From contig NZ_QMIG01000003.1 of assembly GCF_003287285.1 (NCBI RefSeq), positions 186,001 to 250,000 on the forward strand: a stretch of 64,000 nt of DNA. The letters run 5' to 3'. Positions 1-64,000 of this stretch are shown here, piece by piece. The position numbers and the translations under genes were made by a program. The notes beneath the pieces were generated by a model. It saw only the letters and a list, made by a program, of their open reading frames with translations, did no database searches and had not been told where the DNA came from. Origin of the DNA: Phytoactinopolyspora halophila (GTDB lineage Bacteria > Actinomycetota > Actinomycetes > Jiangellales > Jiangellaceae). Each line of letters begins with the position of its first letter. Position 1 is the first letter of the stretch.

Positions 1-148
1 GGTGCCGGTGCGAGCGACCGACCTCCAGCTGTCCCGGCCGACCCTGGACGACGTGTTCTTCGACCTCACCGGACAGGCCCGTCCCGACGGCGACGGCACC
101 CGCACCACCGCTCGCGCCGTCGCCACGGAAGGAGCCGACGCCGCATGA
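1..148 (+). CDS. ABC transporter ATP-binding protein, C-terminal end (DrrA-like, partial)
   Basis: Only the last 48 codons are in the window, read in the frame that starts at base 2. They contain LSRPTLDDVFFDLTG, which matches the C-terminal signature of DrrA-type drug-export ATPases. The stop codon overlaps the ATG of the following permease gene as ATGA, so the two are translationally coupled. The nucleotide-binding motifs lie outside the window. The substrate cannot be told from this piece. Confidence 0.85.
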   Translation, partial: VPVRATDLQLSRPTLDDVFFDLTGQARPDGDGTRTTARAVATEGADAA

Positions 149-1002
149 ACGCGACCCTGATCCATCACGACACGCACGACACCCGGCCGGAGAACGCCCG
201 TGCAGGCTCCCGGCCCGGAACGGGCGCACGCTGGCTCGCCAGCGACGCCCTCGTCCTCATCACCCGTGGACTCCGGCACACGCTGCGCAGTCCGGATTCG
301 ATGATCACGAGCGTTGCGCTGCCCATCATGCTGATGCTGATGTTCGTTTACGTGTTCGGCGGCGCCATCGAAGGCGGAATCGAACACGTCGCACCCGTTG
401 CCTACGTCGACTACGTGGTGCCCGGCGTCATCCTTCTCACCGCGGGATTCGGCGCCGCCATCACGGCCATCAACGTCACCAACGACATGTCCACCGGCGT
501 CATCGACCGGTTCCGCTCGCTGCCAATCGGGAACTGGATCGTCGTGCTCGGCCACGTCGTTGCCAGCCTGGCGCGCAACCTGTTCGCCACCGCACTCGTC
601 GTCGGTGTGGCGCTGCTCATCGGTTTCCGGCCAACGGCATCCGTGCTGGAATGGGCCGCCGCGATCGGCGCGATCACGCTGTTCGTTCTCATGATGACGT
701 GGGTGTCCGTACTGTTCGGATTGATCGCCAAGACGCCGGATGGGGCGAGCGGATTCACCTTCTTCGTCCTGTTCCTGCCGTACGTCAGCAGCGCCTTCGT
801 GCCGCCCGAAACGATGCCAAGCGTGCTGCACGGCTTCGCCGAACACCAGCCCGTCACGCCGATCATCGAGACGGTCCGCGGCCTCCTCACGGGCACACCG
901 ATCGGTAACAGCGCGTGGCTGGCCATCGCGTGGTGCGTCGGCATCCTCGTGCTGGTCATGCCGATCTCGGGCCGCCTCTTCCGCCGCCGCACCACGTCAT
1001 GA
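145..1002 (+). CDS. ABC-2 type transporter permease (DrrB-like)
   Basis: The protein has 285 residues: a hydrophilic N-terminus of about 45 residues, then about six hydrophobic segments, as in ABC-2 export permeases such as DrrB. The first hydrophobic stretch (SVALPIMLMLMFVYVFGGAI) and the middle segment beginning VPGVILLTAGFGAA are typical. It overlaps the upstream ATPase gene by four bases, so the pair should form one exporter, probably for a hydrophobic drug, lipid or antibiotic. No biosynthetic cluster is next to it, and the substrate is unknown. Confidence 0.9.
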   Translation: MNATLIHHDTHDTRPENARAGSRPGTGARWLASDALVLITRGLRHTLRSPDSMITSVALPIMLMLMFVYVFGGAIEGGIEHVAPVAYVDYVVPGVILLTAGFGAAITAINVTNDMSTGVIDRFRSLPIGNWIVVLGHVVASLARNLFATALVVGVALLIGFRPTASVLEWAAAIGAITLFVLMMTWVSVLFGLIAKTPDGASGFTFFVLFLPYVSSAFVPPETMPSVLHGFAEHQPVTPIIETVRGLLTGTPIGNSAWLAIAWCVGILVLVMPISGRLFRRRTTS

Positions 1003-1068
1003 ACATTGGCACCGATGATGCCCATGTCCGGTCGATGCTCTCGGCGGTCACGGGCATCGGGACGTGCG

Positions 1069-2019
1069 CTACCCGTCGATCGACCCGACCCGCTGGGCGG
1101 TCCAGAACTGCGTCACCGAGCTCGTCGCCTCCTGGCCGGAGTCGCCGTCCTCCTCCGAGTCGCCGTCGCCCGAGTCACCTTCGCTCTGCTCACTCGTGTC
1201 GGACACCGCCAGCCAGCCCTGGGAACCTTCGCTGATCACCGCCGGTTCCTGCCACGGCGTCCACACGTCCAGCTCCTGATCGGTGACCGGCACGTTCTCG
1301 TCGATGTAGGCCAGCGACACGGACAGCGGGATGCTGCTAGCCTGACCGGCATCGACCCATTCGATGTGGATCGAGTTCGTCGCATCGTCCACATAGCCGG
1401 TGATCTCGCCGGACCGCACCGGTTGCGGGTCCTCGTACTTGCCCTTGACACCGACGATGCCGGCGATGCCGGTCTTTCCGGCCTCCTTGGCCGCGTTGAT
1501 CAGCCCGGAAACCATGCCGAGCTGGCCGCCCGGGAGCATCCCGAGCATCCCGCTGGTGTAGTTCTTCACGACGCTGATCTTGGCGTCCAGGCCCGACGCG
1601 TCGAACGTCGGCTGATACACCGCGTACGCGTGGCCGGACACCTGGCCCTGGGCGTCGATCTGGAACCAGAAGTCGCTGCGCATCGTGTACCCGACGGTCA
1701 CATCCGTCGTTCCGCGTTTCATGGTGACGAACGAACTGCCGGTCCACAGCCCCGTCATCGAGCCGGCCTCGCCGTCCGGGTACTCACCCAGTTCGTCGGT
1801 GAGCCCGGCCATCTGTGGCTGTGGATACACCTGTGATTGTGGATTCTCCTGGGGCTGTAGGGGCGCATGTGGCTGTTGGTACGGCTGCGCCTGCGGCTCG
1901 GGTGCGCTCCAGGCCGTGCCGGACATCGCCAGGGCCGTGACGGCCGCCCCGGCGACGGCCACGGCCGATCTCACCCACGAACTCGCCGGGCTCCGCGACC
2001 GCAGTGCGTTGATGGTCAT
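1069..2019 (-). CDS. Secreted protein of unknown function, Pro/Gln-rich N-terminus, acidic C-terminus
   Basis: I do not recognise the family. The 316-residue product begins with a basic stretch and a hydrophobic segment ending ALAMSGTAWSA, a good Sec signal peptide. A proline/glutamine-rich linker (QPYQQPHAPLQPQ and similar) follows at about residues 40-70. The middle is globular, with a Gly/Met-rich segment (MLGMLPGGQLGM). Residues 275-300 are acidic and Ser/Gly-rich. It is divergent from the AfsR-like regulator gene, with 110 bp between them, so shared control is possible. Codon use looks like that of its neighbours. It is probably exported and may be cell-wall-associated because of the linker. 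Confidence 0.7.
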   Translation of the reverse strand: MTINALRSRSPASSWVRSAVAVAGAAVTALAMSGTAWSAPEPQAQPYQQPHAPLQPQENPQSQVYPQPQMAGLTDELGEYPDGEAGSMTGLWTGSSFVTMKRGTTDVTVGYTMRSDFWFQIDAQGQVSGHAYAVYQPTFDASGLDAKISVVKNYTSGMLGMLPGGQLGMVSGLINAAKEAGKTGIAGIVGVKGKYEDPQPVRSGEITGYVDDATNSIHIEWVDAGQASSIPLSVSLAYIDENVPVTDQELDVWTPWQEPAVISEGSQGWLAVSDTSEQSEGDSGDGDSEEDGDSGQEATSSVTQFWTAQRVGSIDG

Positions 2020-2117
2020 GTCGTCACTCCTCCGCTCGAACGTACGTGCCCGACCCTAGGAACCGGCGGTAAAGAAATGGTTGGGGCGCTGGTCCGGGAC
2101 GATCACCGTCGCTCCGA

Positions 2118-2123
2118 TAGTCT
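2118..2123 (+). promoter_or_regulatory. Candidate -10 element of a leaderless promoter
   Basis: TAGTCT lies six bases before the GTG of the AfsR-like gene and there is no purine-rich ribosome binding site. This spacing would start the transcript at or next to the start codon. The same hexamer in the same position precedes the tldD start at 36988. Confidence 0.45.
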
Positions 2124-2129
2124 CGTAGT

Positions 2130-5087
2130 GTGATCTTCAGGTTGCTGGGGCAGGTTGAGGCCGTATACGACGACCGGTCGCTTCCGCTCGGCGCACCCAA
2201 GCAGCGGTGCGTGCTGGCCGCGCTGCTGCTCGAACCCCGGCAACTGGTCTCGCTGAATCGGCTCTATGACGCCGTGTGGGGCACGCATCCGCCCGCTGCC
2301 GCCAGGAAGGCGACGCAGGTGTACATTTCCAACCTGCGCCGCGTTCTCGAACCCATTCCCGACGTCGCGATCACCAGCTTTCCGGACGGGTACCGCCTCG
2401 ACGTCGATCCGGACCAGATCGACCTGCACCGGTTCCGGCGGCTCGTCGCTGAGGCCGCCACGTCGAACGCGGACGACGCCCGGACGTTGCTGCATGCGGC
2501 GATCGGCCTGTGGCGTGGTCCGGTGCTCTCCGGACTCGGCGAGTGTGACCTGCGCGACCAGCATGCCGACGCGCTGCACGAGGAATGCCTGAGCGCGTAC
2601 GAGCGCCGGGTGGCCGCGGACCTCGACGCCGGCCAGGCGGCTGAACTCGTCCCGCAGCTGCTGTGGCATGCGGGGGAGAACCCCTTCCGCGAGACGGTGC
2701 ACGCGCTGCTCATGACGGCGCTGCAGCGGGCCGGTCGCCGCGCGGAGGCGCTGGGCGTCTTCCGGGACCTGCGCGCCCGCATGATCGACGAGCTGGGCTC
2801 GGAGCCAGGAGCAGAGGTGTTCTCGCTGCACCAGGAACTCCTGGAAGCGGAGCACGCCGACGAGCAGGGGGGTGGCGCACCGGAACGGGCGGCGAGCACG
2901 GACGAGAGCCCGATGGTTCGGCCGACCCCGGCACAGCTGCCACCCGCCGTCGCCGACTTTCACGGCCGCGAGACCGTGGCCGCACGCATCCGGGCCGCCG
3001 TCACCGGCCAGATGCGCACGTTGCCGGTGGTCACGCTGACCGGGCAGGGCGGCGCGGGCAAGACCGCGCTGGCCTTGCGGGTCGCGCACCAGGTGCGCGA
3101 GCTCTTCACCGACGGGCAGCTATTCGCCAACATGCGAGGCTCCAGCGACGCGCCAGCCGAACCCGCCGACGTGCTTGCGGCCTTCCTCCGGGCGCTCGGT
3201 ACCGGCGCCGACGAGATACCCGCCGGCGTCGACGACCGGTCCGCGCTGTATCGGACCCTGCTCGCGGGACGTCGCGTGCTGGTGGTGCTCGACGACGCCG
3301 CCGACGCGGCCCAGGTCCGCCCGCTGCTGCCCGGAGACGAGCAGTGCGCCGTCCTGGTGATCGCCCGCTCCCGATTGTTCTTGCTCGAAGGATCTCTCTC
3401 CGTCGAGATCGGCGAGTTCACCGGCGAGGAAGCGCATCAGCTGCTCGCGTCGACCGTGGGAGCGGACCGGGTGGCTGCCGAGCCGGACGCCGCCGAAGCG
3501 ATCGTCCGTGCCTGTGGTCACCTGCCCCTGGCCTTGCGGATCGCCGGCAGCCGGCTGGCCGCACAGCCCGGACGCCGCCTGGCCGACTTCGCCGAACGCC
3601 TGGGCTCGGCCCGCGTGCTCGACGAGCTGACCGTCGCAGACGTCGGCGTGCGCAGCAGCCTCGCGCTGAGCTACCAGCAGCTCGACCCTGCTACGGCCCG
3701 CGCGTTCCGCCTGCTTGCACTACCGGAAGTGGCCTCGCTGTCGTGGCGCACGGCCGCCGCGGTTCTGGATGTCGGCGACGCCGAGCTCCAGCGCATCACG
3801 AACGCTCTCGTCGACCTGCATCTGCTCACCGAGCCCGCGCCGGGACGGTACCGTTATCACGACCTGCTCCGCGTGTACGCCCGGGAGCGTTCATACGGGG
3901 GTGCACCCGACAGTTCGGGTGAGCATGGCGGATCCGCCGACGGCGGAGGGTCGGGCGGCCCCAACAGCCCGCCAGATCCGGCTGCTGAACGCGATCAGGC
4001 GGTACGCCGCGGCTTCGAACAGCTGGCCGGTTCGGCCGCGCACGCCGTACAAGCCATGATGCCCGCCCTGGACACGCCGCCACTTCAGCTCGAAGGGTCG
4101 GCCGTGGCCCAACGCTTCGGCGATCGGGCCACGGCCGTGGAGTGGCTGGCCGACGAGCACGTCAACCTGACGACGATCAGCCTCCAGGTCCTCGGACAAC
4201 CCGACCCGCCGCTCTACGGCCTGGCGCAGCTAGCCAGCCTGTTAGGCAACTATGCCGAGGCGGGGGGCTACTGGTCCGGCTGGGAGGCGCTGGCTGCCGC
4301 ACTCCTGGAACGGGCCCGGCACGAGCACGACAAGCCGTCCGAGATGCTGGTCCGGATGTGCCTGGGTGGCTATGCGCTGCGCCAGGGACCCGCCACCACC
4401 GCGATCGAGCATCTCGGCATGTTCGTCGACCATCACCGTCGAGGCGAGGAACACACCACGCTGGGTCGCGGGCTCACCATGCTCGCGCTCGCCCATCTGG
4501 AGGTCGGGGCCGTCGACGAGGCGCTGCGCTGCTTCGACGAGGCGCTGTACGCACACGAGCGGGGCGGAAACCGGCGCAGCTACGCCATCACCTCCTGCCA
4601 CCTCGCCGAGCTGTTCGTGAAGAACGGCGAGTACGAGCAGGCCGTGGCGCGCGCCTCGGCAGCGATCGAGGTGTGGCGTGAGCTCGGGAGCGCCGATCCT
4701 TACCTCGGAGTCGACGCGTCCAAAAATCTCGGCCTCGCCTACGCCGCGCTGGGACGATATACCCAGGCCATCCAGCACGGTGAGACGTCGTTGCGACTCG
4801 GTGACGCCGCAGGATACACGCTCGCACACCGGGTGGTGGCGGCGACGCTGGCCCGCGCCCATCGGGATGCGGGAAACCTGCCGCAGGCGGCGAGCTTTTT
4901 CGAGCGGGCGTTGGGCGAGGCCCACGACCCCAGAGAACCCATCACGTCCGCCGTCGCGGACGAGACGCTCCGTCACGAGCTCGGCCAGGTGTTGACCCGC
5001 ATGGGCAGGGTCGAACATGCCAGAGCGTCCCGGGGCGAGCACCCGGCTCCGCGGCCGGGCTGTTCGACAGCAGCACCCCGCGGGTGA
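2130..5087 (+). CDS. AfsR/SARP-family regulator with BTAD, NB-ARC and TPR regions
   Basis: The 985-residue protein has the layout of large AfsR-type regulators. An OmpR-like winged-helix domain (residues 1-95, FRLLGQVEAV...PLGAPKQRCVLAALLL) is followed by a bacterial transcriptional activation domain (about 100-240) and an NB-ARC ATPase region (about 285-560, P-loop GQGGAGKT near residue 305). A helical TPR-like C-terminus covers about 690-950. Such proteins activate secondary-metabolite or export genes. The DrrAB-type exporter genes lie 2 kb upstream, but no biosynthetic genes are visible. A TTA leucine codon occurs at residue 705. GTG 2130 was chosen because the winged-helix domain begins at once and a -10 element lies 6 nt upstream. 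The stop overlaps the next start. Confidence 0.92.
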   Translation: MIFRLLGQVEAVYDDRSLPLGAPKQRCVLAALLLEPRQLVSLNRLYDAVWGTHPPAAARKATQVYISNLRRVLEPIPDVAITSFPDGYRLDVDPDQIDLHRFRRLVAEAATSNADDARTLLHAAIGLWRGPVLSGLGECDLRDQHADALHEECLSAYERRVAADLDAGQAAELVPQLLWHAGENPFRETVHALLMTALQRAGRRAEALGVFRDLRARMIDELGSEPGAEVFSLHQELLEAEHADEQGGGAPERAASTDESPMVRPTPAQLPPAVADFHGRETVAARIRAAVTGQMRTLPVVTLTGQGGAGKTALALRVAHQVRELFTDGQLFANMRGSSDAPAEPADVLAAFLRALGTGADEIPAGVDDRSALYRTLLAGRRVLVVLDDAADAAQVRPLLPGDEQCAVLVIARSRLFLLEGSLSVEIGEFTGEEAHQLLASTVGADRVAAEPDAAEAIVRACGHLPLALRIAGSRLAAQPGRRLADFAERLGSARVLDELTVADVGVRSSLALSYQQLDPATARAFRLLALPEVASLSWRTAAAVLDVGDAELQRITNALVDLHLLTEPAPGRYRYHDLLRVYARERSYGGAPDSSGEHGGSADGGGSGGPNSPPDPAAERDQAVRRGFEQLAGSAAHAVQAMMPALDTPPLQLEGSAVAQRFGDRATAVEWLADEHVNLTTISLQVLGQPDPPLYGLAQLASLLGNYAEAGGYWSGWEALAAALLERARHEHDKPSEMLVRMCLGGYALRQGPATTAIEHLGMFVDHHRRGEEHTTLGRGLTMLALAHLEVGAVDEALRCFDEALYAHERGGNRRSYAITSCHLAELFVKNGEYEQAVARASAAIEVWRELGSADPYLGVDASKNLGLAYAALGRYTQAIQHGETSLRLGDAAGYTLAHRVVAATLARAHRDAGNLPQAASFFERALGEAHDPREPITSAVADETLRHELGQVLTRMGRVEHARASRGEHPAPRPGCSTAAPRG

Positions 5088-6031
5088 CCGTGCCGAGCGA
5101 AACGTCGCCGCGTGCGAGTATCGGACCGATGGTGCCCGAGACGATCCTGCAAGCGTTGCGCTGCCCCGTTTGCGGCGCGGGGCTGTACGCACGCGAGCGA
5201 GCGCTGCGCTGCCCGTCCGGTCACTCGTTCGACGCAGCCCGGCACGGCTACGTGAACCTCCAGACGGGGCGGCGGCCCAGCGGCACCGGCGACACCGCCG
5301 ACATGGTGGCCGCGCGGGCGGATTTCCTCGGCGCCGGGCACTACCAGCCCGTTGCGCGCGCGGTGCGGCAGATGGTCACCACCAGCGACGCGATCGGCCC
5401 GCACGCATCCGAGTTCGACACATCTGATCCTGACGCGCCCGCACTCGACGCACCGGGGCTCATCGTCGACGCGGGCGCCGGCACGGGCTACTACCTGCGG
5501 GAGCTACTCGACCAGCTCCCGCAGGCATGGGGCGTCGCGTTCGAGGTGTCACGCTACGCGCTGCGCCGCGCTGCCCGGGCACATCAGCGTGCGGGCGCGC
5601 TGGGAGCCGACGTCTGGCGCGGCCTGCCGATCTCCGACGGATCCGCCAGCGTCGTGCTGGACATCTTTGCCCCACGTCATGGCGCCGAGTTCCACCGCGT
5701 GTTGCGCCCGCAGGGGATTCTCGTCGTCGTCACTCCCATGCCGGAGCACCTGCGCGAACTCGTCGAGGCACTCGGGCTGCTCACCGTCGACGAGCGCAAG
5801 GACGAGCGGGTGGAGGAGTCGCTGGGAGCGTGGTTCGAGCTGGACGCCCGCGAGGAGATCCGGTTCGAGATGCACCTCCCGTCCGCCGACGTCGAGCGGG
5901 CGGCCCGGATGGGTCCCAGCGCCCACCATCTCGACGCCGCTGCACGGGCCGCACGGGTCGCGCGGCTCACCACGCCGATGGCGGTGACCGGGGCCGTCAC
6001 GGTCGCGCGCTACCGGCCGCGCCAGCGGTGA
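5084..6031 (+). CDS. RlmA-type 23S rRNA (guanine-N1) methyltransferase
   Basis: The N-terminus carries a zinc-binding knuckle (CPVCGAG...LRCPSGHSFD, about residues 26-50), followed by the HGYVNLQ segment typical of RlmA/TlrB enzymes. An S-adenosylmethionine-binding motif follows (LIVDAGAGTGYYL, about residue 127). These enzymes methylate a guanine N1 in the 23S rRNA hairpin 35 region; in antibiotic producers a homologue gives macrolide resistance. The GTG start overlaps the regulator stop (GTGA), so it is translated with the AfsR-like gene. An alternative start is the ATG before VPETILQ. Linkage to an exporter and an AfsR-like regulator suggests antibiotic self-protection, but this is inference. 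Confidence 0.88.
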   Translation: MTVPSETSPRASIGPMVPETILQALRCPVCGAGLYARERALRCPSGHSFDAARHGYVNLQTGRRPSGTGDTADMVAARADFLGAGHYQPVARAVRQMVTTSDAIGPHASEFDTSDPDAPALDAPGLIVDAGAGTGYYLRELLDQLPQAWGVAFEVSRYALRRAARAHQRAGALGADVWRGLPISDGSASVVLDIFAPRHGAEFHRVLRPQGILVVVTPMPEHLRELVEALGLLTVDERKDERVEESLGAWFELDAREEIRFEMHLPSADVERAARMGPSAHHLDAAARAARVARLTTPMAVTGAVTVARYRPRQR

Positions 6032-6033
6032 TC

Positions 6034-6119
6034 ACGCGGGTCGGACCGCAGTCGTACGCGGATCAGGCGGCGGATGCAGGAGAGCCGGGGACGCACGTAC
6101 GCGGGTCGGACCACGGTCG
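6034..6119 (+). repeat. Two copies of a 21-bp direct repeat
   Basis: The copies at 6034-6054 and 6099-6119 share ACGCGGGTCGGACC and continue with CGCAGTCG versus ACGGTCG-type endings, differing at two positions. They follow the methyltransferase gene in a 518-bp gap (6032-6549) where I find no convincing gene, only out-of-frame reading frames without family resemblance. Function unknown. Confidence 0.5.
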
Positions 6120-6449
6120 AAGCCGGACCCCGACACGGGGGAGGAGGGGAACCCCGGAGGCTTCCCTGAGATCCCCGTCTCGGGGTTGATCACGGGGTCG
6201 TCCTCCCGACAGGCTGATGCCGGGTGGGGCAGGGCCTTCGACGCGAGGGCCGCGGCACAACACAAGGGGACGGTACAGATCGTGGTATGGAGCATCTTGA
6301 CGTTCGCTGCCTGGCGAACGGGAAACGTGGGGGAGAAGGACTCCGAACAGACCGCCGAGCATCACATCCCGCAGCGGCGGCCCGCACCGGAGCAGGCTGG
6401 TGACCGGGAGGAGCCGGGGACCGATCGGGCGGAACCGATGTGAACGGGT

Positions 6450-6495
6450 CCGGTGAACGGTCGCGGGCTCGACCGGTGAACGGTCGCGAGCTCGA
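6450..6495 (+). repeat. Tandem 23-bp repeat upstream of the oxidoreductase gene
   Basis: Two adjacent copies at 6450-6472 and 6473-6495 start CCGGTGAACGGTCGCG and end GCTCGA, with one mismatch. A related CCAGGCTCGAC/CATGACCAGG stretch follows to about 6520. The array ends about 30 bp before the start codon at 6550, so it could hold regulator binding sites. Confidence 0.6.
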
Positions 6496-6549
6496 CACGA
6501 CCAGGCTCGACATGACCAGGATCAGCGCAACCCGGGAGACGCCACCCAG

Positions 6550-8136
6550 ATGAGCAGGATCGGCTCTCGCGCCGTGCACCACGCTCCGAGATTGTCCAGC
6601 AGGTACGACGCCGTGGTGATCGGCGGCGGTCACAACGGGCTGACCGCCGCCGCCTACCTCGCCGATGCCGGGTACAGCGTGCTGGTTCTCGAACGGCTTG
6701 ATCAGGCCGGGGGAGCCGCCGTCTCGACGCACCCGTTCCGTGGCGTCGACGCCCGGGTGTCGCGGTATGCCTACCTCGTGTCGCTGCTGCCACGCCAGAT
6801 CGTCGACGAGCTCGCACTGCCCATCACGTTGCGCCAGCGCCGCTCCGCCTCCTACACGCCCACCGGACACACCGGGCTACTGGTGGACACCGACGATGGC
6901 CTCGACGGGACGGCACGCACCGCAGCATCGTTCGCCGACGTCACCGGCAGCGCGGGCGAGTACGCCACCTGGAACGACTTCCACTCCCGTATCGCACACG
7001 CCGCTGCGCGGATCTTCCCGACAATGACGCAGCCGCTGATCTCGCGCGAGTCGATGCGACGCCTCGTCGACGACGACGAGACCTGGCGCATGCTCGTCGA
7101 CGAACCCATCGGGCACACCGTCACCACGGCGTTCGGCGACGACGCCGTCCGAGGTGTCGTCCTCACCGACGCGCTGATCGGCACGTTCACCGACGTCCAC
7201 GACACGTCACTGCTGGCCAACAGGTGCTTCCTGTATCACGTGGTCGGCAACGGCACGGGGGACTGGGACGTGCCCGTCGGCGGCATGGGCGCGGTCAGCG
7301 AGGCGCTGGAGCATGCGGCGCGGGCCAGGGGAGCAGCAATCCACACCGGCGCCGTGGTCACGGCGGTGGATCCGGACGGTGAGGTCAGCTTCGTCGACGC
7401 CGACGGCATCACGCATCGCGTCGGTGCCGGGCACATCCTGGCCGGCTGCGCACCGGCCACACTGGCCAGGTTGCTCGGTGAAGAACCCGGGACGGCACCC
7501 GAAGGCGCGCAGCTGAAGGTGAACATGCTGCTGCGCCGCCTACCCAGGCTGCGTAGCGGTGCGGATCCCGAGCTGGCGTTCGGCGGGACACTGCACGTCA
7601 ACGAGCGCAGCTCCCAGCTGCGGGCGGCGTTCGCCTGGGCCCGGGCGGGCACGATTCCCCATCCGGCCCCGTGCGACGTGTACTGCCACTCGCTCACCGA
7701 CGATTCTGTTCTCGGGCCGTCCCTGCGCGCCGACGGTGCCCACGCGCTCACCGTGTTCGGCTTGCACATGCCGGCACGGCTGTTCCGCGACGACAACGAT
7801 GCGGCTCGCGAGTACGCCACCCGGGCCGTACTCGCGTCGCTGGACAGCGTGCTGGCCGAACCCATCGAGGACTGCCTGTACACCGACGTCGACGGCCGGG
7901 CCTGCCTGGAGGCGCACACACCCGTCGACCTCGAGCATGAGCTCGGTCTACCCGGCGGTCACATTTTCCACGGCGACCTGTCCTGGCCGTTCGTCGAGCA
8001 CGAGGACGAAGCCGGCCGCTGGGGCGTCGAGACGGAGCATGCCCGGGTGCTTCTCTGCGGTGCAGGAGCGCGGCGGGGCGGCGGTGTCAGCGGCATTCCC
8101 GGCCGCGCCGCCGCCATGGCGGTGCTGGGCAAGTGA
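6550..8136 (+). CDS. FAD-dependent oxidoreductase, CrtI/phytoene-desaturase-like
   Basis: The 528-residue protein has an N-terminal dinucleotide-binding motif, VVIGGGHNGLTAAAYLADAG (about residues 23-42), followed by a conserved LERLDQAGGAAV segment. The C-terminus LCGAGARRGGGVSGIPGRAAA is typical of the CrtI-like NAD(P)/FAD oxidoreductases. Many members are annotated phytoene dehydrogenase without being carotenoid enzymes. No crtB or other carotenoid gene is nearby, so the substrate is open. It appears monocistronic, preceded by the tandem repeat at 6450-6495. The ATG at 6550 has no strong ribosome binding site, and a start near the YDAVVIGG segment is possible. Confidence 0.85.
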   Translation: MSRIGSRAVHHAPRLSSRYDAVVIGGGHNGLTAAAYLADAGYSVLVLERLDQAGGAAVSTHPFRGVDARVSRYAYLVSLLPRQIVDELALPITLRQRRSASYTPTGHTGLLVDTDDGLDGTARTAASFADVTGSAGEYATWNDFHSRIAHAAARIFPTMTQPLISRESMRRLVDDDETWRMLVDEPIGHTVTTAFGDDAVRGVVLTDALIGTFTDVHDTSLLANRCFLYHVVGNGTGDWDVPVGGMGAVSEALEHAARARGAAIHTGAVVTAVDPDGEVSFVDADGITHRVGAGHILAGCAPATLARLLGEEPGTAPEGAQLKVNMLLRRLPRLRSGADPELAFGGTLHVNERSSQLRAAFAWARAGTIPHPAPCDVYCHSLTDDSVLGPSLRADGAHALTVFGLHMPARLFRDDNDAAREYATRAVLASLDSVLAEPIEDCLYTDVDGRACLEAHTPVDLEHELGLPGGHIFHGDLSWPFVEHEDEAGRWGVETEHARVLLCGAGARRGGGVSGIPGRAAAMAVLGK

Positions 8137-8170
8137 CGTCCTCGAAGTCCTCGGACGCCAGGTTCACGGC

Positions 8171-8435
8171 CTAGCTTGACGGCTGGTGGCCGTCGTCATC
8201 CGCACCGTTTGATCCGCCATATGCGTCCGACTCCATCAACTCGCGAATTCTCGTTTCGATACGGCCGAGATCGATCATCTCCGAAAGCACCTGCGATCGA
8301 ACGAGGATCTTGAATCATCGCCAGAAACAGGTGTTCGACACCGACATGACCATGGCCCATTTCCCTCGACACCGATTCAGCAGCTTCGAGTGTTGCGCGA
8401 TAGCGGGGCGTACCGACCACCCTTCGCCTCACCAT
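8171..8435 (-). pseudogene. Clp N-terminal-domain small protein, frameshifted
   Basis: From the ATG at 8435 the minus strand reads an apparent Clp-N repeat: RYRATLEAAESVSREMGHGH, then VGVEHLFLAMIQDPRSIA. The matching continuation lies in another frame: VLSEMIDLGRIETRIRELM, then ESDAYGGSNGADDDG, with a stop at 8171-8173. The two halves join at about 8288-8294, where the frames differ by one base; without the shift the first frame runs into an unrelated tail ending at 8196. Intact actinobacterial stand-alone Clp-N proteins run straight through here. The gene is therefore broken, or the sequence carries a one-base error. ClpC-type N domains bind adaptors or substrates of the Clp protease. Confidence 0.7.
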
Positions 8436-8674
8436 TCCGTGCCCACCTTCCCGACGATGCCGGCCTTCCTGCCAGACACCGGCCGTGCGCGCCGAATCCA
8501 CGTGTTTCGGCGCCAGAAGCGCTTTCTCGGGGACATTCACCGCGCACGGCACCACTCGCATCCGTGAGCGCCACGCCTGTTCATGCCGTTCATGCAGGAC
8601 ACGACAATTCTCGTCCCACGTCGCGGGCGTGCGCTAGCGTGGCAGGGGAGAAGATCTCGGGTAGGTGACCGGCA

Positions 8675-8908
8675 ATGACAGATGATCGCCGCACGAAACA
8701 AGACGTAACGCCGGGGGAGGACCCGCGCGAAATCGACCGCGAGCGACACACCGAGCAAGCCCTGCACGACCAGGAAGCGCAAGACGCCATGCTCCATCGG
8801 CAACGTCGCACGCAGGGCGGAATGGGCGTGAGCTCCGACTCGCCGGGTCACGATCTTGAGGAACTCGACGACGCGCCCGACGTTCCCAAGAATCGTAAAC
8901 AGTCGTGA
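8675..8908 (+). CDS. Small charged hypothetical protein
   Basis: The 77-residue product is very hydrophilic, rich in Asp, Glu, Arg, Gln and His (REIDRERHTEQALHDQEAQD), with no membrane segment or cysteine. It is probably helical in the N-terminal half and disordered towards the C-terminus. I do not recognise the family. A weak GGTAGGTG precedes the ATG. It fills an otherwise empty gap between the broken Clp-N gene and the rhodanese gene. It could also be a chance reading frame. Confidence 0.45.
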   Translation: MTDDRRTKQDVTPGEDPREIDRERHTEQALHDQEAQDAMLHRQRRTQGGMGVSSDSPGHDLEELDDAPDVPKNRKQS

Positions 8909-9022
8909 TCAGGTTGGCCGGGCGCGGCGCGGCCCGTGTGAGCGGGTCGGTCAATGACGTGCGCTCCGGCCTGCGGGTGAACCTGCGTGCGCCACGGCCG
9001 CACGCAGGCACCCGCTCGCGTT

Positions 9023-9433
9023 CTAGCTCTCGACGAGGTCGAAGCCCTCATCGAGCCAGCCGGTGGCACCACCGATCATCTTCTTCACCGGCCGCCCCAG
9101 CCGGGCGAGCCGAACGGCGGCCTTGTCGGCGCCGTTGCAATGCGGGCCCGCACAGTAGACGACGAACAGCGTACCCATCGGATACTCGGCGAGGTTGCGC
9201 TCGATGAGCCGGCCGTGCGGCAGGTTGCGCGCACCCGGCACGTGTCCGGCGGCGAACAGGTCCGGGCTACGCACGTCCAGTAGCACGAAGTCTGCCACGC
9301 CGCGCGACATCGCATCGTGTACGTCCCAGCAGTCCGTTTCGAAGGCCAGCAGCCCGGCGAAGTGTGCTTCGGCATCTGCGGCGGGCGCGGCCGGAACCTC
9401 GGACACGGGCGATTTTGCATCATTCCTGGTCAT
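9023..9433 (-). CDS. Rhodanese-like domain protein
   Basis: A single rhodanese domain covers nearly the whole product: DFVLLDVRSPDLFAAGHVPGA and the active-site loop VYCAGPHCNGADKAA with its catalytic Cys, ending GGATGWLDEGF. Such proteins move sulfane sulfur or act as single-domain sulfurtransferases. Start 9433 (MTRNDAKS) was chosen because GAAGG lies four bases upstream; an ATG at 9496 would add 21 residues of low complexity. The loop has CAGPHCNG, with a second cysteine. A second rhodanese gene lies at 13303-13626. Confidence 0.85.
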   Translation of the reverse strand: MTRNDAKSPVSEVPAAPAADAEAHFAGLLAFETDCWDVHDAMSRGVADFVLLDVRSPDLFAAGHVPGARNLPHGRLIERNLAEYPMGTLFVVYCAGPHCNGADKAAVRLARLGRPVKKMIGGATGWLDEGFDLVES

Positions 9434-9681
9434 ATGGCCTTCGCCGTTCTCCGACTGACCGGCCTGCGACGATCTGCCGTGCGACTGTGTGGTCATGGTG
9501 TCGAACCTATGCGGGCCAGGATGGATCCACCAGGGGAAATGGCGCCGATTGGGGCCCACATCCTGCCACGGGCTGCTGGGACGTGCGCGACGTGATGTCG
9601 CCACGCCGCCGTGCGACGCCAGCTGACAGCCCGGTAGCTGTTCATGTCTTGGCCCCAGCGCACCTTGTGGCTTGCAGCGTG

Positions 9682-9753
9682 CATCTTCTTGGGTGTGTGT
9701 AACGTCCAGAGCCTCTCAGGCGTGTCTGGACGTTACACACACCCAAGAAGATG
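9682..9753. repeat. 29-bp perfect inverted repeat (long hairpin)
   Basis: The left arm 9682-9710 begins CATCTTCTTGGGTGTGTG and ends AACGTCCAGA. The right arm 9725-9753 is its exact reverse complement, and 14 bases separate them. It lies between the rhodanese start and the dif-like site, outside any gene. No transposase is near. There is no U-run, so it is not a classical terminator. It could be a cruciform or hairpin-forming regulatory element, or the remnant of a palindromic mobile element. Confidence 0.85.
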
Positions 9754-9807
9754 GCAGTGAAGCAGGCAGTGACCAGACTCGGGAGCCTCTTCCCCGCAAC
9801 CACACAC

Positions 9808-9835
9808 AACGCCGATAATGTACATTATGTCAAGT
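9808..9835 (+). other. Candidate chromosomal dif site (XerC/XerD recombination site)
   Basis: The 28-bp site divides into an 11-bp left arm AACGCCGATAA, a 6-bp centre TGTACA and an 11-bp right arm TTATGTCAAGT. This is the XerC arm/centre/XerD arm layout of dif. The E. coli right arm, TTATGTTAAAT, differs at two positions, and both arms share the inner ATAA/TTAT. The core ATAATGTACATTAT is a perfect 14-bp palindrome. It is intergenic in a 670-bp gap, and gene orientation changes from mostly plus to mostly minus after it. The comparison with known dif sites is from memory, not a database search. Confidence 0.8.
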
Positions 9836-9848
9836 TATCTCCTGAGAA

Positions 9849-9882
9849 CCCCGTCCCCGGCAGGAGCCCCGTCCCCGGCAGG
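9849..9882 (+). repeat. Two 16-bp direct repeats beside the dif-like site
   Basis: CCCCGTCCCCGGCAGG occurs at 9849-9864 and again at 9867-9882, 18 bp apart. The pair begins 14 bp after the dif-like site. Function unknown; proximity to dif makes it worth noting. Confidence 0.6.
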
Positions 9883-9899
9883 CCGGCAGGGAGGCCCGC

Positions 9900-9915
9900 C
9901 GTACACACGTGTACG
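9900..9915. repeat. Short palindrome CGTACAC-AC-GTGTACG
   Basis: Seven-base arms flank two bases, a size typical of TetR-type operators. It lies about 190 bp upstream of the first polysaccharide deacetylase gene. It could be an operator or chance. Confidence 0.35.
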
Positions 9916-10060
9916 AGGCGAACATCCCAGCCATCCGCTCATGCTCGTGGAGATCGATGTGGCATGGCAATCGAATTGCGTCACCCCGGCAGGGCCGACC
10001 GATCTGCGACAATCCCGGACGCTCCTGGCGTGCCTTCCGGATTCCCGCCCCTCGTGCCCT

Positions 10061-10066
10061 TATGAT
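10061..10066 (+). promoter_or_regulatory. Candidate -10 element for the first polysaccharide deacetylase gene
   Basis: TATGAT is a near-consensus -10 hexamer 37 bases before the ATG at 10104. The paralogous gene has TACGAT at 14077-14082, 34 bases before its ATG, both followed by C. This suggests the two promoters were duplicated with the genes. No good -35 is visible. Confidence 0.45.
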
Positions 10067-10103
10067 CGCGACGTCGGACACGTGCTCGGTGATGGGGAGT
10101 CAC

Positions 10104-10829
10104 ATGAAGCTTACGGGTCCCGCACTTGTTGGCATGGTCATCGTGGTCGTCGCGCTGGCTATGGCGAACAGTGGCGCGGCCAGCGAATCGTCGGACGATC
10201 AGCCGGCTCGCATCGCTGGTACGCTTCCCGACCTTTCCGAGTGGGCCGCCGACGGCGTCACGTTGACCTTCGACGACGGGCCGCATCCCACGTATACACC
10301 AGAAATTCTCGACGTGCTCGAAGCTCGCGACGTGCGCGCCGTGTTCTGCGTACTCGGTGAGCTCGCGCACAAGCATCCGGAGCTGATCCGGCGGATCGCC
10401 GCCGACGGTCATGTGCTGTGCAACCATTCGTACAGTCACGATGCCCACTTGCCGGATCGTCCTCGCTCCCGGATCGAGGAGGAGATTGGCGACACGATGG
10501 ACGCGATCATCGAGGCCACTCCGGATGCCTCGATCCGGTTTTTCCGGCAGCCCGAGATGCATGTCAAGCCCGAGCTCGCCGCCGTTGCTGCGGACTACGA
10601 CCTCGCTCCGCTCGACTGGACGCTGGACGCCCGGGACTGGAACCGGCCAGGCGTCGCCACGATCACCAAACGGGTACGCCAGAACATCGAGCCGGGTTCG
10701 ATCATCCTCTTGCACGATGGCGGTGGTGACCGATCCCAGACGGTTACCGCTCTCCCCCAGATTCTCGACGACGTCGAGGCTGCCGGCTACGACATCGTCA
10801 TCCCCCGGCTCAGGCCAGACACCACCTGA
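10104..10829 (+). CDS. Polysaccharide deacetylase family protein (CE4), paralogue 1
   Basis: Start ATG 10104 follows GGGGAG and begins a signal anchor (KLTGPALVGMVIVVVALAMA). The catalytic NodB/CE4 domain shows motif 1 TFDDGPHP (metal and base Asp), motif 2 HSYSH (metal His), a motif 3 variant FFRQPEMH, motif 4 around LDWTLDARDW and motif 5 LLHDGGGD. It should act outside the membrane on acetylated peptidoglycan or another polysaccharide. Length is 241 residues. The gene at 14117 is a close paralogue (VFCVLGELA versus VFCVVGERV, both LCNH-S/T-YSHD). The substrate and the reason for two copies are unknown. Confidence 0.9.
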   Translation: MKLTGPALVGMVIVVVALAMANSGAASESSDDQPARIAGTLPDLSEWAADGVTLTFDDGPHPTYTPEILDVLEARDVRAVFCVLGELAHKHPELIRRIAADGHVLCNHSYSHDAHLPDRPRSRIEEEIGDTMDAIIEATPDASIRFFRQPEMHVKPELAAVAADYDLAPLDWTLDARDWNRPGVATITKRVRQNIEPGSIILLHDGGGDRSQTVTALPQILDDVEAAGYDIVIPRLRPDTT

Positions 10830-10920
10830 TGCCCTGCCCGCCGGCAGGTCGGCTCCCGGTGGGAGCGCAGCCGGAACCACGCCGGAGCCACCGGAAGCCG
10901 ACCTGCCCTGGTGGCCGGGC

Positions 10921-11679
10921 TCAGGCGCCACCCGTCACGGTGATCGCCTGCCCGGTGATGCCGGTGTTCGCCGCCGATCCGAGGAAGGCCACCGGACCGG
11001 CGATCTCCGAGGCGTTCAGGAGCCGGCCCAGGGGTGTGACCGAGGTGATGTGCTGCTCGATCTCTTCGGTGATGATGTGCTCGTTCGTCTCCGTGCGGGT
11101 GAGGCCCGGCATGACCACGTTGGACAGGATATCGCCGTCGCTTCCCAGGTTGAACGCTGCGGAACGGCTGAAGCCGTGCAGCGCAGCCTTGGCTGTCCCG
11201 TAGTACTCCGCGCCGGCCATGCCGTCGGTGGCGATGCTCGACGAGATGTGCACCATCCTCCCCCACTTCTGTTCCCGCATCACTGGCGCGACGGCCCGGC
11301 TGAGCCGCAAGGCGCCCTCGATGTTGGTACGTACCACTCCTAGCCACCGCTCGTCCGGCACGGACTCGAACGCACGTCCGGGTGTGGGTGCGTCGGCACC
11401 CCAATAGACAGCGTTGTTGACCAGCACGTCGATACGTCCGGCCCATTCCAGAACGCGCTCCACGAGGCGTCCCGCCGCGTCGTCGTCGGCCATGTTGTAT
11501 GGGACTGCCAGACCGCGCCCGTCGAACTCCTTGGCGAGCCGCTCTGCGTCGTCGTGCGCCTGCCGGTATGTCACGACGACGTTCGCGCCCTCGGCGGCGA
11601 ACGTGCGTGCGATGTGCCGGCCGATGCCACCGGGTGCTCCGGTGACGATCACGGTACGTCCGGTCATGCCCAGATCCAT
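10921..11679 (-). CDS. SDR-family oxidoreductase
   Basis: This is a short-chain dehydrogenase/reductase. It shows the cofactor motif VTGAPGGIGRHIA (TGxxxGIG), the NNA motif in DVLVNNAVYWG, catalytic Ser in HISSSIATDG and YxxxK in EYYGTAKAA. The start at 11679 (MDLGMTGRT) was preferred over a longer one because GAGGAG lies at good distance upstream. It is divergent from an XRE regulator gene with about 190 bp between, a common arrangement where the MmyB-like regulator represses the SDR gene. The substrate is unknown. Confidence 0.92.
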   Translation of the reverse strand: MDLGMTGRTVIVTGAPGGIGRHIARTFAAEGANVVVTYRQAHDDAERLAKEFDGRGLAVPYNMADDDAAGRLVERVLEWAGRIDVLVNNAVYWGADAPTPGRAFESVPDERWLGVVRTNIEGALRLSRAVAPVMREQKWGRMVHISSSIATDGMAGAEYYGTAKAALHGFSRSAAFNLGSDGDILSNVVMPGLTRTETNEHIITEEIEQHITSVTPLGRLLNASEIAGPVAFLGSAANTGITGQAITVTGGA

Positions 11680-11857
11680 GTCAAACTCCTCGTTCGTTGG
11701 CGACTCGTCGGCCACTGGATCCGATGCCGCGTGCCACGCCGCATCGGTGCGCCCACGCTTTCGGGGCCGTGTTCCACGATGCGGCCAGAAGCGCCGGACA
11801 GGGAGACCGCACGAAGACTAGCCCTGCCGGGGCCACGCTCAGCTCGCCTGGCACGGG

Positions 11858-11863
11858 TAAGCT
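11858..11863 (+). promoter_or_regulatory. Candidate -10 of a leaderless promoter for the XRE regulator gene
   Basis: TAAGCT ends eight bases before the ATG at 11872, which has no ribosome binding site. It lies in the divergent region shared with the SDR gene. Confidence 0.35.
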
Positions 11864-11871
11864 TGATAACC

Positions 11872-12729
11872 ATGAGCGACAACGAGCTCGGCGCGTTCCT
11901 GCGCTCGCGCCGCGAGGCGGTGACCCCCGCCGATGTCGCATTGCCCGCAGGCAACCGTCGACGGACACCGGGCCTGCGTCGAGCGGAGCTGGCCACCCTG
12001 GCCGGCATCAGCGTCGAGTACCTGACCCGGCTCGAACAGGGACGCGACCGGCATCCCTCCCCGCAGGTGCTCGGCGCCATCGCCGACGCGTTGCGCATGC
12101 CCACCGAGGAACGCCTGCACCTGCGGTGGCTGTCCAAGATCACTGCTGGGGATCCCAGCCTGTGCGGGGCGGCCGAACCACCGGACCGCTCCGTGCGCGC
12201 GACCGTGCAGGCGATGCTCGACCGTCTCGAACCCACACCGGCCACCGTGCTCAACCGGCTCGGCGACGTGCTGGCGTTCACCGGCGGCTACGACCACCTC
12301 GCCCGCCCGTTCGGGCTGTTCGACACCCAGCCACCCAACGTGCTCCGGTTCTTGTTCACCGATCCCCGTGCACGCGAGATCTACCCGGAATGGGATCGTG
12401 TCGCGGACGAGCACGTCGCCACCCTCAGATCGGCCGCGCCGCCCGAGGATCCACATGTGGCGGCGCTCACCGAGGAACTCGAAGTGTCGGCAGGCGCTTC
12501 GTTCTCCGATCGGCTGGCCGCCCCACCTACGCTTCCCCAGCGAACCGGCGTTGAGCGGCTCGTTCACCCCGAGGTCGGCGAGCTTCGGCTGGCGTACGAA
12601 GCTTTCGACGTTCCGGGGGCGAGCGGGCAGCGCATCGTCGTCCTTCTCCCCGACGACGATGCGACGGCCGGCGCGCTGGACCGGCTGTCGGGACGCCGCT
12701 CCGGCAATCTGCGGGCCGTGCCCAGCTGA
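11872..12729 (+). CDS. XRE-family regulator with MmyB-like ligand-binding domain
   Basis: The 285-residue protein has an N-terminal helix-turn-helix (GAFLRSRREAV...RTPGLRRAELATLAG, then ISVEYLTRLEQGRD, about residues 5-70). A C-terminal MmyB-like domain with PAS-type fold follows (about 100-275, containing VLNRLGDVLAF and FTDPRAREIYPEW). This family is common in actinobacteria and regulates an adjacent SDR gene, here the divergent gene at 10921-11679. It probably also represses itself from the shared region. Confidence 0.93.
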   Translation: MSDNELGAFLRSRREAVTPADVALPAGNRRRTPGLRRAELATLAGISVEYLTRLEQGRDRHPSPQVLGAIADALRMPTEERLHLRWLSKITAGDPSLCGAAEPPDRSVRATVQAMLDRLEPTPATVLNRLGDVLAFTGGYDHLARPFGLFDTQPPNVLRFLFTDPRAREIYPEWDRVADEHVATLRSAAPPEDPHVAALTEELEVSAGASFSDRLAAPPTLPQRTGVERLVHPEVGELRLAYEAFDVPGASGQRIVVLLPDDDATAGALDRLSGRRSGNLRAVPS

Positions 12730-12773
12730 GACCCCGGCATCGCCACCGGACGGGAACTTGGCATGCTAATGCC

Positions 12774-13262
12774 ATGAACATCCGGGAAGCGACGGCCGAC
12801 GACTGGCCACACATCTGGCGATTCATGCAGGACATCGCCGCTGCCGGTGAGACGTTCGCCTGGGACCGCCACGTCAGTGAAGAGTGGGCCCGCACGTACT
12901 GGATGCACGACCTGCCGGGACGTACGTTCGTCGCCGTCGACACCGACGGCAGCATTCTCGGGACCGCGGAGAGCCACCCCAATCTGGGCGGTCCTGGCGC
13001 GCATGTCGCGAATGCGGGCTTCATGGTGGCGCCCGAACACGGCGGCCGTGGTGTGGGACGTGCTCTGGCCGAACACGTCGTCGACCAGGCACGCGCCGAT
13101 GGTTACCGCGCGATGCAGTTCAACGCCGTGGTCGAGACGAACACCCATGCCGTCAAGCTCTGGCGGTCACTGGGCTTCGAGATCCTCACGACGGTTCCCG
13201 AAGCCTTCCACCACCCTGAGCACGGCTACGTCGGCTTGCACATCATGTACCGCCGGCTGTGA
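12774..13262 (+). CDS. GNAT-family N-acetyltransferase
   Basis: The 162-residue protein is a single GNAT domain: N-terminal MNIREATADDW, the acetyl-CoA loop GRGVGRALAEHVVDQA (about residues 91-106) and the C-terminal segment HAVKLWRSLGFEIL. It transfers an acetyl group from acetyl-CoA to an unknown amine. It follows the XRE regulator gene by 44 bp. The start has no clear Shine-Dalgarno, and a -10-like CATGCT is five bases upstream, so it may have its own leaderless transcript. Confidence 0.93.
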   Translation: MNIREATADDWPHIWRFMQDIAAAGETFAWDRHVSEEWARTYWMHDLPGRTFVAVDTDGSILGTAESHPNLGGPGAHVANAGFMVAPEHGGRGVGRALAEHVVDQARADGYRAMQFNAVVETNTHAVKLWRSLGFEILTTVPEAFHHPEHGYVGLHIMYRRL

Positions 13263-13302
13263 ACACGACCCGGCAGGCGTCGGCGGGCGGTGCGCCCGTT
13301 CG

Positions 13303-13626
13303 TCACGCGACGAACGGTTCCCCGCCGGTCTCGCTCGTCATCGGCAGGCCCGCCGCCTGCCAGGCGTCCATTCCCCCGCTGATGTTCACGGCTCTCCGGC
13401 CCAGCCCGTTCAGCCATGCTGCCGCGTGGGCGGATCTGCCGCCCACCTTGCAGACGACATACACCTGCTGGTCCCCCGGGACGTCGTCTGCGCGATCGTG
13501 CAGCTCGCTGAGCGGGATGTGAACTGCCTCGGGAGCGTGCCCGGCGAGCCACTCGTCCTCTTCACGAACATCCAGCAGGAACGCGCCATCCGGCACGGCG
13601 TGCACGTCGATCTCGGAGACGTTCAT
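13303..13626 (-). CDS. Single-domain rhodanese-like protein
   Basis: The 107-residue protein has LLDVREEDEWLAGHAPEAVHIP and the active-site loop VVCKVGGRS with catalytic Cys, ending GGMDAWQAAGLP. It matches small cytosolic sulfurtransferases (GlpE/PspE size). It is convergent to the GNAT gene. It may carry sulfane sulfur or assist thiol homeostasis; its partner is unknown. Confidence 0.93.
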   Translation of the reverse strand: MNVSEIDVHAVPDGAFLLDVREEDEWLAGHAPEAVHIPLSELHDRADDVPGDQQVYVVCKVGGRSAHAAAWLNGLGRRAVNISGGMDAWQAAGLPMTSETGGEPFVA

Positions 13627-13793
13627 ACTCTCAGTGTGTCAGCCGGTTCCGGTGCCGCTCACAGCCGTTCGACATCGCGCCCCTGCGAGGAGCATCCTGG
13701 AAGAGATGAGACTCCTTGCCAATGCCGTATGCGAGGAGCACTCTGGGACATAGCTGCTGGTTGAACGTCGACGTTAAACCACTGGAGGAAGAC

Positions 13794-13997
13794 GTGCAGG
13801 CACGTACCGGAGATCATCTCATCATCGAAGGGGCCAAGGTAGGCATCTCGCGTCGCGACGGCGAGATCCTCGAGACGCACGGCCCTGACGGTGCGCCACC
13901 GTTCCTGGTGCGCTGGAATGACAGCGGAGCCGAAGCTCTCGTCTATCCCGGCCCGGACGCGCATGTCGAGTCGGCCGAGCAGACGAGCACAACGTGA
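13794..13997 (+). CDS. DUF1918 family protein
   Basis: The 67-residue protein matches the small actinobacterial DUF1918 family: an N-terminal MQARTGDHLIIEG strand segment, then DGEILETHGPDGAPPFLVRW and ALVYPGPDAHV. GTG 13794 was chosen because GGAGGAA lies five bases upstream and the conserved domain begins at once; an upstream in-frame ATG gives an unrelated extension. The family is an SH3-like small barrel of unknown function. Confidence 0.88.
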   Translation: MQARTGDHLIIEGAKVGISRRDGEILETHGPDGAPPFLVRWNDSGAEALVYPGPDAHVESAEQTSTT

Positions 13998-14045
13998 TGT
14001 CCCTCGTCACATAGGAACCCCGTTCCGATTATTGAGAAATCCTCT

Positions 14046-14108
14046 CAACCCGACCCACGCCCGTCATCTGATCGTTTACGATCGGATCATCGTTTGTGTG
14101 TCGGGTTG
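14046..14108 (+). promoter_or_regulatory. Promoter and leader with nested inverted repeats before the second deacetylase gene
   Basis: GATCGTTTACGATC (14070-14083) is a 14-bp palindrome containing the -10-like TACGAT (14077-14082). It is nested in a longer pair, CAACCCGAC (14046-14054) and GTCGGGTTG (14100-14108). The right arm abuts the ribosome binding site GGGAGG (14108-14113). The palindrome may be an operator. Confidence 0.4.
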
Positions 14109-14116
14109 GGAGGCAC

Positions 14117-14962
14117 ATGAAGATACCGGGACCCGTACTGGTGGGCGTGGTCGTCGGCCTGCTGGCGTTTGCATGGAACGCTGGTGATTCGGACGCTGAC
14201 TCGTCCGCCGGACCATCGGACACCGCCTCCGAGACCGACGGCTCCAACGGCACTGTCGAGTCTGGAAACGATGACACCCAGGACATCGAAAACGGCGATA
14301 ACGCTGGTGACACTGGTCACACGGGTGGTTCCGGTGATGGCGGCCCACCAGATACGGGCGGTCCGAACGCAGCCGAGCTGCCTGGTGGTTCGTCCGACGA
14401 TGAACAAACTGTGATCTTGACCTTTGACGACGGGCCGCACCCGGTACACACTCCGCAGATTCTCGACCTCCTGGTGACGTACGATGCCACCGCCGTGTTC
14501 TGCGTCGTCGGGGAACGTGTCCGGGAGCATCCCGAACTCGTCCGCAAGATCGCGTCGCGCGGGCACGCGCTGTGCAACCATACGTACAGCCACGATCACG
14601 ATCTCGCCGATCGGACGCCGCGAACGATGGACGCGGAGATCGCCGACACGATCGATGCCATCGCCGACGCCACACCGGATGCGGACGTCTCGTACTTTCG
14701 CCAGCCCGGCACGCACGTGACCGCCGAGGTCGCCCCGATCGTGACGCACCACGGTCTCGATGTCCTCGACTGGACCGTCGATCCCCACGACCGTGACCGT
14801 CCGGGCGCGCTGACCATCATCCAACGCGTATTCGATGGCCTCGAATCCGGTTCCGTGGTGCGACTGCACGATGGCGGTGGTGACCGATCGCAGATGGTCC
14901 GGGCACTCACCCAACTGTTGCCGGCGCTCGACCGGATCGGCTACGAGACGAGCCTCCCCTAA
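14117..14962 (+). CDS. Polysaccharide deacetylase family protein (CE4), paralogue 2
   Basis: Start ATG 14117 follows GGGAGG. The 281-residue product has a signal anchor (PGPVLVGVVVGLLAFAW), a Ser/Asp/Gly-rich linker (about residues 20-95) and a CE4 domain with TFDDGPHP, HTYSH, YFRQPGTH, LDWTVDPHD and RLHDGGGD. It is the paralogue of the gene at 10104. The main difference is the acidic Gly/Ser linker, which would hold the catalytic domain away from the membrane. It probably deacetylates cell-wall polymer or an exopolysaccharide. It is convergent with the ABC exporter gene, with a palindrome between. Confidence 0.92.
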   Translation: MKIPGPVLVGVVVGLLAFAWNAGDSDADSSAGPSDTASETDGSNGTVESGNDDTQDIENGDNAGDTGHTGGSGDGGPPDTGGPNAAELPGGSSDDEQTVILTFDDGPHPVHTPQILDLLVTYDATAVFCVVGERVREHPELVRKIASRGHALCNHTYSHDHDLADRTPRTMDAEIADTIDAIADATPDADVSYFRQPGTHVTAEVAPIVTHHGLDVLDWTVDPHDRDRPGALTIIQRVFDGLESGSVVRLHDGGGDRSQMVRALTQLLPALDRIGYETSLP

Positions 14963-14974
14963 CCCCCTTTCCGC

Positions 14975-15024
14975 TGATCATGAACACTTGGCAGGCCGCA
15001 CGGCCTGGCAAGTGTTCATGATCA
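14975..15024. repeat. Dispersed palindrome, copy A (TGATCATGAACAC family)
   Basis: Arms 14975-14998 and 15001-15024 are 24 bp with one mismatch around CA. Outer part TGATCATGAACAC / GTGTTCATGATCA; inner part pairs as TTGGCAGGCCG with CGGCCTGGCAA. It lies between convergent genes and supplies the TGA stop codon of the ABC exporter gene. It could act as a bidirectional terminator. Confidence 0.85.
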
Positions 15025-16911
15025 CGGGACTGGGACGGGGCTTGAGGTGGCCTCGGTGTCGAACTGCGTCCGGTACAGCTCCTCGTAGCGCCCGCCCTGG
15101 GCCATCAGGCTCTCGTGGCTGCCCCGCTCGACGATCCGGCCGTCATCAAGGACCAGGATCTCGTCAGCCGCGCGAATCGTGGACAGCCGGTGAGCGATGA
15201 CCACAGCGGTCCGGCCGACCAGCGCCTCCGCCAGCGCGGCTTGTACCGCCGCCTCCGACGTGGAATCCAGATGTGCCGTGGCCTCGTCGAGGACGACGAC
15301 CCGGGGCTGAGCGAGCAAGATGCGCGCGATCGTCAACCGTTGCCGTTCACCCCCGGAAAGGCGATAACCACGCTCACCGACAATGGTGTCCAGCCCTTGC
15401 GGCAGCGTCGCCACCAGATCGTCGATGCGGGCCCGTCGCAGCGCATCCCAGATCTCGGCTTCCGTTGCCTCGGGCCGGGCGATCAGGAGGTTCGAACGCA
15501 CCGAGTCGTGGAAGAGATGCCCGTCTTGCGTCACCAGCCCCACCGCGGCCCGCACCGACTCGGCTTGCAGCTCGCGCACGTCCACTCCACCGAGCCGCAC
15601 CGCTCCGGCGTCCGCATCGTACAGGCGCGGTATCAGCTGAGCGATGGTCGACTTGCCCGCGCCGGACGAACCGACCAGCGCGATCATCTGACCCGGTTCG
15701 GCACGGAACGAGACACCGTGCAAGACGTCGGTGGCGGGGTTGCTGTCCAGGCGGGCGACCTCTTCGAGCGACGCCAGCGAGACCTGCTCCGCCGACGGGT
15801 AGGCGAAATGAACGTTCTCGAACTCCACCGAGATCGGTCCCTCCGGGACCGGCTGCGCCCCCGGCGAGTCCGAGATCAGCGGTTTGAGATCGAGCACCTC
15901 GAAGACTCGCGAGAAACTCACCAGGGCACTCATGACTTCGACGCGGGCGCTCGCCAGCGCCGTCAGCGGCGCGTAGAGCCTGGTCAACAGGAGCGCGAGC
16001 GACACCACAGCGCCGGTGTCGAGCTGGTCGCGCAGCGCGTAGAAGCCGCCGAGCCCGTACACCAGTGCCAGGGCCAGCGCACCTACCAGCGTCAGCGCGG
16101 TGATGAACACCCACTGCACCATTGCCGTGCGCACACCGATGTCGCGGACGCGCCGGGCCCGTACCCAGAACTCGCTCAACTCGCTCTCCGGCCGGGCGAA
16201 GAGCTTGACCAGGGTGGCTCCGGGCGCCGAGAAACGCTCGGTCATCTGCGTGCTCATCGTCGAGTTATGGTTGGCGGCCTCACGCTCGAGCCGCGCCAAA
16301 CGGGTACCCATGCGTTGGGCGGGAAGGACGAATATGGGCAGCAGAACCAACGTCAGCAGTGTGATCTGCCAGGAAATGCTCAACATCACCGCGAGTGCCA
16401 GGGTCAGCGTCACGATGTTGCTGACCACCTTGGAGAGGACGTCACTGAAGCCGCGCTGGGCACCGATCACGTCGTTGTTCAGCCTGCTGACCAGGGCGCC
16501 GGTACGCGCCCGGGTGAAGAAGGCGATGGGCATCTTCTGCACGTGATCGAAAACTGCCGTGCGCAGGTCAAGGATGATCCCCTCCCCGATGCGCGCCGAC
16601 AGCCACCGTTCGATCAGGCCGAATCCGGCCTCGGCGAGAGCGATCGCGGCGATCAGCACGGACAAGCCGGCGATGAGGCCGGTCGAGGCGCCACTTTCGA
16701 TACCGTCGACGATGCGCCCGGCCACGACGGGTGTTGCCACCGCGAGTGCGGCGCCGATGGCGCTCAGTACGAGAAAGCCGGCGAGTTCCCGGCGATGTGG
16801 CCGAGCGAATCCCCCGATCCGGCGCAGGACCGCCCGCGAGAACGGGCGCCTGTCCAGCTGGGCGTGCATCGCGTTGTACACGGCGGTCCAGGCCGTGACC
16901 TCCATGCTCAT
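15022..16911 (-). CDS. ABC exporter, fused permease and ATPase (MsbA/LmrA-like)
   Basis: The 629-residue half transporter has an N-terminal six-helix membrane domain (about 30-330) and a C-terminal nucleotide-binding domain. Visible motifs are Walker A LVGSSGAGKSTIAQL, signature LSGGERQRLTIARILL, Walker B VVVLDEATAHLD and H-loop AHRLSTIRAADEI. It should work as a homodimer exporting a lipid, drug or peptide. GGAGG precedes the ATG at 16911. The stop codon is the TGA of palindrome copy A. Confidence 0.95.
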   Translation of the reverse strand: MSMEVTAWTAVYNAMHAQLDRRPFSRAVLRRIGGFARPHRRELAGFLVLSAIGAALAVATPVVAGRIVDGIESGASTGLIAGLSVLIAAIALAEAGFGLIERWLSARIGEGIILDLRTAVFDHVQKMPIAFFTRARTGALVSRLNNDVIGAQRGFSDVLSKVVSNIVTLTLALAVMLSISWQITLLTLVLLPIFVLPAQRMGTRLARLEREAANHNSTMSTQMTERFSAPGATLVKLFARPESELSEFWVRARRVRDIGVRTAMVQWVFITALTLVGALALALVYGLGGFYALRDQLDTGAVVSLALLLTRLYAPLTALASARVEVMSALVSFSRVFEVLDLKPLISDSPGAQPVPEGPISVEFENVHFAYPSAEQVSLASLEEVARLDSNPATDVLHGVSFRAEPGQMIALVGSSGAGKSTIAQLIPRLYDADAGAVRLGGVDVRELQAESVRAAVGLVTQDGHLFHDSVRSNLLIARPEATEAEIWDALRRARIDDLVATLPQGLDTIVGERGYRLSGGERQRLTIARILLAQPRVVVLDEATAHLDSTSEAAVQAALAEALVGRTAVVIAHRLSTIRAADEILVLDDGRIVERGSHESLMAQGGRYEELYRTQFDTEATSSPVPVP

Positions 16912-17296
16912 GGGTGTTCCTCCTGCGTTGCTCGGTCCCGTCGGCCCGGACCCTTTCCGCCCGGATGCCGTGCTGTCAGCAACGCTAGAAGCTCAACCAA
17001 TGTTTAGGTCAACAGCGACACTGTGAACCGTGCTGGAGGTGTTTGCGGCCGCTCGACTTCGTCCCAGCACGGCGACCGCACCCGCGTCGCGGCGCTCGGG
17101 CAAGATTCAACGGGCCTGCGAGACGCACCAGAGAACCCCCTCCCCCTGGAGCTGGAGGTGATCGAATGTGTGGACTCGTTGGTCCCTCACGGGAAGCCGC
17201 CCTCTCCCTGGCTGGGGAGCCGCGGTCTTTCCCGCAGTCGCGGTCCTGCCCCAAACCGCGGTCGAACCAGAGTCGTGGTTTCCCCGGAATCGCAGC

Positions 17297-17366
17297 GCCG
17301 TGCACGCTGATTCCCCGTCCGAGGCGCGGGGAAAGCGCTTTCTGACGTGGAATCAGCGTGCACGGC
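17297..17366. repeat. 18-bp perfect inverted repeat
   Basis: Left arm GCCGTGCACGCTGATTCC (17297-17314) and right arm GGAATCAGCGTGCACGGC (17349-17366) are exact complements. The 34-base loop holds CCCCG/CGGGG pairing and the palindrome AAAGCGCTTT, so a longer structure can form. No protein-coding gene covers it. Confidence 0.75.
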
Positions 17367-17542
17367 AGGTGGCTGCACCGTGCATGGCGTTCAACCAGGC
17401 ACCGAGTGACCGCTTCCGGCATGCGGAACGGCGTCGTGGGCGTTTCGCCACTGCACCGAGGAGACTCCCTGCCGTCATGCGACTGTGAGAAAGGCTCAGG
17501 TCTGTCCAGCGCGGGATGGTGGCGAAACGGCGGGCAATCGGT

Positions 17543-17628
17543 GGTGGAGCGGCGGGTCTCGATGGTCGAGCGGGTGGACGTCGGCGGTGGAGCGGCGGGT
17601 CTCGGCGGTGGAGCGGGTGGACGTCGGC
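17543..17628 (+). repeat. Tandem 43-bp repeat, two units
   Basis: Units 17543-17585 and 17586-17628 begin GGTGGAGCGGCGGGTCTCG and end GGGTGGACGTCGGC, with three differences. Each unit is itself built from two GGT-C/G-GAGCGG half repeats. It lies about 170 bp upstream of the ROK gene. Confidence 0.7.
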
Positions 17629-17798
17629 GGCGGAACGCGGGCCTCGGGGGTATCGGCGAAGCCCGTCCGGCTATCAGCACGCGTGCCATCCGGACACGCT
17701 GGGGCCCGCTCCACCGGGACGCCAGGTTCACCCGGGCCACGGAAGGTACGCTGTCAACAGCACTTTGCCGGAAAGAAGATTTCCATTATGGAGTCTAC

Positions 17799-18965
17799 GT
17801 GTCTCGACGACCAGGTACCCCGAGTTTGCTCCGTTCGATCAACGATCGCAACGCGCTCGAGTTGCTGTTGCACGACGGGCCTCTCACCCGCGTCGAGCTG
17901 AGCAAGCGTACGGGCCTGTCCAAGGTGACCGCCTCGCAGCTACTGTCCCGCCTGCAAGAACGTGACCTGGTGGAGGTTGTGGGTACTCGCTCGGCTCGGC
18001 GCGGGCCGAGCGCCGAGTTGTATGCCATCCGGCCCGACTGCTCGTACAGCATCGGAATCGAGATGGATCCCCACCATGTCCGGGCGTCGCTCGCCGATAT
18101 CACCGGCGCCGTCGTCAGTCACGTGGAACGCGAGGTGGAAGGAACCGGCGATCCGAAACAGCTGATCCACGACACCGCCGCTGACGTCGCCTCGCAGGGT
18201 GAGATCGAGCTGACGAAGGTCGACGAGGTCGTCATCGGCATGCCGGGGGTCGTCGATCCTGTGAGCGGTGACATCGAGCTCTCGTTCGATCTGCCGGGCT
18301 GGCACCGGGGGCTGCGGCACACCCTGGCCGCCGACCTCGGTGCCCGGGTGTCTTTCGAGAACGACGTCAATCTCGCCGCGTCCGCGGAACGAGCCGAGGG
18401 CGCGGGCCGCGATGTGGACAACATGGTGCTGCTGTGGGTCGGCCGGGGCGTCGGCTTGGCGATCGTTCTCGGCGGTGACGTGCATCACGGGGCCACCGGC
18501 GCGGCAGGCGAGATCGGCTACCTCCCGGTGCCCGGCGTGCCCTCGCCGGCCAACATCGAACGTCCGGCGCAAGGGGCACTTCAAGCCCTGGTCGGTGCCA
18601 GTGCGGTGCTGGAGCTCTCGCGCGAACACGGCATCGTCGCCGATGGTGCGCCCCAGGCCGTCCGGGCGGCGCTCGCTGGTGGTGCGGCTGCCGAGGGCTT
18701 CCTGCGCGAGCTGGCCGACCGGGTGGCACTGGGCTTGGCGGCCGTCTGCGCGGTCGTCGATCCCGCGGTGGTGGTCGTTGCCGGCGAGACGGGTGCTGCC
18801 GGTGGTGACGAGCTCTGTGCGCGGATCGCCGACGCCGTGCCGCACATCGCGCCGGTGCATCCGAAGGTCGTCCCCACGGGGATCGACGACTCGCCCATCC
18901 TGCGGGGCGCCGTTCTGGCGGCCGTGGACAAGGCGCGCCAGGCGATCATCATCTCGGCCGAGTAG
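17799..18965 (+). CDS. ROK-family transcriptional regulator (NagC/XylR type)
   Basis: Start GTG 17799 follows GGAG by five bases and gives 388 residues. The N-terminus is a winged helix (LELLLHDGPLTRVELSKRTG, then LSKVTASQLLSRLQE), followed by a ROK domain (IGIEMDPHHVRAS, GVVDPVSGDIELSF, NDVNLAASAERA, GVGLAIVLGGDVHHGATGAAGE). The zinc motif CxCGxxGCxE expected after GAAGEIGYLPVPG is absent, with PANIERPAQGALQA in its place. The downstream NagZ-like gene points to regulation of amino-sugar use. Confidence 0.9.
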   Translation: MSRRPGTPSLLRSINDRNALELLLHDGPLTRVELSKRTGLSKVTASQLLSRLQERDLVEVVGTRSARRGPSAELYAIRPDCSYSIGIEMDPHHVRASLADITGAVVSHVEREVEGTGDPKQLIHDTAADVASQGEIELTKVDEVVIGMPGVVDPVSGDIELSFDLPGWHRGLRHTLAADLGARVSFENDVNLAASAERAEGAGRDVDNMVLLWVGRGVGLAIVLGGDVHHGATGAAGEIGYLPVPGVPSPANIERPAQGALQALVGASAVLELSREHGIVADGAPQAVRAALAGGAAAEGFLRELADRVALGLAAVCAVVDPAVVVVAGETGAAGGDELCARIADAVPHIAPVHPKVVPTGIDDSPILRGAVLAAVDKARQAIIISAE

Positions 18966-19031
18966 CCGGCCGGCGCGGCGCACGGAATCACGGAGCGCGG
19001 AATCGCTGACGACGCGCATCGTCTACAATCT

Positions 19032-19056
19032 GGTAACTTACCTTACTATAGTTATC
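19032..19056. promoter_or_regulatory. AT-rich promoter with imperfect palindrome (candidate ROK operator)
   Basis: The 25-bp imperfect palindrome begins GGTAACT and ends AGTTATC (six of seven outer pairs match). It contains GGTAACTTACC and the -10-like TATAGT (19047-19052). It sits in a 60-bp AT-rich island between the ROK gene and the glycosidase gene, unlike the surrounding high-GC DNA. Confidence 0.45.
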
Positions 19057-19101
19057 TCTATTGATAATCCAGTTGCCTATAGTTGCCACCGGCCAAGGTT
19101 G

Positions 19102-20613
19102 ATGATGCGAAACCCTCCATATACCTCGCGCGAGCTGCGGACGCTCGCTCTCGGCACGATTTTCGCCGGCATCGACGGTCACCTCTCCCCTCCCCCGTGG
19201 CTGCACCGGTACGCCGCCGACGGGCTCGGTGGCGTCGTGCTGTTCGGCCGGAACATCCATCCTGACCATTCCGACGCCGGCGTTGCCCGGCTCACCGCCG
19301 CCATCCGCGAGGCAGGGCCGGACCTGCTCGTCGCGGTCGACGAGGAAGGCGGGGACATGACCCGCCTCGACGCCGCTTACGGATCACCCCTGCCCGGAAA
19401 CGCCGCGCTAGGCGTGCTGGACGAGCCAGCGCTGACCGAGCAGATCGCCGCCGAGCTGGCCGGGCGATTGCGTCGTTGCGGTGTTGACATCAACCTCGCG
19501 CCGGTCGCCGACGTCAACACCGAGGACGCGAACCCCGTCATCGGCGTTCGCTCGTTCGGCGCCGATCCCGAACTCGTCGCCCGGCATGTCGCCGCCTTCG
19601 TCACCGGCCAGCAGCGCCACGGAGTGGCCGCGACCGCGAAGCACTTTCCCGGGCACGGCGCGACGCGTGACGACAGCCACCTGACCATCCCGGTCCTGGA
19701 CATGGCAGACGAGGTCATCCGGAAAATCCAGCTTCCGCCGTTTCGCGCCGCTGTCGAAGCCGGCGCCGCGATGGTGATGACCGCGCACGTCCTCGTCTCC
19801 GCTCTCGACGAGTCCGGACCCGCGAGCCTGTCCCCGCCGATCGTCACCGGTCTGCTCCGGGACGAGCTGGGTCATCGCGGTGTCGTCATCACCGATGGGC
19901 TCGACATGGACGCGATGAGCCAGACCTACGGACATGCCGACGCGGCCGTGCGAGCGCTGGCCGCCGGTACCGACGCCCTGTGCATCGGCGGCGAAAGCAC
20001 GCGGCCCGAGCTGCTCGATCACATCGCGTCCGCCATCGTCGACGCGGTCGGCAACGGCCAGCTATCCGCCGAACGGCTCGTCGACGCGACGACCCGCATC
20101 GCCGGGTTACGGGAATGGTCGCGACGGGCGGCGCCGGCACCGGCGCCCGAGGACGCGGCGGTCGCAAACGGGTCGGCGGCCAGCGACGCGGCCCGTCGTG
20201 TCGTCACGGTTCAGGGTGACGTAGTGATCAGCGAGGCGCCGCTGGTACTGGAGCTGCACGATGCCCCGTCACCGGCCACCGGGGATGTCCCCTGGGGTAT
20301 CGGCCAGCCCCTCGCGGAACGCATGCCCGGCACGATCGTGGTGACCGTCCGCGAAGACGGCCCGGATGTCGGAACGGTACTCGCCGGACATCCGGACCGC
20401 GAGGTCGTCGTGAGTGTCCGCGGGACCCACCGGCACGGCTGGCAGCGGCGCGTGGTGCAGCAGGTGCGGCACCGATGCCCCGGCGTCCTCGTGGTCGATC
20501 ATGACGTCAGTGCGGCTCCGGGCGTGCTCGGGAACCGGTATGTACGCGCCTACGGCGCCTCGCGGGCCACGGCGGAGGCGGCGGCCGACGTCGTGACGGG
20601 CCGGCTGGCCTAG
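19102..20613 (+). CDS. Glycoside hydrolase family 3, beta-N-acetylhexosaminidase (NagZ-like)
   Basis: ATG 19102 (followed by a second ATG) gives 503 residues. The GH3 barrel carries VVLFGRNI, VAVDEEGGDMTRL, and the NagZ-type segment KHFPGHGATRDDSH with its Asp/His dyad (near residue 180). The nucleophile region ITDGLDMDAM follows. A smaller C-terminal domain of about 150 residues follows, longer than in minimal NagZ. No signal peptide is seen, so it is probably cytoplasmic, releasing GlcNAc from imported muropeptides or chito-oligosaccharides. A TTA codon occurs at residue 336. Confidence 0.92.
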   Translation: MMRNPPYTSRELRTLALGTIFAGIDGHLSPPPWLHRYAADGLGGVVLFGRNIHPDHSDAGVARLTAAIREAGPDLLVAVDEEGGDMTRLDAAYGSPLPGNAALGVLDEPALTEQIAAELAGRLRRCGVDINLAPVADVNTEDANPVIGVRSFGADPELVARHVAAFVTGQQRHGVAATAKHFPGHGATRDDSHLTIPVLDMADEVIRKIQLPPFRAAVEAGAAMVMTAHVLVSALDESGPASLSPPIVTGLLRDELGHRGVVITDGLDMDAMSQTYGHADAAVRALAAGTDALCIGGESTRPELLDHIASAIVDAVGNGQLSAERLVDATTRIAGLREWSRRAAPAPAPEDAAVANGSAASDAARRVVTVQGDVVISEAPLVLELHDAPSPATGDVPWGIGQPLAERMPGTIVVTVREDGPDVGTVLAGHPDREVVVSVRGTHRHGWQRRVVQQVRHRCPGVLVVDHDVSAAPGVLGNRYVRAYGASRATAEAAADVVTGRLA

Positions 20614-20617
20614 CGAC

Positions 20618-20663
20618 GAGCCACGTGGAGTCATGCCTGCGAGCCACGTGGCGTCATGCCTGG
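20618..20663 (+). repeat. Tandem 23-bp repeat with CCACGTGG
   Basis: Units 20618-20640 and 20641-20663 both read GAGCCACGTGG-A/C-GTCATGCCTG, with two differences. Each contains the 8-bp palindrome CCACGTGG. The second unit overlaps the last codons of the ceramidase-like gene. It lies between convergent genes. Confidence 0.65.
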
Positions 20664-21277
20664 CCGATGGCTGGCGCCAGCCGCCAAACCGCCACGGCGG
20701 CGAGAACGTGCCAGATCGCGTGGCCTTGCAGGAGGCTGTCCGGCTCGCACCACGGGCCGCCGGTACGCGAGAGCGTGCCGATGAGCGCGCCGGCGCCGAG
20801 GATCAGCATGGCGAGCAGGATGGTCTGGCGATGTTCCGGGCGGGCGCGCATCCGGAGCACGCTTGCCACCAGTGCCGCAGCGGCTACCACCGCTTCCAGC
20901 GGCGCGCTGTCAATACGGGTCGTTTCGGCGAGTGCCACGATCACCAGCGGTGGCAGGACCCACCACGCCGGTGAGAGCGGGCGGCCGCGCAGATCCGAGA
21001 CGGCGTCGGCGGCGACGAAGGCGAACAGCGCGATGAGCGGAAGGTCGTGCACGGGTTCCGCCCACGACGGCGCCGGTCCGTGAAACACGACGGACCCAGC
21101 CCCGGTGCCGATGGCCAGGACGGCGTAGATCGTGCGGCTCCGGTGGCTCGCCCGGCTGGCGAGCAGGATCGCCACGCCGGCGGCGACGAAGGCCAGGCTG
21201 GTGGTGGTGTTGGCGGCCTGGCCCAGGAAGCCGTCACCGAACGCCTCGCAGTCGGATTCCGCGGGACGATCAACCAT
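20654..21277 (-). CDS. Ceramidase-like integral membrane hydrolase (CREST superfamily)
   Basis: The 207-residue protein has about seven membrane segments and the conserved residues of the alkaline ceramidase/Per1-like CREST superfamily. The motif GSVVFHGPAPSWAEPVHDLP holds the Ser, His and Asp, and a C-terminal HAIWH carries the paired His. Family members are metal-dependent amidases or hydrolases acting on lipids. The start overlaps the TRAP permease stop by eight bases, so the two are translationally coupled. The substrate is unknown, and a role on the compound taken up by the transporter is speculation. Confidence 0.8.
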   Translation of the reverse strand: MVDRPAESDCEAFGDGFLGQAANTTTSLAFVAAGVAILLASRASHRSRTIYAVLAIGTGAGSVVFHGPAPSWAEPVHDLPLIALFAFVAADAVSDLRGRPLSPAWWVLPPLVIVALAETTRIDSAPLEAVVAAAALVASVLRMRARPEHRQTILLAMLILGAGALIGTLSRTGGPWCEPDSLLQGHAIWHVLAAVAVWRLAPAIGQA

Positions 21278-23237
21278 GTGGCTGACGGTACCCCCGCCGG
21301 GACTGCACGAACGCGATCGCGAGCATCACCACGAGGGCGGGCACGGCACTCACCCACTCGGGATAGACCAGGGCGATGCCGGAGGCGACGAGGAGGAGCC
21401 GCTCCACCGGATACGCCTCGCGTAGCAGGTAGCCGGTCAGTCCGGAGCTGACCGCAAGCAACCCGAGGAGGGCCGTGACCACCACCGGGATCAGCTCGCC
21501 GATGCTCGTGTCCTGCAGGAGCAAGGCGGGTTCGAGGATGAAGATGTACGGGATGATGAAACCGACGATGGCGATGCGCAGCGCCGTGACGCCGGTTTTG
21601 AGCGGATTCGAACCGGCGATCCCCGAGCCGGCATAGGCTGCGAGGCACACCGGCGGGGTGATATCCGCCAGGATGCCGAAGTAGAAGACGAACAGGTGTG
21701 CGGCGATCACCGGGACGTCGAACTCGTTGAGCAGGATCGGCGCCGCGATCGTCGCGGTGACCACGTAGTTCGCCGTGGTGGGCAGGCCCATGCCGAGGAG
21801 CAAGCAGGCCAGCATCGTGAAGATCAGCACCAGCGGGAACTGGCCGAACGCCAGATCGAGGATGCCGCCGGCGATCTTGCCGCCGAGACCGGTGGCGGTC
21901 ACGGTTCCGGCGACGATGCCGGCGGTCGCGCACGCTGCGATCACCGGCAGGGCCACCCGGGCACCGGCTTCCAGGAGCCCGACGATCGCGCGCGGCGAGA
22001 GCCGCGTCGACGACCGCGCGAAGCTCAGGACGAACGCCGCGGCAATCCCCCACAGCGCCGCATTCGCGGGCGTGCGCCCGCTGAGCAGCATCGTCACGAT
22101 GACGACGAGCGGCAGGAGGAGATCGAGACGCAGCAGCAAGCCGCGCCACGCGGGAAGCTCGCTGGCGTCCACACCGACGATCCCCCGCCGCTTCGCCTCG
22201 AAGTGGATGCCCATGAACAGGCCGGAGAAGTACAGCAGCGCGGGCAACAGCGCGAGGACGATGATCTCGCTGTAGGCCACACCCGTGTACTCCGCCATGA
22301 TGAACGCGGCCGCACCCATGACCGGCGGCATCAGCTGTCCCCCCGTGGACGCCGACGCCTCGGTGGCTGCCGCGAACGACGGCCGGAAACCGGCCCGCTT
22401 CATCATGGGGATGGTGAACGACCCCGACGCCACCGTGTTGGCCACGGAGCTGCCCGACACCATCCCCTGCGCGCCGCTCGCGACGATGGCCGCCTTCGCG
22501 GGACCGCCCGAATAGCGACCCGTGGCGCGGTAGGCGAGGTCGTTGAAGAAGCCGCCGATGTTCGTCTTGACCAGCAGCACCCCGAACAGCAGGAACAAGA
22601 AGATGAACGTCGACGACACCTGGATCGGCGTGCCGAAGACCGAGCGGCTGGTGAAGAAGGTCTCGACGGCGAACGCATCCCAGGTGTACCCGGCGTGCGG
22701 GAAGATCGGCATGTGCGGGCCGAAGATCCCGTAGAGGATGGCGATCGAGGCGATCACCACGATGGGCAGCCCGACGCAGCGCCGGGTGGCTTCGAGGACG
22801 AGCAAGATCCCGGCGACGGCGACGATGTGGTCGACGTCGGTGTACCCCAGGATCCGCACCTCCGCGCCGGTCAGCCGCTCGTAGTTGACGACGATGTAGA
22901 TGTTCGTCGCCAGTGCTGCCGCGGCGAGCAGCACGTCATACCACTGGATCCCCCGTCGGTTGCTCAGACTCGGCCGCACCGGGTAGAGCAGGAACACCAG
23001 GCCCATCGCGGCGCCGACATGCATGGCGCCTTGCACCAGGCTCGGGCGCGCTCCGTACAGCGCGGTGTACAGCTGAAAGACGGTGAGGGCGATGGCGAGC
23101 GGTCCCACGACCCACGCCCACGGCCCGAGGTCGATGCGGTATCGGCTCGCCGTGTCGTGTTTGCGCAAGACCTCGTGCGCGCGTTCGGTGGCCTCCCCCT
23201 GATCGGCCACCGTCGCCGTGTCGTGTGCGCTCACCAT
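21270..23237 (-). CDS. TRAP transporter fused permease (4TM/12TM, TAXI type)
   Basis: The 655-residue protein fuses the small DctQ-like and large DctM-like membrane subunits, as usual for TAXI-TRAP systems. A 110-residue N-terminal multi-helix part precedes the DctM part, with VSGSSVANTVASGSFTIPMM, EASASTGGQLMPPVMGAAAF and GMGLPTTANYVV motifs. TRAP systems import organic acids using an ion gradient. The gene starts 27 bp downstream of the TAXI lipoprotein gene and its stop overlaps the ceramidase-like gene. Confidence 0.95.
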   Translation of the reverse strand: MVSAHDTATVADQGEATERAHEVLRKHDTASRYRIDLGPWAWVVGPLAIALTVFQLYTALYGARPSLVQGAMHVGAAMGLVFLLYPVRPSLSNRRGIQWYDVLLAAAALATNIYIVVNYERLTGAEVRILGYTDVDHIVAVAGILLVLEATRRCVGLPIVVIASIAILYGIFGPHMPIFPHAGYTWDAFAVETFFTSRSVFGTPIQVSSTFIFLFLLFGVLLVKTNIGGFFNDLAYRATGRYSGGPAKAAIVASGAQGMVSGSSVANTVASGSFTIPMMKRAGFRPSFAAATEASASTGGQLMPPVMGAAAFIMAEYTGVAYSEIIVLALLPALLYFSGLFMGIHFEAKRRGIVGVDASELPAWRGLLLRLDLLLPLVVIVTMLLSGRTPANAALWGIAAAFVLSFARSSTRLSPRAIVGLLEAGARVALPVIAACATAGIVAGTVTATGLGGKIAGGILDLAFGQFPLVLIFTMLACLLLGMGLPTTANYVVTATIAAPILLNEFDVPVIAAHLFVFYFGILADITPPVCLAAYAGSGIAGSNPLKTGVTALRIAIVGFIIPYIFILEPALLLQDTSIGELIPVVVTALLGLLAVSSGLTGYLLREAYPVERLLLVASGIALVYPEWVSAVPALVVMLAIAFVQSRRGYRQPHG

Positions 23238-23264
23238 CGCCCCTTCTCGTTGCTGCCCGGGTGG

Positions 23265-24284
23265 CTAGAGCAGTCCCTGTTCCTCGAAGTACTGCTGCGC
23301 GCCGGGATGCAGCTCCAGATCACCCCGCCCGTTCAGGGCCTCCTCGACGGTGATTAGATCTCCCTGTGCGAGGGAGATGTCCCCGGCGTGTTCGTAGATC
23401 ACGCGGGTGAGCTCGTAGCCCAGCTCGGGACTGACCTGGGTCGTGGACGCCGCGACACCGGCGAACACGGACACCGTGCTCACGTCGCCGTCGTTAAAGT
23501 CGTAGGCGTCCTGCGGGATCGTGTACGCCTCGAAATCGGTCTCGGAGGCGATCGATTCGGCGATCGACTCCTCGATCGGAAGCAACTGCACGTCGTGCGT
23601 GGCGGCCAGCTCGTCGAGCGAGCCCGCCGGCACGCCCAGGATCTCGATCGACGCGTCGAGGTTGCCGTCCTGCAACCGCGAACGCGCGTCACCGAAGCTC
23701 TCCTCGAACGCCTCGTAATCGCCCTCTTCGATCCCGTGCGCGCTCAGGATCGCCTCGGCCACCGCCTGCGTGCCGCTTCCGGGCGGGCCCACCGAGATGC
23801 GCTGGCCTTCCAGATCCTCGATCGATTCGAAACCGCTGTCTTCGAGCGTGATGACCTGGGCGGCTTCCGGGTAGAGCTGGCCGAGCCAGCCGATGTTGTC
23901 GATGGCCATGCCCTCGAACTCTCCTGCCCCGGTCACGGCATCGATCGCGGTGTTGTTCTGGGTGAGGCCGATCTGCATCTCCCCCTGGAAGATCCGCCCC
24001 AGGTTGTCGACCGACGCGTCCGTCTCGATGGCGTTCACGGTCACGTCGTCGATGTGTTCTTCGAACAGGTTCGCGTACTCGGTGCCGAGCGGGAAGTACA
24101 CGCCGGCCGTGCCTCCCGTACCGAAGGTGAGGCTGGTGGTGAACTCCCCGTCCTGGCCCTCGGCCGCTTCGCCACCGTCGGCCTCGCCGTCACTCTCTCC
24201 ACCGTCGTCGTCACCGCACGCGGCCAAGGCCAGGGCCAGGGCACCCGTCAGCGCGAGGAGCTGGCTCCCACGCGTCGCTCTCAT
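23265..24284 (-). CDS. TAXI-family TRAP solute-binding lipoprotein (transport partner)
   Basis: The 339-residue protein has a signal peptide ending in the lipobox LAAC, an acidic Gly-rich linker, then a TAXI domain (LTFGTGGTAGVYFPLGTEYA, GLTQNNTAIDAV, ISVGPPGSGTQAVAEAIL). It is anchored outside the membrane and hands substrate to the permease, whose gene starts 27 bp downstream. TAXI proteins usually bind small organic acids such as glutamate or 2-oxoglutarate; the ligand here is not evident. Confidence 0.95.
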   Translation of the reverse strand: MRATRGSQLLALTGALALALAACGDDDGGESDGEADGGEAAEGQDGEFTTSLTFGTGGTAGVYFPLGTEYANLFEEHIDDVTVNAIETDASVDNLGRIFQGEMQIGLTQNNTAIDAVTGAGEFEGMAIDNIGWLGQLYPEAAQVITLEDSGFESIEDLEGQRISVGPPGSGTQAVAEAILSAHGIEEGDYEAFEESFGDARSRLQDGNLDASIEILGVPAGSLDELAATHDVQLLPIEESIAESIASETDFEAYTIPQDAYDFNDGDVSTVSVFAGVAASTTQVSPELGYELTRVIYEHAGDISLAQGDLITVEEALNGRGDLELHPGAQQYFEEQGLL

Positions 24285-24427
24285 CCATACGTCCTTTCTC
24301 GTGGGTCTGTTCCGGTCACATCCGCTGCGGCCGTGCGGGCGATCCCATCAACGCACGCGCGTGCGGGGAATGGGTGTTGAGGAGGTCTTGAGCTTCCGGA
24401 CGTGCGCGTCGGTGCACGTCCTCCGGC

Positions 24428-25381
24428 TCACGGTTTCGTCTCGCGGTAATAGCGCACGGCGCCGTCATGCAGATCGACGGGCTCGGTGAAGATCGCCCGC
24501 CGCTGGTCGAGACGCCCAGCTGCCCGGACGTGGCGGGCGATCTGCAAACGCTGGTCGAAGAGCACGCGCACGGCGTCGTATGCCAGTTGCGGCGCGGTCT
24601 CCTCCGCGGTGACCAGGTAGTTCGGCACCGCCATGGTCGCCACGCTGCCGGAGATGCCGTACGTTCCCTGGGGTACCACCGCGTGGCGGTAGACACCGTC
24701 GTACCGGGCGTTGACGTCGTCGACGTGCTCTTCCACCGGGACCAGCCGCACCGGCATCTCGTCCGCGAGCGTGGTCATGCCCGGCGTCGGCAACCCGCCC
24801 ACCCACACGAACGCGTCGATTTCGCCGCGCGAGAACGCCTCGATCGACGCGTCGATCCCGAGCGCGGCGTTGTCGAGCTCGTCCGGATCGATGTCGGCGA
24901 CGCGGAGCAGGCGCCGCGCGATGACGTCGGTCCCCGACCCCGGAGCGCCGAGCGACACGCGCAGGTCGCGCAGGTCCGCGAGCTCGTCGACGGCAGCGTC
25001 GCCGGGCACGACGACGTGGACGAACTCGTCGTACACCCGGGCCACCGCCTCGATCGGCATCGGCTCGTCGAACGGCGGCCGCCCGGCCACGGCGTCGACG
25101 GCGGTGTCGCCCTGGGTGAACCCCAGCAGGGCCTCCCCGGAGGCGACCCGCTCCAGGTTCTCCACCGACCCGTCGCTCTCCTCCACGACGACGGAGAGAT
25201 CGAGCTCGTCGGACATCGCCCCGGCCAGGTAGCGCCCGTAGTTGTAATACACCCCCGTGGTGCCGCCGCCGGTGATGACGTGCCGCTCGCCCGATCCCGG
25301 ATCGTCGCCGGTGCACGCGGCGATCAGCGCGATCGGCGGCGCGAGCACGAGTACGAGGAGCACCGTGGCCATGCGTGTCAT
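24428..25381 (-). CDS. TAXI-family solute-binding lipoprotein coupled to the histidine kinase
   Basis: This is a second TAXI protein of 317 residues with lipobox IAAC and the core HVITGGGTTGVYYNYGRYLA, GFTQGDTAVDAV and VSLGAPGSGTDVIARRLL. It is clearly divergent from the copy at 23265. The ATG overlaps the histidine kinase stop by four bases (ATGA). A 143-bp gap separates it from the downstream TAXI gene. The coupling suggests it reports ligand to the kinase rather than feeding the permease, as solute-binding proteins do in some tripartite sensory systems, but this is inference. Confidence 0.93.
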   Translation of the reverse strand: MTRMATVLLVLVLAPPIALIAACTGDDPGSGERHVITGGGTTGVYYNYGRYLAGAMSDELDLSVVVEESDGSVENLERVASGEALLGFTQGDTAVDAVAGRPPFDEPMPIEAVARVYDEFVHVVVPGDAAVDELADLRDLRVSLGAPGSGTDVIARRLLRVADIDPDELDNAALGIDASIEAFSRGEIDAFVWVGGLPTPGMTTLADEMPVRLVPVEEHVDDVNARYDGVYRHAVVPQGTYGISGSVATMAVPNYLVTAEETAPQLAYDAVRVLFDQRLQIARHVRAAGRLDQRRAIFTEPVDLHDGAVRYYRETKP

Positions 25382-26757
25382 GCCTGTTCCCCACTCGCCG
25401 GCATCCGCAGGGTGACGACCAACCCGCCGCTGTCGGCCGGGGCGACGCCGAGCGTGCCGCCGCAGGACGCCAGGAACTCCGTCGCGATGGCCAGGCCCAG
25501 CCCCGAGCCCGCGACCTCCTGGTGCGGGGAACCGCGCCAGAACCGTTCGTCGACGCGTGCCAGCTCGTCGCCGGGCAGGCCCGGCCCGTGATCACGCACC
25601 GCGATCTCGACCATCTCGTCCCCGTTCGTGACCGACACGTCCACCGACGAACGCGCTGGTGAGTACTTCACCGCATTGTCGAGCACGGCGTCGAACGCGC
25701 TCTCGATCACGATCTCGTCCACCATGCCCCACACCGCCGTATCGTCGTGCAGGCGCAATGCGACGTCGTGCTGTTCGGAGATCGGCTGCCAGGCGTCCAG
25801 ACGGCGCTCGACGAGGGCGCGCAGATCCACCGGCGACGTCTCCGGTTCCGAGTGCTGCCCCCGGGCAAGCATGAGCAGCGCATCCAGGATCCGGGTCATG
25901 CGCCTGCCCTCCTCGCGGGCGCGCTCCGCCTCGTCGGCCCACTCCTCCGGCACGCCCATCGCCAGATGCTCGATACGCAGCAGCAACGCGTTCAACGGGT
26001 TACGCAACTCGTGCGAGGCGTTGGAGACGAACTCCTGCTGCCGGTGGATCAGGTGCTCAACCTCCTCGGCCATGGCATTGAACATCGCGATCATGTGGCG
26101 CAGCTCCGGGGGCCCGGTGGTGTCGGAGATGCGTGCCTCCATGTGGCCGTGCCACATCTCCGTCATTGCCGAGTCGACCCGGCGGATCGGGCGCAGCACC
26201 CAGTTCGCCAGCCGGGACACCAGGAACAGGCTCGCCCCGATCGCCAGGAGACCGCCGAGGGCGAGCACGCCCCACTGCCGCAACACGTCGCGGGCGACGG
26301 CGTCCGTGCTCGACGACGTGACTACGGCACCGATCAAATCGCCCGCGTCGAAGATCGGCTCGGCCACCACGAGATCGTCGAACGTCCACGGCAGCACGCT
26401 CTGCGGCGCCTCGCTGCGCCGTCCGGCCAGGGCCGTCTGCACGACGCTCATGGCGTTGTCGTCGAGCGCGAGAGTGTTGAGCCCGCTGCTGACCCACATG
26501 TCACCGGCCCGGTCGAGCACGGCCGCCTCGATGCCGTAGACCTCCCGGTAGCGCTCCAGCTCGCCGTCGATCACCGTCGGATCGTCCGAGCGCAGCGCCT
26601 GCCGGGCGCTAGTCACGAGATACCCGGTGTCGTCCAGCCGATCGACGAACAGCTCCTGCTGCGCCGCCAGCGCCACGCTGCGACCGTACGCCACGCCCAG
26701 GACCGCGAACAGCGCGATCAGCGGGATGATGAAGACGACGATCAGACGTGCGCGCAC
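25378..26757 (-). CDS. Two-component sensor histidine kinase
   Basis: The 459-residue protein has a membrane segment at residues 5-28, an extracellular region of about 130 residues (DTGYLVTSARQAL...VVAEPIFDAGDLIGAVV) and a second membrane segment near residues 165-185. HAMP, the phosphoacceptor helix (SNASHELRNPLNAL, His249) and the ATPase domain follow, with N box LDNAVKYS and glycine-rich DHGPGLPGDE and GSGLGLAIA. It starts six bases after the response regulator stop. Its stop overlaps the TAXI gene start. Confidence 0.95.
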   Translation of the reverse strand: MRARLIVVFIIPLIALFAVLGVAYGRSVALAAQQELFVDRLDDTGYLVTSARQALRSDDPTVIDGELERYREVYGIEAAVLDRAGDMWVSSGLNTLALDDNAMSVVQTALAGRRSEAPQSVLPWTFDDLVVAEPIFDAGDLIGAVVTSSSTDAVARDVLRQWGVLALGGLLAIGASLFLVSRLANWVLRPIRRVDSAMTEMWHGHMEARISDTTGPPELRHMIAMFNAMAEEVEHLIHRQQEFVSNASHELRNPLNALLLRIEHLAMGVPEEWADEAERAREEGRRMTRILDALLMLARGQHSEPETSPVDLRALVERRLDAWQPISEQHDVALRLHDDTAVWGMVDEIVIESAFDAVLDNAVKYSPARSSVDVSVTNGDEMVEIAVRDHGPGLPGDELARVDERFWRGSPHQEVAGSGLGLAIATEFLASCGGTLGVAPADSGGLVVTLRMPASGEQA

Positions 26758-26762
26758 GCCGG

Positions 26763-27437
26763 CTACCCGCTCGCCAGCCGGTACCCCACGCCCCGGACGG
26801 TCTCGATGACATCATGCGAGCCCAGCTTGCGCCGGATCGAGCCCACGTGCACTTCGAGGCTGCGTCCCAGGCCGCGCCAGTTCGTCTGCCAGACCTCCCG
26901 CAAGATCCGCTCGCGCGGGAGCGCCACCCCGGGATGGCGGGCGAGCAAGGCGACGACGTCGAATTCCTTCTTGGTGAGCGGCACGTCCTCGCGACCGGCG
27001 ATCACTCGCCGGGAGGCGAGATCGATGTGTACCTCGCCGACCCGGATCGGCGTCTCGGCGCCCGTGCGCGCGGAATCGCGGGAGCTGCCGCGCCGGTTGA
27101 TGGCCTCGATCCGTGCCATGAGCTCGCGCACGTCGTAGGGCTTGACGACGTAATCGTCCGCGCCGACCTCCAGCCCGTGAATCCGGGCCTGGAGCTGGGA
27201 TCGGGCGGTCGCCATGATGACCGGTGCGTCGGAGAGGCGGCGGATCTTGCGGCACAGTTCGAAACCGTCGATGTCCGGGAGCCAGAGGTCGAGCAGGACC
27301 ATCTCGGTATCGGCGCCGAGCGCCTCAAGTGCCTGCCGCCCGTCGCGGGCCCACACCGTCTCGTAACCGGCCCGGTTCAGCACGGCCACGAGCGCGCTCG
27401 CCACGTGGGCGTCGTCTTCGACGATGAGGAGTCGCAC
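26763..27437 (-). CDS. Response regulator, OmpR/PhoB family
   Basis: The 224-residue protein has a receiver domain (RLLIVEDDAHVASAL, phosphoacceptor Asp50 in VLLDLWLPD, Lys in VKPYD) and a C-terminal winged helix (VPLTKKEFDVVALLA, VWQTNWRGLGRSLEVHVG). GTG 27437 was chosen because GGAGGT sits five bases upstream and the receiver domain begins there. It is first in the operon with the kinase, so it should control the TAXI/TRAP genes downstream. Confidence 0.95.
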   Translation of the reverse strand: MRLLIVEDDAHVASALVAVLNRAGYETVWARDGRQALEALGADTEMVLLDLWLPDIDGFELCRKIRRLSDAPVIMATARSQLQARIHGLEVGADDYVVKPYDVRELMARIEAINRRGSSRDSARTGAETPIRVGEVHIDLASRRVIAGREDVPLTKKEFDVVALLARHPGVALPRERILREVWQTNWRGLGRSLEVHVGSIRRKLGSHDVIETVRGVGYRLASG

Positions 27438-27463
27438 ACCTACCTCCCAACGAACGCACAATA

Positions 27464-27520
27464 CCGCTGATCATGAACACGTTCCGACCACATAGGTCGG
27501 AAAGTGTTCATGATCAGCGG
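27464..27520. repeat. Dispersed palindrome, copy B (TGATCATGAACAC family)
   Basis: Arms 27464-27489 and 27495-27520 are 26 bp with one mismatch. Outer CCGCTGATCATGAACAC; inner TTCCGACC pairs with GGTCGGAA; loop ACATA. It lies between the end of the RidA gene and the start of the response regulator gene, and could terminate transcription from the catabolic cluster. Confidence 0.85.
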
Positions 27521-27532
27521 AAAATACGGGGG

Positions 27533-27907
27533 TTATGAGGAGACCGCGACGACGTCGATCTCGACCAGGATGTTCATCAGATCCGACCCGACGGTGGTGC
27601 GAACCGGGCGGGAGCCGGTGAACCGGCGGCCGTAGACATCGTTGAACTGGGCGAAGTGCTCGTGCAGGTGTTGCAGGTGCGCGGTCACCTTCACGACGTC
27701 CTGCAGACCCAGCCCGGCGGCGCGCAGGGCCCGCTCGACGTTGTCGATGGTGAGTTCGGTCTGCGCGACAATGCCCTCGGGCACCTCACCGGTCTGCGGG
27801 TCGATCGGGCCGAACCCGGCGGTCCACACGGTCGAACCAGCGACGGCGACGTGGCTGTACGGGCCCCCTGGCGTGGGCAGGTCGTCGCTGATGATGAACT
27901 CCGCCAT
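27533..27907 (-). CDS. RidA-family enamine/imine deaminase
   Basis: The 124-residue protein is a RidA/UK114 domain: PGGPYSHVAVAGSTVWTAGFG, LTIDNVERALRAAGLGLQDV and PVRTTVGSDLM with the conserved Arg that holds substrate carboxylates. RidA proteins hydrolyse reactive enamine/imine products of PLP enzymes. It is last in the catabolic cluster that contains a class III aminotransferase, consistent with clearing such intermediates. Confidence 0.93.
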   Translation of the reverse strand: MAEFIISDDLPTPGGPYSHVAVAGSTVWTAGFGPIDPQTGEVPEGIVAQTELTIDNVERALRAAGLGLQDVVKVTAHLQHLHEHFAQFNDVYGRRFTGSRPVRTTVGSDLMNILVEIDVVAVSS

Positions 27908-27967
27908 GGCATTGTCTCCTCGGATTGTCGATGTGTTGGTGCGGCAGGATAGCAGCGTCCCGACCGG

Positions 27968-28756
27968 TCACCAGTGTGCCCAGCCGCCGTCCACGTTGAG
28001 CACCTGGCCGGTCATGAACGAACTGTCGTCGCTGGCGAGAAAGAGAAACGTGCCGGCGACATCCTCGGCGAAGCCGCGTCGTTTCAGCGACTGCGCCGCG
28101 GTCACCCGGGCGAACACGGCGTCGGCGTCGGGGAAGAGCTCCGTCTCGTGCTCGGTGCGGATGGCGCCCAGCATGACGGCGTTCACCCGGATGCCGTCCG
28201 TCCCGGCCTCGCGCGCCATGGCGCGCGTGAACCCGATGAGTCCCGCCTTGCTCGCGGTGTAGTGCACGGCGTTCTCCTGGCCGGTGGCGACCATGATGCT
28301 GGTGACGTTGATGACGCACGCGTGTTCGCTCGCCCGCAGATCGGGATAGGCGGCGCGGGCCACGAGCCAGGAACCGCGCAGGTTCACCCGGTGGATGTGG
28401 TCCCACTGCTCCACGGTGAGCTCGTGCCACGGCCCGCGCGCGGACGCGGCGGCGTTGTTGACGACGACGTCGATCGGCCCGAGTCCGGACCGCGCGGAGG
28501 CCACGAGGGCGTCGACGGCATCGGGATCGGCGAGATCGGCACCGATGGCCAGCGCCTGCCCGCCCGCGGCGACGATCTCCGCGACGAGCTTCTCGGCCTG
28601 CTCGCTCGGCTCGGGGCCGGGTTCGTGTGCCACGGCGACTGCGGCGCCCTCGTTCGCGTACGTTCGTGCGACGGCCGCGCCGATCCCTCGCGAGGCGCCC
28701 GTGACGAGCGCGACTCGCCCGTCCAACCGGCCGCCGCGCCGCGTCCCGGCGATCAT
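27968..28756 (-). CDS. SDR-family oxidoreductase (catabolic cluster)
   Basis: The 262-residue protein has VTGASRGIGAAVA (cofactor), DVVVNNAAASARG, catalytic Ser in VTSIMVATG, and HYTASKAG (YxxxK). The C-terminus FMTGQVLNVDGG is that of the FabG-like group. Start 28756 overlaps the SMP-30 stop by four bases (ATGA). It may oxidise a hydroxy acid or sugar alcohol in the pathway. Confidence 0.93.
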   Translation of the reverse strand: MIAGTRRGGRLDGRVALVTGASRGIGAAVARTYANEGAAVAVAHEPGPEPSEQAEKLVAEIVAAGGQALAIGADLADPDAVDALVASARSGLGPIDVVVNNAAASARGPWHELTVEQWDHIHRVNLRGSWLVARAAYPDLRASEHACVINVTSIMVATGQENAVHYTASKAGLIGFTRAMAREAGTDGIRVNAVMLGAIRTEHETELFPDADAVFARVTAAQSLKRRGFAEDVAGTFLFLASDDSSFMTGQVLNVDGGWAHW

Positions 28757-29646
28757 ATGAGCCCCATCTCGACCACGGCCGGCCGCCGGGCCACGCCGGC
28801 GTGCTCGCTGCGCGCGTGATAGAGCCGGCCGGCCCACGGCTCGCGCGCGCTGCGTTCGTCGTTGTAGCCCTCGCGCGCGGTGGTGATGAGAAGCTCTTTG
28901 CGGTCCGGCCCGCCCAGCTCCACGCTCGTCGATTGGGGCGGGTCCACCTCCACGGACGTGTCGAAGACACCCGACGCGTCGTAGCGGCGAATCTCGCCGG
29001 CGCCGTACATCGCCACCCACACGCCGCCGTCGATGTCCGTGGCGAGCCCGTCCGGAACGGCATCGTCCGGGGAGAACGTCAGGAACCGTTCGCTGCCGAG
29101 AACGGTGCCCGAAGCCATGTCCACCCGATGGGACCAGACGGTGCGTTCGAGCGTGTCCACGTGCAGCAGGTGTTTCTCGGCGACGTCCCAGGCCATGCCG
29201 TTCGACATGGTGAATCCTTCGACCGCGGCCGCGATCCGTCCATCCGGCTCCACGCGCAGCAACGCGCCGCCACCGGGTGCCTGGCCGGGTGCGATCGAGC
29301 CGATCCAGAGCCGCCCCCACGAGTCGGCGACGCCGTCGTTGACCATCCACCCCTCGTCAAGGCCAAGATCACACCAGCGCACGGCGGTGAACCGCATGCC
29401 GGGGCCCCGACGGCGGAGCACGTAGAGCACCTGTTGACGAGCCACCACGGCACCGCCGGAGACCTCGGGATGCACGAGCGACGTGCGTTCCCCCAGCGAC
29501 CAGACGGCCGTGGCGGAACGTCCGGGCTGGCGCGCCCACACGCCGTCGCTCGCATCGACCCACCACCAGATGCGGCCGTCCCACCGGGGGCTCTCGCCGA
29601 GCACCGTGCGCGGGCCGTCCGGCTCGTCGATCAGGGTTGCCCGCAC
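28753..29646 (-). CDS. SMP-30/gluconolactonase-like lactonase
   Basis: The 297-residue beta-propeller has the metal-binding segments of SMP-30: LGESPRWDGRIWWWVD (Glu), WMVNDGVADSWGRLWIG, TMSNGMAWD (Asn) and VPDGLATDIDGGVWVA (Asp). These hydrolyse sugar lactones or related esters. GTG 29646 overlaps the aminotransferase stop by 16 bp. The neighbours (SDR, aminotransferase, isomerase-like) suggest a sugar-acid or amino-acid pathway. Confidence 0.92.
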   Translation of the reverse strand: MRATLIDEPDGPRTVLGESPRWDGRIWWWVDASDGVWARQPGRSATAVWSLGERTSLVHPEVSGGAVVARQQVLYVLRRRGPGMRFTAVRWCDLGLDEGWMVNDGVADSWGRLWIGSIAPGQAPGGGALLRVEPDGRIAAAVEGFTMSNGMAWDVAEKHLLHVDTLERTVWSHRVDMASGTVLGSERFLTFSPDDAVPDGLATDIDGGVWVAMYGAGEIRRYDASGVFDTSVEVDPPQSTSVELGGPDRKELLITTAREGYNDERSAREPWAGRLYHARSEHAGVARRPAVVEMGLI

Positions 29647-30908
29647 GCCGCCTCCACCGACAGCGCCGCGTCCAGCCGTTCGAGCGTCGCGGAGAGCTCG
29701 ACGTCGCCGTGCGCGGCCGAGACGTACCAGATGCCTCGCGGGGCCACCCAGATGCCGTGGTCGGCGAGGGTGTGGCTGAACGCCGCGTACCGGTCGAGGT
29801 CGAAGCTGGCCAGCCCGGCGTGGTCCAGGATGGATCCGGGCGAGCCGAACGAGACGTGAAAGGCGACCGGCAAGCCTTGCACGCGCAGCGGCAGATCGTG
29901 CTGGACGGCGAGCTCGCGGATACTGTCCATGAGCTTGGTTCCGTGCGCGTGCACCCGGCCATACGGCGGATCCTCGCGCAACAGCGTGAGCGTCGAGACC
30001 ACAGCGGCACATGCCGGAACCGACGAATTGAACGTTCCGGCATGGGTGACGCCGTCGGCGAACAGGTCCATCAGCGTCGCGCTGCCGGCCAGGGCCGACA
30101 CGGGCCACCCGCCGGCCATCGCCTTGCCGTAAACGGCGAGGTCCGGAGTGACGCCGAAGTACTCGGCCGCTCCCCCGAGAGCAAGCCGGAAGCCCGTGAT
30201 GACCTCGTCGAAGATCAGCACGACGCCGTGCTGGTCACACAATTCCCGCAGGCGGTGCAGATAGCCCTCGACCGGCAGGATCGCCCCGCTGTTGCAGAGC
30301 ACGGGCTCGACGATGACGGCCGCGATGTCGTCGTCCTGGTCCAGGAGCGTCTCCAGCGCGGCCGTGTCGTTGTAGGGCAGGACGTAGCTGTCGTCGAGAT
30401 GGCGGGAGAGTTGGCCGGCGCTGGCCGGGCGCGGGACACCATCGACCGTCGTGATCAGGACGTTGTCCAGCCAGCCGTGATACGTCCCGGCAAAACGGAC
30501 GAATCTGGTGCGCCCCGTCGCAGCCCGCGCCAGGCGCAGCGCCGCCTGGTCCGTTTCGGTTCCCGTGACACCGAAGCGGACCTTCTCGGCCCAATCCACG
30601 GACTCCAGGAAGAGCTCGCCAGCGCGATTTTCCAGCGTGTGTTGGCCCGCGAACACCGAACCACGCCGCATCTCCCGTGCCACCGCGTCCGTCACCTGAC
30701 GCGGGGCGTGCCCGAGAAAGATCGGACCTTGACCCAGAAGGTAGTCGATGTAGTCGTTGCCGTCTTCGTCGTACAGCCAGGCGCCCTCGCCCCGTTCGAA
30801 GAACACCGAGGGTCCCGCGAGCCGCACGTTCGAGTGCACGCCACCCGGCGTGATCTCGCGTGCCCGTTCGGCCAGCTCGGCCGAGCGCGTCCGTGTCAGC
30901 AACGACAT
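29631..30908 (-). CDS. Class III PLP aminotransferase, glutamate-1-semialdehyde aminomutase-like
   Basis: The 425-residue protein shows the class III fold: PGGVHSNVRLAGPSVFFERG, GTETDQAALRLARAATGR, IFDEVITGFRLALGG (PLP-ring Asp) and PLP lysine in AVYGKAMAGG. The N-terminus resembles GSA aminomutase, but the catabolic context argues against heme biosynthesis. It could act on a beta-amino or omega-amino acid. Start 30908 was chosen because GGAAGG lies five bases upstream. Confidence 0.9.
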   Translation of the reverse strand: MSLLTRTRSAELAERAREITPGGVHSNVRLAGPSVFFERGEGAWLYDEDGNDYIDYLLGQGPIFLGHAPRQVTDAVAREMRRGSVFAGQHTLENRAGELFLESVDWAEKVRFGVTGTETDQAALRLARAATGRTRFVRFAGTYHGWLDNVLITTVDGVPRPASAGQLSRHLDDSYVLPYNDTAALETLLDQDDDIAAVIVEPVLCNSGAILPVEGYLHRLRELCDQHGVVLIFDEVITGFRLALGGAAEYFGVTPDLAVYGKAMAGGWPVSALAGSATLMDLFADGVTHAGTFNSSVPACAAVVSTLTLLREDPPYGRVHAHGTKLMDSIRELAVQHDLPLRVQGLPVAFHVSFGSPGSILDHAGLASFDLDRYAAFSHTLADHGIWVAPRGIWYVSAAHGDVELSATLERLDAALSVEAACGQP

Positions 30909-30936
30909 CAGCACCTTCCCGCCTGAACTATGTTTT

Positions 30937-30942
30937 ATTGTA
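30937..30942 (-). promoter_or_regulatory. Candidate -10 (TACAAT) in an AT-rich island before the aminotransferase gene
   Basis: The 50-bp AT-rich stretch 30926-30975 interrupts the cluster between M81 peptidase and aminotransferase genes. On the minus strand it gives TACAAT about 30 bases before the ATG. TTGTACGAA (30938-30946) is a near-palindrome around GTAC. A second promoter within the cluster is likely. Confidence 0.45.
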
Positions 30943-30996
30943 CGAAATATATCTTTCTTTAACTACTCCTATGATGGGGCATCGGCGCACATAACG

Positions 30997-32505
30997 TCAA
31001 CGAAAGCTCGCCGGCTCGAAGGGAAACATGGGCCGCCGCCGGTACCGGTAGGTGAAATTCGACAAGTCCGCACTCGTGGCGCCCGGCGTGGCCACCCAGA
31101 TCAGGCGGGTCGCGAGCGGCTCGAACGCCGCCCGTGGCGAGTGCACGCCCTTCGCCACGATGATCCGCTCGTGCCGGGGTTCGATCCCGAGCGTCCGGAA
31201 CTGTTCCTGGCTCCGGGTGCCCTCCGGACGGGAATGGACGGCGAGCGCCAAGCCGTCGTCGGTCCGGATGCCTGCGGACGTGCCCAGGTCGAAGAACCGT
31301 GCCCCGCCATGCGTGGGCGTGGGATCCTCGAACTTCCCGTCGGTGACCGCGACGACCTCACCGGCCACCGGCAGTGGCGCGCCGTGCCGGTCGTCCACCC
31401 GGCCACCGACCTCCAGCTCCACCCGGGCGCCCGGACCCGCGGCCGCGGCCTCGCGCGCGGCTCGTGGATCGAAAAGGCACGCCGCCACGCCGCGGATGCC
31501 CAGCTGGCGGGCCGCGTGCAACACGTGTGTGGAATCCCCGGGGCTCCCGCCGCCGACGTTGTCCCCCATGTCCAGCAGCACCACCGGCCCGCGGGCGGCC
31601 GCGTCCGCCTCGCGCAGGGCGTCGTCGATACCGTGAGCGTCGCCGGCGAACTCCGCGCGCCGCTGCCAGGCCGCGTCGGCGATCCGGTACGCCACATCGC
31701 CGGCCAGGGCGTCGTCCCCGTCGGTGACGGCGAGCACCGACATGCCCATCTCCGGCACGTCCGCGTACGGGAAGCCCTCCACCACGCTCACCGACAGCAC
31801 CCCCGGCCGGCGCTCCTCCTCGCGGGCCTGCCGCAACAGCGAGGCCATGGGCTCGTCGCTGGTCCCTTGCCGCAGGATGTTGATCGCCAGCGGCACGTCG
31901 GCCAGCGCCATCACCGGCTCGATCTCACCCCGGATCTGCCGGCCGAGCAGCCGCGCACAGGCCAGCCCTTGCTCGCGGGCGTCGACGTGGGGATTCGTCT
32001 GGAACACCGTGATGACATCGGCATGCGAGACCATGGCATCCGAGACGTTGGCGTGCAGATCGAGCGTGACGCCGATCGGGACGCGCCCGCCGACAACGTC
32101 CCGGACCCGCCGGATGGTCTCGCCGTCGGCGTCGAGATGGTGCTCGGCGACAGCCGCGCCGTGCTGCGGCATCAGCACCCCGTCCCACGGTCCCGCCTCG
32201 CGCAGGGCGGCCACCATCCGGCCGGCGAGATGCTCGTATGCTTCCCGGGTGCTCACGCCGGTGGGCGTGATCCAGCTGAACAGCAGCGGCACCAGCTCGA
32301 CCCCGGGGTCCTCGGCCTCGTAGCCGAAGAACCCGGCCAGGATCGACTCCGAGCTGGCGTAACGCTCCCGGATGGCCGCGCCCTCCAAGATGCCGGCGTG
32401 TTGCCACGCCTGGAGAGTCGCGGGTACCGGGGCGAAGGAATTGGCCTCATGTCCGAAGCCGACGGCCGCCAGGCGCATCCGGCCGGCAGTTGCCATGACA
32501 CTCAC
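30997..32505 (-). CDS. M81-family metallopeptidase (MlrC-like)
   Basis: The 502-residue protein matches the MlrC family: an N-terminal GFGHEANSFAP, WDGVLMPQHGAAVAEHHLDADGE with metal residues, GVTLDLHANVSD, NPHVDAREQG, and a C-terminal MlrC_C part (VVLLDMGDNVGGGSPGDS). The founding member, microcystinase C, cleaves a linear peptide; most members have unknown substrates. It follows the isomerase-like gene by 60 bp. Confidence 0.93.
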   Translation of the reverse strand: MSVMATAGRMRLAAVGFGHEANSFAPVPATLQAWQHAGILEGAAIRERYASSESILAGFFGYEAEDPGVELVPLLFSWITPTGVSTREAYEHLAGRMVAALREAGPWDGVLMPQHGAAVAEHHLDADGETIRRVRDVVGGRVPIGVTLDLHANVSDAMVSHADVITVFQTNPHVDAREQGLACARLLGRQIRGEIEPVMALADVPLAINILRQGTSDEPMASLLRQAREEERRPGVLSVSVVEGFPYADVPEMGMSVLAVTDGDDALAGDVAYRIADAAWQRRAEFAGDAHGIDDALREADAAARGPVVLLDMGDNVGGGSPGDSTHVLHAARQLGIRGVAACLFDPRAAREAAAAGPGARVELEVGGRVDDRHGAPLPVAGEVVAVTDGKFEDPTPTHGGARFFDLGTSAGIRTDDGLALAVHSRPEGTRSQEQFRTLGIEPRHERIIVAKGVHSPRAAFEPLATRLIWVATPGATSADLSNFTYRYRRRPMFPFEPASFR

Positions 32506-32565
32506 ACCTCACCTGATCCGACCCACCGCGCCAGGCGGAGAGTTTCATCAAACGGTATGAGCGTA

Positions 32566-33393
32566 TCAGTCAGGTGGGAGGTGTGGAATCAGTTCGTGCA
32601 GCACGGCGGCGTCCCGAACGACGTTGGCCGGATCGTCGTCGGGAACGAACTCCATCAGCGCATCGATCGTCTCGCCGCTCCCGGCCGCCGTGCCGCTCCC
32701 GGCGCCGGCCAGGTACGCGAACGCCTCGCGCCACAGCGAGCTTCGCTCGGCCAGCGGCAACCGCTGCGTATCCGGCCACCACGAGAAGACGTGGACCGCC
32801 CGCACCTGATCGCCCAGCCGGCGCAAGGTCGCCAGCGCATCCTCGGCCGGCATGCCGTTCGGTGGCTGCCAGTAGCTCGTCACGTTCGCCCGATCCACGT
32901 CCGCGAGCAGCGCGAGCGTCGAATCGATGTCGTCGGTCAACGTCCCCGCGTGGTACTCGAATCCCAGCTCGATGCCCTCGTCGGCAGCCCGATCGGCGGC
33001 ATGGCGCGTCGCCTCCGCGACGGCACGCCGCTCCTCCGTGCCGGCCTCGGCCGAACCGACCGAGCCGGCCCAGATCCGGATGCGCGGCGCTTCCAGCGCC
33101 CGCGCCGTGCGCAGCACGTCCTCGAACTCCTCCGCGGTGCTCGTACCAGCACGGTAGTAGCTGCCGAGCGACGTCACGACGAGACCGGCCGCGGCCGTGA
33201 GCCGTGCCACCCGTCGCGCTTCGGCCTCGTCACCGGCCGGCGCGTGGACGTCGGATCCCCATTCCACGCCGTGCAGCCCGGCCTCGGCGGCCACCGCCAG
33301 GACCTCCTCGACCGGCAGCTGCCGGAGCGTGATCGAGCACAATCCCGGCCGGATCGGTGCCCCGTCTTCTTGCGCTGCATTTCGGGCTGGCAT
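32566..33393 (-). CDS. Sugar phosphate isomerase/epimerase-like TIM-barrel protein
   Basis: The 275-residue protein belongs to the xylose-isomerase-like TIM-barrel family: LCSITLRQLPVEEVLAVAAE, GLHGVEWGSDVHAP, LGFEYHAGTLTDDID (metal Glu) and VRAVHVFSWWP. Its substrate cannot be read from the sequence. It is the first gene of the minus-strand catabolic cluster. Confidence 0.9.
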   Translation of the reverse strand: MPARNAAQEDGAPIRPGLCSITLRQLPVEEVLAVAAEAGLHGVEWGSDVHAPAGDEAEARRVARLTAAAGLVVTSLGSYYRAGTSTAEEFEDVLRTARALEAPRIRIWAGSVGSAEAGTEERRAVAEATRHAADRAADEGIELGFEYHAGTLTDDIDSTLALLADVDRANVTSYWQPPNGMPAEDALATLRRLGDQVRAVHVFSWWPDTQRLPLAERSSLWREAFAYLAGAGSGTAAGSGETIDALMEFVPDDDPANVVRDAAVLHELIPHLPPD

Positions 33394-33403
33394 CGCACTC
33401 CCT

Positions 33404-33409
33404 TACGCT
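33404..33409 (+). promoter_or_regulatory. Candidate -10 of a leaderless promoter for the DUF2277 gene
   Basis: TACGCT ends six bases before the ATG at 33416, which has no ribosome binding site. It lies in the 22-bp space shared with the divergent isomerase-like gene. Confidence 0.4.
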
Positions 33410-33415
33410 CGACTC

Positions 33416-33697
33416 ATGTGCCGCAACATCAAACCACTCCACAACCTCGCTCCCCCAGCCACACCGGAGGAGGTCGGTGACGCCGCACTGCAGTACGTGC
33501 GGAAACTGTCCGGAACGCGCAAGCCGTCGCGCGCCAACCAGGAGGCCTTCGACCAGGCCGTCGCCGAGATCACCGAGGCGAGTCAGCGCCTGCTTGACTC
33601 GCTGGTGACGAAGGCACCGCCGCGGGACCGCGACGCCGAGGCCGCCAAGGCACGCGCTCGCTACCTGGCCGACAGCGCCCGCAGGGCCAGCTCGTAG
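33416..33697 (+). CDS. DUF2277 domain-containing protein
   Basis: The 93-residue protein is a full DUF2277 member: [59 protein letters not shown]. The family is frequent in actinobacteria and has no known function. The start is only 22 bp from the divergent isomerase-like gene. The 3' end overlaps the convergent aroQ gene by 37 bp. Confidence 0.9.
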
Positions 33698-34092
33698 GAA
33701 GCCAGGCCGAACCCGGCGATGGTGCCGGTGGCGACGCCGGCGACCACGCTGGTGTGCCGGAACTCCTCGCGGGCAGCCGGATTGGAGATGTGCACCTCCA
33801 CCAGCGGCGCGGTTAGCTGGGCGCACGCGTCCCGCAGGGCATAGGAGTAGTGCGTGAACGCCGCGGGGTTGAGCACCACCGGGAGCGAGGCGTCGGTGGC
33901 CTCGTGCAGCCAGCCCACGAGTTCCGCCTCGTCATCGGTCTGGCGCACGTCGACGTCGAAGCCCAGCTCCGTGCCGATGGCCCGGCACCGTTCGGCCAGC
34001 GTTTCGTACGAGGTGCTGCCATACACTTCCGGCTCGCGGGAGCCGAGCCGTGCCAGGTTGGGGCCGTTCAGCACCAGGACGCGGGTCGGCAC
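33661..34092 (-). CDS. aroQ: 3-dehydroquinate dehydratase, type II
   Basis: The 143-residue protein shows the type II signature [20 protein letters not shown] with the catalytic Tyr, [16 protein letters not shown], and [18 protein letters not shown] with the active-site His and Arg. It dehydrates 3-dehydroquinate in the shikimate pathway. GTG 34092 begins directly before the conserved domain. It follows aroB, separated by palindrome copy C. Confidence 0.96.
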
Positions 34093-34112
34093 CCACCACC
34101 TCCTCTCCCCCT

Positions 34113-35750
<1,638 letters not shown>

Positions 35751-35754
<4 letters not shown>

Positions 35755-36947
35755 CGCACCGCCAGCCTTTCCGGTATCGATTCGAGGTAGGACTGCATGT
35801 TGCGGGACGTCTCGGTCACCGAATCCCCACCGAACTTCTCCAACGCGGTCTGGGCGACGACGAGTGCGACCATCGCCTCGGCCACCACGCCAGCAGCGGG
35901 CACGGCGCACACGTCGGAGCGCTGGTGATGCGCGCGTGCCTCCTCGCCCGTCGTGGTGTCGACCGTGCGCAGCGCGCGCGGCACGGTCGAGATCGGCTTC
36001 ATCGCCGCGCGCACCCGCAGCAGCTCGCCCGTGGACATGCCGCCCTCGATCCCGCCGGAACGGCCGGACGTGCGCCGCACGCCGCCCTCGTCAGCCGGAG
36101 TGATCTCGTCTTGGGCCGCCGAACCCCGGGTGCGGGCGAGCTCGAAACCGTCGCCGACCTCCACACCCTTGATCGCCTGGATGCTCATGAGCGCGCCGGC
36201 CAGCCGCGCGTCGAGCTTGCGATCACCGTGCACGTAGCTGCCGACGCCAGGAGGCAGGCCGGTGACCACCACCTCGACGACGCCGCCGAGCGTGTCACCG
36301 GCCTTGTGAGCGTCGTCGACCTCGGCCACCATCGCCTGACTCGTTTCGGGATGCACGCAGCGCAGCGGATCGGCGTCGAGGGTGTCGACGTCGTCGGGGT
36401 GTGGCCGCGGCACGTCGGCCGGCACCGCGACGCTGCCCAGCTCGACCGTATGGCTGACCAGCCGCACGCCATAGGCCTGGCGCAAGAACGCCGAGGCGAC
36501 GGCACCGAGTGCGACGCGAGCGGCGGTCTCGCGGGCACTGGCCCGTTCGAGCACGGGCCGGGCCTCGTCGAAGCCGTACTTCTGCATGCCCGTGAGATCC
36601 GCGTGCCCGGGACGCGGCCGCGTCAGTGGGGCGTTGCGGGCCAGGCCATCCAGTTCGGCGGGGTCCACCGGGTCGGCGGACATCACCTGCTGCCACTTGG
36701 GCCATTCGGTGTTCCCGATCTGAACGGCGACCGGACCGCCGAGGCTGCGGCCATGCCGGATGCCGCCGACGAAGGTGACCTCGTCGGCTTCGAACGACAT
36801 CCGGGCACCGCGGCCGTAACCGAGCCGGCGCCGGGCCAGAGCCGCGCCGACGTCGGCCGTGGTGACCTCGACGTCGGCCGGCAATCCTTCGAGGACCGCG
36901 ACCAGTGCGGGACCGTGCGACTCCCCCGCAGTGAGCCATCTGAGCAT
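35751..36947 (-). CDS. aroC: Chorismate synthase
   Basis: The 398-residue protein has [37 protein letters not shown] and [21 protein letters not shown], all chorismate synthase signatures. It uses reduced FMN to form chorismate. It starts the aroC-aroK-aroB-aroQ unit. Only 40 bp separate it from the divergent tldD gene, so the promoters must overlap. Confidence 0.97.
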
Positions 36948-36975
36948 GGTGAACATCATCCCATAGGTCGTGAGG

Positions 36976-36981
36976 TAGTCT
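36976..36981 (+). promoter_or_regulatory. Candidate -10 of a leaderless promoter for tldD
   Basis: TAGTCT lies six bases before GTG 36988, followed by CG as at the AfsR-like gene. No ribosome binding site is present. The 40-bp region is shared with divergent aroC. Confidence 0.45.
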
Positions 36982-36987
36982 CGCGCC

Positions 36988-38514
36988 GTGGCACATGAGA
37001 TCGATCCGGCCTTCCTGGCCCTGCCGATGCGCTCGCTGGCCGACGCCGCTCTCCAGCGAGCCCGTGATCTCGGCGTGCAACACGCCGACTTCCGCCTCGA
37101 ACGCATCCGTTCTCAAGATCTCGCGCTGCGCGACGGCACCCTGCAAGGTAGCCACGACGGCGAGGACGTCGGCTTCGGCGTGCGCGTGCTGCACGAGGGC
37201 ACCTGGGGGTTCGCCGCCAGCGTTGAGATCAGCACCGAGGAAGCGGTGCGGGTCGTGGACCGCGCCGTCGAGCTCGCGAGCATCTCCCGGCCGCTCAACA
37301 CGGAATCGGTCGAGATCGCCGACGAGCCCGCACACCCCGACGTCAGCTGGGTCTCGGCCTACGACGTCGACCCGTTCAGCGTGCCGGACACGGAGAAGGT
37401 GGAGCTGCTGTCCGCCTACTCGCGCCGGGTGCTGGAGCAGGCCGGCGTCGAACACGTCCAGGCACACCTGCAGCAGATCCTCGAGGGCAAGTTCTACGCC
37501 GACACGGCAGGCACGGTGTCTACCCAGCAGCGGGTCCGGGTGGCACCCGTGGTGGAGGCCATCGCCGTGGATCAGGAGAGCGGGCGATTCGAGACGATGC
37601 GCACGCTCGCCACCGCCGCCGGTCGGGGCTGGGAATACGTCACCGGCGACGACGGCGTCGTCTCGTGGGACGCCGCGCTCGACGAGCTCGGGCCGCTGCT
37701 GGCGGAGAAGCTCGCCGCACCCCCGATCGAGGCCGGCCGCTACGACGTCGTCATCGACCCGTCCAACCTGTGGCTCACCATTCACGAGTCGATCGGCCAC
37801 GCCACCGAGCTCGACCGCGCGCTGGGCTACGAGGCCAACTACGCCGGGACGTCGTTCGCCACCCTGGACAAGCTGGGCAAGCTCCGCTACGGCACCCCGC
37901 TCATGCACGTCACCGGCGACCGCACCGCCCGCCACGGGCTGGCCACCATCGGGTACGACGACGAGGGCGTGCAAACCCAGCAGTGGGACATCATCCGCGA
38001 CGGCATCCTCGTGGGCTACCAGCTCGACCGCACCATGGCCCGGGCCAAGTCGGACGTCTTGGGAACCAGCCGATCCAATGGCTGCGCCTTCGCCGACTCA
38101 CCGGGGCACGTTCCCCTCCAGCGGATGGCCAACGTCTCGTTGCAGCCGGCGACGGGCGGCCCGTCCACCGACGAGCTCATCACCCGCGTGGACGATGGCC
38201 TGTACATCGTCGGTGACAAGTCGTGGTCCATCGACATGCAGCGGTACAACTTCCAGTTCACCGGCCAGCGGGTTTACCGGATTCGCGGCGGCGAGCTGGC
38301 CGGGCAGGTGCGCGACGTCGCCTACCAGGCCACCACCACGGATTTCTGGGGCTCCATGGAGGCCGTCGGCAACCCGCAGACCTACGCCCTGAACGGCGCG
38401 TTCAACTGTGGCAAGGGCCAACCCGGCCAGGTGGCGCCGGTCTCGCACGGGTGCCCGTCAGCCATGTTCCGCGACATCACCATCCTCAACACGGCCCAGG
38501 AGGGCGGCGAATGA
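36988..38514 (+). CDS. tldD: TldD-family metalloprotease
   Basis: The 508-residue protein carries the HExxxH zinc motif in [19 protein letters not shown] (about residue 267). The family core also shows [20 protein letters not shown] and [19 protein letters not shown]. TldD pairs with TldE/PmbA to form a heterodimeric protease that trims unfolded peptides; in E. coli it matures microcin B17. Its stop overlaps the tldE start (ATGA). Confidence 0.95.
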
Positions 38515-39929
38515 CCCGGCCGATCACACCTCAGGAGATCGTCGAGCGCTGCCTCGAACTGTCGACGACGGCCGGCACGAGCGCGACGGGCGGCAGTCAC
38601 GGCTTGACCGTCCTGGTCGACGAGCTGTCCAGGGCCAATCTGCGCTGGGCCAACAACACGCTCACCACCAATGGCACCACGCAGGAGCGGCAGGTGACCG
38701 TCATCGCCACCGTCGACGGGGCACACGGCACCTCGGCCGGCGTCGTCGGGCGTTCCGCGGTCACGGCTGACACCCTGGAACAGCTGGTCCGCGCCGCCGA
38801 GCACGCCGCTCGGGAGAACGGCCCGGCCGAGGACGCCCAGCCACTCGTGGCCGATAGCGTATCGGCGGACTGGCCGGAGGAGGCCGGCGCCACCTCGCCA
38901 GCTGCGTTGTCGACGCTGGCCCCGGCGCTCGGCGAGGCGTTTCACCGGTCGGAGCGCCAGCGGCGCATCCTCTACGGCTTCCTGGATCACGAGGTGCACA
39001 CCACGTATCTGGGCAACTCGGCGGGGCTGCGGCTACGCCACGAGCAGCCCACGGCCCACATCAGCATCACCGGCAAGTCGCGTGATCTGACCCGCTCGGC
39101 CTGGGTGGGCCAGGCCGAGCGCGACACGTCCGAGATCGACGTCACCGCGCTCGATGCGGAGCTGGACCGCAGGTTGGCGTGGGCCAGCCGCCGGGTGGAG
39201 CTTCCGGCCGGGCACTACGACACCGTGTTGCCGCCCACGGCCGTTGCCGACCTGATGATCTATGCCTACTGGACGATGAGCGCCCGCAACGCGCACGAGG
39301 GACACAGCGTGTATGCCCGGCCCGGGCAGGGCACGCGCGTGGGTGAACGGCTCTGCGAGCAGCCGGTGACACTGTGGTCCGATCCCGCCGCCGGCGGGCT
39401 GGAGTGCGCCCCGGCCGTCCTGGCCCGGGCGTCGTCGGCGGAGCAGAGCGTCTTCGACAACGGCCTCCCGCTCGGGCGCACGGAATGGATCCGTGATGGC
39501 CAGCTCGCCTCGCTCATCCAGACCCGCCACTCCGCCGGGCTCACCGGCCTTCCCACGACGCCCGCCGTGGACAACCTCCGCCTGGACGTCGACGGCGCGG
39601 GCTCCAGCCTGGAGGAGCTGGTCAGCGGCGTCGAGCGCGGCCTGCTGCTCACCTGCCTGTCCTACATCCGCGAGGTGGACCCGCAGACCCTGCTCCTGAC
39701 CGGGCTCACCCGCGACGGTGTCTACCTCGTGGAGAACGGGGAGGTGACCGCGGCGGTGAACAACTTCCGGTTCAACGAGAGCCCGGTGGCCCTGCTCAAC
39801 CGGTTCTCGCACGCCAGCACCACGGTGGCGGCGTTCAGCCGGGAATGGGGCGACTACTTCCCCCGCACCGCCATGCCGGCCCTGCGAGTGCCGGACTTCA
39901 ACATGTCGTCGGTCAGCCAGGCGTCGTAG
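38511..39929 (+). CDS. tldE: TldE/PmbA-family metalloprotease subunit
   Basis: The 472-residue protein resembles TldD in fold but lacks HExxxH, as TldE does. It contains NTLTTNGTTQERQVTVIATVDG, YLGNSAGLRLRHEQPTAH and LLLTCLSYIREVDPQTLLLTG. It starts on the tldD stop. The TldD/TldE pair suggests processing of a modified peptide. The 3' end overlaps the convergent dedA-like gene by 17 bp. Confidence 0.93.
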   Translation: MTRPITPQEIVERCLELSTTAGTSATGGSHGLTVLVDELSRANLRWANNTLTTNGTTQERQVTVIATVDGAHGTSAGVVGRSAVTADTLEQLVRAAEHAARENGPAEDAQPLVADSVSADWPEEAGATSPAALSTLAPALGEAFHRSERQRRILYGFLDHEVHTTYLGNSAGLRLRHEQPTAHISITGKSRDLTRSAWVGQAERDTSEIDVTALDAELDRRLAWASRRVELPAGHYDTVLPPTAVADLMIYAYWTMSARNAHEGHSVYARPGQGTRVGERLCEQPVTLWSDPAAGGLECAPAVLARASSAEQSVFDNGLPLGRTEWIRDGQLASLIQTRHSAGLTGLPTTPAVDNLRLDVDGAGSSLEELVSGVERGLLLTCLSYIREVDPQTLLLTGLTRDGVYLVENGEVTAAVNNFRFNESPVALLNRFSHASTTVAAFSREWGDYFPRTAMPALRVPDFNMSSVSQAS

Positions 39930-40611
39930 TTTCCGATGATGTCTGCGGGCCACCGCTCCCTGTCTCCAGAGCGGGTGGCCCCGCCATCTTCCGGCGGCGA
40001 CGCTGGATCCAGAACCGGGTGACCTCCACGATCACCGAGATCGTGATCGCGATACTGAAGCCCAGGGCCAGTCCTTTCAGCGGCTCCTCGCCGAAGGTCA
40101 AGCCGCCGAAGTATCCGATCAGCGCCCCGTACAGCCCCCAGGACAGTGCCGCAAATATCTCGAAGAACGAGAACTTGCGCAACGGATAGCTCACCGTGCC
40201 GGCCGTGAGGGTCACTGCCGTGCGCCCGCCCGGGATCTGCCGGCAGACCACCAGGATCAACCCGCCACGTTCTTGCAAATGTCGGTGGGCCCAGCTAAAC
40301 GCGGCGCGTCTCTTGGAATCCGCCTCCGAGCGATGGTAGATCCGCCGGCCGGCGACATGGCCGATGCCGTATGCCATGTGGTCTCCCAGGTACGCGCCCG
40401 CGGAGGCGGAGACGATCACCAACGCCAGCGACGGAACGCCACTGGCGGCGAACACGCCCGCGGTGATGACCAGTGTCTCCGCCGGAATGACCGGCAAGAC
40501 CGAATCGATCGCGGCGAACACCAGGATGACCACGTAGATCCACGGCGAGGACATCGCACTGTGCGCGATCTCCAGGATCGCATCGCCGAACTCCCCCAAA
40601 GCCTCCGACAT
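39913..40611 (-). CDS. DedA-family membrane protein
   Basis: The 232-residue protein has about five membrane segments and DedA motifs: AAIDSVLPVIPAETLVITAGV, SASAGAYLGDHMAYGIGHVAGRR, CRQIPGGRTAVTLTAGTV and SWGLYGALIGYFGG. DedA/Tvp38 proteins act as lipid scramblases or flippases, influencing undecaprenyl phosphate and pH homeostasis. It lies 132 bp downstream of gcvP in the same direction. Confidence 0.92.
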   Translation of the reverse strand: MSEALGEFGDAILEIAHSAMSSPWIYVVILVFAAIDSVLPVIPAETLVITAGVFAASGVPSLALVIVSASAGAYLGDHMAYGIGHVAGRRIYHRSEADSKRRAAFSWAHRHLQERGGLILVVCRQIPGGRTAVTLTAGTVSYPLRKFSFFEIFAALSWGLYGALIGYFGGLTFGEEPLKGLALGFSIAITISVIVEVTRFWIQRRRRKMAGPPALETGSGGPQTSSETTTPG

Positions 40612-40620
40612 TGTCCTCTT

Positions 40621-40682
40621 CCCGTGAAACCGGCTCCCCTTCTGGCATTAATCCTGTCACGACCGTACGCCGGTTTCACGGG
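40621..40682. repeat. 14-bp perfect inverted repeat between gcvP and the dedA-like gene
   Basis: CCCGTGAAACCGGC (40621-40634) and its complement GCCGGTTTCACGGG (40669-40682) flank 34 bases. It lies ten bases upstream of the dedA-like start and 60 bp after the gcvP stop. It could be a terminator for gcvP or a regulator site for dedA. Confidence 0.65.
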
Positions 40683-40743
40683 AGAGGCATGCGACTTCAG
40701 GTGGACTTTACCCCTACACCACCCTGAGGAGGACCCAGCTACG

Positions 40744-43638
40744 TCAGTCGGCGTCGCCCTCCTCCTGGAATGTCTCTGGCGCCGGGCACGAGCACACGAG
40801 GTTCCGGTCGCCGTAAGCGCCGTCGATGCGCCGCACGGGCGGCCAGTACTTGTCGTCGCGCAGCACCGGCGGGGGGAAGGCGGCCAGATCCCGCGAGTAC
40901 GGGTGCTCCCAGTCCTTCGTCAGCGAGGACGCCGTATGCGGGGCGTTGCACAACGGGTTGTCGTCTGCCGGCCACTCGCCCGCCTCGACCCGGTCCGCCT
41001 CCTTGCGGATGGCGATCATCGCGTCACAGAACCGGTCCAGTTCCACGAGGTCTTCGGATTCCGTCGGCTCGATCATCAGCGTCCCGGCCACCGGGAAGGA
41101 CATCGTCGGGGCGTGGAAACCGTAGTCCATCAGCCGCTTGGCGACGTCGTCGACGGTCACGCCCGTCGTCCTGGTCAGCGGGCGCACGTCGACGATGCAC
41201 TCGTGGGCTACCAGCCCGTTCCGGCCGGTGTAGAGCACCGGGAAGTGGTCGGCCAGCCGGACGGCGACGTAGTTCGCTGTCAGCACGGCCACCTGGGTGG
41301 CGAGCTTGAGGCCGGCGGCACCCATCATCCGGATGTACGCCCACGAGATCGGGAGGATCGACGCCGACCCGAACGGCGCCGCGGAGATCGGGCCGACGCC
41401 CGTCGCCGGACCCGCCTCCGGCAGCAGGGGATGATTCGGCAGGAAGGGTGCGAGGTGCTCGCGCACCCCGATCGGGCCGACTCCGGGGCCGCCACCGCCG
41501 TGCGGGATGCAGAACGTCTTGTGCAGGTTCAGGTGGCTCACGTCGGCGCCGAACTCGCCCGGCTTGGCCAACCCCATCAGGGCATTCAGGTTGGCGCCGT
41601 CGACGTAGACCTGGCCACCGGCCTCGTGGATCAGCCGCGCGATCTCGGCGATCCCCTCCTCGTACACGCCGTGCGTCGACGGGTAGGTGACCATGATGGC
41701 GGACAGCCGGTCTCCGTGCTGAGCCAGCTTGGCGCGCAGATCGTCGAGATCGACGGTGCCGTCGTCGCCGGAAGCCACGACCACCACGCGCATGCCGGCC
41801 ATGACCGCCGACGCCGCGTTGGTGCCGTGCGCGCTGGACGGAATCAGGCACACGTCACGCTGCGTGTCCCCGTTCGAGCGATGGTAGGCACGGATGGCCA
41901 GCAGTCCGGCCAGCTCTCCCTGCGAGCCCGCGTTGGGCTGCAACGAGACGGCAGCGTACCCGGTGATCGTGGCAAGCCACCGTTCCAGCTGCCGGACCAG
42001 TTCGAGATACCCTTCGGCCTGTTCGATCGGAGCGAAGGGATGCACTCCGGCGAAGCGGGGCCAGGTGATCGGCTCCATCTCCGTCGCCGCATTGAGTTTC
42101 ATCGTGCACGAACCCAGCGGGATCATGCCCCGGTCCAGGGCGTAGTCGGCATCCTGCAGGCGCCGCAAGTAGCGCAGCATGGAGGTCTCCGAGCGGTGCA
42201 CGTTGAACACCGGGTGGGTCAGGTACTCGCTGGTGCGCTGGAGGTTCTCCGGGATCGCCCAGCTAGACTCGCCGGTCTCGTGGCCGGTGTCGAGGCCCGT
42301 TCCGAACGCCTTCAAGACCACCGCGATGTCTGCCTCGGTGGTCACCTCGTCGCAGGCGATCCGGACCCGCTCGGAGCCGTCGAGACCCACGTTGACACCC
42401 AGTTCGGCGGCCTCGGCAACCACCGCCTCGGCACGGCCGGGAACCCGGGCGAGCACGGTGTCGAAGAACGCCTCGTGCACCACCTCCACACCGCTCGCCC
42501 GTAGCTGGGCGGCCAGGGTGGCCGCGTGTCGATGGGTCCGGCTGGCGATCTCGCGCAGGCCTTCCGGCCCGTGCCAGACCGCATACATCGACGCCACCAC
42601 GGCCAGCAACACCTGCGCCGTGCAGATGTTCGACGTGGCCCGTTCACGCCGGATGTGCTGCTCACGGGTCTGAAGTGCGAGCCGGTACGCCTGATTGCCG
42701 TCGGCGTCGACGGACACGCCCACCAGGCGGCCCGGCAAGCTGCGTTCCAGGCCGGAGCGGACGGCCATGTATCCGGCGTGCGGGCCCCCATACCCGAGCG
42801 GCACGCCGAAACGCTGGGAGCTGCCGACCACGACGTCGGCGCCCATCTCGCCGGGCGGCACCAGCAGCGTCAGCGCGAGAAGGTCCGCGGCCACGGTGAC
42901 GAGCGCCCCGCGCGCATGCGCATCGGAGATCAGCCCGCTCAGATCGCGGACCCGGCCCGACACCCCCGGATACTGCAGCAGCAGGCCGAACAGCTCGCCC
43001 TCGGGAAGGCCGGCGTCCAGATCGGCCACCTCGACCGTGAGTCCCAGCGGCTCGGCCCGGGTTCGCAGCACCGCGATGGTCTGCGGCAGGCAGTCCGCAT
43101 CGACCACGATCCGGTCCGGCCCGCCGCGCACGGCACGCCGCATGAGCGTCATCGCCTCGGCCGCCGCCGTCGCCTCGTCCAGCAGGCTGGCGTTGGCCGT
43201 GGGCACGCCCGTGAGGTCGGCCACCATGGTCTGAAAGTTCAGCAAAGCCTCAAGCCGGCCCTGCGAGATCTCCGGTTGGTACGGGGTGTAGGCCGTATAC
43301 CAGCCCGGGTTCTCCAGGACCCGGCGGATCACCACCGGCGGCGTGACGGTGTCGTGATAGCCGAGACCGATCATCTGGGTTTGGTCCTTGTTGCGCCGCG
43401 ATAGCTGACGCAGCTCCTCCAGTGTCTCGATCTCGGTCGACGCCTCCGGAAGGTCGAGGCCGCTCAGCGTCCGGATCGTCTCGGGCACCGCCGCGTCGGT
43501 CAGGTCGTCGAGCGACTCGTAACCGACAGTCGCCAGCATCGTGGCGATCTCGTCATCGCGCGGTCCGACGTGCCGCGCGACGAACGGCGCGGCTGCAGAC
43601 GTCTCCGAAAGGGGCTGATAGTGCGGCAACGTCGACAT
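40744..43638 (-). CDS. gcvP: Glycine dehydrogenase (decarboxylating), P protein
   Basis: The 964-residue protein fuses both P-protein halves. The C-terminal half holds the PLP lysine (Lys707) in [18 protein letters not shown], and the N-terminal part has [20 protein letters not shown]. It decarboxylates glycine and passes the aminomethyl group to the H protein. A glycine riboswitch lies in its leader. gcvH is at 48772; no gcvT is seen in the window. Confidence 0.97.
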
Positions 43639-43737
43639 GTGTGGAGCTCCTCGGTCGGTCGTTCATCGATTCGCTCCCCCTCTGTCGCGCCGCCCGCGCC
43701 GTCCACGGGTACCCGTCGGCGCTCCAGAGTTGCCTGT

Positions 43738-43835
43738 CCCGACCGGTCCCTGGTGCCTGAGAGGTTGACGGGGAAGTTGCCCCTTCGGCGCTTCGCGACG
43801 CCGGTGACGCGAAGACTCTCCCGGCCGGGGTCGAC
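43738..43835 (-). promoter_or_regulatory. Glycine riboswitch upstream of gcvP
   Basis: On the minus strand the leader holds the conserved glycine aptamer blocks in order: GGAGAG (43821-43816), GCCGAAGGGGCAA (43789-43777) and CTCTCAGGCA (43763-43754). Only one aptamer is evident. Family members usually turn on glycine cleavage genes when glycine is abundant. Confidence 0.92.
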
Positions 43836-43992
43836 GGCATCTGCCGACCAGCATAGCTCGACACGGGTGCCGAGCGGGACCCGGCATCTCAGGATGGAAG
43901 CATCCGACCTGCGCATCTCGGACATGACTACCGGCGAATTCCGCATTGTGACATCCGCGTGTCCGTCGCATTGCATGTGCGGTGTAGCGGTG

Positions 43993-43998
43993 TAATCT
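43993..43998 (+). promoter_or_regulatory. Candidate -10 of a leaderless promoter for the KtrB-like gene
   Basis: TAATCT ends seven bases before GTG 44006, with CG following as in the other cases. No ribosome binding site is visible. Confidence 0.45.
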
Positions 43999-44005
43999 CG
44001 CGCGA

Positions 44006-45394
44006 GTGCACGGGGACCACTTGGGGCGCCACGATGGCTGGCTGGCCAGGCTGAGCCGGCGGCGGCCACATTTCACCCATCCGACTCAAGCGATCGTCGC
44101 CGGCTTCGCGGCCATGATCATTGTCGGAACCATCATCCTGATGCTGCCTATCTCCAGCACCGATCCGGATGGCGCCACGTTCGTGGAGGCGCTGTTCACC
44201 GCCACGTCGGCCGTGTGCATCGTCGGGCTCATCGTCGTCGACACGCCGGAGTTCTGGACGACGTTCGGCGAGGTCGCGATCATGGTCATGTTCCAGGTCG
44301 GCGGATTCGGCATCATGACGATGGGATCGCTGTTCGTCGTCCTCATCTCGCGCCGGATCAAGCTCAGCTCGCGGTTGACGGCGGCTGCCGAGACCAAGAG
44401 CCTGGGCCTCGGGGACGTACGCCGGGTCGTGACCGGCGTCGCCAAGGTGAGCTTCCTGTTCGAGTCCGCCACCTTCGTCATCCTCACCTTGCGGCTGGTG
44501 ATCGGCTACGACGAGCCACTTGGCCGCGCGGCGTATGTGGGCCTGTTTCACGCCGTCTCGGCGTTCAACAACTCCGGGTTCTCGCTGTACTCGAACAGCC
44601 TCGAGGACTTCGTTGTGGACCCGTGGATCACCCTGCCCGTGGCCATCGCCGCGATCTGCGGTGGCATCGGCTTTCCCGTCCTGCTCGAACTGCGCCGCCA
44701 GATTGGCAACCCGCGTAACTGGAGCCTGCACACCAAGCTCACCGTGTCGATGACGCTCCTCCTGCTCCCGCTCGGCTCGGGCTTCATGATGCTCAGCGAG
44801 TGGAACAATGACGCCACCATGGGCACGCTGGACGTCCCCGGCAAGATCCTGTCCGGTTTCTTCCACGGCGCCATGCCCCGATCCACCGGGTTCAACAGCC
44901 TCGACGTCGAGCAGATGAACGAGGCCACCTGGCTCGGCACCGACGTGCTGATGTTCATCGGGGCCGGCAGCGCGGGCACGGGCGGTGGCATCAAGGTGAC
45001 GACGTTCGCGTTACTCTTCTTCGTCATCTACGCCGAGATCCGCGGTGAGCCACGCGTCAACATCTTTGACCGGCAGGTCAGCCCGCGCGTGCAGCGCCAG
45101 GGGCTCACGATCGCCCTGCTCACGATCGCTCTGTGCGTCGGTCCCACCGTCTTCATCCTGCTCGTCGAGGATGCCTTTCCGCTCGACCGAGTATTATTCG
45201 AAGTGATCTCAGCGGCATGCACGGTCGGCCTGTCGACCGGGATCACCAGCGAATTGCACGGCGGTATCCAGGTGCTGCTCGTCGTGCTGATGTTCATTGG
45301 CCGGCTCGGCCCCGCGGTCGTGGCCACGGCGCTGGCGCTGCGCCAGCACACGCGCTTGTACGAACTTCCCGAAGGGAGACCGATCATTGGCTAG
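44006..45394 (+). CDS. ktrB: Potassium channel subunit, TrkH/KtrB family
   Basis: The 462-residue membrane protein has repeated membrane-pore-membrane units with filter-like segments such as TSAVCIVGL, SAFNNSGFSLYS, PRSTGFNSLD and SAACTVGLSTGI. The C-terminus GRLGPAVVATAL is typical of KtrB. It forms a K+ (Na+-coupled) uptake pore with the cytosolic ring protein encoded next. GTG 44006 has a leaderless-type -10. A TTA codon occurs at residue 336. Confidence 0.93.
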   Translation: MHGDHLGRHDGWLARLSRRRPHFTHPTQAIVAGFAAMIIVGTIILMLPISSTDPDGATFVEALFTATSAVCIVGLIVVDTPEFWTTFGEVAIMVMFQVGGFGIMTMGSLFVVLISRRIKLSSRLTAAAETKSLGLGDVRRVVTGVAKVSFLFESATFVILTLRLVIGYDEPLGRAAYVGLFHAVSAFNNSGFSLYSNSLEDFVVDPWITLPVAIAAICGGIGFPVLLELRRQIGNPRNWSLHTKLTVSMTLLLLPLGSGFMMLSEWNNDATMGTLDVPGKILSGFFHGAMPRSTGFNSLDVEQMNEATWLGTDVLMFIGAGSAGTGGGIKVTTFALLFFVIYAEIRGEPRVNIFDRQVSPRVQRQGLTIALLTIALCVGPTVFILLVEDAFPLDRVLFEVISAACTVGLSTGITSELHGGIQVLLVVLMFIGRLGPAVVATALALRQHTRLYELPEGRPIIG

Positions 45395-46055
45395 GAAGCG
45401 GCGCGACAGCAACGTCGTGGTCGTCTGCGGGCTCGGCCGATTCGGCAAATCGCTCGCACTCGAGCTGATGAAGGAGGACACCGAGGTCCTGGGCATCGAC
45501 GCGGACGCCGACCGGGTGCAATCGGTGTCGGGCCGGCTGACGCACGCCGTGGTGGCCGACACCACCAAGGAAGAGGCGCTGCGCCAGCTCTCGGTGCACG
45601 AGTACTCGCGCGCCGTCGTCGGTATCGGATCGGATATCGAGTCGAGCATCCTCACCGCATCGGTACTCGTGGAGATGGGCGTGCCGAACATCTGGGCCAA
45701 GGCGATCAGCCACTCTCACGCACGCATCCTCAAGCAGGTGGGCGTCCACCACGTCACCCGGCCCGAACACGACATGGGGGCGCGCGTCGCCCATCTGGTA
45801 CGCGGCCGGATGATCGACTACATCGAGTTCGACGACGGGTTCTCCATGGTCAAGACGACACCGCCCGCACACATCGTCGGGCTGCGCCTGTCCGACTCGA
45901 AGGTGCGCCAGGAGTACGGAATCACCGTGGTGGCCATCAAACGTCCCGGCGAGGGATTCACCTACGCCACTCCCGACACCATCATCCGGCCGGGTGACAC
46001 CGTCATTGTCTCCGGGCTGGTGCGCGACACCGAGCGGTTCAGCGAGGCGTCCTGA
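45387..46055 (+). CDS. ktrA: Potassium uptake regulatory subunit, KtrA (RCK domain)
   Basis: The 222-residue protein has an N-terminal RCK_N Rossmann fold (VVVVCGLGRFGKSLALELM, GIDADADRVQ) and a C-terminal RCK_C domain (VGLRLSDSKVRQEYGITVVAIKR, GDTVIVSGLV). TTG 45387 starts eight bases inside the KtrB gene, with GGGAG upstream. Length is exactly that of KtrA. Nucleotide binding gates the pore. The stop lies one base from the convergent MerR gene. Confidence 0.94.
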   Translation: MARKRRDSNVVVVCGLGRFGKSLALELMKEDTEVLGIDADADRVQSVSGRLTHAVVADTTKEEALRQLSVHEYSRAVVGIGSDIESSILTASVLVEMGVPNIWAKAISHSHARILKQVGVHHVTRPEHDMGARVAHLVRGRMIDYIEFDDGFSMVKTTPPAHIVGLRLSDSKVRQEYGITVVAIKRPGEGFTYATPDTIIRPGDTVIVSGLVRDTERFSEAS

Positions 46056-46056
46056 C

Positions 46057-46677
46057 TCAGGCCGGGCGCGACGCTCCCGTGGCCCGGGCGCGCCGCCGGG
46101 CGGCGAGCTGATCTCCCGGATGGTCCTGGGGCTCCTCCCCTGCGCGCTCGCCCGGAAGCTCGACCAGCACCGCCTCCACCTCGCGCCACACGCGCCCGAC
46201 GGCGATCCCGAAGACACCCTGGCCGCCCTGGACGAGATCGACGACCTCATCCGCCGAGGTGCACTCGTAGACGCTGGCGCCGTCGCTCATCAAGGTGATG
46301 CTCGCGAGATCGTGGATACCGCGCTCGCGAAGGTGCTGGACCGCCTGGCGAATCTGCTGCAACGAGACCCCGGTGTCGAGGAGCCGTTTGACGATCTTCA
46401 GGACGAGGATGTCGCGGAAGGAGTACAGCCGCTGGCTGCCTGAGCCCGTGGCGTTGCGCACGGTTGGCTCGACGAGCCCGGTACGCGCCCAGTAGTCGAG
46501 CTGGCGGTAGGTGATGCCGGCGGCATTGCATGCCGTGGGCCCGCGGTAGCCGACGTCTTCGGGCACCGTGTTCACCACGGGATCGAACAGCTGGCCTTGA
46601 GCTTGAAGGGCGCTTCGCGCAGTGGGATCGCTATGACGCCCAGTCGATCTGGTGCCGGAGGTGCTGTCTGCGCTCAC
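46057..46677 (-). CDS. MerR-family regulator, Rv1830-like
   Basis: The 206-residue protein has a MerR helix-turn-helix (GITYRQLDYWARTGLVEP, GSQRLYSFRDILVLKIVKRLL, about residues 50-100) and the tail ASVYECTSADEVVDLVQGG found in the M. tuberculosis Rv1830 family. A GTG start is used. It belongs to the conserved block with the bifunctional nuclease, FtsR and GarA genes. The role of this second MerR protein is not established. Confidence 0.92.
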   Translation of the reverse strand: MSADSTSGTRSTGRHSDPTARSALQAQGQLFDPVVNTVPEDVGYRGPTACNAAGITYRQLDYWARTGLVEPTVRNATGSGSQRLYSFRDILVLKIVKRLLDTGVSLQQIRQAVQHLRERGIHDLASITLMSDGASVYECTSADEVVDLVQGGQGVFGIAVGRVWREVEAVLVELPGERAGEEPQDHPGDQLAARRRARATGASRPA

Positions 46678-46794
46678 GCCGTCCCCTTCGTTAATGATGT
46701 GACACGAGTGACGGTAGGCGGGCGGCCCACGCCGGTCAACGCAACACGCGGGAATGCCTCAAGCTCGAGTTCAGGTTCAGCCTCCATGGCGGTG

Positions 46795-47295
46795 TCAGCG
46801 TTCCGGGGGCTGGCCGTGGAAGTCCTCGGGCGACACCTGATCGAGGAACTCGCGGAACTTCGCGACCTCGTCCTCGGAGACCTCTTCGGACTCGGAATCC
46901 GTTTCGGCCATGAGCACGCCCGCCTCTTCCAGCAATCCGTCTGTGGCGTAGATGGGCGTACCCGTCCGCAGCGCGAGCGCGATCGAGTCGGATGGCCGAG
47001 AACTGACCTCGACACCACCGGGGAACACGAGCTCGGCGTAGTACGTGCCTTCCTTGACCTCAGTGATACGCACTTGTTCCAGGGACGTGCCCACAGCCTC
47101 GAGCACATCCTTGAACAGGTCATGCGTCAGCGGCCGGGGCGGCACCACACCCTGCTGCGCAAAGGCGATGGCGGTAGCTTCGACTGCCCCGATCCAGATC
47201 GGCAGGCAACGCTGGCCGCCGACCTCACGCAGCAGCACTATCGGCTGGTTCGACGGCATCTCCACTCGGACGCCGATCACGTCGAGTTCGCGCAC
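46795..47295 (-). CDS. Bifunctional nuclease family protein (DUF151)
   Basis: The 166-residue protein begins MRELDVIGVRVEMPSNQPIVLL and has QRCLPIWIGAVEATAIAF, RPLTHDLFKDVLEAVG and SRPSDSIALALRTGTPIYA, matching DUF151. The family was named for a plant DNase/RNase; its bacterial role is unclear. It is the Rv1829 counterpart, between two MerR genes. Confidence 0.94.
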   Translation of the reverse strand: MRELDVIGVRVEMPSNQPIVLLREVGGQRCLPIWIGAVEATAIAFAQQGVVPPRPLTHDLFKDVLEAVGTSLEQVRITEVKEGTYYAELVFPGGVEVSSRPSDSIALALRTGTPIYATDGLLEEAGVLMAETDSESEEVSEDEVAKFREFLDQVSPEDFHGQPPER

Positions 47296-47377
47296 ACCTC
47301 CAGACTACCTCTGTCAGCCCCTGGGTCCATGGGTCAGGCGGAGAGAAATCCGACACGCGTGTCTCGGGGCCGCGCAT

Positions 47378-48088
47378 CTAGCGGGATTGCAGGCGCCGCA
47401 CACCTGCGTCGACGAACGCCGCATGCAGCCGCGTGGTCAGCCGGGCGATCTCCGTGGCGACTTCTTCTGCCCGCCCGGCCGCCTCGGCACTGCGCTGGCG
47501 CAGCAATGGTGTCAGCACCTGCTCGACGAGGTCCACCGTCCGCTCCGCGGAGCTGCGCACTGACCGCAAGTGCCGCGGCTCCAGCCCGTAGCCGGCGAGC
47601 TCTCCCGCAGTTCGTGCCACCAGGAGGGCGTGCGCGTCATAGACGTCCCCCCGGCCGGGCCGGACCAGCGAATACGACTCCAGCTCGCGCAGCAGCTCCT
47701 CGCCGATTCCGGCCGCCTCCAGCAGCGACGAGCGGGTGAGCACGACCTCGTCCTCGCTCGTGTTCTTCGCCGAGACGGCCGTGTATGGTGTGATGCTCCG
47801 CTCGCCGTCGGCCACCAGCTCCATGCCGTGGTCCAGCTGATCTAGCTGTTCCTTGATCACCCGCAAGGGAAGATAGTGATCACGCTGTACCGTCAGCACG
47901 TACCGCAGCCGCGCGACGTCGTCGGGAGTGAAGCGCCGGTAGCCGGACGCCGAACGCTGCGGCTCGACCAGACCCTCGGCCTCCAAGAAACGAATCTTGG
48001 AAATGCTGATGTCGGGAAAATCCGGCCGCAGCTGCGTCAAGACCTCCCCGATGCTCATGGTCTGGCGAGCTGGCAGCGCCGAACTCAC
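47378..48088 (-). CDS. ftsR: MerR-family regulator, FtsR-like (Rv1828 family)
   Basis: The 236-residue protein has MSIGEVLTQLRPDFPDISIS, then KIRFLEAEGLVEPQR and GYRRFTPDDVARLRYVL, the winged helix of the FtsR/Rv1828 group. The corynebacterial homologue activates ftsZ. GTG 48088 overlaps the garA stop (GTGA), so it is translated after the FHA protein. Confidence 0.93.
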   Translation of the reverse strand: MSSALPARQTMSIGEVLTQLRPDFPDISISKIRFLEAEGLVEPQRSASGYRRFTPDDVARLRYVLTVQRDHYLPLRVIKEQLDQLDHGMELVADGERSITPYTAVSAKNTSEDEVVLTRSSLLEAAGIGEELLRELESYSLVRPGRGDVYDAHALLVARTAGELAGYGLEPRHLRSVRSSAERTVDLVEQVLTPLLRQRSAEAAGRAEEVATEIARLTTRLHAAFVDAGVRRLQSR

Positions 48089-48609
48089 GCTGGCCCGCCC
48101 CCGAATCCGTGCTGGCTCGAGTAATAGACGAGCCGATACTTGCCGACCTGGACCTCGTCACCGTTGGCCAGAACGACCTCGTCCACGCGATCGCGGTTCA
48201 CGTAGGTGCCGTTGAGGCTTCCCACATCGGACACCACGAACCCGCCGTCGAACCGCCGGAACTCGGCATGCCGCCGCGACACCGTGACGTCGTCGAGAAA
48301 GATGTCGGAATCCGGATGCCGGCCGACGCTCACGACATCCGAATCCAGCAGGAAGCGGCTGCCCGCATTCGGCCCACGGAGCACCACCAACAACGCGCTG
48401 CCCTCGGGCAGCGCGTCGACGGCGGCCTGATCGCTCGGTGCGAGGTCACCGCGCTCATCCCGCTCCGGCTCCTCACGCGGGATCATCATCGTGCTCGTGC
48501 TGTCGCCGCCGTCGGCATGCGACACACTCGTCGTCATCCTGGTCCCGCACTGTGAGCAGAACCTGGCGTCGCTCGGATTCTCATGCCCGCACTGGGTACA
48601 GAACGGCAT
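48085..48609 (-). CDS. garA: GarA-like FHA-domain protein with N-terminal zinc ribbon
   Basis: The 174-residue protein starts with a zinc ribbon (CTQCGHENPSDARFCSQCG), then a Thr/Ser-rich stretch (DSTSTMMIP) where mycobacterial GarA is phosphorylated. A C-terminal FHA domain follows (VVSVGRHPDSDIFLDDVTVS, RRHAEFRR, SLNGTYVNRD). GarA adjusts 2-oxoglutarate enzymes under serine/threonine kinase control. Start 48609 follows GGGAGG. It is placed beside gcvH as in mycobacteria. Confidence 0.9.
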   Translation of the reverse strand: MPFCTQCGHENPSDARFCSQCGTRMTTSVSHADGGDSTSTMMIPREEPERDERGDLAPSDQAAVDALPEGSALLVVLRGPNAGSRFLLDSDVVSVGRHPDSDIFLDDVTVSRRHAEFRRFDGGFVVSDVGSLNGTYVNRDRVDEVVLANGDEVQVGKYRLVYYSSQHGFGGGPA

Positions 48610-48771
48610 CGGCTCGGCCTCCCGCCGCTGGTGTCCGCGGCTCAACGTCATCGGCGTGTCGAGAGTCTAGTGTCTAACCCTCGACTCTCGCCTGAGGGTT
48701 GCGAAAGATAGTGGCAACTTATGGCTGGAGCAGGCCCAGGGTCAACTTCCGCTCGCTCGCCCGGAAGCTCA

Positions 48772-49158
48772 TCAACCTTCGACCTGGGCGCGGTATTCGT
48801 CGGCGCTCAACAACCCATCGAAGGCGTTGGGATCCGCCGGCACGATCTCGATCATCCAGCCCTCGCCATAGGGATCGCTGTTGATCTTCTCCGGTGTGGC
48901 ATCGAGCTGCTCGTTGCGCGCGACCACCCGGCCGCTCACCGGAGCGTAGAGGTCGCTCACACTCTTGGTGGACTCGAGCTCTCCACAGGTCTCTCCGCCC
49001 GTGACCTCATCTCCCACTGCCGGCAGCTGGACGTACACGATGTCGCCGAGCTGCTCCTGGGCGAAGTCGGTAATCCCCACCCGGAGGCTGCCTTCGGCCT
49101 CGCCGGGGCTGCGCACCCACTCATGCTCGGCCGTGTACTTCAAGTCTTCGGGATACAT
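48772..49158 (-). CDS. gcvH: Glycine cleavage system H protein
   Basis: The 128-residue protein has YTAEHEWVRSPGEAEGSLRVG, then GITDFAQEQLGDIVYV and the lipoyl lysine in ELESTKSVSDLYAP (Lys65). It carries the aminomethyl group between P, T and L proteins. It sits in the conserved envelope/regulator block, 5 kb from gcvP, in the actinobacterial order. Confidence 0.97.
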   Translation of the reverse strand: MYPEDLKYTAEHEWVRSPGEAEGSLRVGITDFAQEQLGDIVYVQLPAVGDEVTGGETCGELESTKSVSDLYAPVSGRVVARNEQLDATPEKINSDPYGEGWMIEIVPADPNAFDGLLSADEYRAQVEG

Positions 49159-49258
49159 GGGACGAACCCGCCTCCTTCGATATCGTCACGCCGCGCGTCT
49201 CCTGACGCGCACTGACCTGTGATGGTGTGCACGCCACATCATCACACGCCGGGCGTCA

Positions 49259-50056
49259 CTACTCGTCCTCTGGTACCGGACGCAGATGCTCCGGCTCGCT
49301 CACCTCGTGCAACACATCAACCGTGAGCTCGTCGAACTGGGTGACCGTGGCCTCGGCACCTTCCGACTCGACCTTGCTCACCACGCCCTGGGGAAAGTGC
49401 ATCGCCTCTTCAAGATTGACCGGATCTCCGATGGCGGTGATGACGTACGGGGGCACCATCTCGACACCGGATACGCGCAGCCTCCCGGATTCCAATGTGA
49501 CGAAATACGTACTGGTGACCACCCGCACCGCCGACTCGTTGCCCAGGCCCTCGATCTGGATCGCCTCGGCCCCGGCCGAGCGCAACTCCTGGATGGCTCC
49601 GTAGATGATGTCCGAACGGACAACCCTGTCCGGGTCGCTGATGGTGAGCTGGATGCCCGGTCCCTCTGCCTCCGCCGTCCCGGCCAGGATCTCCGTCTGC
49701 AGCAGCCTTTCCTGGGCCTGTTCGAGTGCCACGTTCTCCGAGTCGGCGCTGCTGATCAGCTCGTCCCGGTTGCGCCGCAGTTCGGAGATCTCCTCCTCGA
49801 GCCGGTCGCCTTGCCGGGTGAGGCCGTCGTAGATCTGCAACAGTTCGTCGCGCCGCGCGTTCGCCAGCGCGTCCTCGTCGTCGCCCCGCACCTGTACGAC
49901 CGCTGCGAATCCCAGCATGGCGACGAGCACGCCGACGGCCACGTGATTGCGCTGCGGCCGCTTGGTCATCGCCCGCCAGAAGCGCTTGGCCCCCGAAGGC
50001 TTCGCGGGCGTGAACCGGGGCTCGTCGGATTCGCGTTCCGGCGCGTCGTCAGGCAT
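49259..50056 (-). CDS. DUF881 membrane-anchored protein (second copy)
   Basis: The 265-residue protein has one membrane segment (HVAVGVLVAMLGFAAVVQV), a coiled coil (about residues 65-115) and a DUF881 domain (GPGIQLTISDPDRVV, YGAIQELRSAGAEAIQI). It corresponds to one of Rv1823/Rv1825. DUF881 proteins occur next to the small basic protein and division genes; function is unknown. It starts six bases after the sbp stop. Confidence 0.92.
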   Translation of the reverse strand: MPDDAPERESDEPRFTPAKPSGAKRFWRAMTKRPQRNHVAVGVLVAMLGFAAVVQVRGDDEDALANARRDELLQIYDGLTRQGDRLEEEISELRRNRDELISSADSENVALEQAQERLLQTEILAGTAEAEGPGIQLTISDPDRVVRSDIIYGAIQELRSAGAEAIQIEGLGNESAVRVVTSTYFVTLESGRLRVSGVEMVPPYVITAIGDPVNLEEAMHFPQGVVSKVESEGAEATVTQFDELTVDVLHEVSEPEHLRPVPEDE

Positions 50057-50062
50057 ACCCGA

Positions 50063-50395
50063 TCACGCTCCGAAGACCTCGCGCCGGATGCTGGCCACGT
50101 TGGTGAAAATCCGGATACCCAGCACGACGATCACGGCAGTCGACAGCTGCGCGCCCACCCCCAGCTGGTCACCGAGGAAGACGATGAGCGCAGCGATCAA
50201 CACGTTCGCGACGAACGAAACGACGAACACCTTGTCGTCGAAGATTCCCTCCATGACGGCCTTGATGCCGCCGAACACCGCGTCGAGCGCGGCGACGATC
50301 GCAATCGGCAAATACGGCTGCAAGGCGAGCGGCACCGAGACGTCGAGCAGCAACCCGGCAATGACACCCGCCAGGAGTCCAATGGCGGGAATCAC
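50063..50395 (-). CDS. sbp: Small basic protein, DUF1290
   Basis: The 110-residue protein has three to four membrane segments (MIPAIGLLAGVIAGLLLDV, YLPIAIVAALDAVFGGIKAV) and matches the DUF1290/Sbp family. GTG 50395 overlaps the upstream DUF881 stop (GTGA). In Bacillus sbp lies next to ftsA/ftsZ; in actinobacteria it lies between two DUF881 genes, as here. Confidence 0.93.
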   Translation of the reverse strand: MIPAIGLLAGVIAGLLLDVSVPLALQPYLPIAIVAALDAVFGGIKAVMEGIFDDKVFVVSFVANVLIAALIVFLGDQLGVGAQLSTAVIVVLGIRIFTNVASIRREVFGA

Positions 50396-51276
50396 GATGC
50401 CTCCCGGGGATGCTTCGCATACAACAGGTCCATGCTCGCGGCCGGCAAGACCAGAGACTCTTCGGCGCGAACGAAAGACTCGACATCATAGCTGGCAGCT
50501 ACCCGGAGCATGTCACCACCCGGGCCCTCGTTGAACTCGTGCGGCAATGTCTGCGAGTCTCCTATCGCCTTGACATGGTACGGAGGGCGCATCGGTTGAT
50601 TCTGCACGTGGATGACGTTGTCCGCTATCCTGATCGCGCTCAGCGCGGTGAGACGCTGACCATTGATACTGATGGCCTCCGCTCCGGCCAGCCATAAACC
50701 GTTCACCACATTCCGCAGGTCGACGTCCAAGACGCGCGCCATGTCGGGGCGCTCCGCCGCCTCGGGGTTCTCTGCATCGTCGAGGATGACAGACACGCCG
50801 GGCCCGGAGACCGGCAGGGTACCGGCAGCCTGCTGAAGCCGCTGTAGCTCCTCGCGGACGCGCTGTCCCTCTGCCGTCTTGCGTAGCTCGACGTCTTCGA
50901 GCTCGTTGATCTCCGCCTGTAGCTCGTCGACCGTGTCCTGCAAACGTTCGGTCTGGCTCTCCTGGCTGCGGATCCGCTCGATCAGCCCTTCGCGCTCGGC
51001 CGACGCGATGCCCGCCTGCCCCTGCGCCTGCAAGGCCGCGACCGTCAGCAACAGGCCCAGGGCGAGCATCCCGATCACCAGGGCCGGAGAGAACCTGTTC
51101 TTCGATCGGGCGTGCGGATCCTCGCTCTCATTCCGGCGACGCTGCGCCGCCCGCTCGTACCCGGGCTCCAGCGGCTGCGCGAAGATGTTGTTGAGCAACG
51201 ACATCGAGGCGTCGCGAGGACGCGTGCCGGCGGATTTCGCACCCGGCGCCGTCATGTCGTCCGCCCGTCGTCCCAC
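50392..51276 (-). CDS. DUF881 membrane-anchored protein (first copy)
   Basis: The product is 294 residues from GTG 51276 (287 from ATG 51255, which is equally possible). A membrane segment (VIGMLALGLLLTVAALQAQ) is followed by a long coiled coil (about 85-135, LQDTVDELQAEINELEDVEL) and a DUF881 domain (SGPGVSVILDDAENP). It pairs with the second copy around sbp; the three may form an envelope or division-related complex. Confidence 0.92.
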   Translation of the reverse strand: MGRRADDMTAPGAKSAGTRPRDASMSLLNNIFAQPLEPGYERAAQRRRNESEDPHARSKNRFSPALVIGMLALGLLLTVAALQAQGQAGIASAEREGLIERIRSQESQTERLQDTVDELQAEINELEDVELRKTAEGQRVREELQRLQQAAGTLPVSGPGVSVILDDAENPEAAERPDMARVLDVDLRNVVNGLWLAGAEAISINGQRLTALSAIRIADNVIHVQNQPMRPPYHVKAIGDSQTLPHEFNEGPGGDMLRVAASYDVESFVRAEESLVLPAASMDLLYAKHPREAS

Positions 51277-51314
51277 GTCTATTGGCCTTCGCTACCTGGA
51301 TGCACGTCCTCGTG

Positions 51315-51902
51315 TCACGCCGACGTCTCGCGCAATACGCGGCGCACCTGTTCGGCATAGAGAATGCCCGCCCACCAATATAAGGCCACTCCCCATATGG
51401 CAAATGCCCAACCGAACACCTGTGCCAACATAGGCAGCGTACCCTCGCCGATACTGAGCAGCAAGAGGGGAAATGCGTACAGCAGGCAGAAGGTCGCGGC
51501 CTTGCCGAGAAAGTGGACGGGAAGCGCGAACAGGCCACGCCGGCGGAGGAACGGGACCAGGCACACCAGAAAGGCGTCCCGAGATACCAGCAAGATCGCA
51601 AACCACAACGGAATGATCTCACGAATCGTGAACGCGCCCACCGTGGTCAGGATGTACAGGCGGTCGGCCAGGGGGTCGAGCGTCTCCCCCAGCTTGCTGA
51701 CTTGATTCCAGCGCCGCGCCAGCTTTCCATCCAGGTAGTCGCTAAAGCCCGCGAACGCCAGTATGGCCAGCGCCAGGAAATCCCGCTCCTCGACGAGGAT
51801 CAGCCACAGGAAGAGCGGGACACCGAGCAGCCGCAAGAGCGACAACAGGTTCGGTATGGTGAAGATCCGGTTGGTCCGTACCCCCGTCTCTTGGACATCC
51901 AC
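51315..51902 (-). CDS. CDP-alcohol phosphatidyltransferase (PgsA-like)
   Basis: The 195-residue membrane protein has the family signature DGKLARRWNQVSKLGETLDPLADR (DGxxAR...G...D...D) near residue 58, and several membrane segments. It makes phosphatidylglycerol phosphate or a related lipid, and corresponds to Rv1822 (PgsA2) in gene order. It begins the transcriptional block that continues through the DUF881 genes. Confidence 0.93.
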   Translation of the reverse strand: MDVQETGVRTNRIFTIPNLLSLLRLLGVPLFLWLILVEERDFLALAILAFAGFSDYLDGKLARRWNQVSKLGETLDPLADRLYILTTVGAFTIREIIPLWFAILLVSRDAFLVCLVPFLRRRGLFALPVHFLGKAATFCLLYAFPLLLLSIGEGTLPMLAQVFGWAFAIWGVALYWWAGILYAEQVRRVLRETSA

Positions 51903-52143
51903 GCGCGCCGCCCTCCTACCGCGCTCGCCGGTGCGCAGTCACCACCGTACATCGCAGTTCGTGCGCAGGTCATTCAGCCATCGCAGTCCACTCTAGGCAC
52001 CAGTCGATGGCGCGTGGCGACACGGTCGCCATCACCACCTGAATGTCGTCTGTGGTTGGCCGGAACGTCACATCGATCAGGGCGGAGCGCAATGGCACGG
52101 CATCATTGACGTTCGCACGGCGATTCCCCGAGCGGCCGACAAC

Positions 52144-52169
52144 ACTTTGGCATACTAATGACCCAAAGT
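52144..52169. promoter_or_regulatory. 26-bp palindromic operator upstream of the PTS operon
   Basis: Outer half-sites ACTTTGG (52144-52150) and CCAAAGT (52163-52169) flank CATACTAATGAC. It lies about 80 bp before the IIA start and includes a -10-like TACTAAT. A closely related 26-bp palindrome lies at 56687-56712. The rest of the 345-bp gap 51903-52248 shows no gene. Confidence 0.6.
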
Positions 52170-52248
52170 GGGCCCTGAGAGGCTAAGCTTCGCTCTCACG
52201 GACCGCTGCTCACCATCGCACCCGCATCTGGACGCAGAGGAGTTGCCC

Positions 52249-52701
52249 GTGAGCGTGAACTTGGCCGACGAACTGACGTCCATCGTCACGCGGGCCACGG
52301 CCGACGACTGGCGCGCCGCCATCACGCTCGCCGGCGACGGGCTAGTGGCCGGCGGCGTCGCCACCGAGGACTACACACGCGAGATGATCGAGACGGTCGA
52401 GGAGCACGGCTCGTATATCGTCATCGCTCCGGGTCTCGCCCTGGCGCACGCCCGCCCCTCACCAGCCGTCCTCAAGACCGGCCTGAGCTGGGTCGGTCTC
52501 GATACGCCCGTGGAATTCGGTCATCCGACCAACGACCCCGTCCGCCTGGTGATCGGTCTTGCCGCGACCGACCACGACGGCCACATCGCCATCATGGCCG
52601 CCTTAGCCCAAGCCCTCGTCGATCCCGTGCGCCGCGAGCGCCTGGCCGACGCCGCCGACGCCGATGAGGTGCGGGCACTGCTCGCCGACGATTCGCACTA
52701 G
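52249..52701 (+). CDS. PTS IIA component, ascorbate/sugar-acid type
   Basis: GTG 52249 follows GAGGAG and gives 150 residues. The domain is the mannitol/ascorbate-type IIA with active-site His67 in APGLALAHARP and GLSWVGLDTPVEFGHP. It passes phosphate from HPr to IIB. It is first in a IIA-IIB-IIC operon, with operator 52144-52169 upstream. Confidence 0.92.
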   Translation: MSVNLADELTSIVTRATADDWRAAITLAGDGLVAGGVATEDYTREMIETVEEHGSYIVIAPGLALAHARPSPAVLKTGLSWVGLDTPVEFGHPTNDPVRLVIGLAATDHDGHIAIMAALAQALVDPVRRERLADAADADEVRALLADDSH

Positions 52702-52753
52702 AACATGGAGCCGGCCGATCGCCGGCCGGACCGGCCACCAGGAGGGAGTTCCA

Positions 52754-53026
52754 ATGAAGATCGTCGCAGTCTGTGGCATGGGGATAGGAACATCTGTCCT
52801 CCTCAAGATGAACACTGAGCAGGCGCTCCAGAGCCTGGGTGTCGACGCCGAGGTCGAGGCGGCCGACATCGGTGTTGCGCGGGGCGCGGCACGAACGGCT
52901 CAGATTGTGCTCACGTCCGCCGAGCTGGCAGACGAGATCGGTGACGTCCCGGCTACGGTCATCGTGGTCGACAGCTTCTTCGACGTCGACGAAATCAGCC
53001 AGAAGCTCCGGGACGCACTCGAGTAA
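52754..53026 (+). CDS. PTS IIB component, ascorbate type
   Basis: The 90-residue protein has the phosphorylated Cys7 in KIVAVCGMGIGTSVLLKM, as in UlaB/SgaB. GGAGGGAG precedes the ATG at 52754. It takes phosphate from IIA and gives it to the sugar crossing IIC. Confidence 0.95.
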   Translation: MKIVAVCGMGIGTSVLLKMNTEQALQSLGVDAEVEAADIGVARGAARTAQIVLTSAELADEIGDVPATVIVVDSFFDVDEISQKLRDALE

Positions 53027-53073
53027 CACCTCCAGAAACCGACGCCAGACGTCCGAGAACAGGAGGCTCCACG

Positions 53074-54591
53074 ATGGAGTGGCTCGCAGGAATCCTCGAC
53101 TTCATAGGCCAGCAGATATTGAACGTGCCGGCCTATCTCATCGGCATTATCACCGCGGTCGGCCTCATCGCCCTGCGGCGTCCCGTTGGCCAGGTCATCG
53201 GCGGAGGCTTCAAGGCCGCCTTGGGTTTCCTCATCCTCGGCGCCGGTGCGGGAGTCGTGATCGAATCGCTGGATCCGCTCGGTGAACTGATCCTCGCGGT
53301 CACTGGTGCCCAGGGCGTCATCCCCACCAACGAGGTCATCACGGCGATCGCGTCCGAGCAGTACGGAACCACGAGTGCCTACGTACTGGTTCTCGGGTTC
53401 GTCGTCATGCTCCTGCTCGCCCGATTCACCCCATTGAAGTACATCTTTCTCACCGGCCACCACATGGTCTTCATGGCGCTACTGCTCTCCGTGGTGCTCA
53501 CCGTGGGGTTCGGCACAGACCTCGACTGGCTTGTCATCATCATCGGTGCGTTGCTGCTCGGCGTGATCATGGTAGTCATGCCGGCGTTCGCGCACCCGTG
53601 GACCAAGAAGATCACCGGCGACGACACCATCGCCATCGGGCACTTCAGCACCCTCGGCTACATCGCGGCCGGCGCCACCGGGCAAGCCACGGGCCGGCGT
53701 AGCAAGTCGACCGAGGACGTCAACTTCCCGCAGAGCTTGCGCTTCCTGCGCGATTCAATGGTCGCGACTGCCGTCTCCATGGTGCTGATTTACATGGCGT
53801 TTGCCATTTGGGGGCTCGTCTCCCTGTCCGCCGACGAGGCCCTCGGTATTCTCGACTCCGAGAACCGAGGAGCATTCCTCATGGACGCTTTCGCCCAGGC
53901 GTTGCAGTTCGGCGTCGGCGTCGCGATCATCCTCTACGGCGTGCGCACCATCCTGGGCGAGCTCGTCCCGGCGTTCCAGGGAATCGCGGCCAAGGTGGTG
54001 CCCGGCGCCAAGCCTGCCCTAGACATCCCGATCGTGTTCCCGTACGCGGCCAATGCCGTGCTCATCGGCTTCCTGGCGTCGTTCTTGGGCGGTCTGGTGA
54101 GCCTGGCTGTGCTCGCAGCGTGGCTCGAGCCGGCCTTCGGTCTCGCGCTCATCTTGCCCGGCATGGTTCCCCACTTCTTCACGGGAGGCGGCGCCGGTGT
54201 CTACGGCAACGCGACCGGCGGGCGCATCGGCGCCGCACTCGGCGGATTTGTCAACGGCATCCTCATCACCTTCCTACCCGCCGGGCTGCTCGAGGTGTTG
54301 GGCGAACTCGGGGTCGAGAACAGTACGTTCGGTGACACCGACTTCGGCTGGTTCGGCATCATCATCGGCAGCGGACTGCTCGGCAGCACCGCACTCGGAG
54401 TCATCCTGAGCGTGCTCATCGGTCTGGTCCTCCTGGTCGGAGCCTGGATCTTCCAGGTCCGGCTGGTGGAGACCGGATGGGTACCCGGCGTCCGGCGCGA
54501 CGCCTGGCTCGAAGAGCAGAAGGCGGCGGAGGAGCAACCGCGAAGCGAAAACCCGGACTCGGGCATATCCGAGGCCCACACGTCCGAATAG
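53074..54591 (+). CDS. PTS IIC component, ascorbate type (UlaA family)
   Basis: The 505-residue membrane protein has about 11 helices. UlaA features include GGGFKAALGFLILGAGAGVVI, then DDTIAIGHFSTLGYIAAGATG and HFFTGGGAGVYGNATGG. UlaA-type IIC carries L-ascorbate or related sugar acids. No ula-type lactonase, decarboxylase or epimerase genes follow, so the sugar is not known; the nearby transketolase suggests a pentose intermediate. Confidence 0.94.
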   Translation: MEWLAGILDFIGQQILNVPAYLIGIITAVGLIALRRPVGQVIGGGFKAALGFLILGAGAGVVIESLDPLGELILAVTGAQGVIPTNEVITAIASEQYGTTSAYVLVLGFVVMLLLARFTPLKYIFLTGHHMVFMALLLSVVLTVGFGTDLDWLVIIIGALLLGVIMVVMPAFAHPWTKKITGDDTIAIGHFSTLGYIAAGATGQATGRRSKSTEDVNFPQSLRFLRDSMVATAVSMVLIYMAFAIWGLVSLSADEALGILDSENRGAFLMDAFAQALQFGVGVAIILYGVRTILGELVPAFQGIAAKVVPGAKPALDIPIVFPYAANAVLIGFLASFLGGLVSLAVLAAWLEPAFGLALILPGMVPHFFTGGGAGVYGNATGGRIGAALGGFVNGILITFLPAGLLEVLGELGVENSTFGDTDFGWFGIIIGSGLLGSTALGVILSVLIGLVLLVGAWIFQVRLVETGWVPGVRRDAWLEEQKAAEEQPRSENPDSGISEAHTSE

Positions 54592-54598
54592 CCCCGGC

Positions 54599-54640
54599 GT
54601 GCGGTCCTGGCTCACCGGTGCTGGCGAGCCAGCACCGCAC
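54599..54640. terminator. Bidirectional hairpin between PTS IIC and transketolase genes
   Basis: GTGCGGTCCTGGCTC (54599-54613) and GAGCCAGCACCGCAC (54626-54640) form a 15-bp stem with one mismatch and a 12-base loop. It lies between convergent genes and overlaps the transketolase stop codon. No long U-run. Confidence 0.55.
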
Positions 54641-56679
54641 GCGCGGCCGATAGGATGGCATCACGGTGCATGCCGCGCCGGCGCATGACCGAGGGACCGT
54701 CCCCAGACTCGCCGAACTCGTCGACGCTGACCACCTCGCCGTCCCGTCCGGTCCAGCGGTACCAGGCGTCACCTCGTCCGGCCTCGACGGCCACCCGGGC
54801 CGCGAGCCCGGACGGCAGGACCGATTCCATATGCCCGGCGCCGGATTCGAGGAACCATTCCACGCATGGCATCGAGACCACCCGCACGGCCACTCCCTCG
54901 CCCGCGAGGCGGCGTGCCGCCTCGACGGCGAGATGTACCTCGCTGCCCGTGGCAATGATGGCGAGCGCATCACCATCGCGATATTGCCAGGCGACGTACC
55001 CACCGTTGGCCACCCCCGCCGCCACATCGGCGCTCCGGCAGCACCGGAACGTCCTGGCGGGACAGGATGAATGCCGTCGGCCGCTTGGTCTCCGTGTAGA
55101 CACGTCTCCACGCGGCAATAACCTCGGCGGCATCGGCGGGACGCACCACGTCGAGCCCGGGAACCGTGCGCAGCGAGGCGAGCTGCTCGACCGGCTGATG
55201 GGTGGGGCCGTCCTCACCGACGGCCACGGAATCGTGAGTGAACACGTACACGACGGGAAGCCGCATGAGGGCGGCGAGCCGAATGGCAGGACGCATGTAA
55301 TCGCTGAACACCAGATACGTCGATCCGTACGGCCGCCACGGTCCGTGCAGGGCGACGCCATTGAGCATGGCCGCCATGGCGTGCTCACGGACTCCGAAAG
55401 CCACGAACTCGCCACCAGGGTTCATCCGGGAAAAGCGTTTGCCGGCCACGGCCACGTTCGTCGAGCCAGACAGGTCGGCCGACCCGCCCCACAGCCGGCT
55501 ACGTGGTGCCGATGCGTCGTGCATTGCCGAGATGACGGCACCGTTGCTCTTCCGGGTGGCCACGGACGTGCCCGGTTCCGGAACGGCAAGCGAGTCGAGC
55601 ACAGTGCCGCCCGCTCCGTTGCTGTCGCCGTTCACCTCGTCGAGCCTGCCGGCGCGGAACGTGGTCCACTCGGCGACCGCGCACGCATCCCGTGCCGCCC
55701 ATCGGTTGACCGCGGCGCGCCAGTCGGCTTCCAGCCGCGCACCGCGCTCCCGGGCCCGCCGGCCGAAGGCGAGCGCGGGCGCGGTGACAAGCTCGTCGAG
55801 TCCGGCATCGGCCGGGAAGCCGAGCTTCGACTTGACGGCGGCCACCTCATCGTCGCCAAAACCCCCGGCGTGAGCGGCCGGTGTTCCCGAGAACCGCTCC
55901 GATGGCCACCCGATGATGCTGCGGATGGGGACCAGGGTGGGCGCTCCCGTCCGTTCGGCAGCCTTGCCGAGCACGTCCTCGATGTGGTGAATATCGAGCG
56001 GGTCGTCGATCTCCAGGACGCGCCAGCCGTAGGCGCGGTAACGTGACCGCACGTCCTCGGTACACGCCTCGTCTGTGCGGCCGTCGATGGTCACGCGATT
56101 GTCGTCCCAGATCACCACCAGGTTATCTACCCCCAATGTCCCGGCCAGGCTGGCGGCCTCGGCGCTGACGCCTTCTTGCAGGCAGCCATCGCCCGCGACT
56201 GCCCAGATCGTGTGATCGAGCATCCCCGTACCGGAAGCGAACACGGCGGACTCATGCAGGCCAGCCAGGGCCATCCCGACCGCGGAGGCGACGCCCTGGC
56301 CGAGTGGGCCGGTGGTCATCGATACGCCCGGCGCGTGCCCGTACTCGGGATGTCCCGGCGTGCGCGGGTCGAGACCGCGGCTGGCGTCGAGATCCTCGAG
56401 CTCGAGCCCGTAACCGGTGAGATATAGCTGCATGTAGAGCAGGAGGCTGGCGTGCCCCGCCGACAGGACGAAGCGGTCGCGGGCCTCCCAGCGCGGGTTG
56501 GCGGGATTGTGCCGCATGACGCGGTGGAACAGCACGTGGGCGAGCGGGGCGAGGGCCATCGCGGTACCGGCATGCCCATGTCCCTTGTGCTGCACGACGT
56601 GGGCGGGAACGGCGACGGCGGCCGCAATGGCCGCGGCTTCGGCGGGATCGGACGACAGGCGTATGGGGGCTACGCTCAC
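54612..56679 (-). pseudogene. tkt: Transketolase, frameshifted near the C-terminal domain
   Basis: From GTG 56679 the minus strand encodes the TPP domain (GDGCLQEGVSAEAASLAGTL, VIWDDNRVTIDG) and middle domain (FVAFGVREHAMAAMLNGVAL, EDGPTHQPVEQLASLR). The reading frame then runs past DVPVLPERR into an unrelated tail ending at 54970. The correct C-terminal domain continues in another frame (VANGGYVAW, ALAIIATGSEVHLAVEAARR, ending at 54612). The frames part between 55036 and 55013, and a run of five G bases (55013-55017 as C on plus) is the likely slip site. It is divergent from the ROK regulator gene, with a palindromic operator between. As written it lacks its third domain. Confidence 0.85.
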
Positions 56680-56686
56680 GATCGAT

Positions 56687-56712
56687 ACTTTGGTATATAG
56701 ATATACAAAAGT
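56687..56712. promoter_or_regulatory. 26-bp palindromic operator between transketolase and ROK genes
   Basis: Half-sites ACTTTGGTATAT (56687-56698) and ATATACAAAAGT (56701-56712) pair at 11 of 12 positions around AG. It resembles the PTS operator at 52144 (same length, same ends ACTTTGG and AAAGT). It contains TATAGAT, a -10-like sequence, and is very AT-rich for this genome. AGTCAA (56710-56715) gives TTGACT on the minus strand, a -35-like element. Confidence 0.65.
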
Positions 56713-56777
56713 CAATGTCAGTCCGACCTTGCGGCCCGTACGATATGAAGTATCCAAGACGAGCGGAGGTGTTGAGC

Positions 56778-57929
56778 ATGGGGCGCGTCCTGGCCACGGG
56801 TTCGGGCGTCGTGCTTGACCTCATCCGATCCGGGCAGGCCACCACGCGGACCGACCTCGTCGACCATCTCGGCTGGTCACGGATCACGCTCTCGCGGCGC
56901 CTGAACGAACTGCTGGACGCCTCGATCATCGTCAGCGCCGGGCAGCTCAGCTCACGCGGTGGACGTCCACCGGAGGAGTTCGCTGTCCACAAGGATGCCG
57001 GCCTTTTGCTCGCGATCGACATCGGCAGCTCGCACACCCGGCTCGGGCTCACCGACCTCGTCTCCACGGTGCTCATCGAGGACGAAGCCGACATCGGGTT
57101 CCCCGAAGGGCCCGAGCGCATCGTCGAATGGGTAACACAGGTCGTCGACTACATGCTCGAGCAGCTCGGTACGACACGAGCCGACGTGCATGGCATCGGC
57201 CTCGGCGTGCCCGCTCCCGTCGACACCGCTACCGGACACATCACCACGCCAGACGTCGAACCAGTCTGGAAGGGCGTCGTCCTCCCGGATCTGTTCACCG
57301 GCGAGTTCCCGGCCGTGTGCGCGGCCGAGCGTGATGTCAATATTATGGCGCTTGCCGAATCCCGGCTGGGATGGCCGGATTATCGCCATCTCGTCGTCCT
57401 CAAGGCCGGAGTCGGGGTGAGCTGCGGGCTCATCCTCGACGGACGTATCTATCGCGGCTGGCAAGGCGGCGCGGGCGAGTTGAGCCGCCCCGCTCCCCCG
57501 GACGGGCGCCAACGCCGCGTGGAGTACGTGGCCAGTGGCGGCACCATCCGCCGGGAACTCCTCAGCCGCGGACACTCTGTGCGCACCAGTGCTGACATCG
57601 TCAGCCTCGCTTCCGCCGGCAACGACGATGCACTCGAGCTCCTCGCCGACGCCGGGTACACCATCGGCGACACCCTGATCGGCGTCGTCGCCGCGCTCAA
57701 CCCGCAGGCGCTGGTGGTCGGCGGCAATCTCGCCGAGGCCGGTGACCCGTTCGTCATCGCCGTGCGCGAAGCGGTGCGCGCGGGCGTACCGGATGTCGCC
57801 GGCGCCGGGCTCGTCGTCGAGCAGGCGCGCCTGGGCGACAAGGCCGGTGTCATCGGCGCCTCACTCATTGCCCAAGACGCGCTCTTCGACCCGGACCGGA
57901 TCAGCCGTATCACTCGCGACGCACGATGA
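56778..57929 (+). CDS. ROK-family transcriptional regulator (sugar-acid/transketolase module)
   Basis: ATG 56778 follows GGAGGTGTTGAGC and gives 383 residues. The winged helix (GQATTRTDLVDHLGWSRITL, SRRLNELLDAS) precedes a ROK domain (LLAIDIGSSHTRLGL, GLGVPAPVDTATG, AERDVNIMALAESR, GVGVSCGLILDGR). The zinc Cys cluster is absent after QGGAGELSR. It is divergent from the transketolase gene, and its likely operator is the palindrome between them. The PTS operon carries the same type of site. Confidence 0.92.
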   Translation: MGRVLATGSGVVLDLIRSGQATTRTDLVDHLGWSRITLSRRLNELLDASIIVSAGQLSSRGGRPPEEFAVHKDAGLLLAIDIGSSHTRLGLTDLVSTVLIEDEADIGFPEGPERIVEWVTQVVDYMLEQLGTTRADVHGIGLGVPAPVDTATGHITTPDVEPVWKGVVLPDLFTGEFPAVCAAERDVNIMALAESRLGWPDYRHLVVLKAGVGVSCGLILDGRIYRGWQGGAGELSRPAPPDGRQRRVEYVASGGTIRRELLSRGHSVRTSADIVSLASAGNDDALELLADAGYTIGDTLIGVVAALNPQALVVGGNLAEAGDPFVIAVREAVRAGVPDVAGAGLVVEQARLGDKAGVIGASLIAQDALFDPDRISRITRDAR

Positions 57930-58056
57930 ACGGTGGAGTACTCACATGATGGTGATCCGCCGATGACGCCTGAGGATCTGAGCGATGGCTCGCCCGACGG
58001 GTTCGCCGTCTTCAGGACTTGCGGAGGCTATCGACTCGATCCGAACCTCGCATGTG

Positions 58057-58130
<74 letters not shown>

Positions 58131-58285
58131 CTGTCCGACACCTGACCGGACCACCACGCACTCTACACCAGCCCGCCAGTTCACGGCGAGGCGGCCCGCG
58201 CTGGAATTTCGATCGAGTAGGCGCGAACATAATTGAGCTCGTAGTTTCATTTAGTGTAATGTACGCAACCATAGAGAAAATCCAT

Positions 58286-58320
58286 CGTCACTGGTAGCAA
58301 CAATTCTGCCACCAGTGACG
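58286..58320. promoter_or_regulatory. Hairpin in the AT-rich leader of the IclR-family gene
   Basis: CGTCACTGGTAGC (58286-58298) and GCCACCAGTGACG (58308-58320) pair with one mismatch around AACAATTCT. It lies about 60 bases before the start at 58379, within a 150-bp AT-rich region (58220-58378). It could be an autoregulatory operator or an RNA hairpin. Confidence 0.45.
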
Positions 58321-58378
58321 GACAAATAGGAGAACAATCACGAATTCGTCTATCGCTAATGAATAAGGAGTTTTCTGC

Positions 58379-59161
58379 ATGGAGAACAACGACGACACCT
58401 ATTCGATTCGTGCTGTGCACCGCGTCTGCGACATCTTCGATCTCATCCAGAAGAGACCCGAGGGCATCACCCTTGGCGCGATCTCGGAACTCCGCGACTT
58501 TCCCAAGAGCACGGGGTATCGCTATCTGGCCAGCCTGGAACAGCGTCGCTATCTCACGCGCGAACCCGGAACCAACGTGTACCGCATGGGGCCGGCGTTC
58601 CTTCCATTGCAGACCAGGCAGATGAAAGTCCTCGCCGATCACCTTCGCCCGCACCTGCTCCGGCTACGCGACTTCTACAACGAGACCCTGAACATTGGAG
58701 CGCTCGACGGCACCCGGATCACCTACGTCGACATTCTCGAAAGTCCCAGCACCGTCCGGCTCGCTGCGCGCCCCGGTGACCGTGATTACGTGCACGCCAC
58801 CGCCCTGGGCAAGGCCATTGCTGCGACACTGCCCGATTCCCGGGTTATGGAGATCCTCGAATCCGACGGCATGCCGAGGCGAACGGCCCGCACCATCACC
58901 ACGCCCGGTGCCTTCTTCACCGAGCTGGAGAAGGTCCGCCAGCAGGGATTCGCCATCGATAACGGTGAAAACGAAGAGCACGGTTGCTGCGTCGCCGTCC
59001 CGCTGCCATATGTGGACCTGCCGGTTGCCGTCAGTCTCGCGGCGCCCTCGTCCCGGGTGGGCGTCGATGAGCTCCCGGGAATCGCCCACACGTTGCGCGA
59101 CTCGATGCGGGTGGCGATGGACGGCGCGCGCGAAGGTGCGGGAGTGGCCGGCGACTCCTGA
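58379..59161 (+). CDS. IclR-family transcriptional regulator
   Basis: The 260-residue protein has a winged helix (AVHRVCDIFDLIQKRPEG, then DFPKSTGYRYLASLEQRRYL) and the IclR effector domain (GDRDYVHATALGKAIAATLP, ENEEHGCCVAVPLPY). AAGGAG lies eight bases before ATG 58379. No catabolic genes are adjacent (the next genes are convergent housekeeping), so its targets are elsewhere or it is an orphan. Confidence 0.92.
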   Translation: MENNDDTYSIRAVHRVCDIFDLIQKRPEGITLGAISELRDFPKSTGYRYLASLEQRRYLTREPGTNVYRMGPAFLPLQTRQMKVLADHLRPHLLRLRDFYNETLNIGALDGTRITYVDILESPSTVRLAARPGDRDYVHATALGKAIAATLPDSRVMEILESDGMPRRTARTITTPGAFFTELEKVRQQGFAIDNGENEEHGCCVAVPLPYVDLPVAVSLAAPSSRVGVDELPGIAHTLRDSMRVAMDGAREGAGVAGDS

Positions 59162-59192
59162 GCACCGAGGTTCACCGTATTGCATCACCGCG

Positions 59193-60551
59193 TCACCGCG
59201 AACGGCGCTCCCGGATGCGCATGGACAGCTCGATGGGCGTGCCGTCGAACCCGAACTCCTCACGCAGCCGCCGCTCCAGGAACCGTCGATACGAGGCCTC
59301 AAGAAAGCCGGTAGTGAACAGCACGAACCGCGGCGGGCGCGTATCGGCCTGCGTCGCGAACATGATCCGTGGTTGCTTGCCGCCACGCACCGGGTGGGGA
59401 TGGGCGGCCACGACATCACCGAAAAAGGCGTTGAGCTTCGCCGTCGGCACCCGCGTCGACCACCCGTCGAGGGCGGTGTCCATCGCCGTCACCAACCGGT
59501 CAACCCGCCGCCCGGTCAGCGCCGAGACGTTGACCCTGGGAGCCCACGACACGTGCTTGAGCTGGCGATCGATCTCGCGTTCCAGCATGATCCGGCGCTC
59601 GTCGTCCAGCAGATCCCACTTGTTGTAGGCGAGAACCAGTGCCCGTCCGGCATCGACCACCATGGAGATGATCCGCAGATCCTGCTCGGACAGCGGCTCG
59701 CTCGCGTCGACCAGGACAATGGCCACCTCGGCTCGATCCAGCGCCGCCGAAGTACGCAGGGACGCGTAATACTCCGCTCCGGACGCCTCGCGCACCCGGC
59801 GGCGGATACCGGCAGTATCGACGAACCACCATTCCCGGTCCCCCAAGACGATCAGCTCGTCCACCGGGTCCACGGTGGTGCCCGCCACGGGATCGACGAC
59901 GGCCCGGTTCTCGCGTGCCAGCGTGTTCAGCAGGCTCGACTTGCCGACGTTCGGCCGGCCGACGAGCGCCACGCGGCGCGGACCCTCCTCCTCGTCGAAC
60001 GCTTCCTGTGGCGCATCCGGCAACGCGTCCAGCACGGCGTCGAGAAGGTCACCGCTGCCCCGCCCGTGCAGTGCCGACACCGCGTGTGGCTCGCCCAGTC
60101 CGAGGTTCCACAGTGCCGCCGCGTCGGCCTCGCCGGACGGACCGTCGACCTTGTTGGCCGCCAGGACCACGGGTTTACCGGACCGGCGCAGTACGCGCAC
60201 CACGGACTCGTCCGCGTCCGTCGCCCCGACCACCGAGTCGACGACGAAGATCACCACGTCCGCCGTAGCGACGGCCATCTCGGCCTGCTCGGTGATCCGG
60301 GCGGCCATGCCCTGCGCGTCGGGGTTCCAACCGCCCGTGTCGAGCAAGGTGAACGCCCGGCCGGCCCACGCCGTCTCGTAGGCCACCCGATCCCTCGTCA
60401 CACCCGGAACGTCCTCCACGACGGCCGCGCGCCGGCCCAGTATCCTGTTGACCAGCGTCGACTTGCCGACGTTCGGCCGGCCCACCACGGCGACCACGGG
60501 CAGCGGACCCTGCTCGGTCGCCGCCTGCATGGTCTCCACACGCTCGTTCAC
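59193..60551 (-). CDS. der: Ribosome biogenesis GTPase Der (EngA)
   Basis: The 452-residue protein has two GTPase domains: [20 protein letters not shown] and [19 protein letters not shown], with switch segments LLDTGGWN and FVDTAGIRR. The C-terminal KH-like domain includes [11 protein letters not shown]. It is essential for 50S assembly. GTG 60551 follows GAGGAG. Confidence 0.97.
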
Positions 60552-60561
60552 TCGTCTCTCC

Positions 60562-61230
60562 TCACCAGGGTCCCGTTCCGGAGCCCCGCAGCATGGCCTG
60601 TGCGCTCTCATGATGTGCCACGAGCTCGGTGCGCAGGTGTGACGTGGCCGCCTCGAGCGCCGCCTTACCACGCCGTCCGTCCGCCGACAGCGTGATCGGC
60701 TGGCCGAAGACCACGTCGAGTCGCTCCCGGAACCGGGGTATCGCACCGAGCGTGCGCCCGCGCCTGCCGGTGCCGCCGAAAACCACCGGAACGACGGGTG
60801 CACCGGAACGCAGCGCGAACCACGCCAGGCCGGTCCGCAGGTCCTGGAAGTCTCCCGCACCACGGGTACCTTCGGGGAACACGACCAGGACCCGCTCGTC
60901 TTCCAGCACACCCAAGCCGGCCTCCAGCAGATCGCGTCCCGGTCCGTCCCGGTCGAGGGGAATCTGCCCCACGGCGCGCAGGACCCAGCCCACCGGCCCG
61001 CGGAAGAGCTCCTTCTTGGCCAGCGTGTGCACCGGGCGCGGCGAGGTCGCCACCAACAGCGGCGCATCCATGAACCCGGTGTGATTCGGCGCCAAGATGA
61101 CCGGGCCGGAGGCGGGCACGTGTTCCGATCCGTGGCAGTTCACCGACCACGCGAGCCGGGCCAGCATCCCGGCCAGGCGTCGGCCGACTGCTGCGCCCCG
61201 CCGTCCCGGCACCGGCGAAGCCGCGCTCAT
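60562..61230 (-). CDS. 1-acyl-glycerol-3-phosphate acyltransferase (PlsC-like)
   Basis: The 222-residue protein has the acyltransferase motifs NHTGFMDAP (HX4D) and [12 protein letters not shown], plus [11 protein letters not shown]. It acylates lysophosphatidate in phospholipid synthesis. ATGA overlap with cmk. The tyrA-cmk-plsC-der arrangement is common in actinobacteria. Confidence 0.94.
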
Positions 61231-61934
61231 GGTGCTATCCCGGTCCGTTTCTCCACCAGCTCCAGAACGGCCGCGACAACGTCGTTCAAACTCATCTGGG
61301 ACGAGTCCACCACGTCGACGCCCTCGGCGGCATCCTGGAAGCTGGCGACCGTGGAATCGTCCGCATCGCGCCGGAGTACCTCGTCACGGGTCGCGGCGAC
61401 GGCCGAATCATCCACCGAGCCGTGCAGCTCGTGCGCACGCCGGGCGAGACGCTCGTCCTCGCTCGCGGTCAGTAGCACTCGTACCGGCGCCTCGGGGGCC
61501 ACCACGGTGGTGATGTCGCGTCCCTCGATGATCACGCCTCCCTCGGCAGCGATCTCGCGCTGTCTGGCCACGAGATCCGCGCGCACCGTCAAGTTCGTCG
61601 CGATCTGGCTGACGGCCGCGGAAATGCGGCTCTCCCGGATCGCGGCAGCGACGTCGGTCTCACCGACATGGACCGTAGGCGAGGCGGGATCCATGCCCAT
61701 CCGCACCGGAACCTGCCCCACCAGGGCGGCGACGCGCTCCGTGTCCGCGAGGTCGATGCCCTGGTCGAGCATCCACCACGTCACGGCCCGATACATCGCA
61801 CCCGTATCCAGGTAGCGTAGCCCCAGGGCACTGGCGACTCGTCTGGCAACGGTGGACTTGCCAGAACTGGACGGTCCATCGATCGCCACGACCAGGTCAG
61901 CCGTAGCCGGATTCGAACGCGAAAGCACGACCAA
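61227..61934 (-). CDS. cmk: Cytidylate kinase
   Basis: The 235-residue kinase has the P-loop AIDGPSSSGKSTVARRVA, then ALGLRYLDTGAMYRAVTWWM and GRDITTVVAPEAPVRVLLTA. It phosphorylates CMP/dCMP. It starts six bases after the tyrA stop and overlaps the acyltransferase start. Confidence 0.97.
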   Translation of the reverse strand: MVVLSRSNPATADLVVAIDGPSSSGKSTVARRVASALGLRYLDTGAMYRAVTWWMLDQGIDLADTERVAALVGQVPVRMGMDPASPTVHVGETDVAAAIRESRISAAVSQIATNLTVRADLVARQREIAAEGGVIIEGRDITTVVAPEAPVRVLLTASEDERLARRAHELHGSVDDSAVAATRDEVLRRDADDSTVASFQDAAEGVDVVDSSQMSLNDVVAAVLELVEKRTGIAP

Positions 61935-61940
61935 AGGGTA

Positions 61941-63026
61941 CTAGGCGTGCACGTGCCAGCCACGCGCGGTCAACGCCGCTCGTAGTTCGGTGTCGACGCC
62001 GGGTCGGACATCGATCTCCACCATGCCGACGGCCTGCCCCGGACTGTGGTCGATGCGCACGTCCTCGACATTGGAGCCGGCAGCGCCGACGTCGGCGAAC
62101 AGGCGGGCCAGCTGGCCGGGTTTGTCGTCCACCACCACGGCCACGGTGGCGAACTCGGTGTGCGCCGCACCATGCTTGCCCGGCAGCCGCGACCTGCCGT
62201 CGACACCGGCGCGCATCAGCCGGTAGAGATCGGCTTGCGCCGGCTCGGCCGTGTCGAGAACGCCGATCAGCTCGTCGAGGTCGTCGCGCAGCTCGCCCAG
62301 CACCGAGCGCACTGCCAGTGCATTCGCCGTGAGGATCTCGGTCCACAGCCCGGGATCACCCGCCGCCACCCTGGTGACGTCGGCGATGCCCGGGCCCGCC
62401 AGGCGTACCTGGTGAGAGGGAGCGTCGACGAGACGCGCCGCCATCAGCACGCCCACCAGGTGCGGCACGTGCGACACCAGGGCCACCGCGGCGTCGTGCT
62501 CGCTCGCCGTCATCGTCACCGGCGCCGCGCCGACCATCCGCGCGACGCTCAGCGCACGCGTCACCGCTTGCTGATGCGTGTGCTCGTCCGGGCAGATCAC
62601 CCACGGACGGCCCTCGAACAGGTCCGGCAAGGCCGCACCGGGCCCCGAGATCTCGCGCCCGGCCATCGGATGACTACCGACGTACCGTCCGAAATCGTGC
62701 GCGTGGGCGCGCACCTGGGTACCCGGCAGGACCTTCACACTCGCGACGTCGGTCGCGTACTCTGCCTCGCTCCGGCCGAGGACGCCGGCGACGACCTCGC
62801 CGACCGCCTCTGGAGGCACCGCCACCACGGCCAGCTGCGCGGTCTGATCGTCCGGCTCGGCTGGACGACCGGCGCCGCGGCGAACTGCCTCGGCGAGCAT
62901 CTCGGGTTTGCTGTCGCGCAGCCGGACATCGACACCCGCGCTGGACAGGGCCAGACCGACGGAGGTACCCAGCAACCCCGCGCCGACGATCAGCACGCTC
63001 TCCAGGTCGTTGCGGGTGTCGCTCAC
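61941..63026 (-). CDS. tyrA: Prephenate dehydrogenase with ACT domain
   Basis: The 361-residue protein has an NAD(P)-binding GAGLLGTSVGLALSSAGVDV, GSHPMAGREISGPGAA, SHVPHLVGVLMAARL, and a C-terminal ACT domain (VVDDKPGQLARLFADVGAAG) for feedback control. It makes 4-hydroxyphenylpyruvate for tyrosine. GTG 63026 overlaps aroH (GTGA). Confidence 0.96.
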   Translation of the reverse strand: MSDTRNDLESVLIVGAGLLGTSVGLALSSAGVDVRLRDSKPEMLAEAVRRGAGRPAEPDDQTAQLAVVAVPPEAVGEVVAGVLGRSEAEYATDVASVKVLPGTQVRAHAHDFGRYVGSHPMAGREISGPGAALPDLFEGRPWVICPDEHTHQQAVTRALSVARMVGAAPVTMTASEHDAAVALVSHVPHLVGVLMAARLVDAPSHQVRLAGPGIADVTRVAAGDPGLWTEILTANALAVRSVLGELRDDLDELIGVLDTAEPAQADLYRLMRAGVDGRSRLPGKHGAAHTEFATVAVVVDDKPGQLARLFADVGAAGSNVEDVRIDHSPGQAVGMVEIDVRPGVDTELRAALTARGWHVHA

Positions 63027-63412
63027 CGATCGTCCTCGTTCGGGCCGTTCCCGGCGATGTCGTCCCGCAGCACCGTCGTCCCGTGCAGGTAGACATGCCG
63101 CATGTCTTCCCGCGGTCGGGGAGTTTCGATATGGGCCATCAGCCGCACCACACGGGGCATCGCGCCCGCGATGTCGAGCTCTTGGGCACACAACAGCGGC
63201 ACGTCGGTGATGCCGAGCGCGCGAACCGCGGCGGCCGGGAACGCCGAACGCAGGTCGGGAGTCGCGGTCAAGAAGATGCTGATGACGTCGTCCGAGGTCA
63301 GGTCGTTACGCTTGAGCACCTCTTGCATGAGCTCCGACGTCCGGTTCAGCAGATGCTCATGCTCGTCGACGTCGAGCTGGGTCGCTCCTCGCACGGCTCG
63401 TATGTTCACCAT
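63023..63412 (-). CDS. aroH: Chorismate mutase, AroH class
   Basis: The 129-residue protein has NIRAVRGATQLDVDEHEHLL, SIFLTATPDLRSAFPAAAVR and PRVVRLMAHIET, matching the Bacillus AroH type. It converts chorismate to prephenate, the substrate of the next gene product, TyrA. Start 63412 begins directly at MVNIRAVRG. Confidence 0.95.
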   Translation of the reverse strand: MVNIRAVRGATQLDVDEHEHLLNRTSELMQEVLKRNDLTSDDVISIFLTATPDLRSAFPAAAVRALGITDVPLLCAQELDIAGAMPRVVRLMAHIETPRPREDMRHVYLHGTTVLRDDIAGNGPNEDDR

Positions 63413-63552
63413 TCCCCCGTTCGTCCATCCGCGAGGCCCGACCACGTCCGAGCCTGTCCGGCCATCCGGTCCCGCACTGCTGCATCATTCACGTAAAGCA
63501 CGGTACCGTCATCGTCGCCGACATGGCGACGCGCCACGTGCTCGAGAGATGC

Positions 63553-64000
63553 TCAGAGCCCGACGTCGTGATACAGCCTGCCCGTCTCCTGCAGGGTCAG
63601 CTCCCGGGTCTGCCCCGGCGGGAGCTCACCAAGAGCGACCGGCCCGACGTGCGTGCGCACGAGGCGTCGCACCGGATGGCCGACGGCCTCCAGGAGCCGG
63701 CGGACGATGTGTTTGCGGCCCTCGTGCAACACCACCTCGACCATGGCCCGCGAGCCGAACCGCTCCCTCACCCGGAACGAGTCCACGCTCGCTTCGCCGT
63801 CGTCGAGCTCCACACCGGCGCGCAGCCGCCGCCCGACGTCCGGGCGAACGGGGCCGGGAACCTCGGCGACATACGTCTTCGACACGCCATAGCTCGGATG
63901 CGTGAGCCGGTGCGCCAACTCGCCGTCGTTGGTCAGCAGCAACAGTCCCTCGGTGTCCGCGTCGAGCCGGCCGACGTGGAAAAGCCGCTCCTCGCGATCC
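63553..64000 (-). CDS. RsuA/RluB-family pseudouridine synthase (partial, 5' end outside)
   Basis: The visible 148 codons begin DREERLFHVGRLDADTEGLL, which holds the catalytic Asp motif GRLDxDTxGLL. They continue with LTNDGELAHRLTHPS, VSKTYVAEVPGPV and EGRKHIVRRLLEAVGHPVRRL. It isomerises uridine in 16S or 23S rRNA; RluB is more likely, as the neighbouring cmk, der and tyrA genes match that context. The S4 domain lies beyond the window. Confidence 0.93.
   Translation of the reverse strand, partial: DREERLFHVGRLDADTEGLLLLTNDGELAHRLTHPSYGVSKTYVAEVPGPVRPDVGRRLRAGVELDDGEASVDSFRVRERFGSRAMVEVVLHEGRKHIVRRLLEAVGHPVRRLVRTHVGPVALGELPPGQTRELTLQETGRLYHDVGL

Follow-up and report, generated by a model that had tools for sequence, protein, structure and literature searches.

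A GluR/GluK-type sensing locus of an actinomycete with a probable third, TAXI-family component and a TRAP-TAXI importer that may have taken the place of GluABCD

The window, that is, the whole stretch of 64,000 nucleotides that was analysed, comes from a genome of 5.04 Mb that is the sole member of its genus in the genome sample. Six genes follow one another on its minus strand. The first encodes a GluR-like OmpR-family response regulator (RR; 26763..27437; Pfam Response_reg and Trans_reg_C), with a GTG start at 27437 that is preceded by GGGAGG; the mechanical open reading frame opens instead with TTG at 27461. After a gap of 5 nt comes the gene of a GluK-like membrane histidine kinase (HK; 25378..26757) with HAMP, HisKA and HATPase domains and an ectodomain at approximately residues 30-150, for which the AlphaFold2 model, ectodomain included, is of moderate confidence. 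The kinase gene shares 4 nt with that of a lipoprotein solute-binding protein of the TAXI family (TAXI1; 24428..25381; TIGR02122, 246.8 bits), the proposed sensor subunit. A second TAXI lipoprotein, that of the transporter (TAXI2; 23265..24284; TIGR02122, 247.5 bits), is followed at 27 nt by a fused TRAP permease of the DctQM type (21270..23237; TIGR02123, 709.6 bits), and the permease gene shares 8 nt with that of a ceramidase-like membrane hydrolase of the CREST superfamily (20654..21277). The coordinates, the common direction and both overlaps agree with the first-pass annotation, and the family scans bear it out.

TAXI2 and the fused permease both score above the family cut-offs and are together predicted to form a binding-protein-dependent secondary importer. 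Between the genes of TAXI1 and TAXI2 lies a gap of 143 nt with a conserved operator-like repeat, so RR-HK-TAXI1 and TAXI2-TRAP are probably transcribed as two separate units; of the six-gene operon proposed at first, the six genes and their shared strand stand, but the single unit probably does not. Within the 143-nt gap no sigma-70-like promoter was found, and the predicted fold was no better than those of shuffled sequences when a terminator or attenuator was sought. Genes upstream of the RR (RidA, SDR, SMP-30, class-III aminotransferase and M81 peptidase) were considered as a guide to the ligand and set aside, as the operon lacks such company in G020 and G021, the two family members with a comparable locus. 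A dispersed palindrome lies between the RR gene and these catabolic genes.

Homologues detected with the TAXI1 profile are present in 133 of 394 genomes of the class, and in the neighbourhoods that were read they are of two kinds, having either an HK-RR pair or a TRAP permease as neighbour. The RR-HK-TAXI triad recurs widely in Actinomycetes, in many families. It adjoins gluABCD in nine Streptomyces-like loci (f19 g24), five loci of the Jiangella-like genus g5, two of family f36 and two of family f28 (both genus names are inferred labels); many of these loci come from close relatives, and the counts overstate the number of independent events. All four groups have the triad without a nearby TRAP permease. 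GluR-GluK of Streptomyces coelicolor, whose published layout is of this kind, senses glutamate and controls the adjacent gluABCD, and GluK is reported to bind glutamate directly (PMC9739842). The review passages on GluR-GluK mention no TAXI protein. The RR of the window is 52-73% identical to the gluABCD-linked regulators and shares with them the recognition-helix motif [RH][ST]LEVH, and its HK is 38-57% identical to the corresponding kinases.

The triad adjoins TAXI2-TRAP in the window, in G020 and G021, and also in more distant systems. The gene order in G020 and G021 is RR-HK-TAXI1-amidohydrolase-TAXI2-TRAP, the amidohydrolase being a PF07969 protein, and the triads of relatives are flanked by M14 carboxypeptidases or an amidohydrolase. 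Identities of the G020 and G021 proteins to those of the window are 81-85% for RR, 71-78% for HK, 65-71% for TAXI1 and 77-85% for TAXI2. In three other genomes an orthologue of TAXI2 (79-80% identical) likewise neighbours this permease, and the permease has orthologues of 78-85% identity in G002, G020 and G021 (83-85% in the last two). RR, HK, TAXI1, TAXI2 and the TRAP permease are a coherent, conserved module for sensing and uptake.

At an identity of only about 30%, TAXI1 and TAXI2 are not the products of a recent duplication. In a maximum-likelihood tree of 66 TAXI proteins, which were collected with the TAXI1 profile in a manner that may favour a clean split, one branch (support 94/98) parts 38 kinase-adjacent rows, TAXI1 of the window among them, from 28 transport rows, with VcGluP and TTHA1157 counted among the latter. 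None of 500 shuffles gave a number of changes as low as this split (shuffled mean, 21.5 changes). Outside its own family, the closest relatives of TAXI1 are the gluABCD-linked proteins of f36. As in three-component systems of the CuaDSR type, a binding-protein gene is tied to the kinase gene, here by the overlap of 4 nt, and is distinct from the transporter's own. TAXI1 therefore appears to be the dedicated binding protein of the kinase, and TAXI2 that of the transporter. The first-pass suggestions of a dedicated sensor and of a separate transport protein are both supported by the division of the tree and by the occurrence of RR-HK-TAXI in the absence of a nearby TRAP permease. That TAXI1 and TAXI2 both feed the permease, conferring two ligand specificities, while the kinase ectodomain senses glutamate by itself, would agree with the direct binding reported for S. 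coelicolor GluK (PMC9739842) and with the different residues at pocket position 200 (Trp in TAXI1, Glu in TAXI2), but is unlikely in view of the TAXI1-type genes that accompany the kinase at loci with no TRAP permease in the vicinity, and of the placement of TAXI1-type proteins on one side of the branch and of all permease-adjacent TAXI proteins on the other. In the literature searched, which stopped short of the original 2017 GluR-GluK study, no account of a histidine kinase with a TAXI partner was found.

Glutamate is contacted in VcGluP by Tyr45, Ser75, Gln93, Glu125, Tyr200 and Met201 (PMC11574862). The residues at these positions are Tyr, Ser, Gln, Glu, Trp and Val in TAXI1 of the window and Tyr, Ser, Gln, Glu, Glu and Ile in TAXI2. 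Both proteins have retained the residues that contact the alpha-carboxyl and amino groups, which points to an alpha-amino acid as the likely ligand; the residues at the side-chain end differ, so the compounds preferred by the two proteins need not match. Gene context and pocket residues together make glutamate a rather better than even prediction. In the sensor TAXI proteins of g5 and of the Streptomyces-like genus, Gln93 is replaced by Ala and Glu125 by Asp. Such variation of the sensor pocket in several lineages might be expected if TAXI1 had lost ligand binding and acted as an inhibitor or adaptor of the kinase, or if it signalled transport flux and not external concentration, but the copy in the window keeps the equivalents of Tyr45, Ser75, Gln93 and Glu125, and this reading is improbable. 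A ligand-binding TAXI1 that serves the kinase is preferred.

The repeat in the gap between TAXI1 and TAXI2, CTCAA-N6-CTCAA (24377..24392, minus strand), is an 11-bp direct repeat that precedes the start of TAXI2 by 92 bases. Direct repeats of such form are the usual binding pattern of OmpR-type regulators. The exact sequence occurs once in the window (0.03 expected) and 17 times in 988 kb of fetched loci (0.47 expected), and all 17 copies are either upstream of gluA or directly behind TAXI1, where the next gene is TAXI2, the amidohydrolase, gluA or an M14 carboxypeptidase. Streptomyces-like gluA promoters have a weaker form, CTCA-N7-CTCA. When the loci were scanned with matrices built by leaving out one lineage at a time, the best site ahead of the transporter genes ranked between first and fifth in 22 of 22 loci, and first in 13, among roughly 30,000-40,000 positions per locus, about 1% of which belong to the upstream region. 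Across the genome, a search for a wider regulon by the exact repeat gave no enrichment (four copies, and four for the reversed control), and the three copies other than the one upstream of TAXI2 are all within coding sequence. The repeat is a candidate operator of the RR, shared among these loci, and its claim to novelty is limited, as the 2017 GluR-GluK study may already have mapped it.

Of the 22 genomes of the family, 19 have a close gluB (at least 51% identity), and the three that do not, namely the source genome, G020 and G021, are precisely those with a TRAP-linked triad. Since G020 and G021 are members of a single genus, the absence may represent one event or two. The best gluB match in the source genome is 34% identical and located elsewhere, and no gluABCD adjoins the triad. 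The pattern fits replacement of GluABCD by the TRAP-TAXI importer under the same sensor.

The best explanation of the locus, and a probable one, is a GluR/GluK-type sensor with TAXI1 as its third component, controlling a TRAP-TAXI importer that displaced GluABCD. Its direct basis consists of the gene sets and their conservation, the division between sensor and transport TAXI proteins, the repeat and its position, and the absence of a close gluB. In the mechanism proposed, TAXI1, as an external lipoprotein, would bind an amino acid (L-glutamate being the most likely) and present this ligand to the kinase's ectodomain; the membrane kinase would then phosphorylate the RR. The RR would bind CTCAA-N6-CTCAA between TAXI1 and TAXI2 and would presumably raise transcription of the TAXI2-TRAP unit, leading to import of the ligand. 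In the lineage of the window, the TRAP-TAXI importer would have supplanted the GluABCD ABC transporter that adjoins the homologous triad elsewhere. Since S. coelicolor GluK is reported to bind glutamate itself (PMC9739842), TAXI1 may be accessory. The Glu of TAXI2 at the position of VcGluP Tyr200, together with the Gln93Ala and Glu125Asp changes of sensor TAXI proteins, indicates that ligands may differ. The chances are about even that actinomycete GluR-GluK systems in general have three components, with a TAXI protein as the primary glutamate receptor, CTCAA-N6-CTCAA as the operator, and an exchangeable transporter that is mostly gluABCD and in other cases TRAP-TAXI.

The sixth gene was correctly named from the start as CREST ceramidase-like: its product matches PF05875 (36.3 bits; cut-off, 32.5), has the complete CREST motifs (S62xxxH66, D78 and H186xxxH190, all conserved), and is predicted to have seven helices (pLDDT 90.7). 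A fold search with this model gave human ACER3 (6g7o) as the best PDB match (E 1.5e-4, query TM 0.76, 16% identity over the structural match); a profile of the protein had no match at E 1 among the sequences of solved structures. The SxxxH, Asp and HxxxH motifs are required for catalysis by ACER3 (PMC3146951, PMC9436119). The designation as a CREST/PF05875 ceramidase-like membrane protein holds, with ceramide hydrolysis as a prediction from sequence and fold.

In the window this gene converges with that of a NagZ-like glycoside hydrolase (19102..20613, plus strand), beyond which is the ROK-family regulator of the NagZ neighbourhood (17796..18965, start approximate, plus strand). Orthologues of the ceramidase-like protein (54-58% identical) are present in all five genomes of Phytoactinopolyspora, a sister genus, each with a ROK protein (66-74% identical) encoded within about 7 kb; in three of the five, NagZ (59-61% identical) is convergent with the ceramidase-like gene, forming the junction that is also present in the window. 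The TRAP permease is absent from these five genomes or located away from the ceramidase-like gene, and in G020 and G021 the two genes are more than 200 kb apart on one contig. A profile search of genome contigs with the ceramidase alignment matched four Phytoactinopolyspora loci only. Among the 24 other ceramidase-positive genomes of the class sample (n = 394), there is none in which the ceramidase-like gene adjoins a gene for a TRAP, TAXI or kinase protein, in neighbourhoods that span several kb in 14 genomes and no less than 1.5 kb in the remainder; conversely, the TRAP orthologues of G002, G020 and G021 have no ceramidase neighbour.

Being linked to ROK and NagZ in the sister genus, and in none of the 24 other genomes to TRAP, TAXI or kinase genes, the ceramidase-like gene most simply reached its junction with the permease by rearrangement; it is judged to be a chance neighbour and bystander that would at most be read through. 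A six-gene system, in which the hydrolase would process an amide or lipid ligand that the TAXI proteins sense and the permease imports, has the 8-nt overlap, the shared strand and the complete motifs in its favour, but is rejected as highly improbable in light of these gene neighbourhoods, the comparison that the first-pass annotation had itself named as capable of refuting it. With the gene goes the basis for the first-pass guess that the ligand is lipid-derived or contains an amide, and context and pocket residues favour an alpha-amino acid.

If the preferred model of a TAXI-assisted GluR/GluK-type sensor is true, the TAXI family, hitherto discussed as transport proteins, has a signalling branch; a missing component is added to the glutamate-sensing system of antibiotic-producing Streptomyces; and the locus is a clean case of a sensor and operator retaining control while an unrelated transporter was swapped in.

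The known systems resemble the locus in different respects. Like GluR-GluK/gluABCD of S. coelicolor (SCO5778/79 and SCO5774-77), it has homologous genes for an OmpR-type RR and then a HAMP-containing HK beside a transporter operon, and a form of the same direct repeat is found upstream of gluA in Streptomyces-like loci; in contrast, its transporter is TRAP-TAXI and its kinase gene overlaps with that of a TAXI lipoprotein. Because TAXI2-TRAP stands in place of an adjacent gluABCD, the locus is filed as a variant working like GluR-GluK and not as GluRK-gluABCD itself, with a predicted response to glutamate. VcGluP (VC0430; PMC11574862) shares the TAXI family, the main glutamate-contact residues and a fused permease, but has a single TAXI protein and no described kinase partner. 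In GlnH-GlnX-PknG of Corynebacterium and Mycobacterium (PMC9769921, PMC6069109), an actinobacterial lipoprotein that binds acidic amino acids reports to a membrane signalling protein, although the pathway is that of a Ser/Thr kinase and the binding protein is of another family. BctCDE-BctBA of Bordetella pertussis likewise has a binding protein of a secondary transporter that signals to the sensor kinase controlling the transporter genes, but BctC serves both transport and signalling (reviewed in PMC5812351), and the system is of the TTT family and specific for citrate. Human ACER3 has the seven helices and the three motifs in common with the ceramidase-like protein, at low identity, and that protein is encoded by a neighbour gene outside the sensing and transport system. 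The closest functional precedent, by analogy, is CuaDSR of Ruminiclostridium cellulolyticum, in which a second solute-binding protein, encoded beside the two-component genes, reports to the kinase while the transporter keeps its own (PMC10384115), although the protein families differ, the ligand is cellobiose and the transporter is of the ABC type.

Several genera carry M14 zinc carboxypeptidase genes flanking the triad of response regulator, histidine kinase and proposed sensor lipoprotein (TAXI1), for example at 17361-19463 of locus L044, 8337-10679 of L125 and 4509-7076 of L136. Some of these carboxypeptidase genes have the proposed operator, the repeat CTCAA-N6-CTCAA, directly upstream, and they may belong to the same regulon as the triad. 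In the window, a catabolic cluster (27533-33393) lies upstream of the response regulator gene and encodes RidA, an SDR, an SMP-30 lactonase, a class-III aminotransferase, an M81 (MlrC) peptidase and a xylose-isomerase-like protein.

A 57-bp palindrome is present at 14971-15028, 27464-27520 and 34114-34170 of the window. Its arms (CCGCTGATCATGAACAC...GTGTTCATGATCAGCGG) enclose an inner stem that varies in sequence but mostly retains self-complementarity. The palindrome is a dispersed repeat family, with 49 genome-wide copies having exact arms, versus none for the reversed control.

Because the TRAP permease and TAXI genes of L014-L020, L115, L118 and L122 apparently share a single open reading frame (approximately 700-1030 residues), permease-TAXI fusions are suggested for genomes of genus g5 and family f17. 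In a distant version of the system (L131 and L132), two tandem transport TAXI genes and a DUF1850-like gene precede the permease gene, and the kinase gene and its TAXI gene are convergent.

Near the ceramidase-like gene, the ROK-NagZ region of the window (17796-20613) is without the binding protein and ABC permease genes that lie between ROK and NagZ in Phytoactinopolyspora.

Follow-up and report, generated by a model that had tools for sequence, protein, structure and literature searches.

A stretch of 64,000 nucleotides from Phytoactinopolyspora halophila (the window) carries ascorbate-type PTS genes next to a transketolase (tkt) gene and the gene of a ROK-family regulator, with one 26-bp palindrome in front of the PTS genes and another between the transketolase and ROK genes. 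This arrangement raises the questions of which protein reads the palindromes, how far its regulon extends and what the PTS takes up. The comparisons described here suggest that both palindromes are, very probably, the only two operators of the ROK protein encoded at 56778, which would serve as one local repressor for the module.

Genes and palindromes of the window

The module comprises the following features, in order of position.

52144-52169, + strand: candidate operator 2, ACTTTGGCATACTAATGACCCAAAGT; 79 bp 5′ of the EIIA start codon; present before EIIA in 12/12 genomes
52249..52701, + strand: EIIA (PTS_EIIA_2), GTG start; PF00359, E 1.1e-26
52754..53026, + strand: EIIB (PTS_IIB), 90 aa; PF02302, E 2.6e-14
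53074..54591, + strand: EIIC, ascorbate/galactitol type (EIIC-GAT), 505 aa; PF03611, E 4.9e-126
54612..56679, - strand: transketolase, GTG start at 56679; frameshifted near 55030
56687-56712, no strand assigned: candidate operator 1, ACTTTGGTATATAGATATACAAAAGT; in the divergent tkt/ROK region
56778..57929, + strand: ROK-family regulator with N-terminal helix-turn-helix; PF00480 at residues 78-367, E 1.8e-32

EIIA, EIIB and EIIC of the ascorbate type are all present in the window. EIIA matches the L-ascorbate-type IIA model at 9e-28, which is under the cut-off of that model, and the N-terminal loop CGMGIGTS of EIIB can be read directly from the sequence. EIIC lies above the cut-off of NF006919, 'PTS ascorbate transporter subunit IIC' (NCBIfam), and the solved structures nearest to it are E. 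coli UlaA (4rp8/4rp9) and P. multocida 5zov. The frameshift in the transketolase gene, which the preliminary description had left out, appears as a 2-nt gap in the alignment against the copy of P. limicola, which is an open frame of 690 aa, and the window copy is therefore either a pseudogene or an assembly error in this assembly.

The start of the ROK gene at 56778 had been placed correctly in the preliminary description of this DNA. The protein can be aligned with the HTH-type ROK regulator Lmo0178 across residues 11-370, and its nearest solved relatives include the HTH-type ROK proteins Lmo0178, Mlc and XylR; its HTH_20 match (residues 12-52) is weak and under the gathering score. The Cys-rich zinc motif CxCGxxGC is an accessory, non-defining feature of ROK-family transcriptional regulators. 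It is present in the ROK orthologue of Cryobacterium sp. PH31-O1, and none was found in the ROK sequences of the window, P. limicola, Arthrobacter and the genome G098 discussed below.

About 130 bp past the ROK gene lies a tRNA-Pro (GGG) gene (58056-58130), and a close EIIC was found in only 2 of the 22 genomes searched in the family, so that the module may have come by transfer. Beyond the tRNA, an IclR-type regulator gene (58379-59161) apparently has no relation to the module.

The two palindromes had been described as equal in length with the common ends ACTTTGG and AAAGT, and both their positions and their sequences proved exact. The site before EIIA has perfect 7+7 arms and is symmetric at 9 of 13 positions, while the site in the tkt/ROK region, 7 nt from the tkt start codon and 65 bp from the ROK start, is symmetric at 11 of 13. 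They are indeed AT-rich sites in a high-GC genome, with a G+C content of 38% and 23%, respectively, compared with 68% for the window. Symmetry by itself is common, as the window contains 15 26-mers with perfect 7+7 arms and five 26-mers with at least 11 of 13 symmetric positions. The improbable feature is not symmetry but the sequence common to both sites: the window has two occurrences of the ends ACTTTGG-N14-AAAGT, and 100 first-order Markov copies of it have none. When the whole genome (5,039,258 bases) was searched for the pattern ACTTTGGNATANNNATNNNCNAAAGT with up to three mismatches, it matched at both sites and nowhere else, and the reversed pattern, employed as a control, gave one match per strand of the whole genome. 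Chance scatter of the motif, for which the preliminary description had proposed a genome-wide search, was not seen.

Conservation of the motif and its association with the ROK gene

The contigs of 84,980 species were scanned for ROK loci with three ROK orthologues by means of two peptide patterns, which distant cases can escape. The scan yielded 11 loci, from Phytoactinopolyspora limicola, nine Cryobacterium and one Arthrobacter, giving 12 module genomes with the window; nine of these are Cryobacterium and hence not independent. ROK is accompanied by EIIA-EIIB-EIIC in all 12. EIIABC directly follows ROK in 11 genomes and in the window lies beyond tkt from ROK, where it has kept its own putative operator despite this position. 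In seven genomes the transketolase gene adjoining ROK is intact; that of the window is frameshifted, two Cryobacterium (L066, L068) keep a remnant, and L070 and L072 have none at that place, which indicates that transketolase is dispensable to the unit.

The motif was found at both places in 12/12 module genomes, so that conservation before orthologues in related genomes, which had been named as a check, is borne out. Across these 24 sites, positions T4, A11, T16, C20, A23, A24 and G25 are invariant. An inverted repeat near the regulator's own gene and near its presumed targets is also what is seen for ROK-family regulators, and it was present in each of the 12 genomes.

A blind palindromic motif finder was supplied with the 130-150 bp before ROK and before EIIA from six genomes. 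It returned exactly the 12 operator sites, in 12 of the 12 regions, at a score of 382.0, compared with 135.8 (sd 4.7, maximum 146.4) for 60 shuffled sets. Site-to-site comparison within a genome is too weak as sole support. There, the best pair of 26-mers was the operator pair, in register or with a one-base shift, in 10 of 12 genomes, with a different best pair in P. limicola and C. flavum, and in only 3 of 12 did as few as four or fewer of 200 shuffles match the score of the operator pair.

Seventeen of the 24 sites served as training data for a weight matrix, so that its matches at those sites are partly by construction. Seven genomes and then seven more, including P. limicola again and the ROK-only genome G098, were scanned with it; in three scans, 150 candidates each were scored out of 217, 219 and 363 first-look candidates. 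At E <= 10 each of the 12 module genomes matched only at its two operators, among the candidates scored, which argues for a strictly local regulon of tkt, ROK and EIIABC. Co-regulation of the 'missing catabolic enzymes' of the preliminary description from other loci does not hold, as the weight-matrix sites are these two only. The abundance of perfect 7+7 26-mers might be taken to mean that the palindromes arose by chance or reflect a generic AT-rich promoter pattern. This explanation is ruled out by the blind-finder score and by the genome-wide exclusivity of the sites in both the pattern search and the weight-matrix scans, and its probability is negligible.

Loci with only one of the two partners show that the motif tracks ROK, and not the PTS. 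At 20 loci (L044-L063) where a related EIIC occurs and such a ROK does not, the motif had no match at E <= 1. Another 14 loci have ROKs that are less closely related (33-43% identity), and of these the motif was present at one, that of the closest relative (L109, 43%); the other 13 had no site, and several of them adjoin ABC-transporter-like genes. At L109, in the 3.5-Mb genome G098, the site ACTTTAGTCTATCTGTAGACAAAAGC is located just 3′ of the ROK gene and before a zinc-type dehydrogenase gene, and this locus yielded no homologue of EIIA, EIIB, EIIC or transketolase. The site was outside the training set of the weight matrix and is the sole match in the G098 genome among the candidates scored; it thereby uncouples the motif from the PTS genes. 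The predicted recognition helix reads LGWSR[IM]T in five aligned ROKs with the motif, compared with TG[FL][AT]RAT in three without it. The computed sites, their conservation, the blind finder, the per-genome exclusivity in the scans and the co-occurrence with the ROK gene together uphold the earlier proposal of one operator type for both units, tied to ROK.

It may be argued that a different transcription factor acts at the sites and that ROK is merely its target, since the ROK gene sits 3′ of one site, ROK binding is only predicted and an IclR-type gene is at hand at 58379. The single site of G098 speaks against this, as it adjoins a ROK of 43% identity with neither PTS nor tkt near. Moreover, when the surroundings of the module in the 11 other genomes were searched with tblastn, 10 had no IclR homologue and one, Cryobacterium Y29, gave a single match (33%). 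Control by such a factor is considered very unlikely.

Proposed control and the question of substrate

On the tkt side, TTG, the operator, exactly 7 nt and the start codon follow each other in all 10 genomes with tkt or its remnant, and both the TTG and the 7-nt spacing are gone in the two genomes (2/2) without tkt there. A tkt promoter TTGACT-17-NAANGT with a leaderless start would fit this spacing, and a repressor bound at the operator would then sit over all of it. In the opposite direction, TATAC[AT] inside the operator may serve ROK, and on the EIIA side in Cryobacterium the right arm with TAGACA, 18 bp before TAGGCT, is a candidate promoter. The -10 hexamers proposed here match TATAAT poorly. 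An overlap with -10-like sequences had been claimed for both sites; this appears to hold for the tkt/ROK site, which spans the predicted tkt -35 to -10, but the EIIA site seems better placed over a -35.

The preferred mechanism is that a ROK dimer would bind ACTTTGGTnTAnnnnTAnACnAAAGT, one site spanning the divergent tkt and ROK promoters and the other preceding EIIA-EIIB-EIIC. In the absence of inducer, ROK would block RNA polymerase at both sites and keep uptake, transketolase and ROK itself off, and a sugar or sugar phosphate in the ROK domain would cause its release from DNA. DNA binding by ROK, repression as the direction of control and the nature of the effector are all predictions from sequence.

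NagC-type ROK proteins can both activate and repress, and ROK might accordingly activate, or both activate and repress, at these sites. The location of the tkt/ROK site over the presumed tkt -35 to -10 and the ROK -10 fits steric repression instead, and anything other than a plain repressor is regarded as unlikely.

The uptake of a 'sugar acid', as the preliminary description had it, has become doubtful because several ascorbate-contact residues are changed and UlaE (TIGR00542) was over the cut-off in none of seven genomes. Among the Ula catabolic enzymes the search covered UlaE, which was over the cut-off in 1 of 14 control genomes. The ascorbate contacts of E. coli UlaA were taken from PMC6048161, and of the 10 that could be aligned, four are identical in the window EIIC (His135, His194, Asp314 and Phe362), one is conservative (Ile358 to Val) and five are changed. 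Gln139, Gln195 and Ile136 are replaced by Phe133, Phe191 and His130, and, where the alignment is less certain, Thr86 and Tyr87 by Asn and Glu.

A true L-ascorbate PTS, with the Ula catabolic enzymes encoded elsewhere, would be in line with the NF006919 match, with the four contact residues kept and with the pneumococcal ula2 operon, which likewise combines PTS and transketolase and is ascorbate-induced (PMC4324149). Weighing more heavily are the changed residues, the lack of UlaE over the cut-off in the seven genomes and the lack of any operator outside the module, which leaves no Ula gene elsewhere with an operator. Ascorbate is disfavoured as the substrate, and this reading is given only a small chance. 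A paralogue of EIIC in the same genome (C77, 32% identity), adjoined by a sugar-isomerase-domain gene, was considered as the true ascorbate system and rejected, as it too lacks equivalents of Gln139 and Gln195.

We tentatively favour a PTS that brings in a ketose, perhaps a pentulose, whose phosphate would enter the non-oxidative pentose phosphate pathway via transketolase without a dedicated catabolic enzyme; this is a possibility that falls short of being probable. One may speculate further on a self-sufficient PTS-to-transketolase pathway, a proposal that we hold to be doubtful as a whole. An ascorbate-type EII would take up a free ketose, for which the pentuloses D-xylulose and D-ribulose are plausible examples, and deliver a phosphate for immediate use by transketolase or the housekeeping pathway, with no dedicated isomerase, kinase or aldolase; control would lie with a one-repressor, two-operator unit spreading between actinobacterial families.

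Housekeeping transketolase and EI are present in all 12 module genomes, which counts in favour of the ketose proposal, as do the Arthrobacter genes described below. The module transketolase has been lost repeatedly, as might be if the housekeeping enzyme could also use the product; simple decay would account for the loss equally well. In Arthrobacter sp. H35-MC1 a 944-aa frame right after EIIC (L072:13900-16734) reads as a fusion of transaldolase (4-369) and PTS enzyme I (383-926). Downstream of it, across a gap of about 490 bp, are genes for transketolase and deoxyribose-phosphate aldolase. A literature search found nothing on transaldolase-PTS enzyme I fusions. The second full transketolases of Cryobacterium sp. 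PH31-O1 and Y29 belong to separate clusters with transaldolase-like and other sugar-phosphate genes, as read from the sequence, and were dismissed as having no relation to the module. The neighbourhoods of related EIICs without ROK (13 of L044-L063 examined) contained no consistent catabolic gene.

The zinc-type dehydrogenase of L109 (6307-7629) is 59% identical to one at L058 (5516-6811), which follows a mannitol-type EII and immediately precedes an EIIABC operon of the ascorbate type. These dehydrogenases give a hint of a phosphorylated polyol or ketose as substrate.

Relation to known systems

For an actinobacterial ROK regulator that was uncharacterised, the analysis predicts a concrete operator and a regulon of just PTS and transketolase. 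An ascorbate-type PTS without ascorbate enzymes suggests a short list of substrates, namely ketoses with phosphates that enter the pentose phosphate pathway directly, and a pentulose PTS, if confirmed, would give free ketopentoses an unusual way into metabolism. A literature search for the combination found in this module gave nothing, with subscription journals largely outside its scope.

The ula2 operon of Streptococcus pneumoniae consists of UlaR2, UlaB2, UlaA2, TktN and TktC and ascorbate raised its expression 2.3- to 3.2-fold on arrays (PMC4324149). It resembles the module in placing an ascorbate-type PTS and transketolase in one regulon (here by operator, not expression), and in having a local regulator and no further catabolic genes in the operon. 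Where the module has ROK and a 26-bp palindrome, ula2 is under an activator of the PRD type whose site is predicted to span 16 bp, and the ula2 transketolase is split in two subunits (TktN/TktC) whereas that of the module is single-chain. Furthermore, ula2 in D39 is one operon without EIIA, and the module here is in two units.

XylR of Paenibacillus polymyxa and other Bacilli is also a ROK repressor with a palindromic operator, and its predicted 25-bp site ACTTAGTTTAAGCAATAGACAAAGT has ends (ACTT...AAAGT) very like those of the module sites (PMC9104551). Its targets are xylose isomerase and xylulokinase and, unlike in the module, no PTS or transketolase is named in the part of that report considered. 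RokB of Streptomyces coelicolor (PMC4856308) is another actinobacterial ROK regulator with a long inverted repeat, its 28-bp site on PnovH being TTTGTTC-11-GAACAAA. It departs from the module in sequence, in genomic sites that are not clear palindromes and in a regulon with links to amino-acid metabolism. CsnR of Streptomyces lividans (PMC3048496) is a ROK repressor as well, with a palindrome that overlaps the transcription start, but it acts on a chitosanase gene, and its targets and inducer differ. The orphan ascorbate-type EII of Corynebacterium glutamicum, cg3365/cg3366 (PMC2222622), shares with the module an actinobacterial host and an unassigned substrate; in contrast to the module, no ROK or transketolase is named with this EII in the part considered, where it was also not found in the SugR regulon. 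XylR and RokB are thus precedents for ROK operators that resemble the module sites in length and ends, as ula2 is for an ascorbate-type PTS joined to a transketolase.
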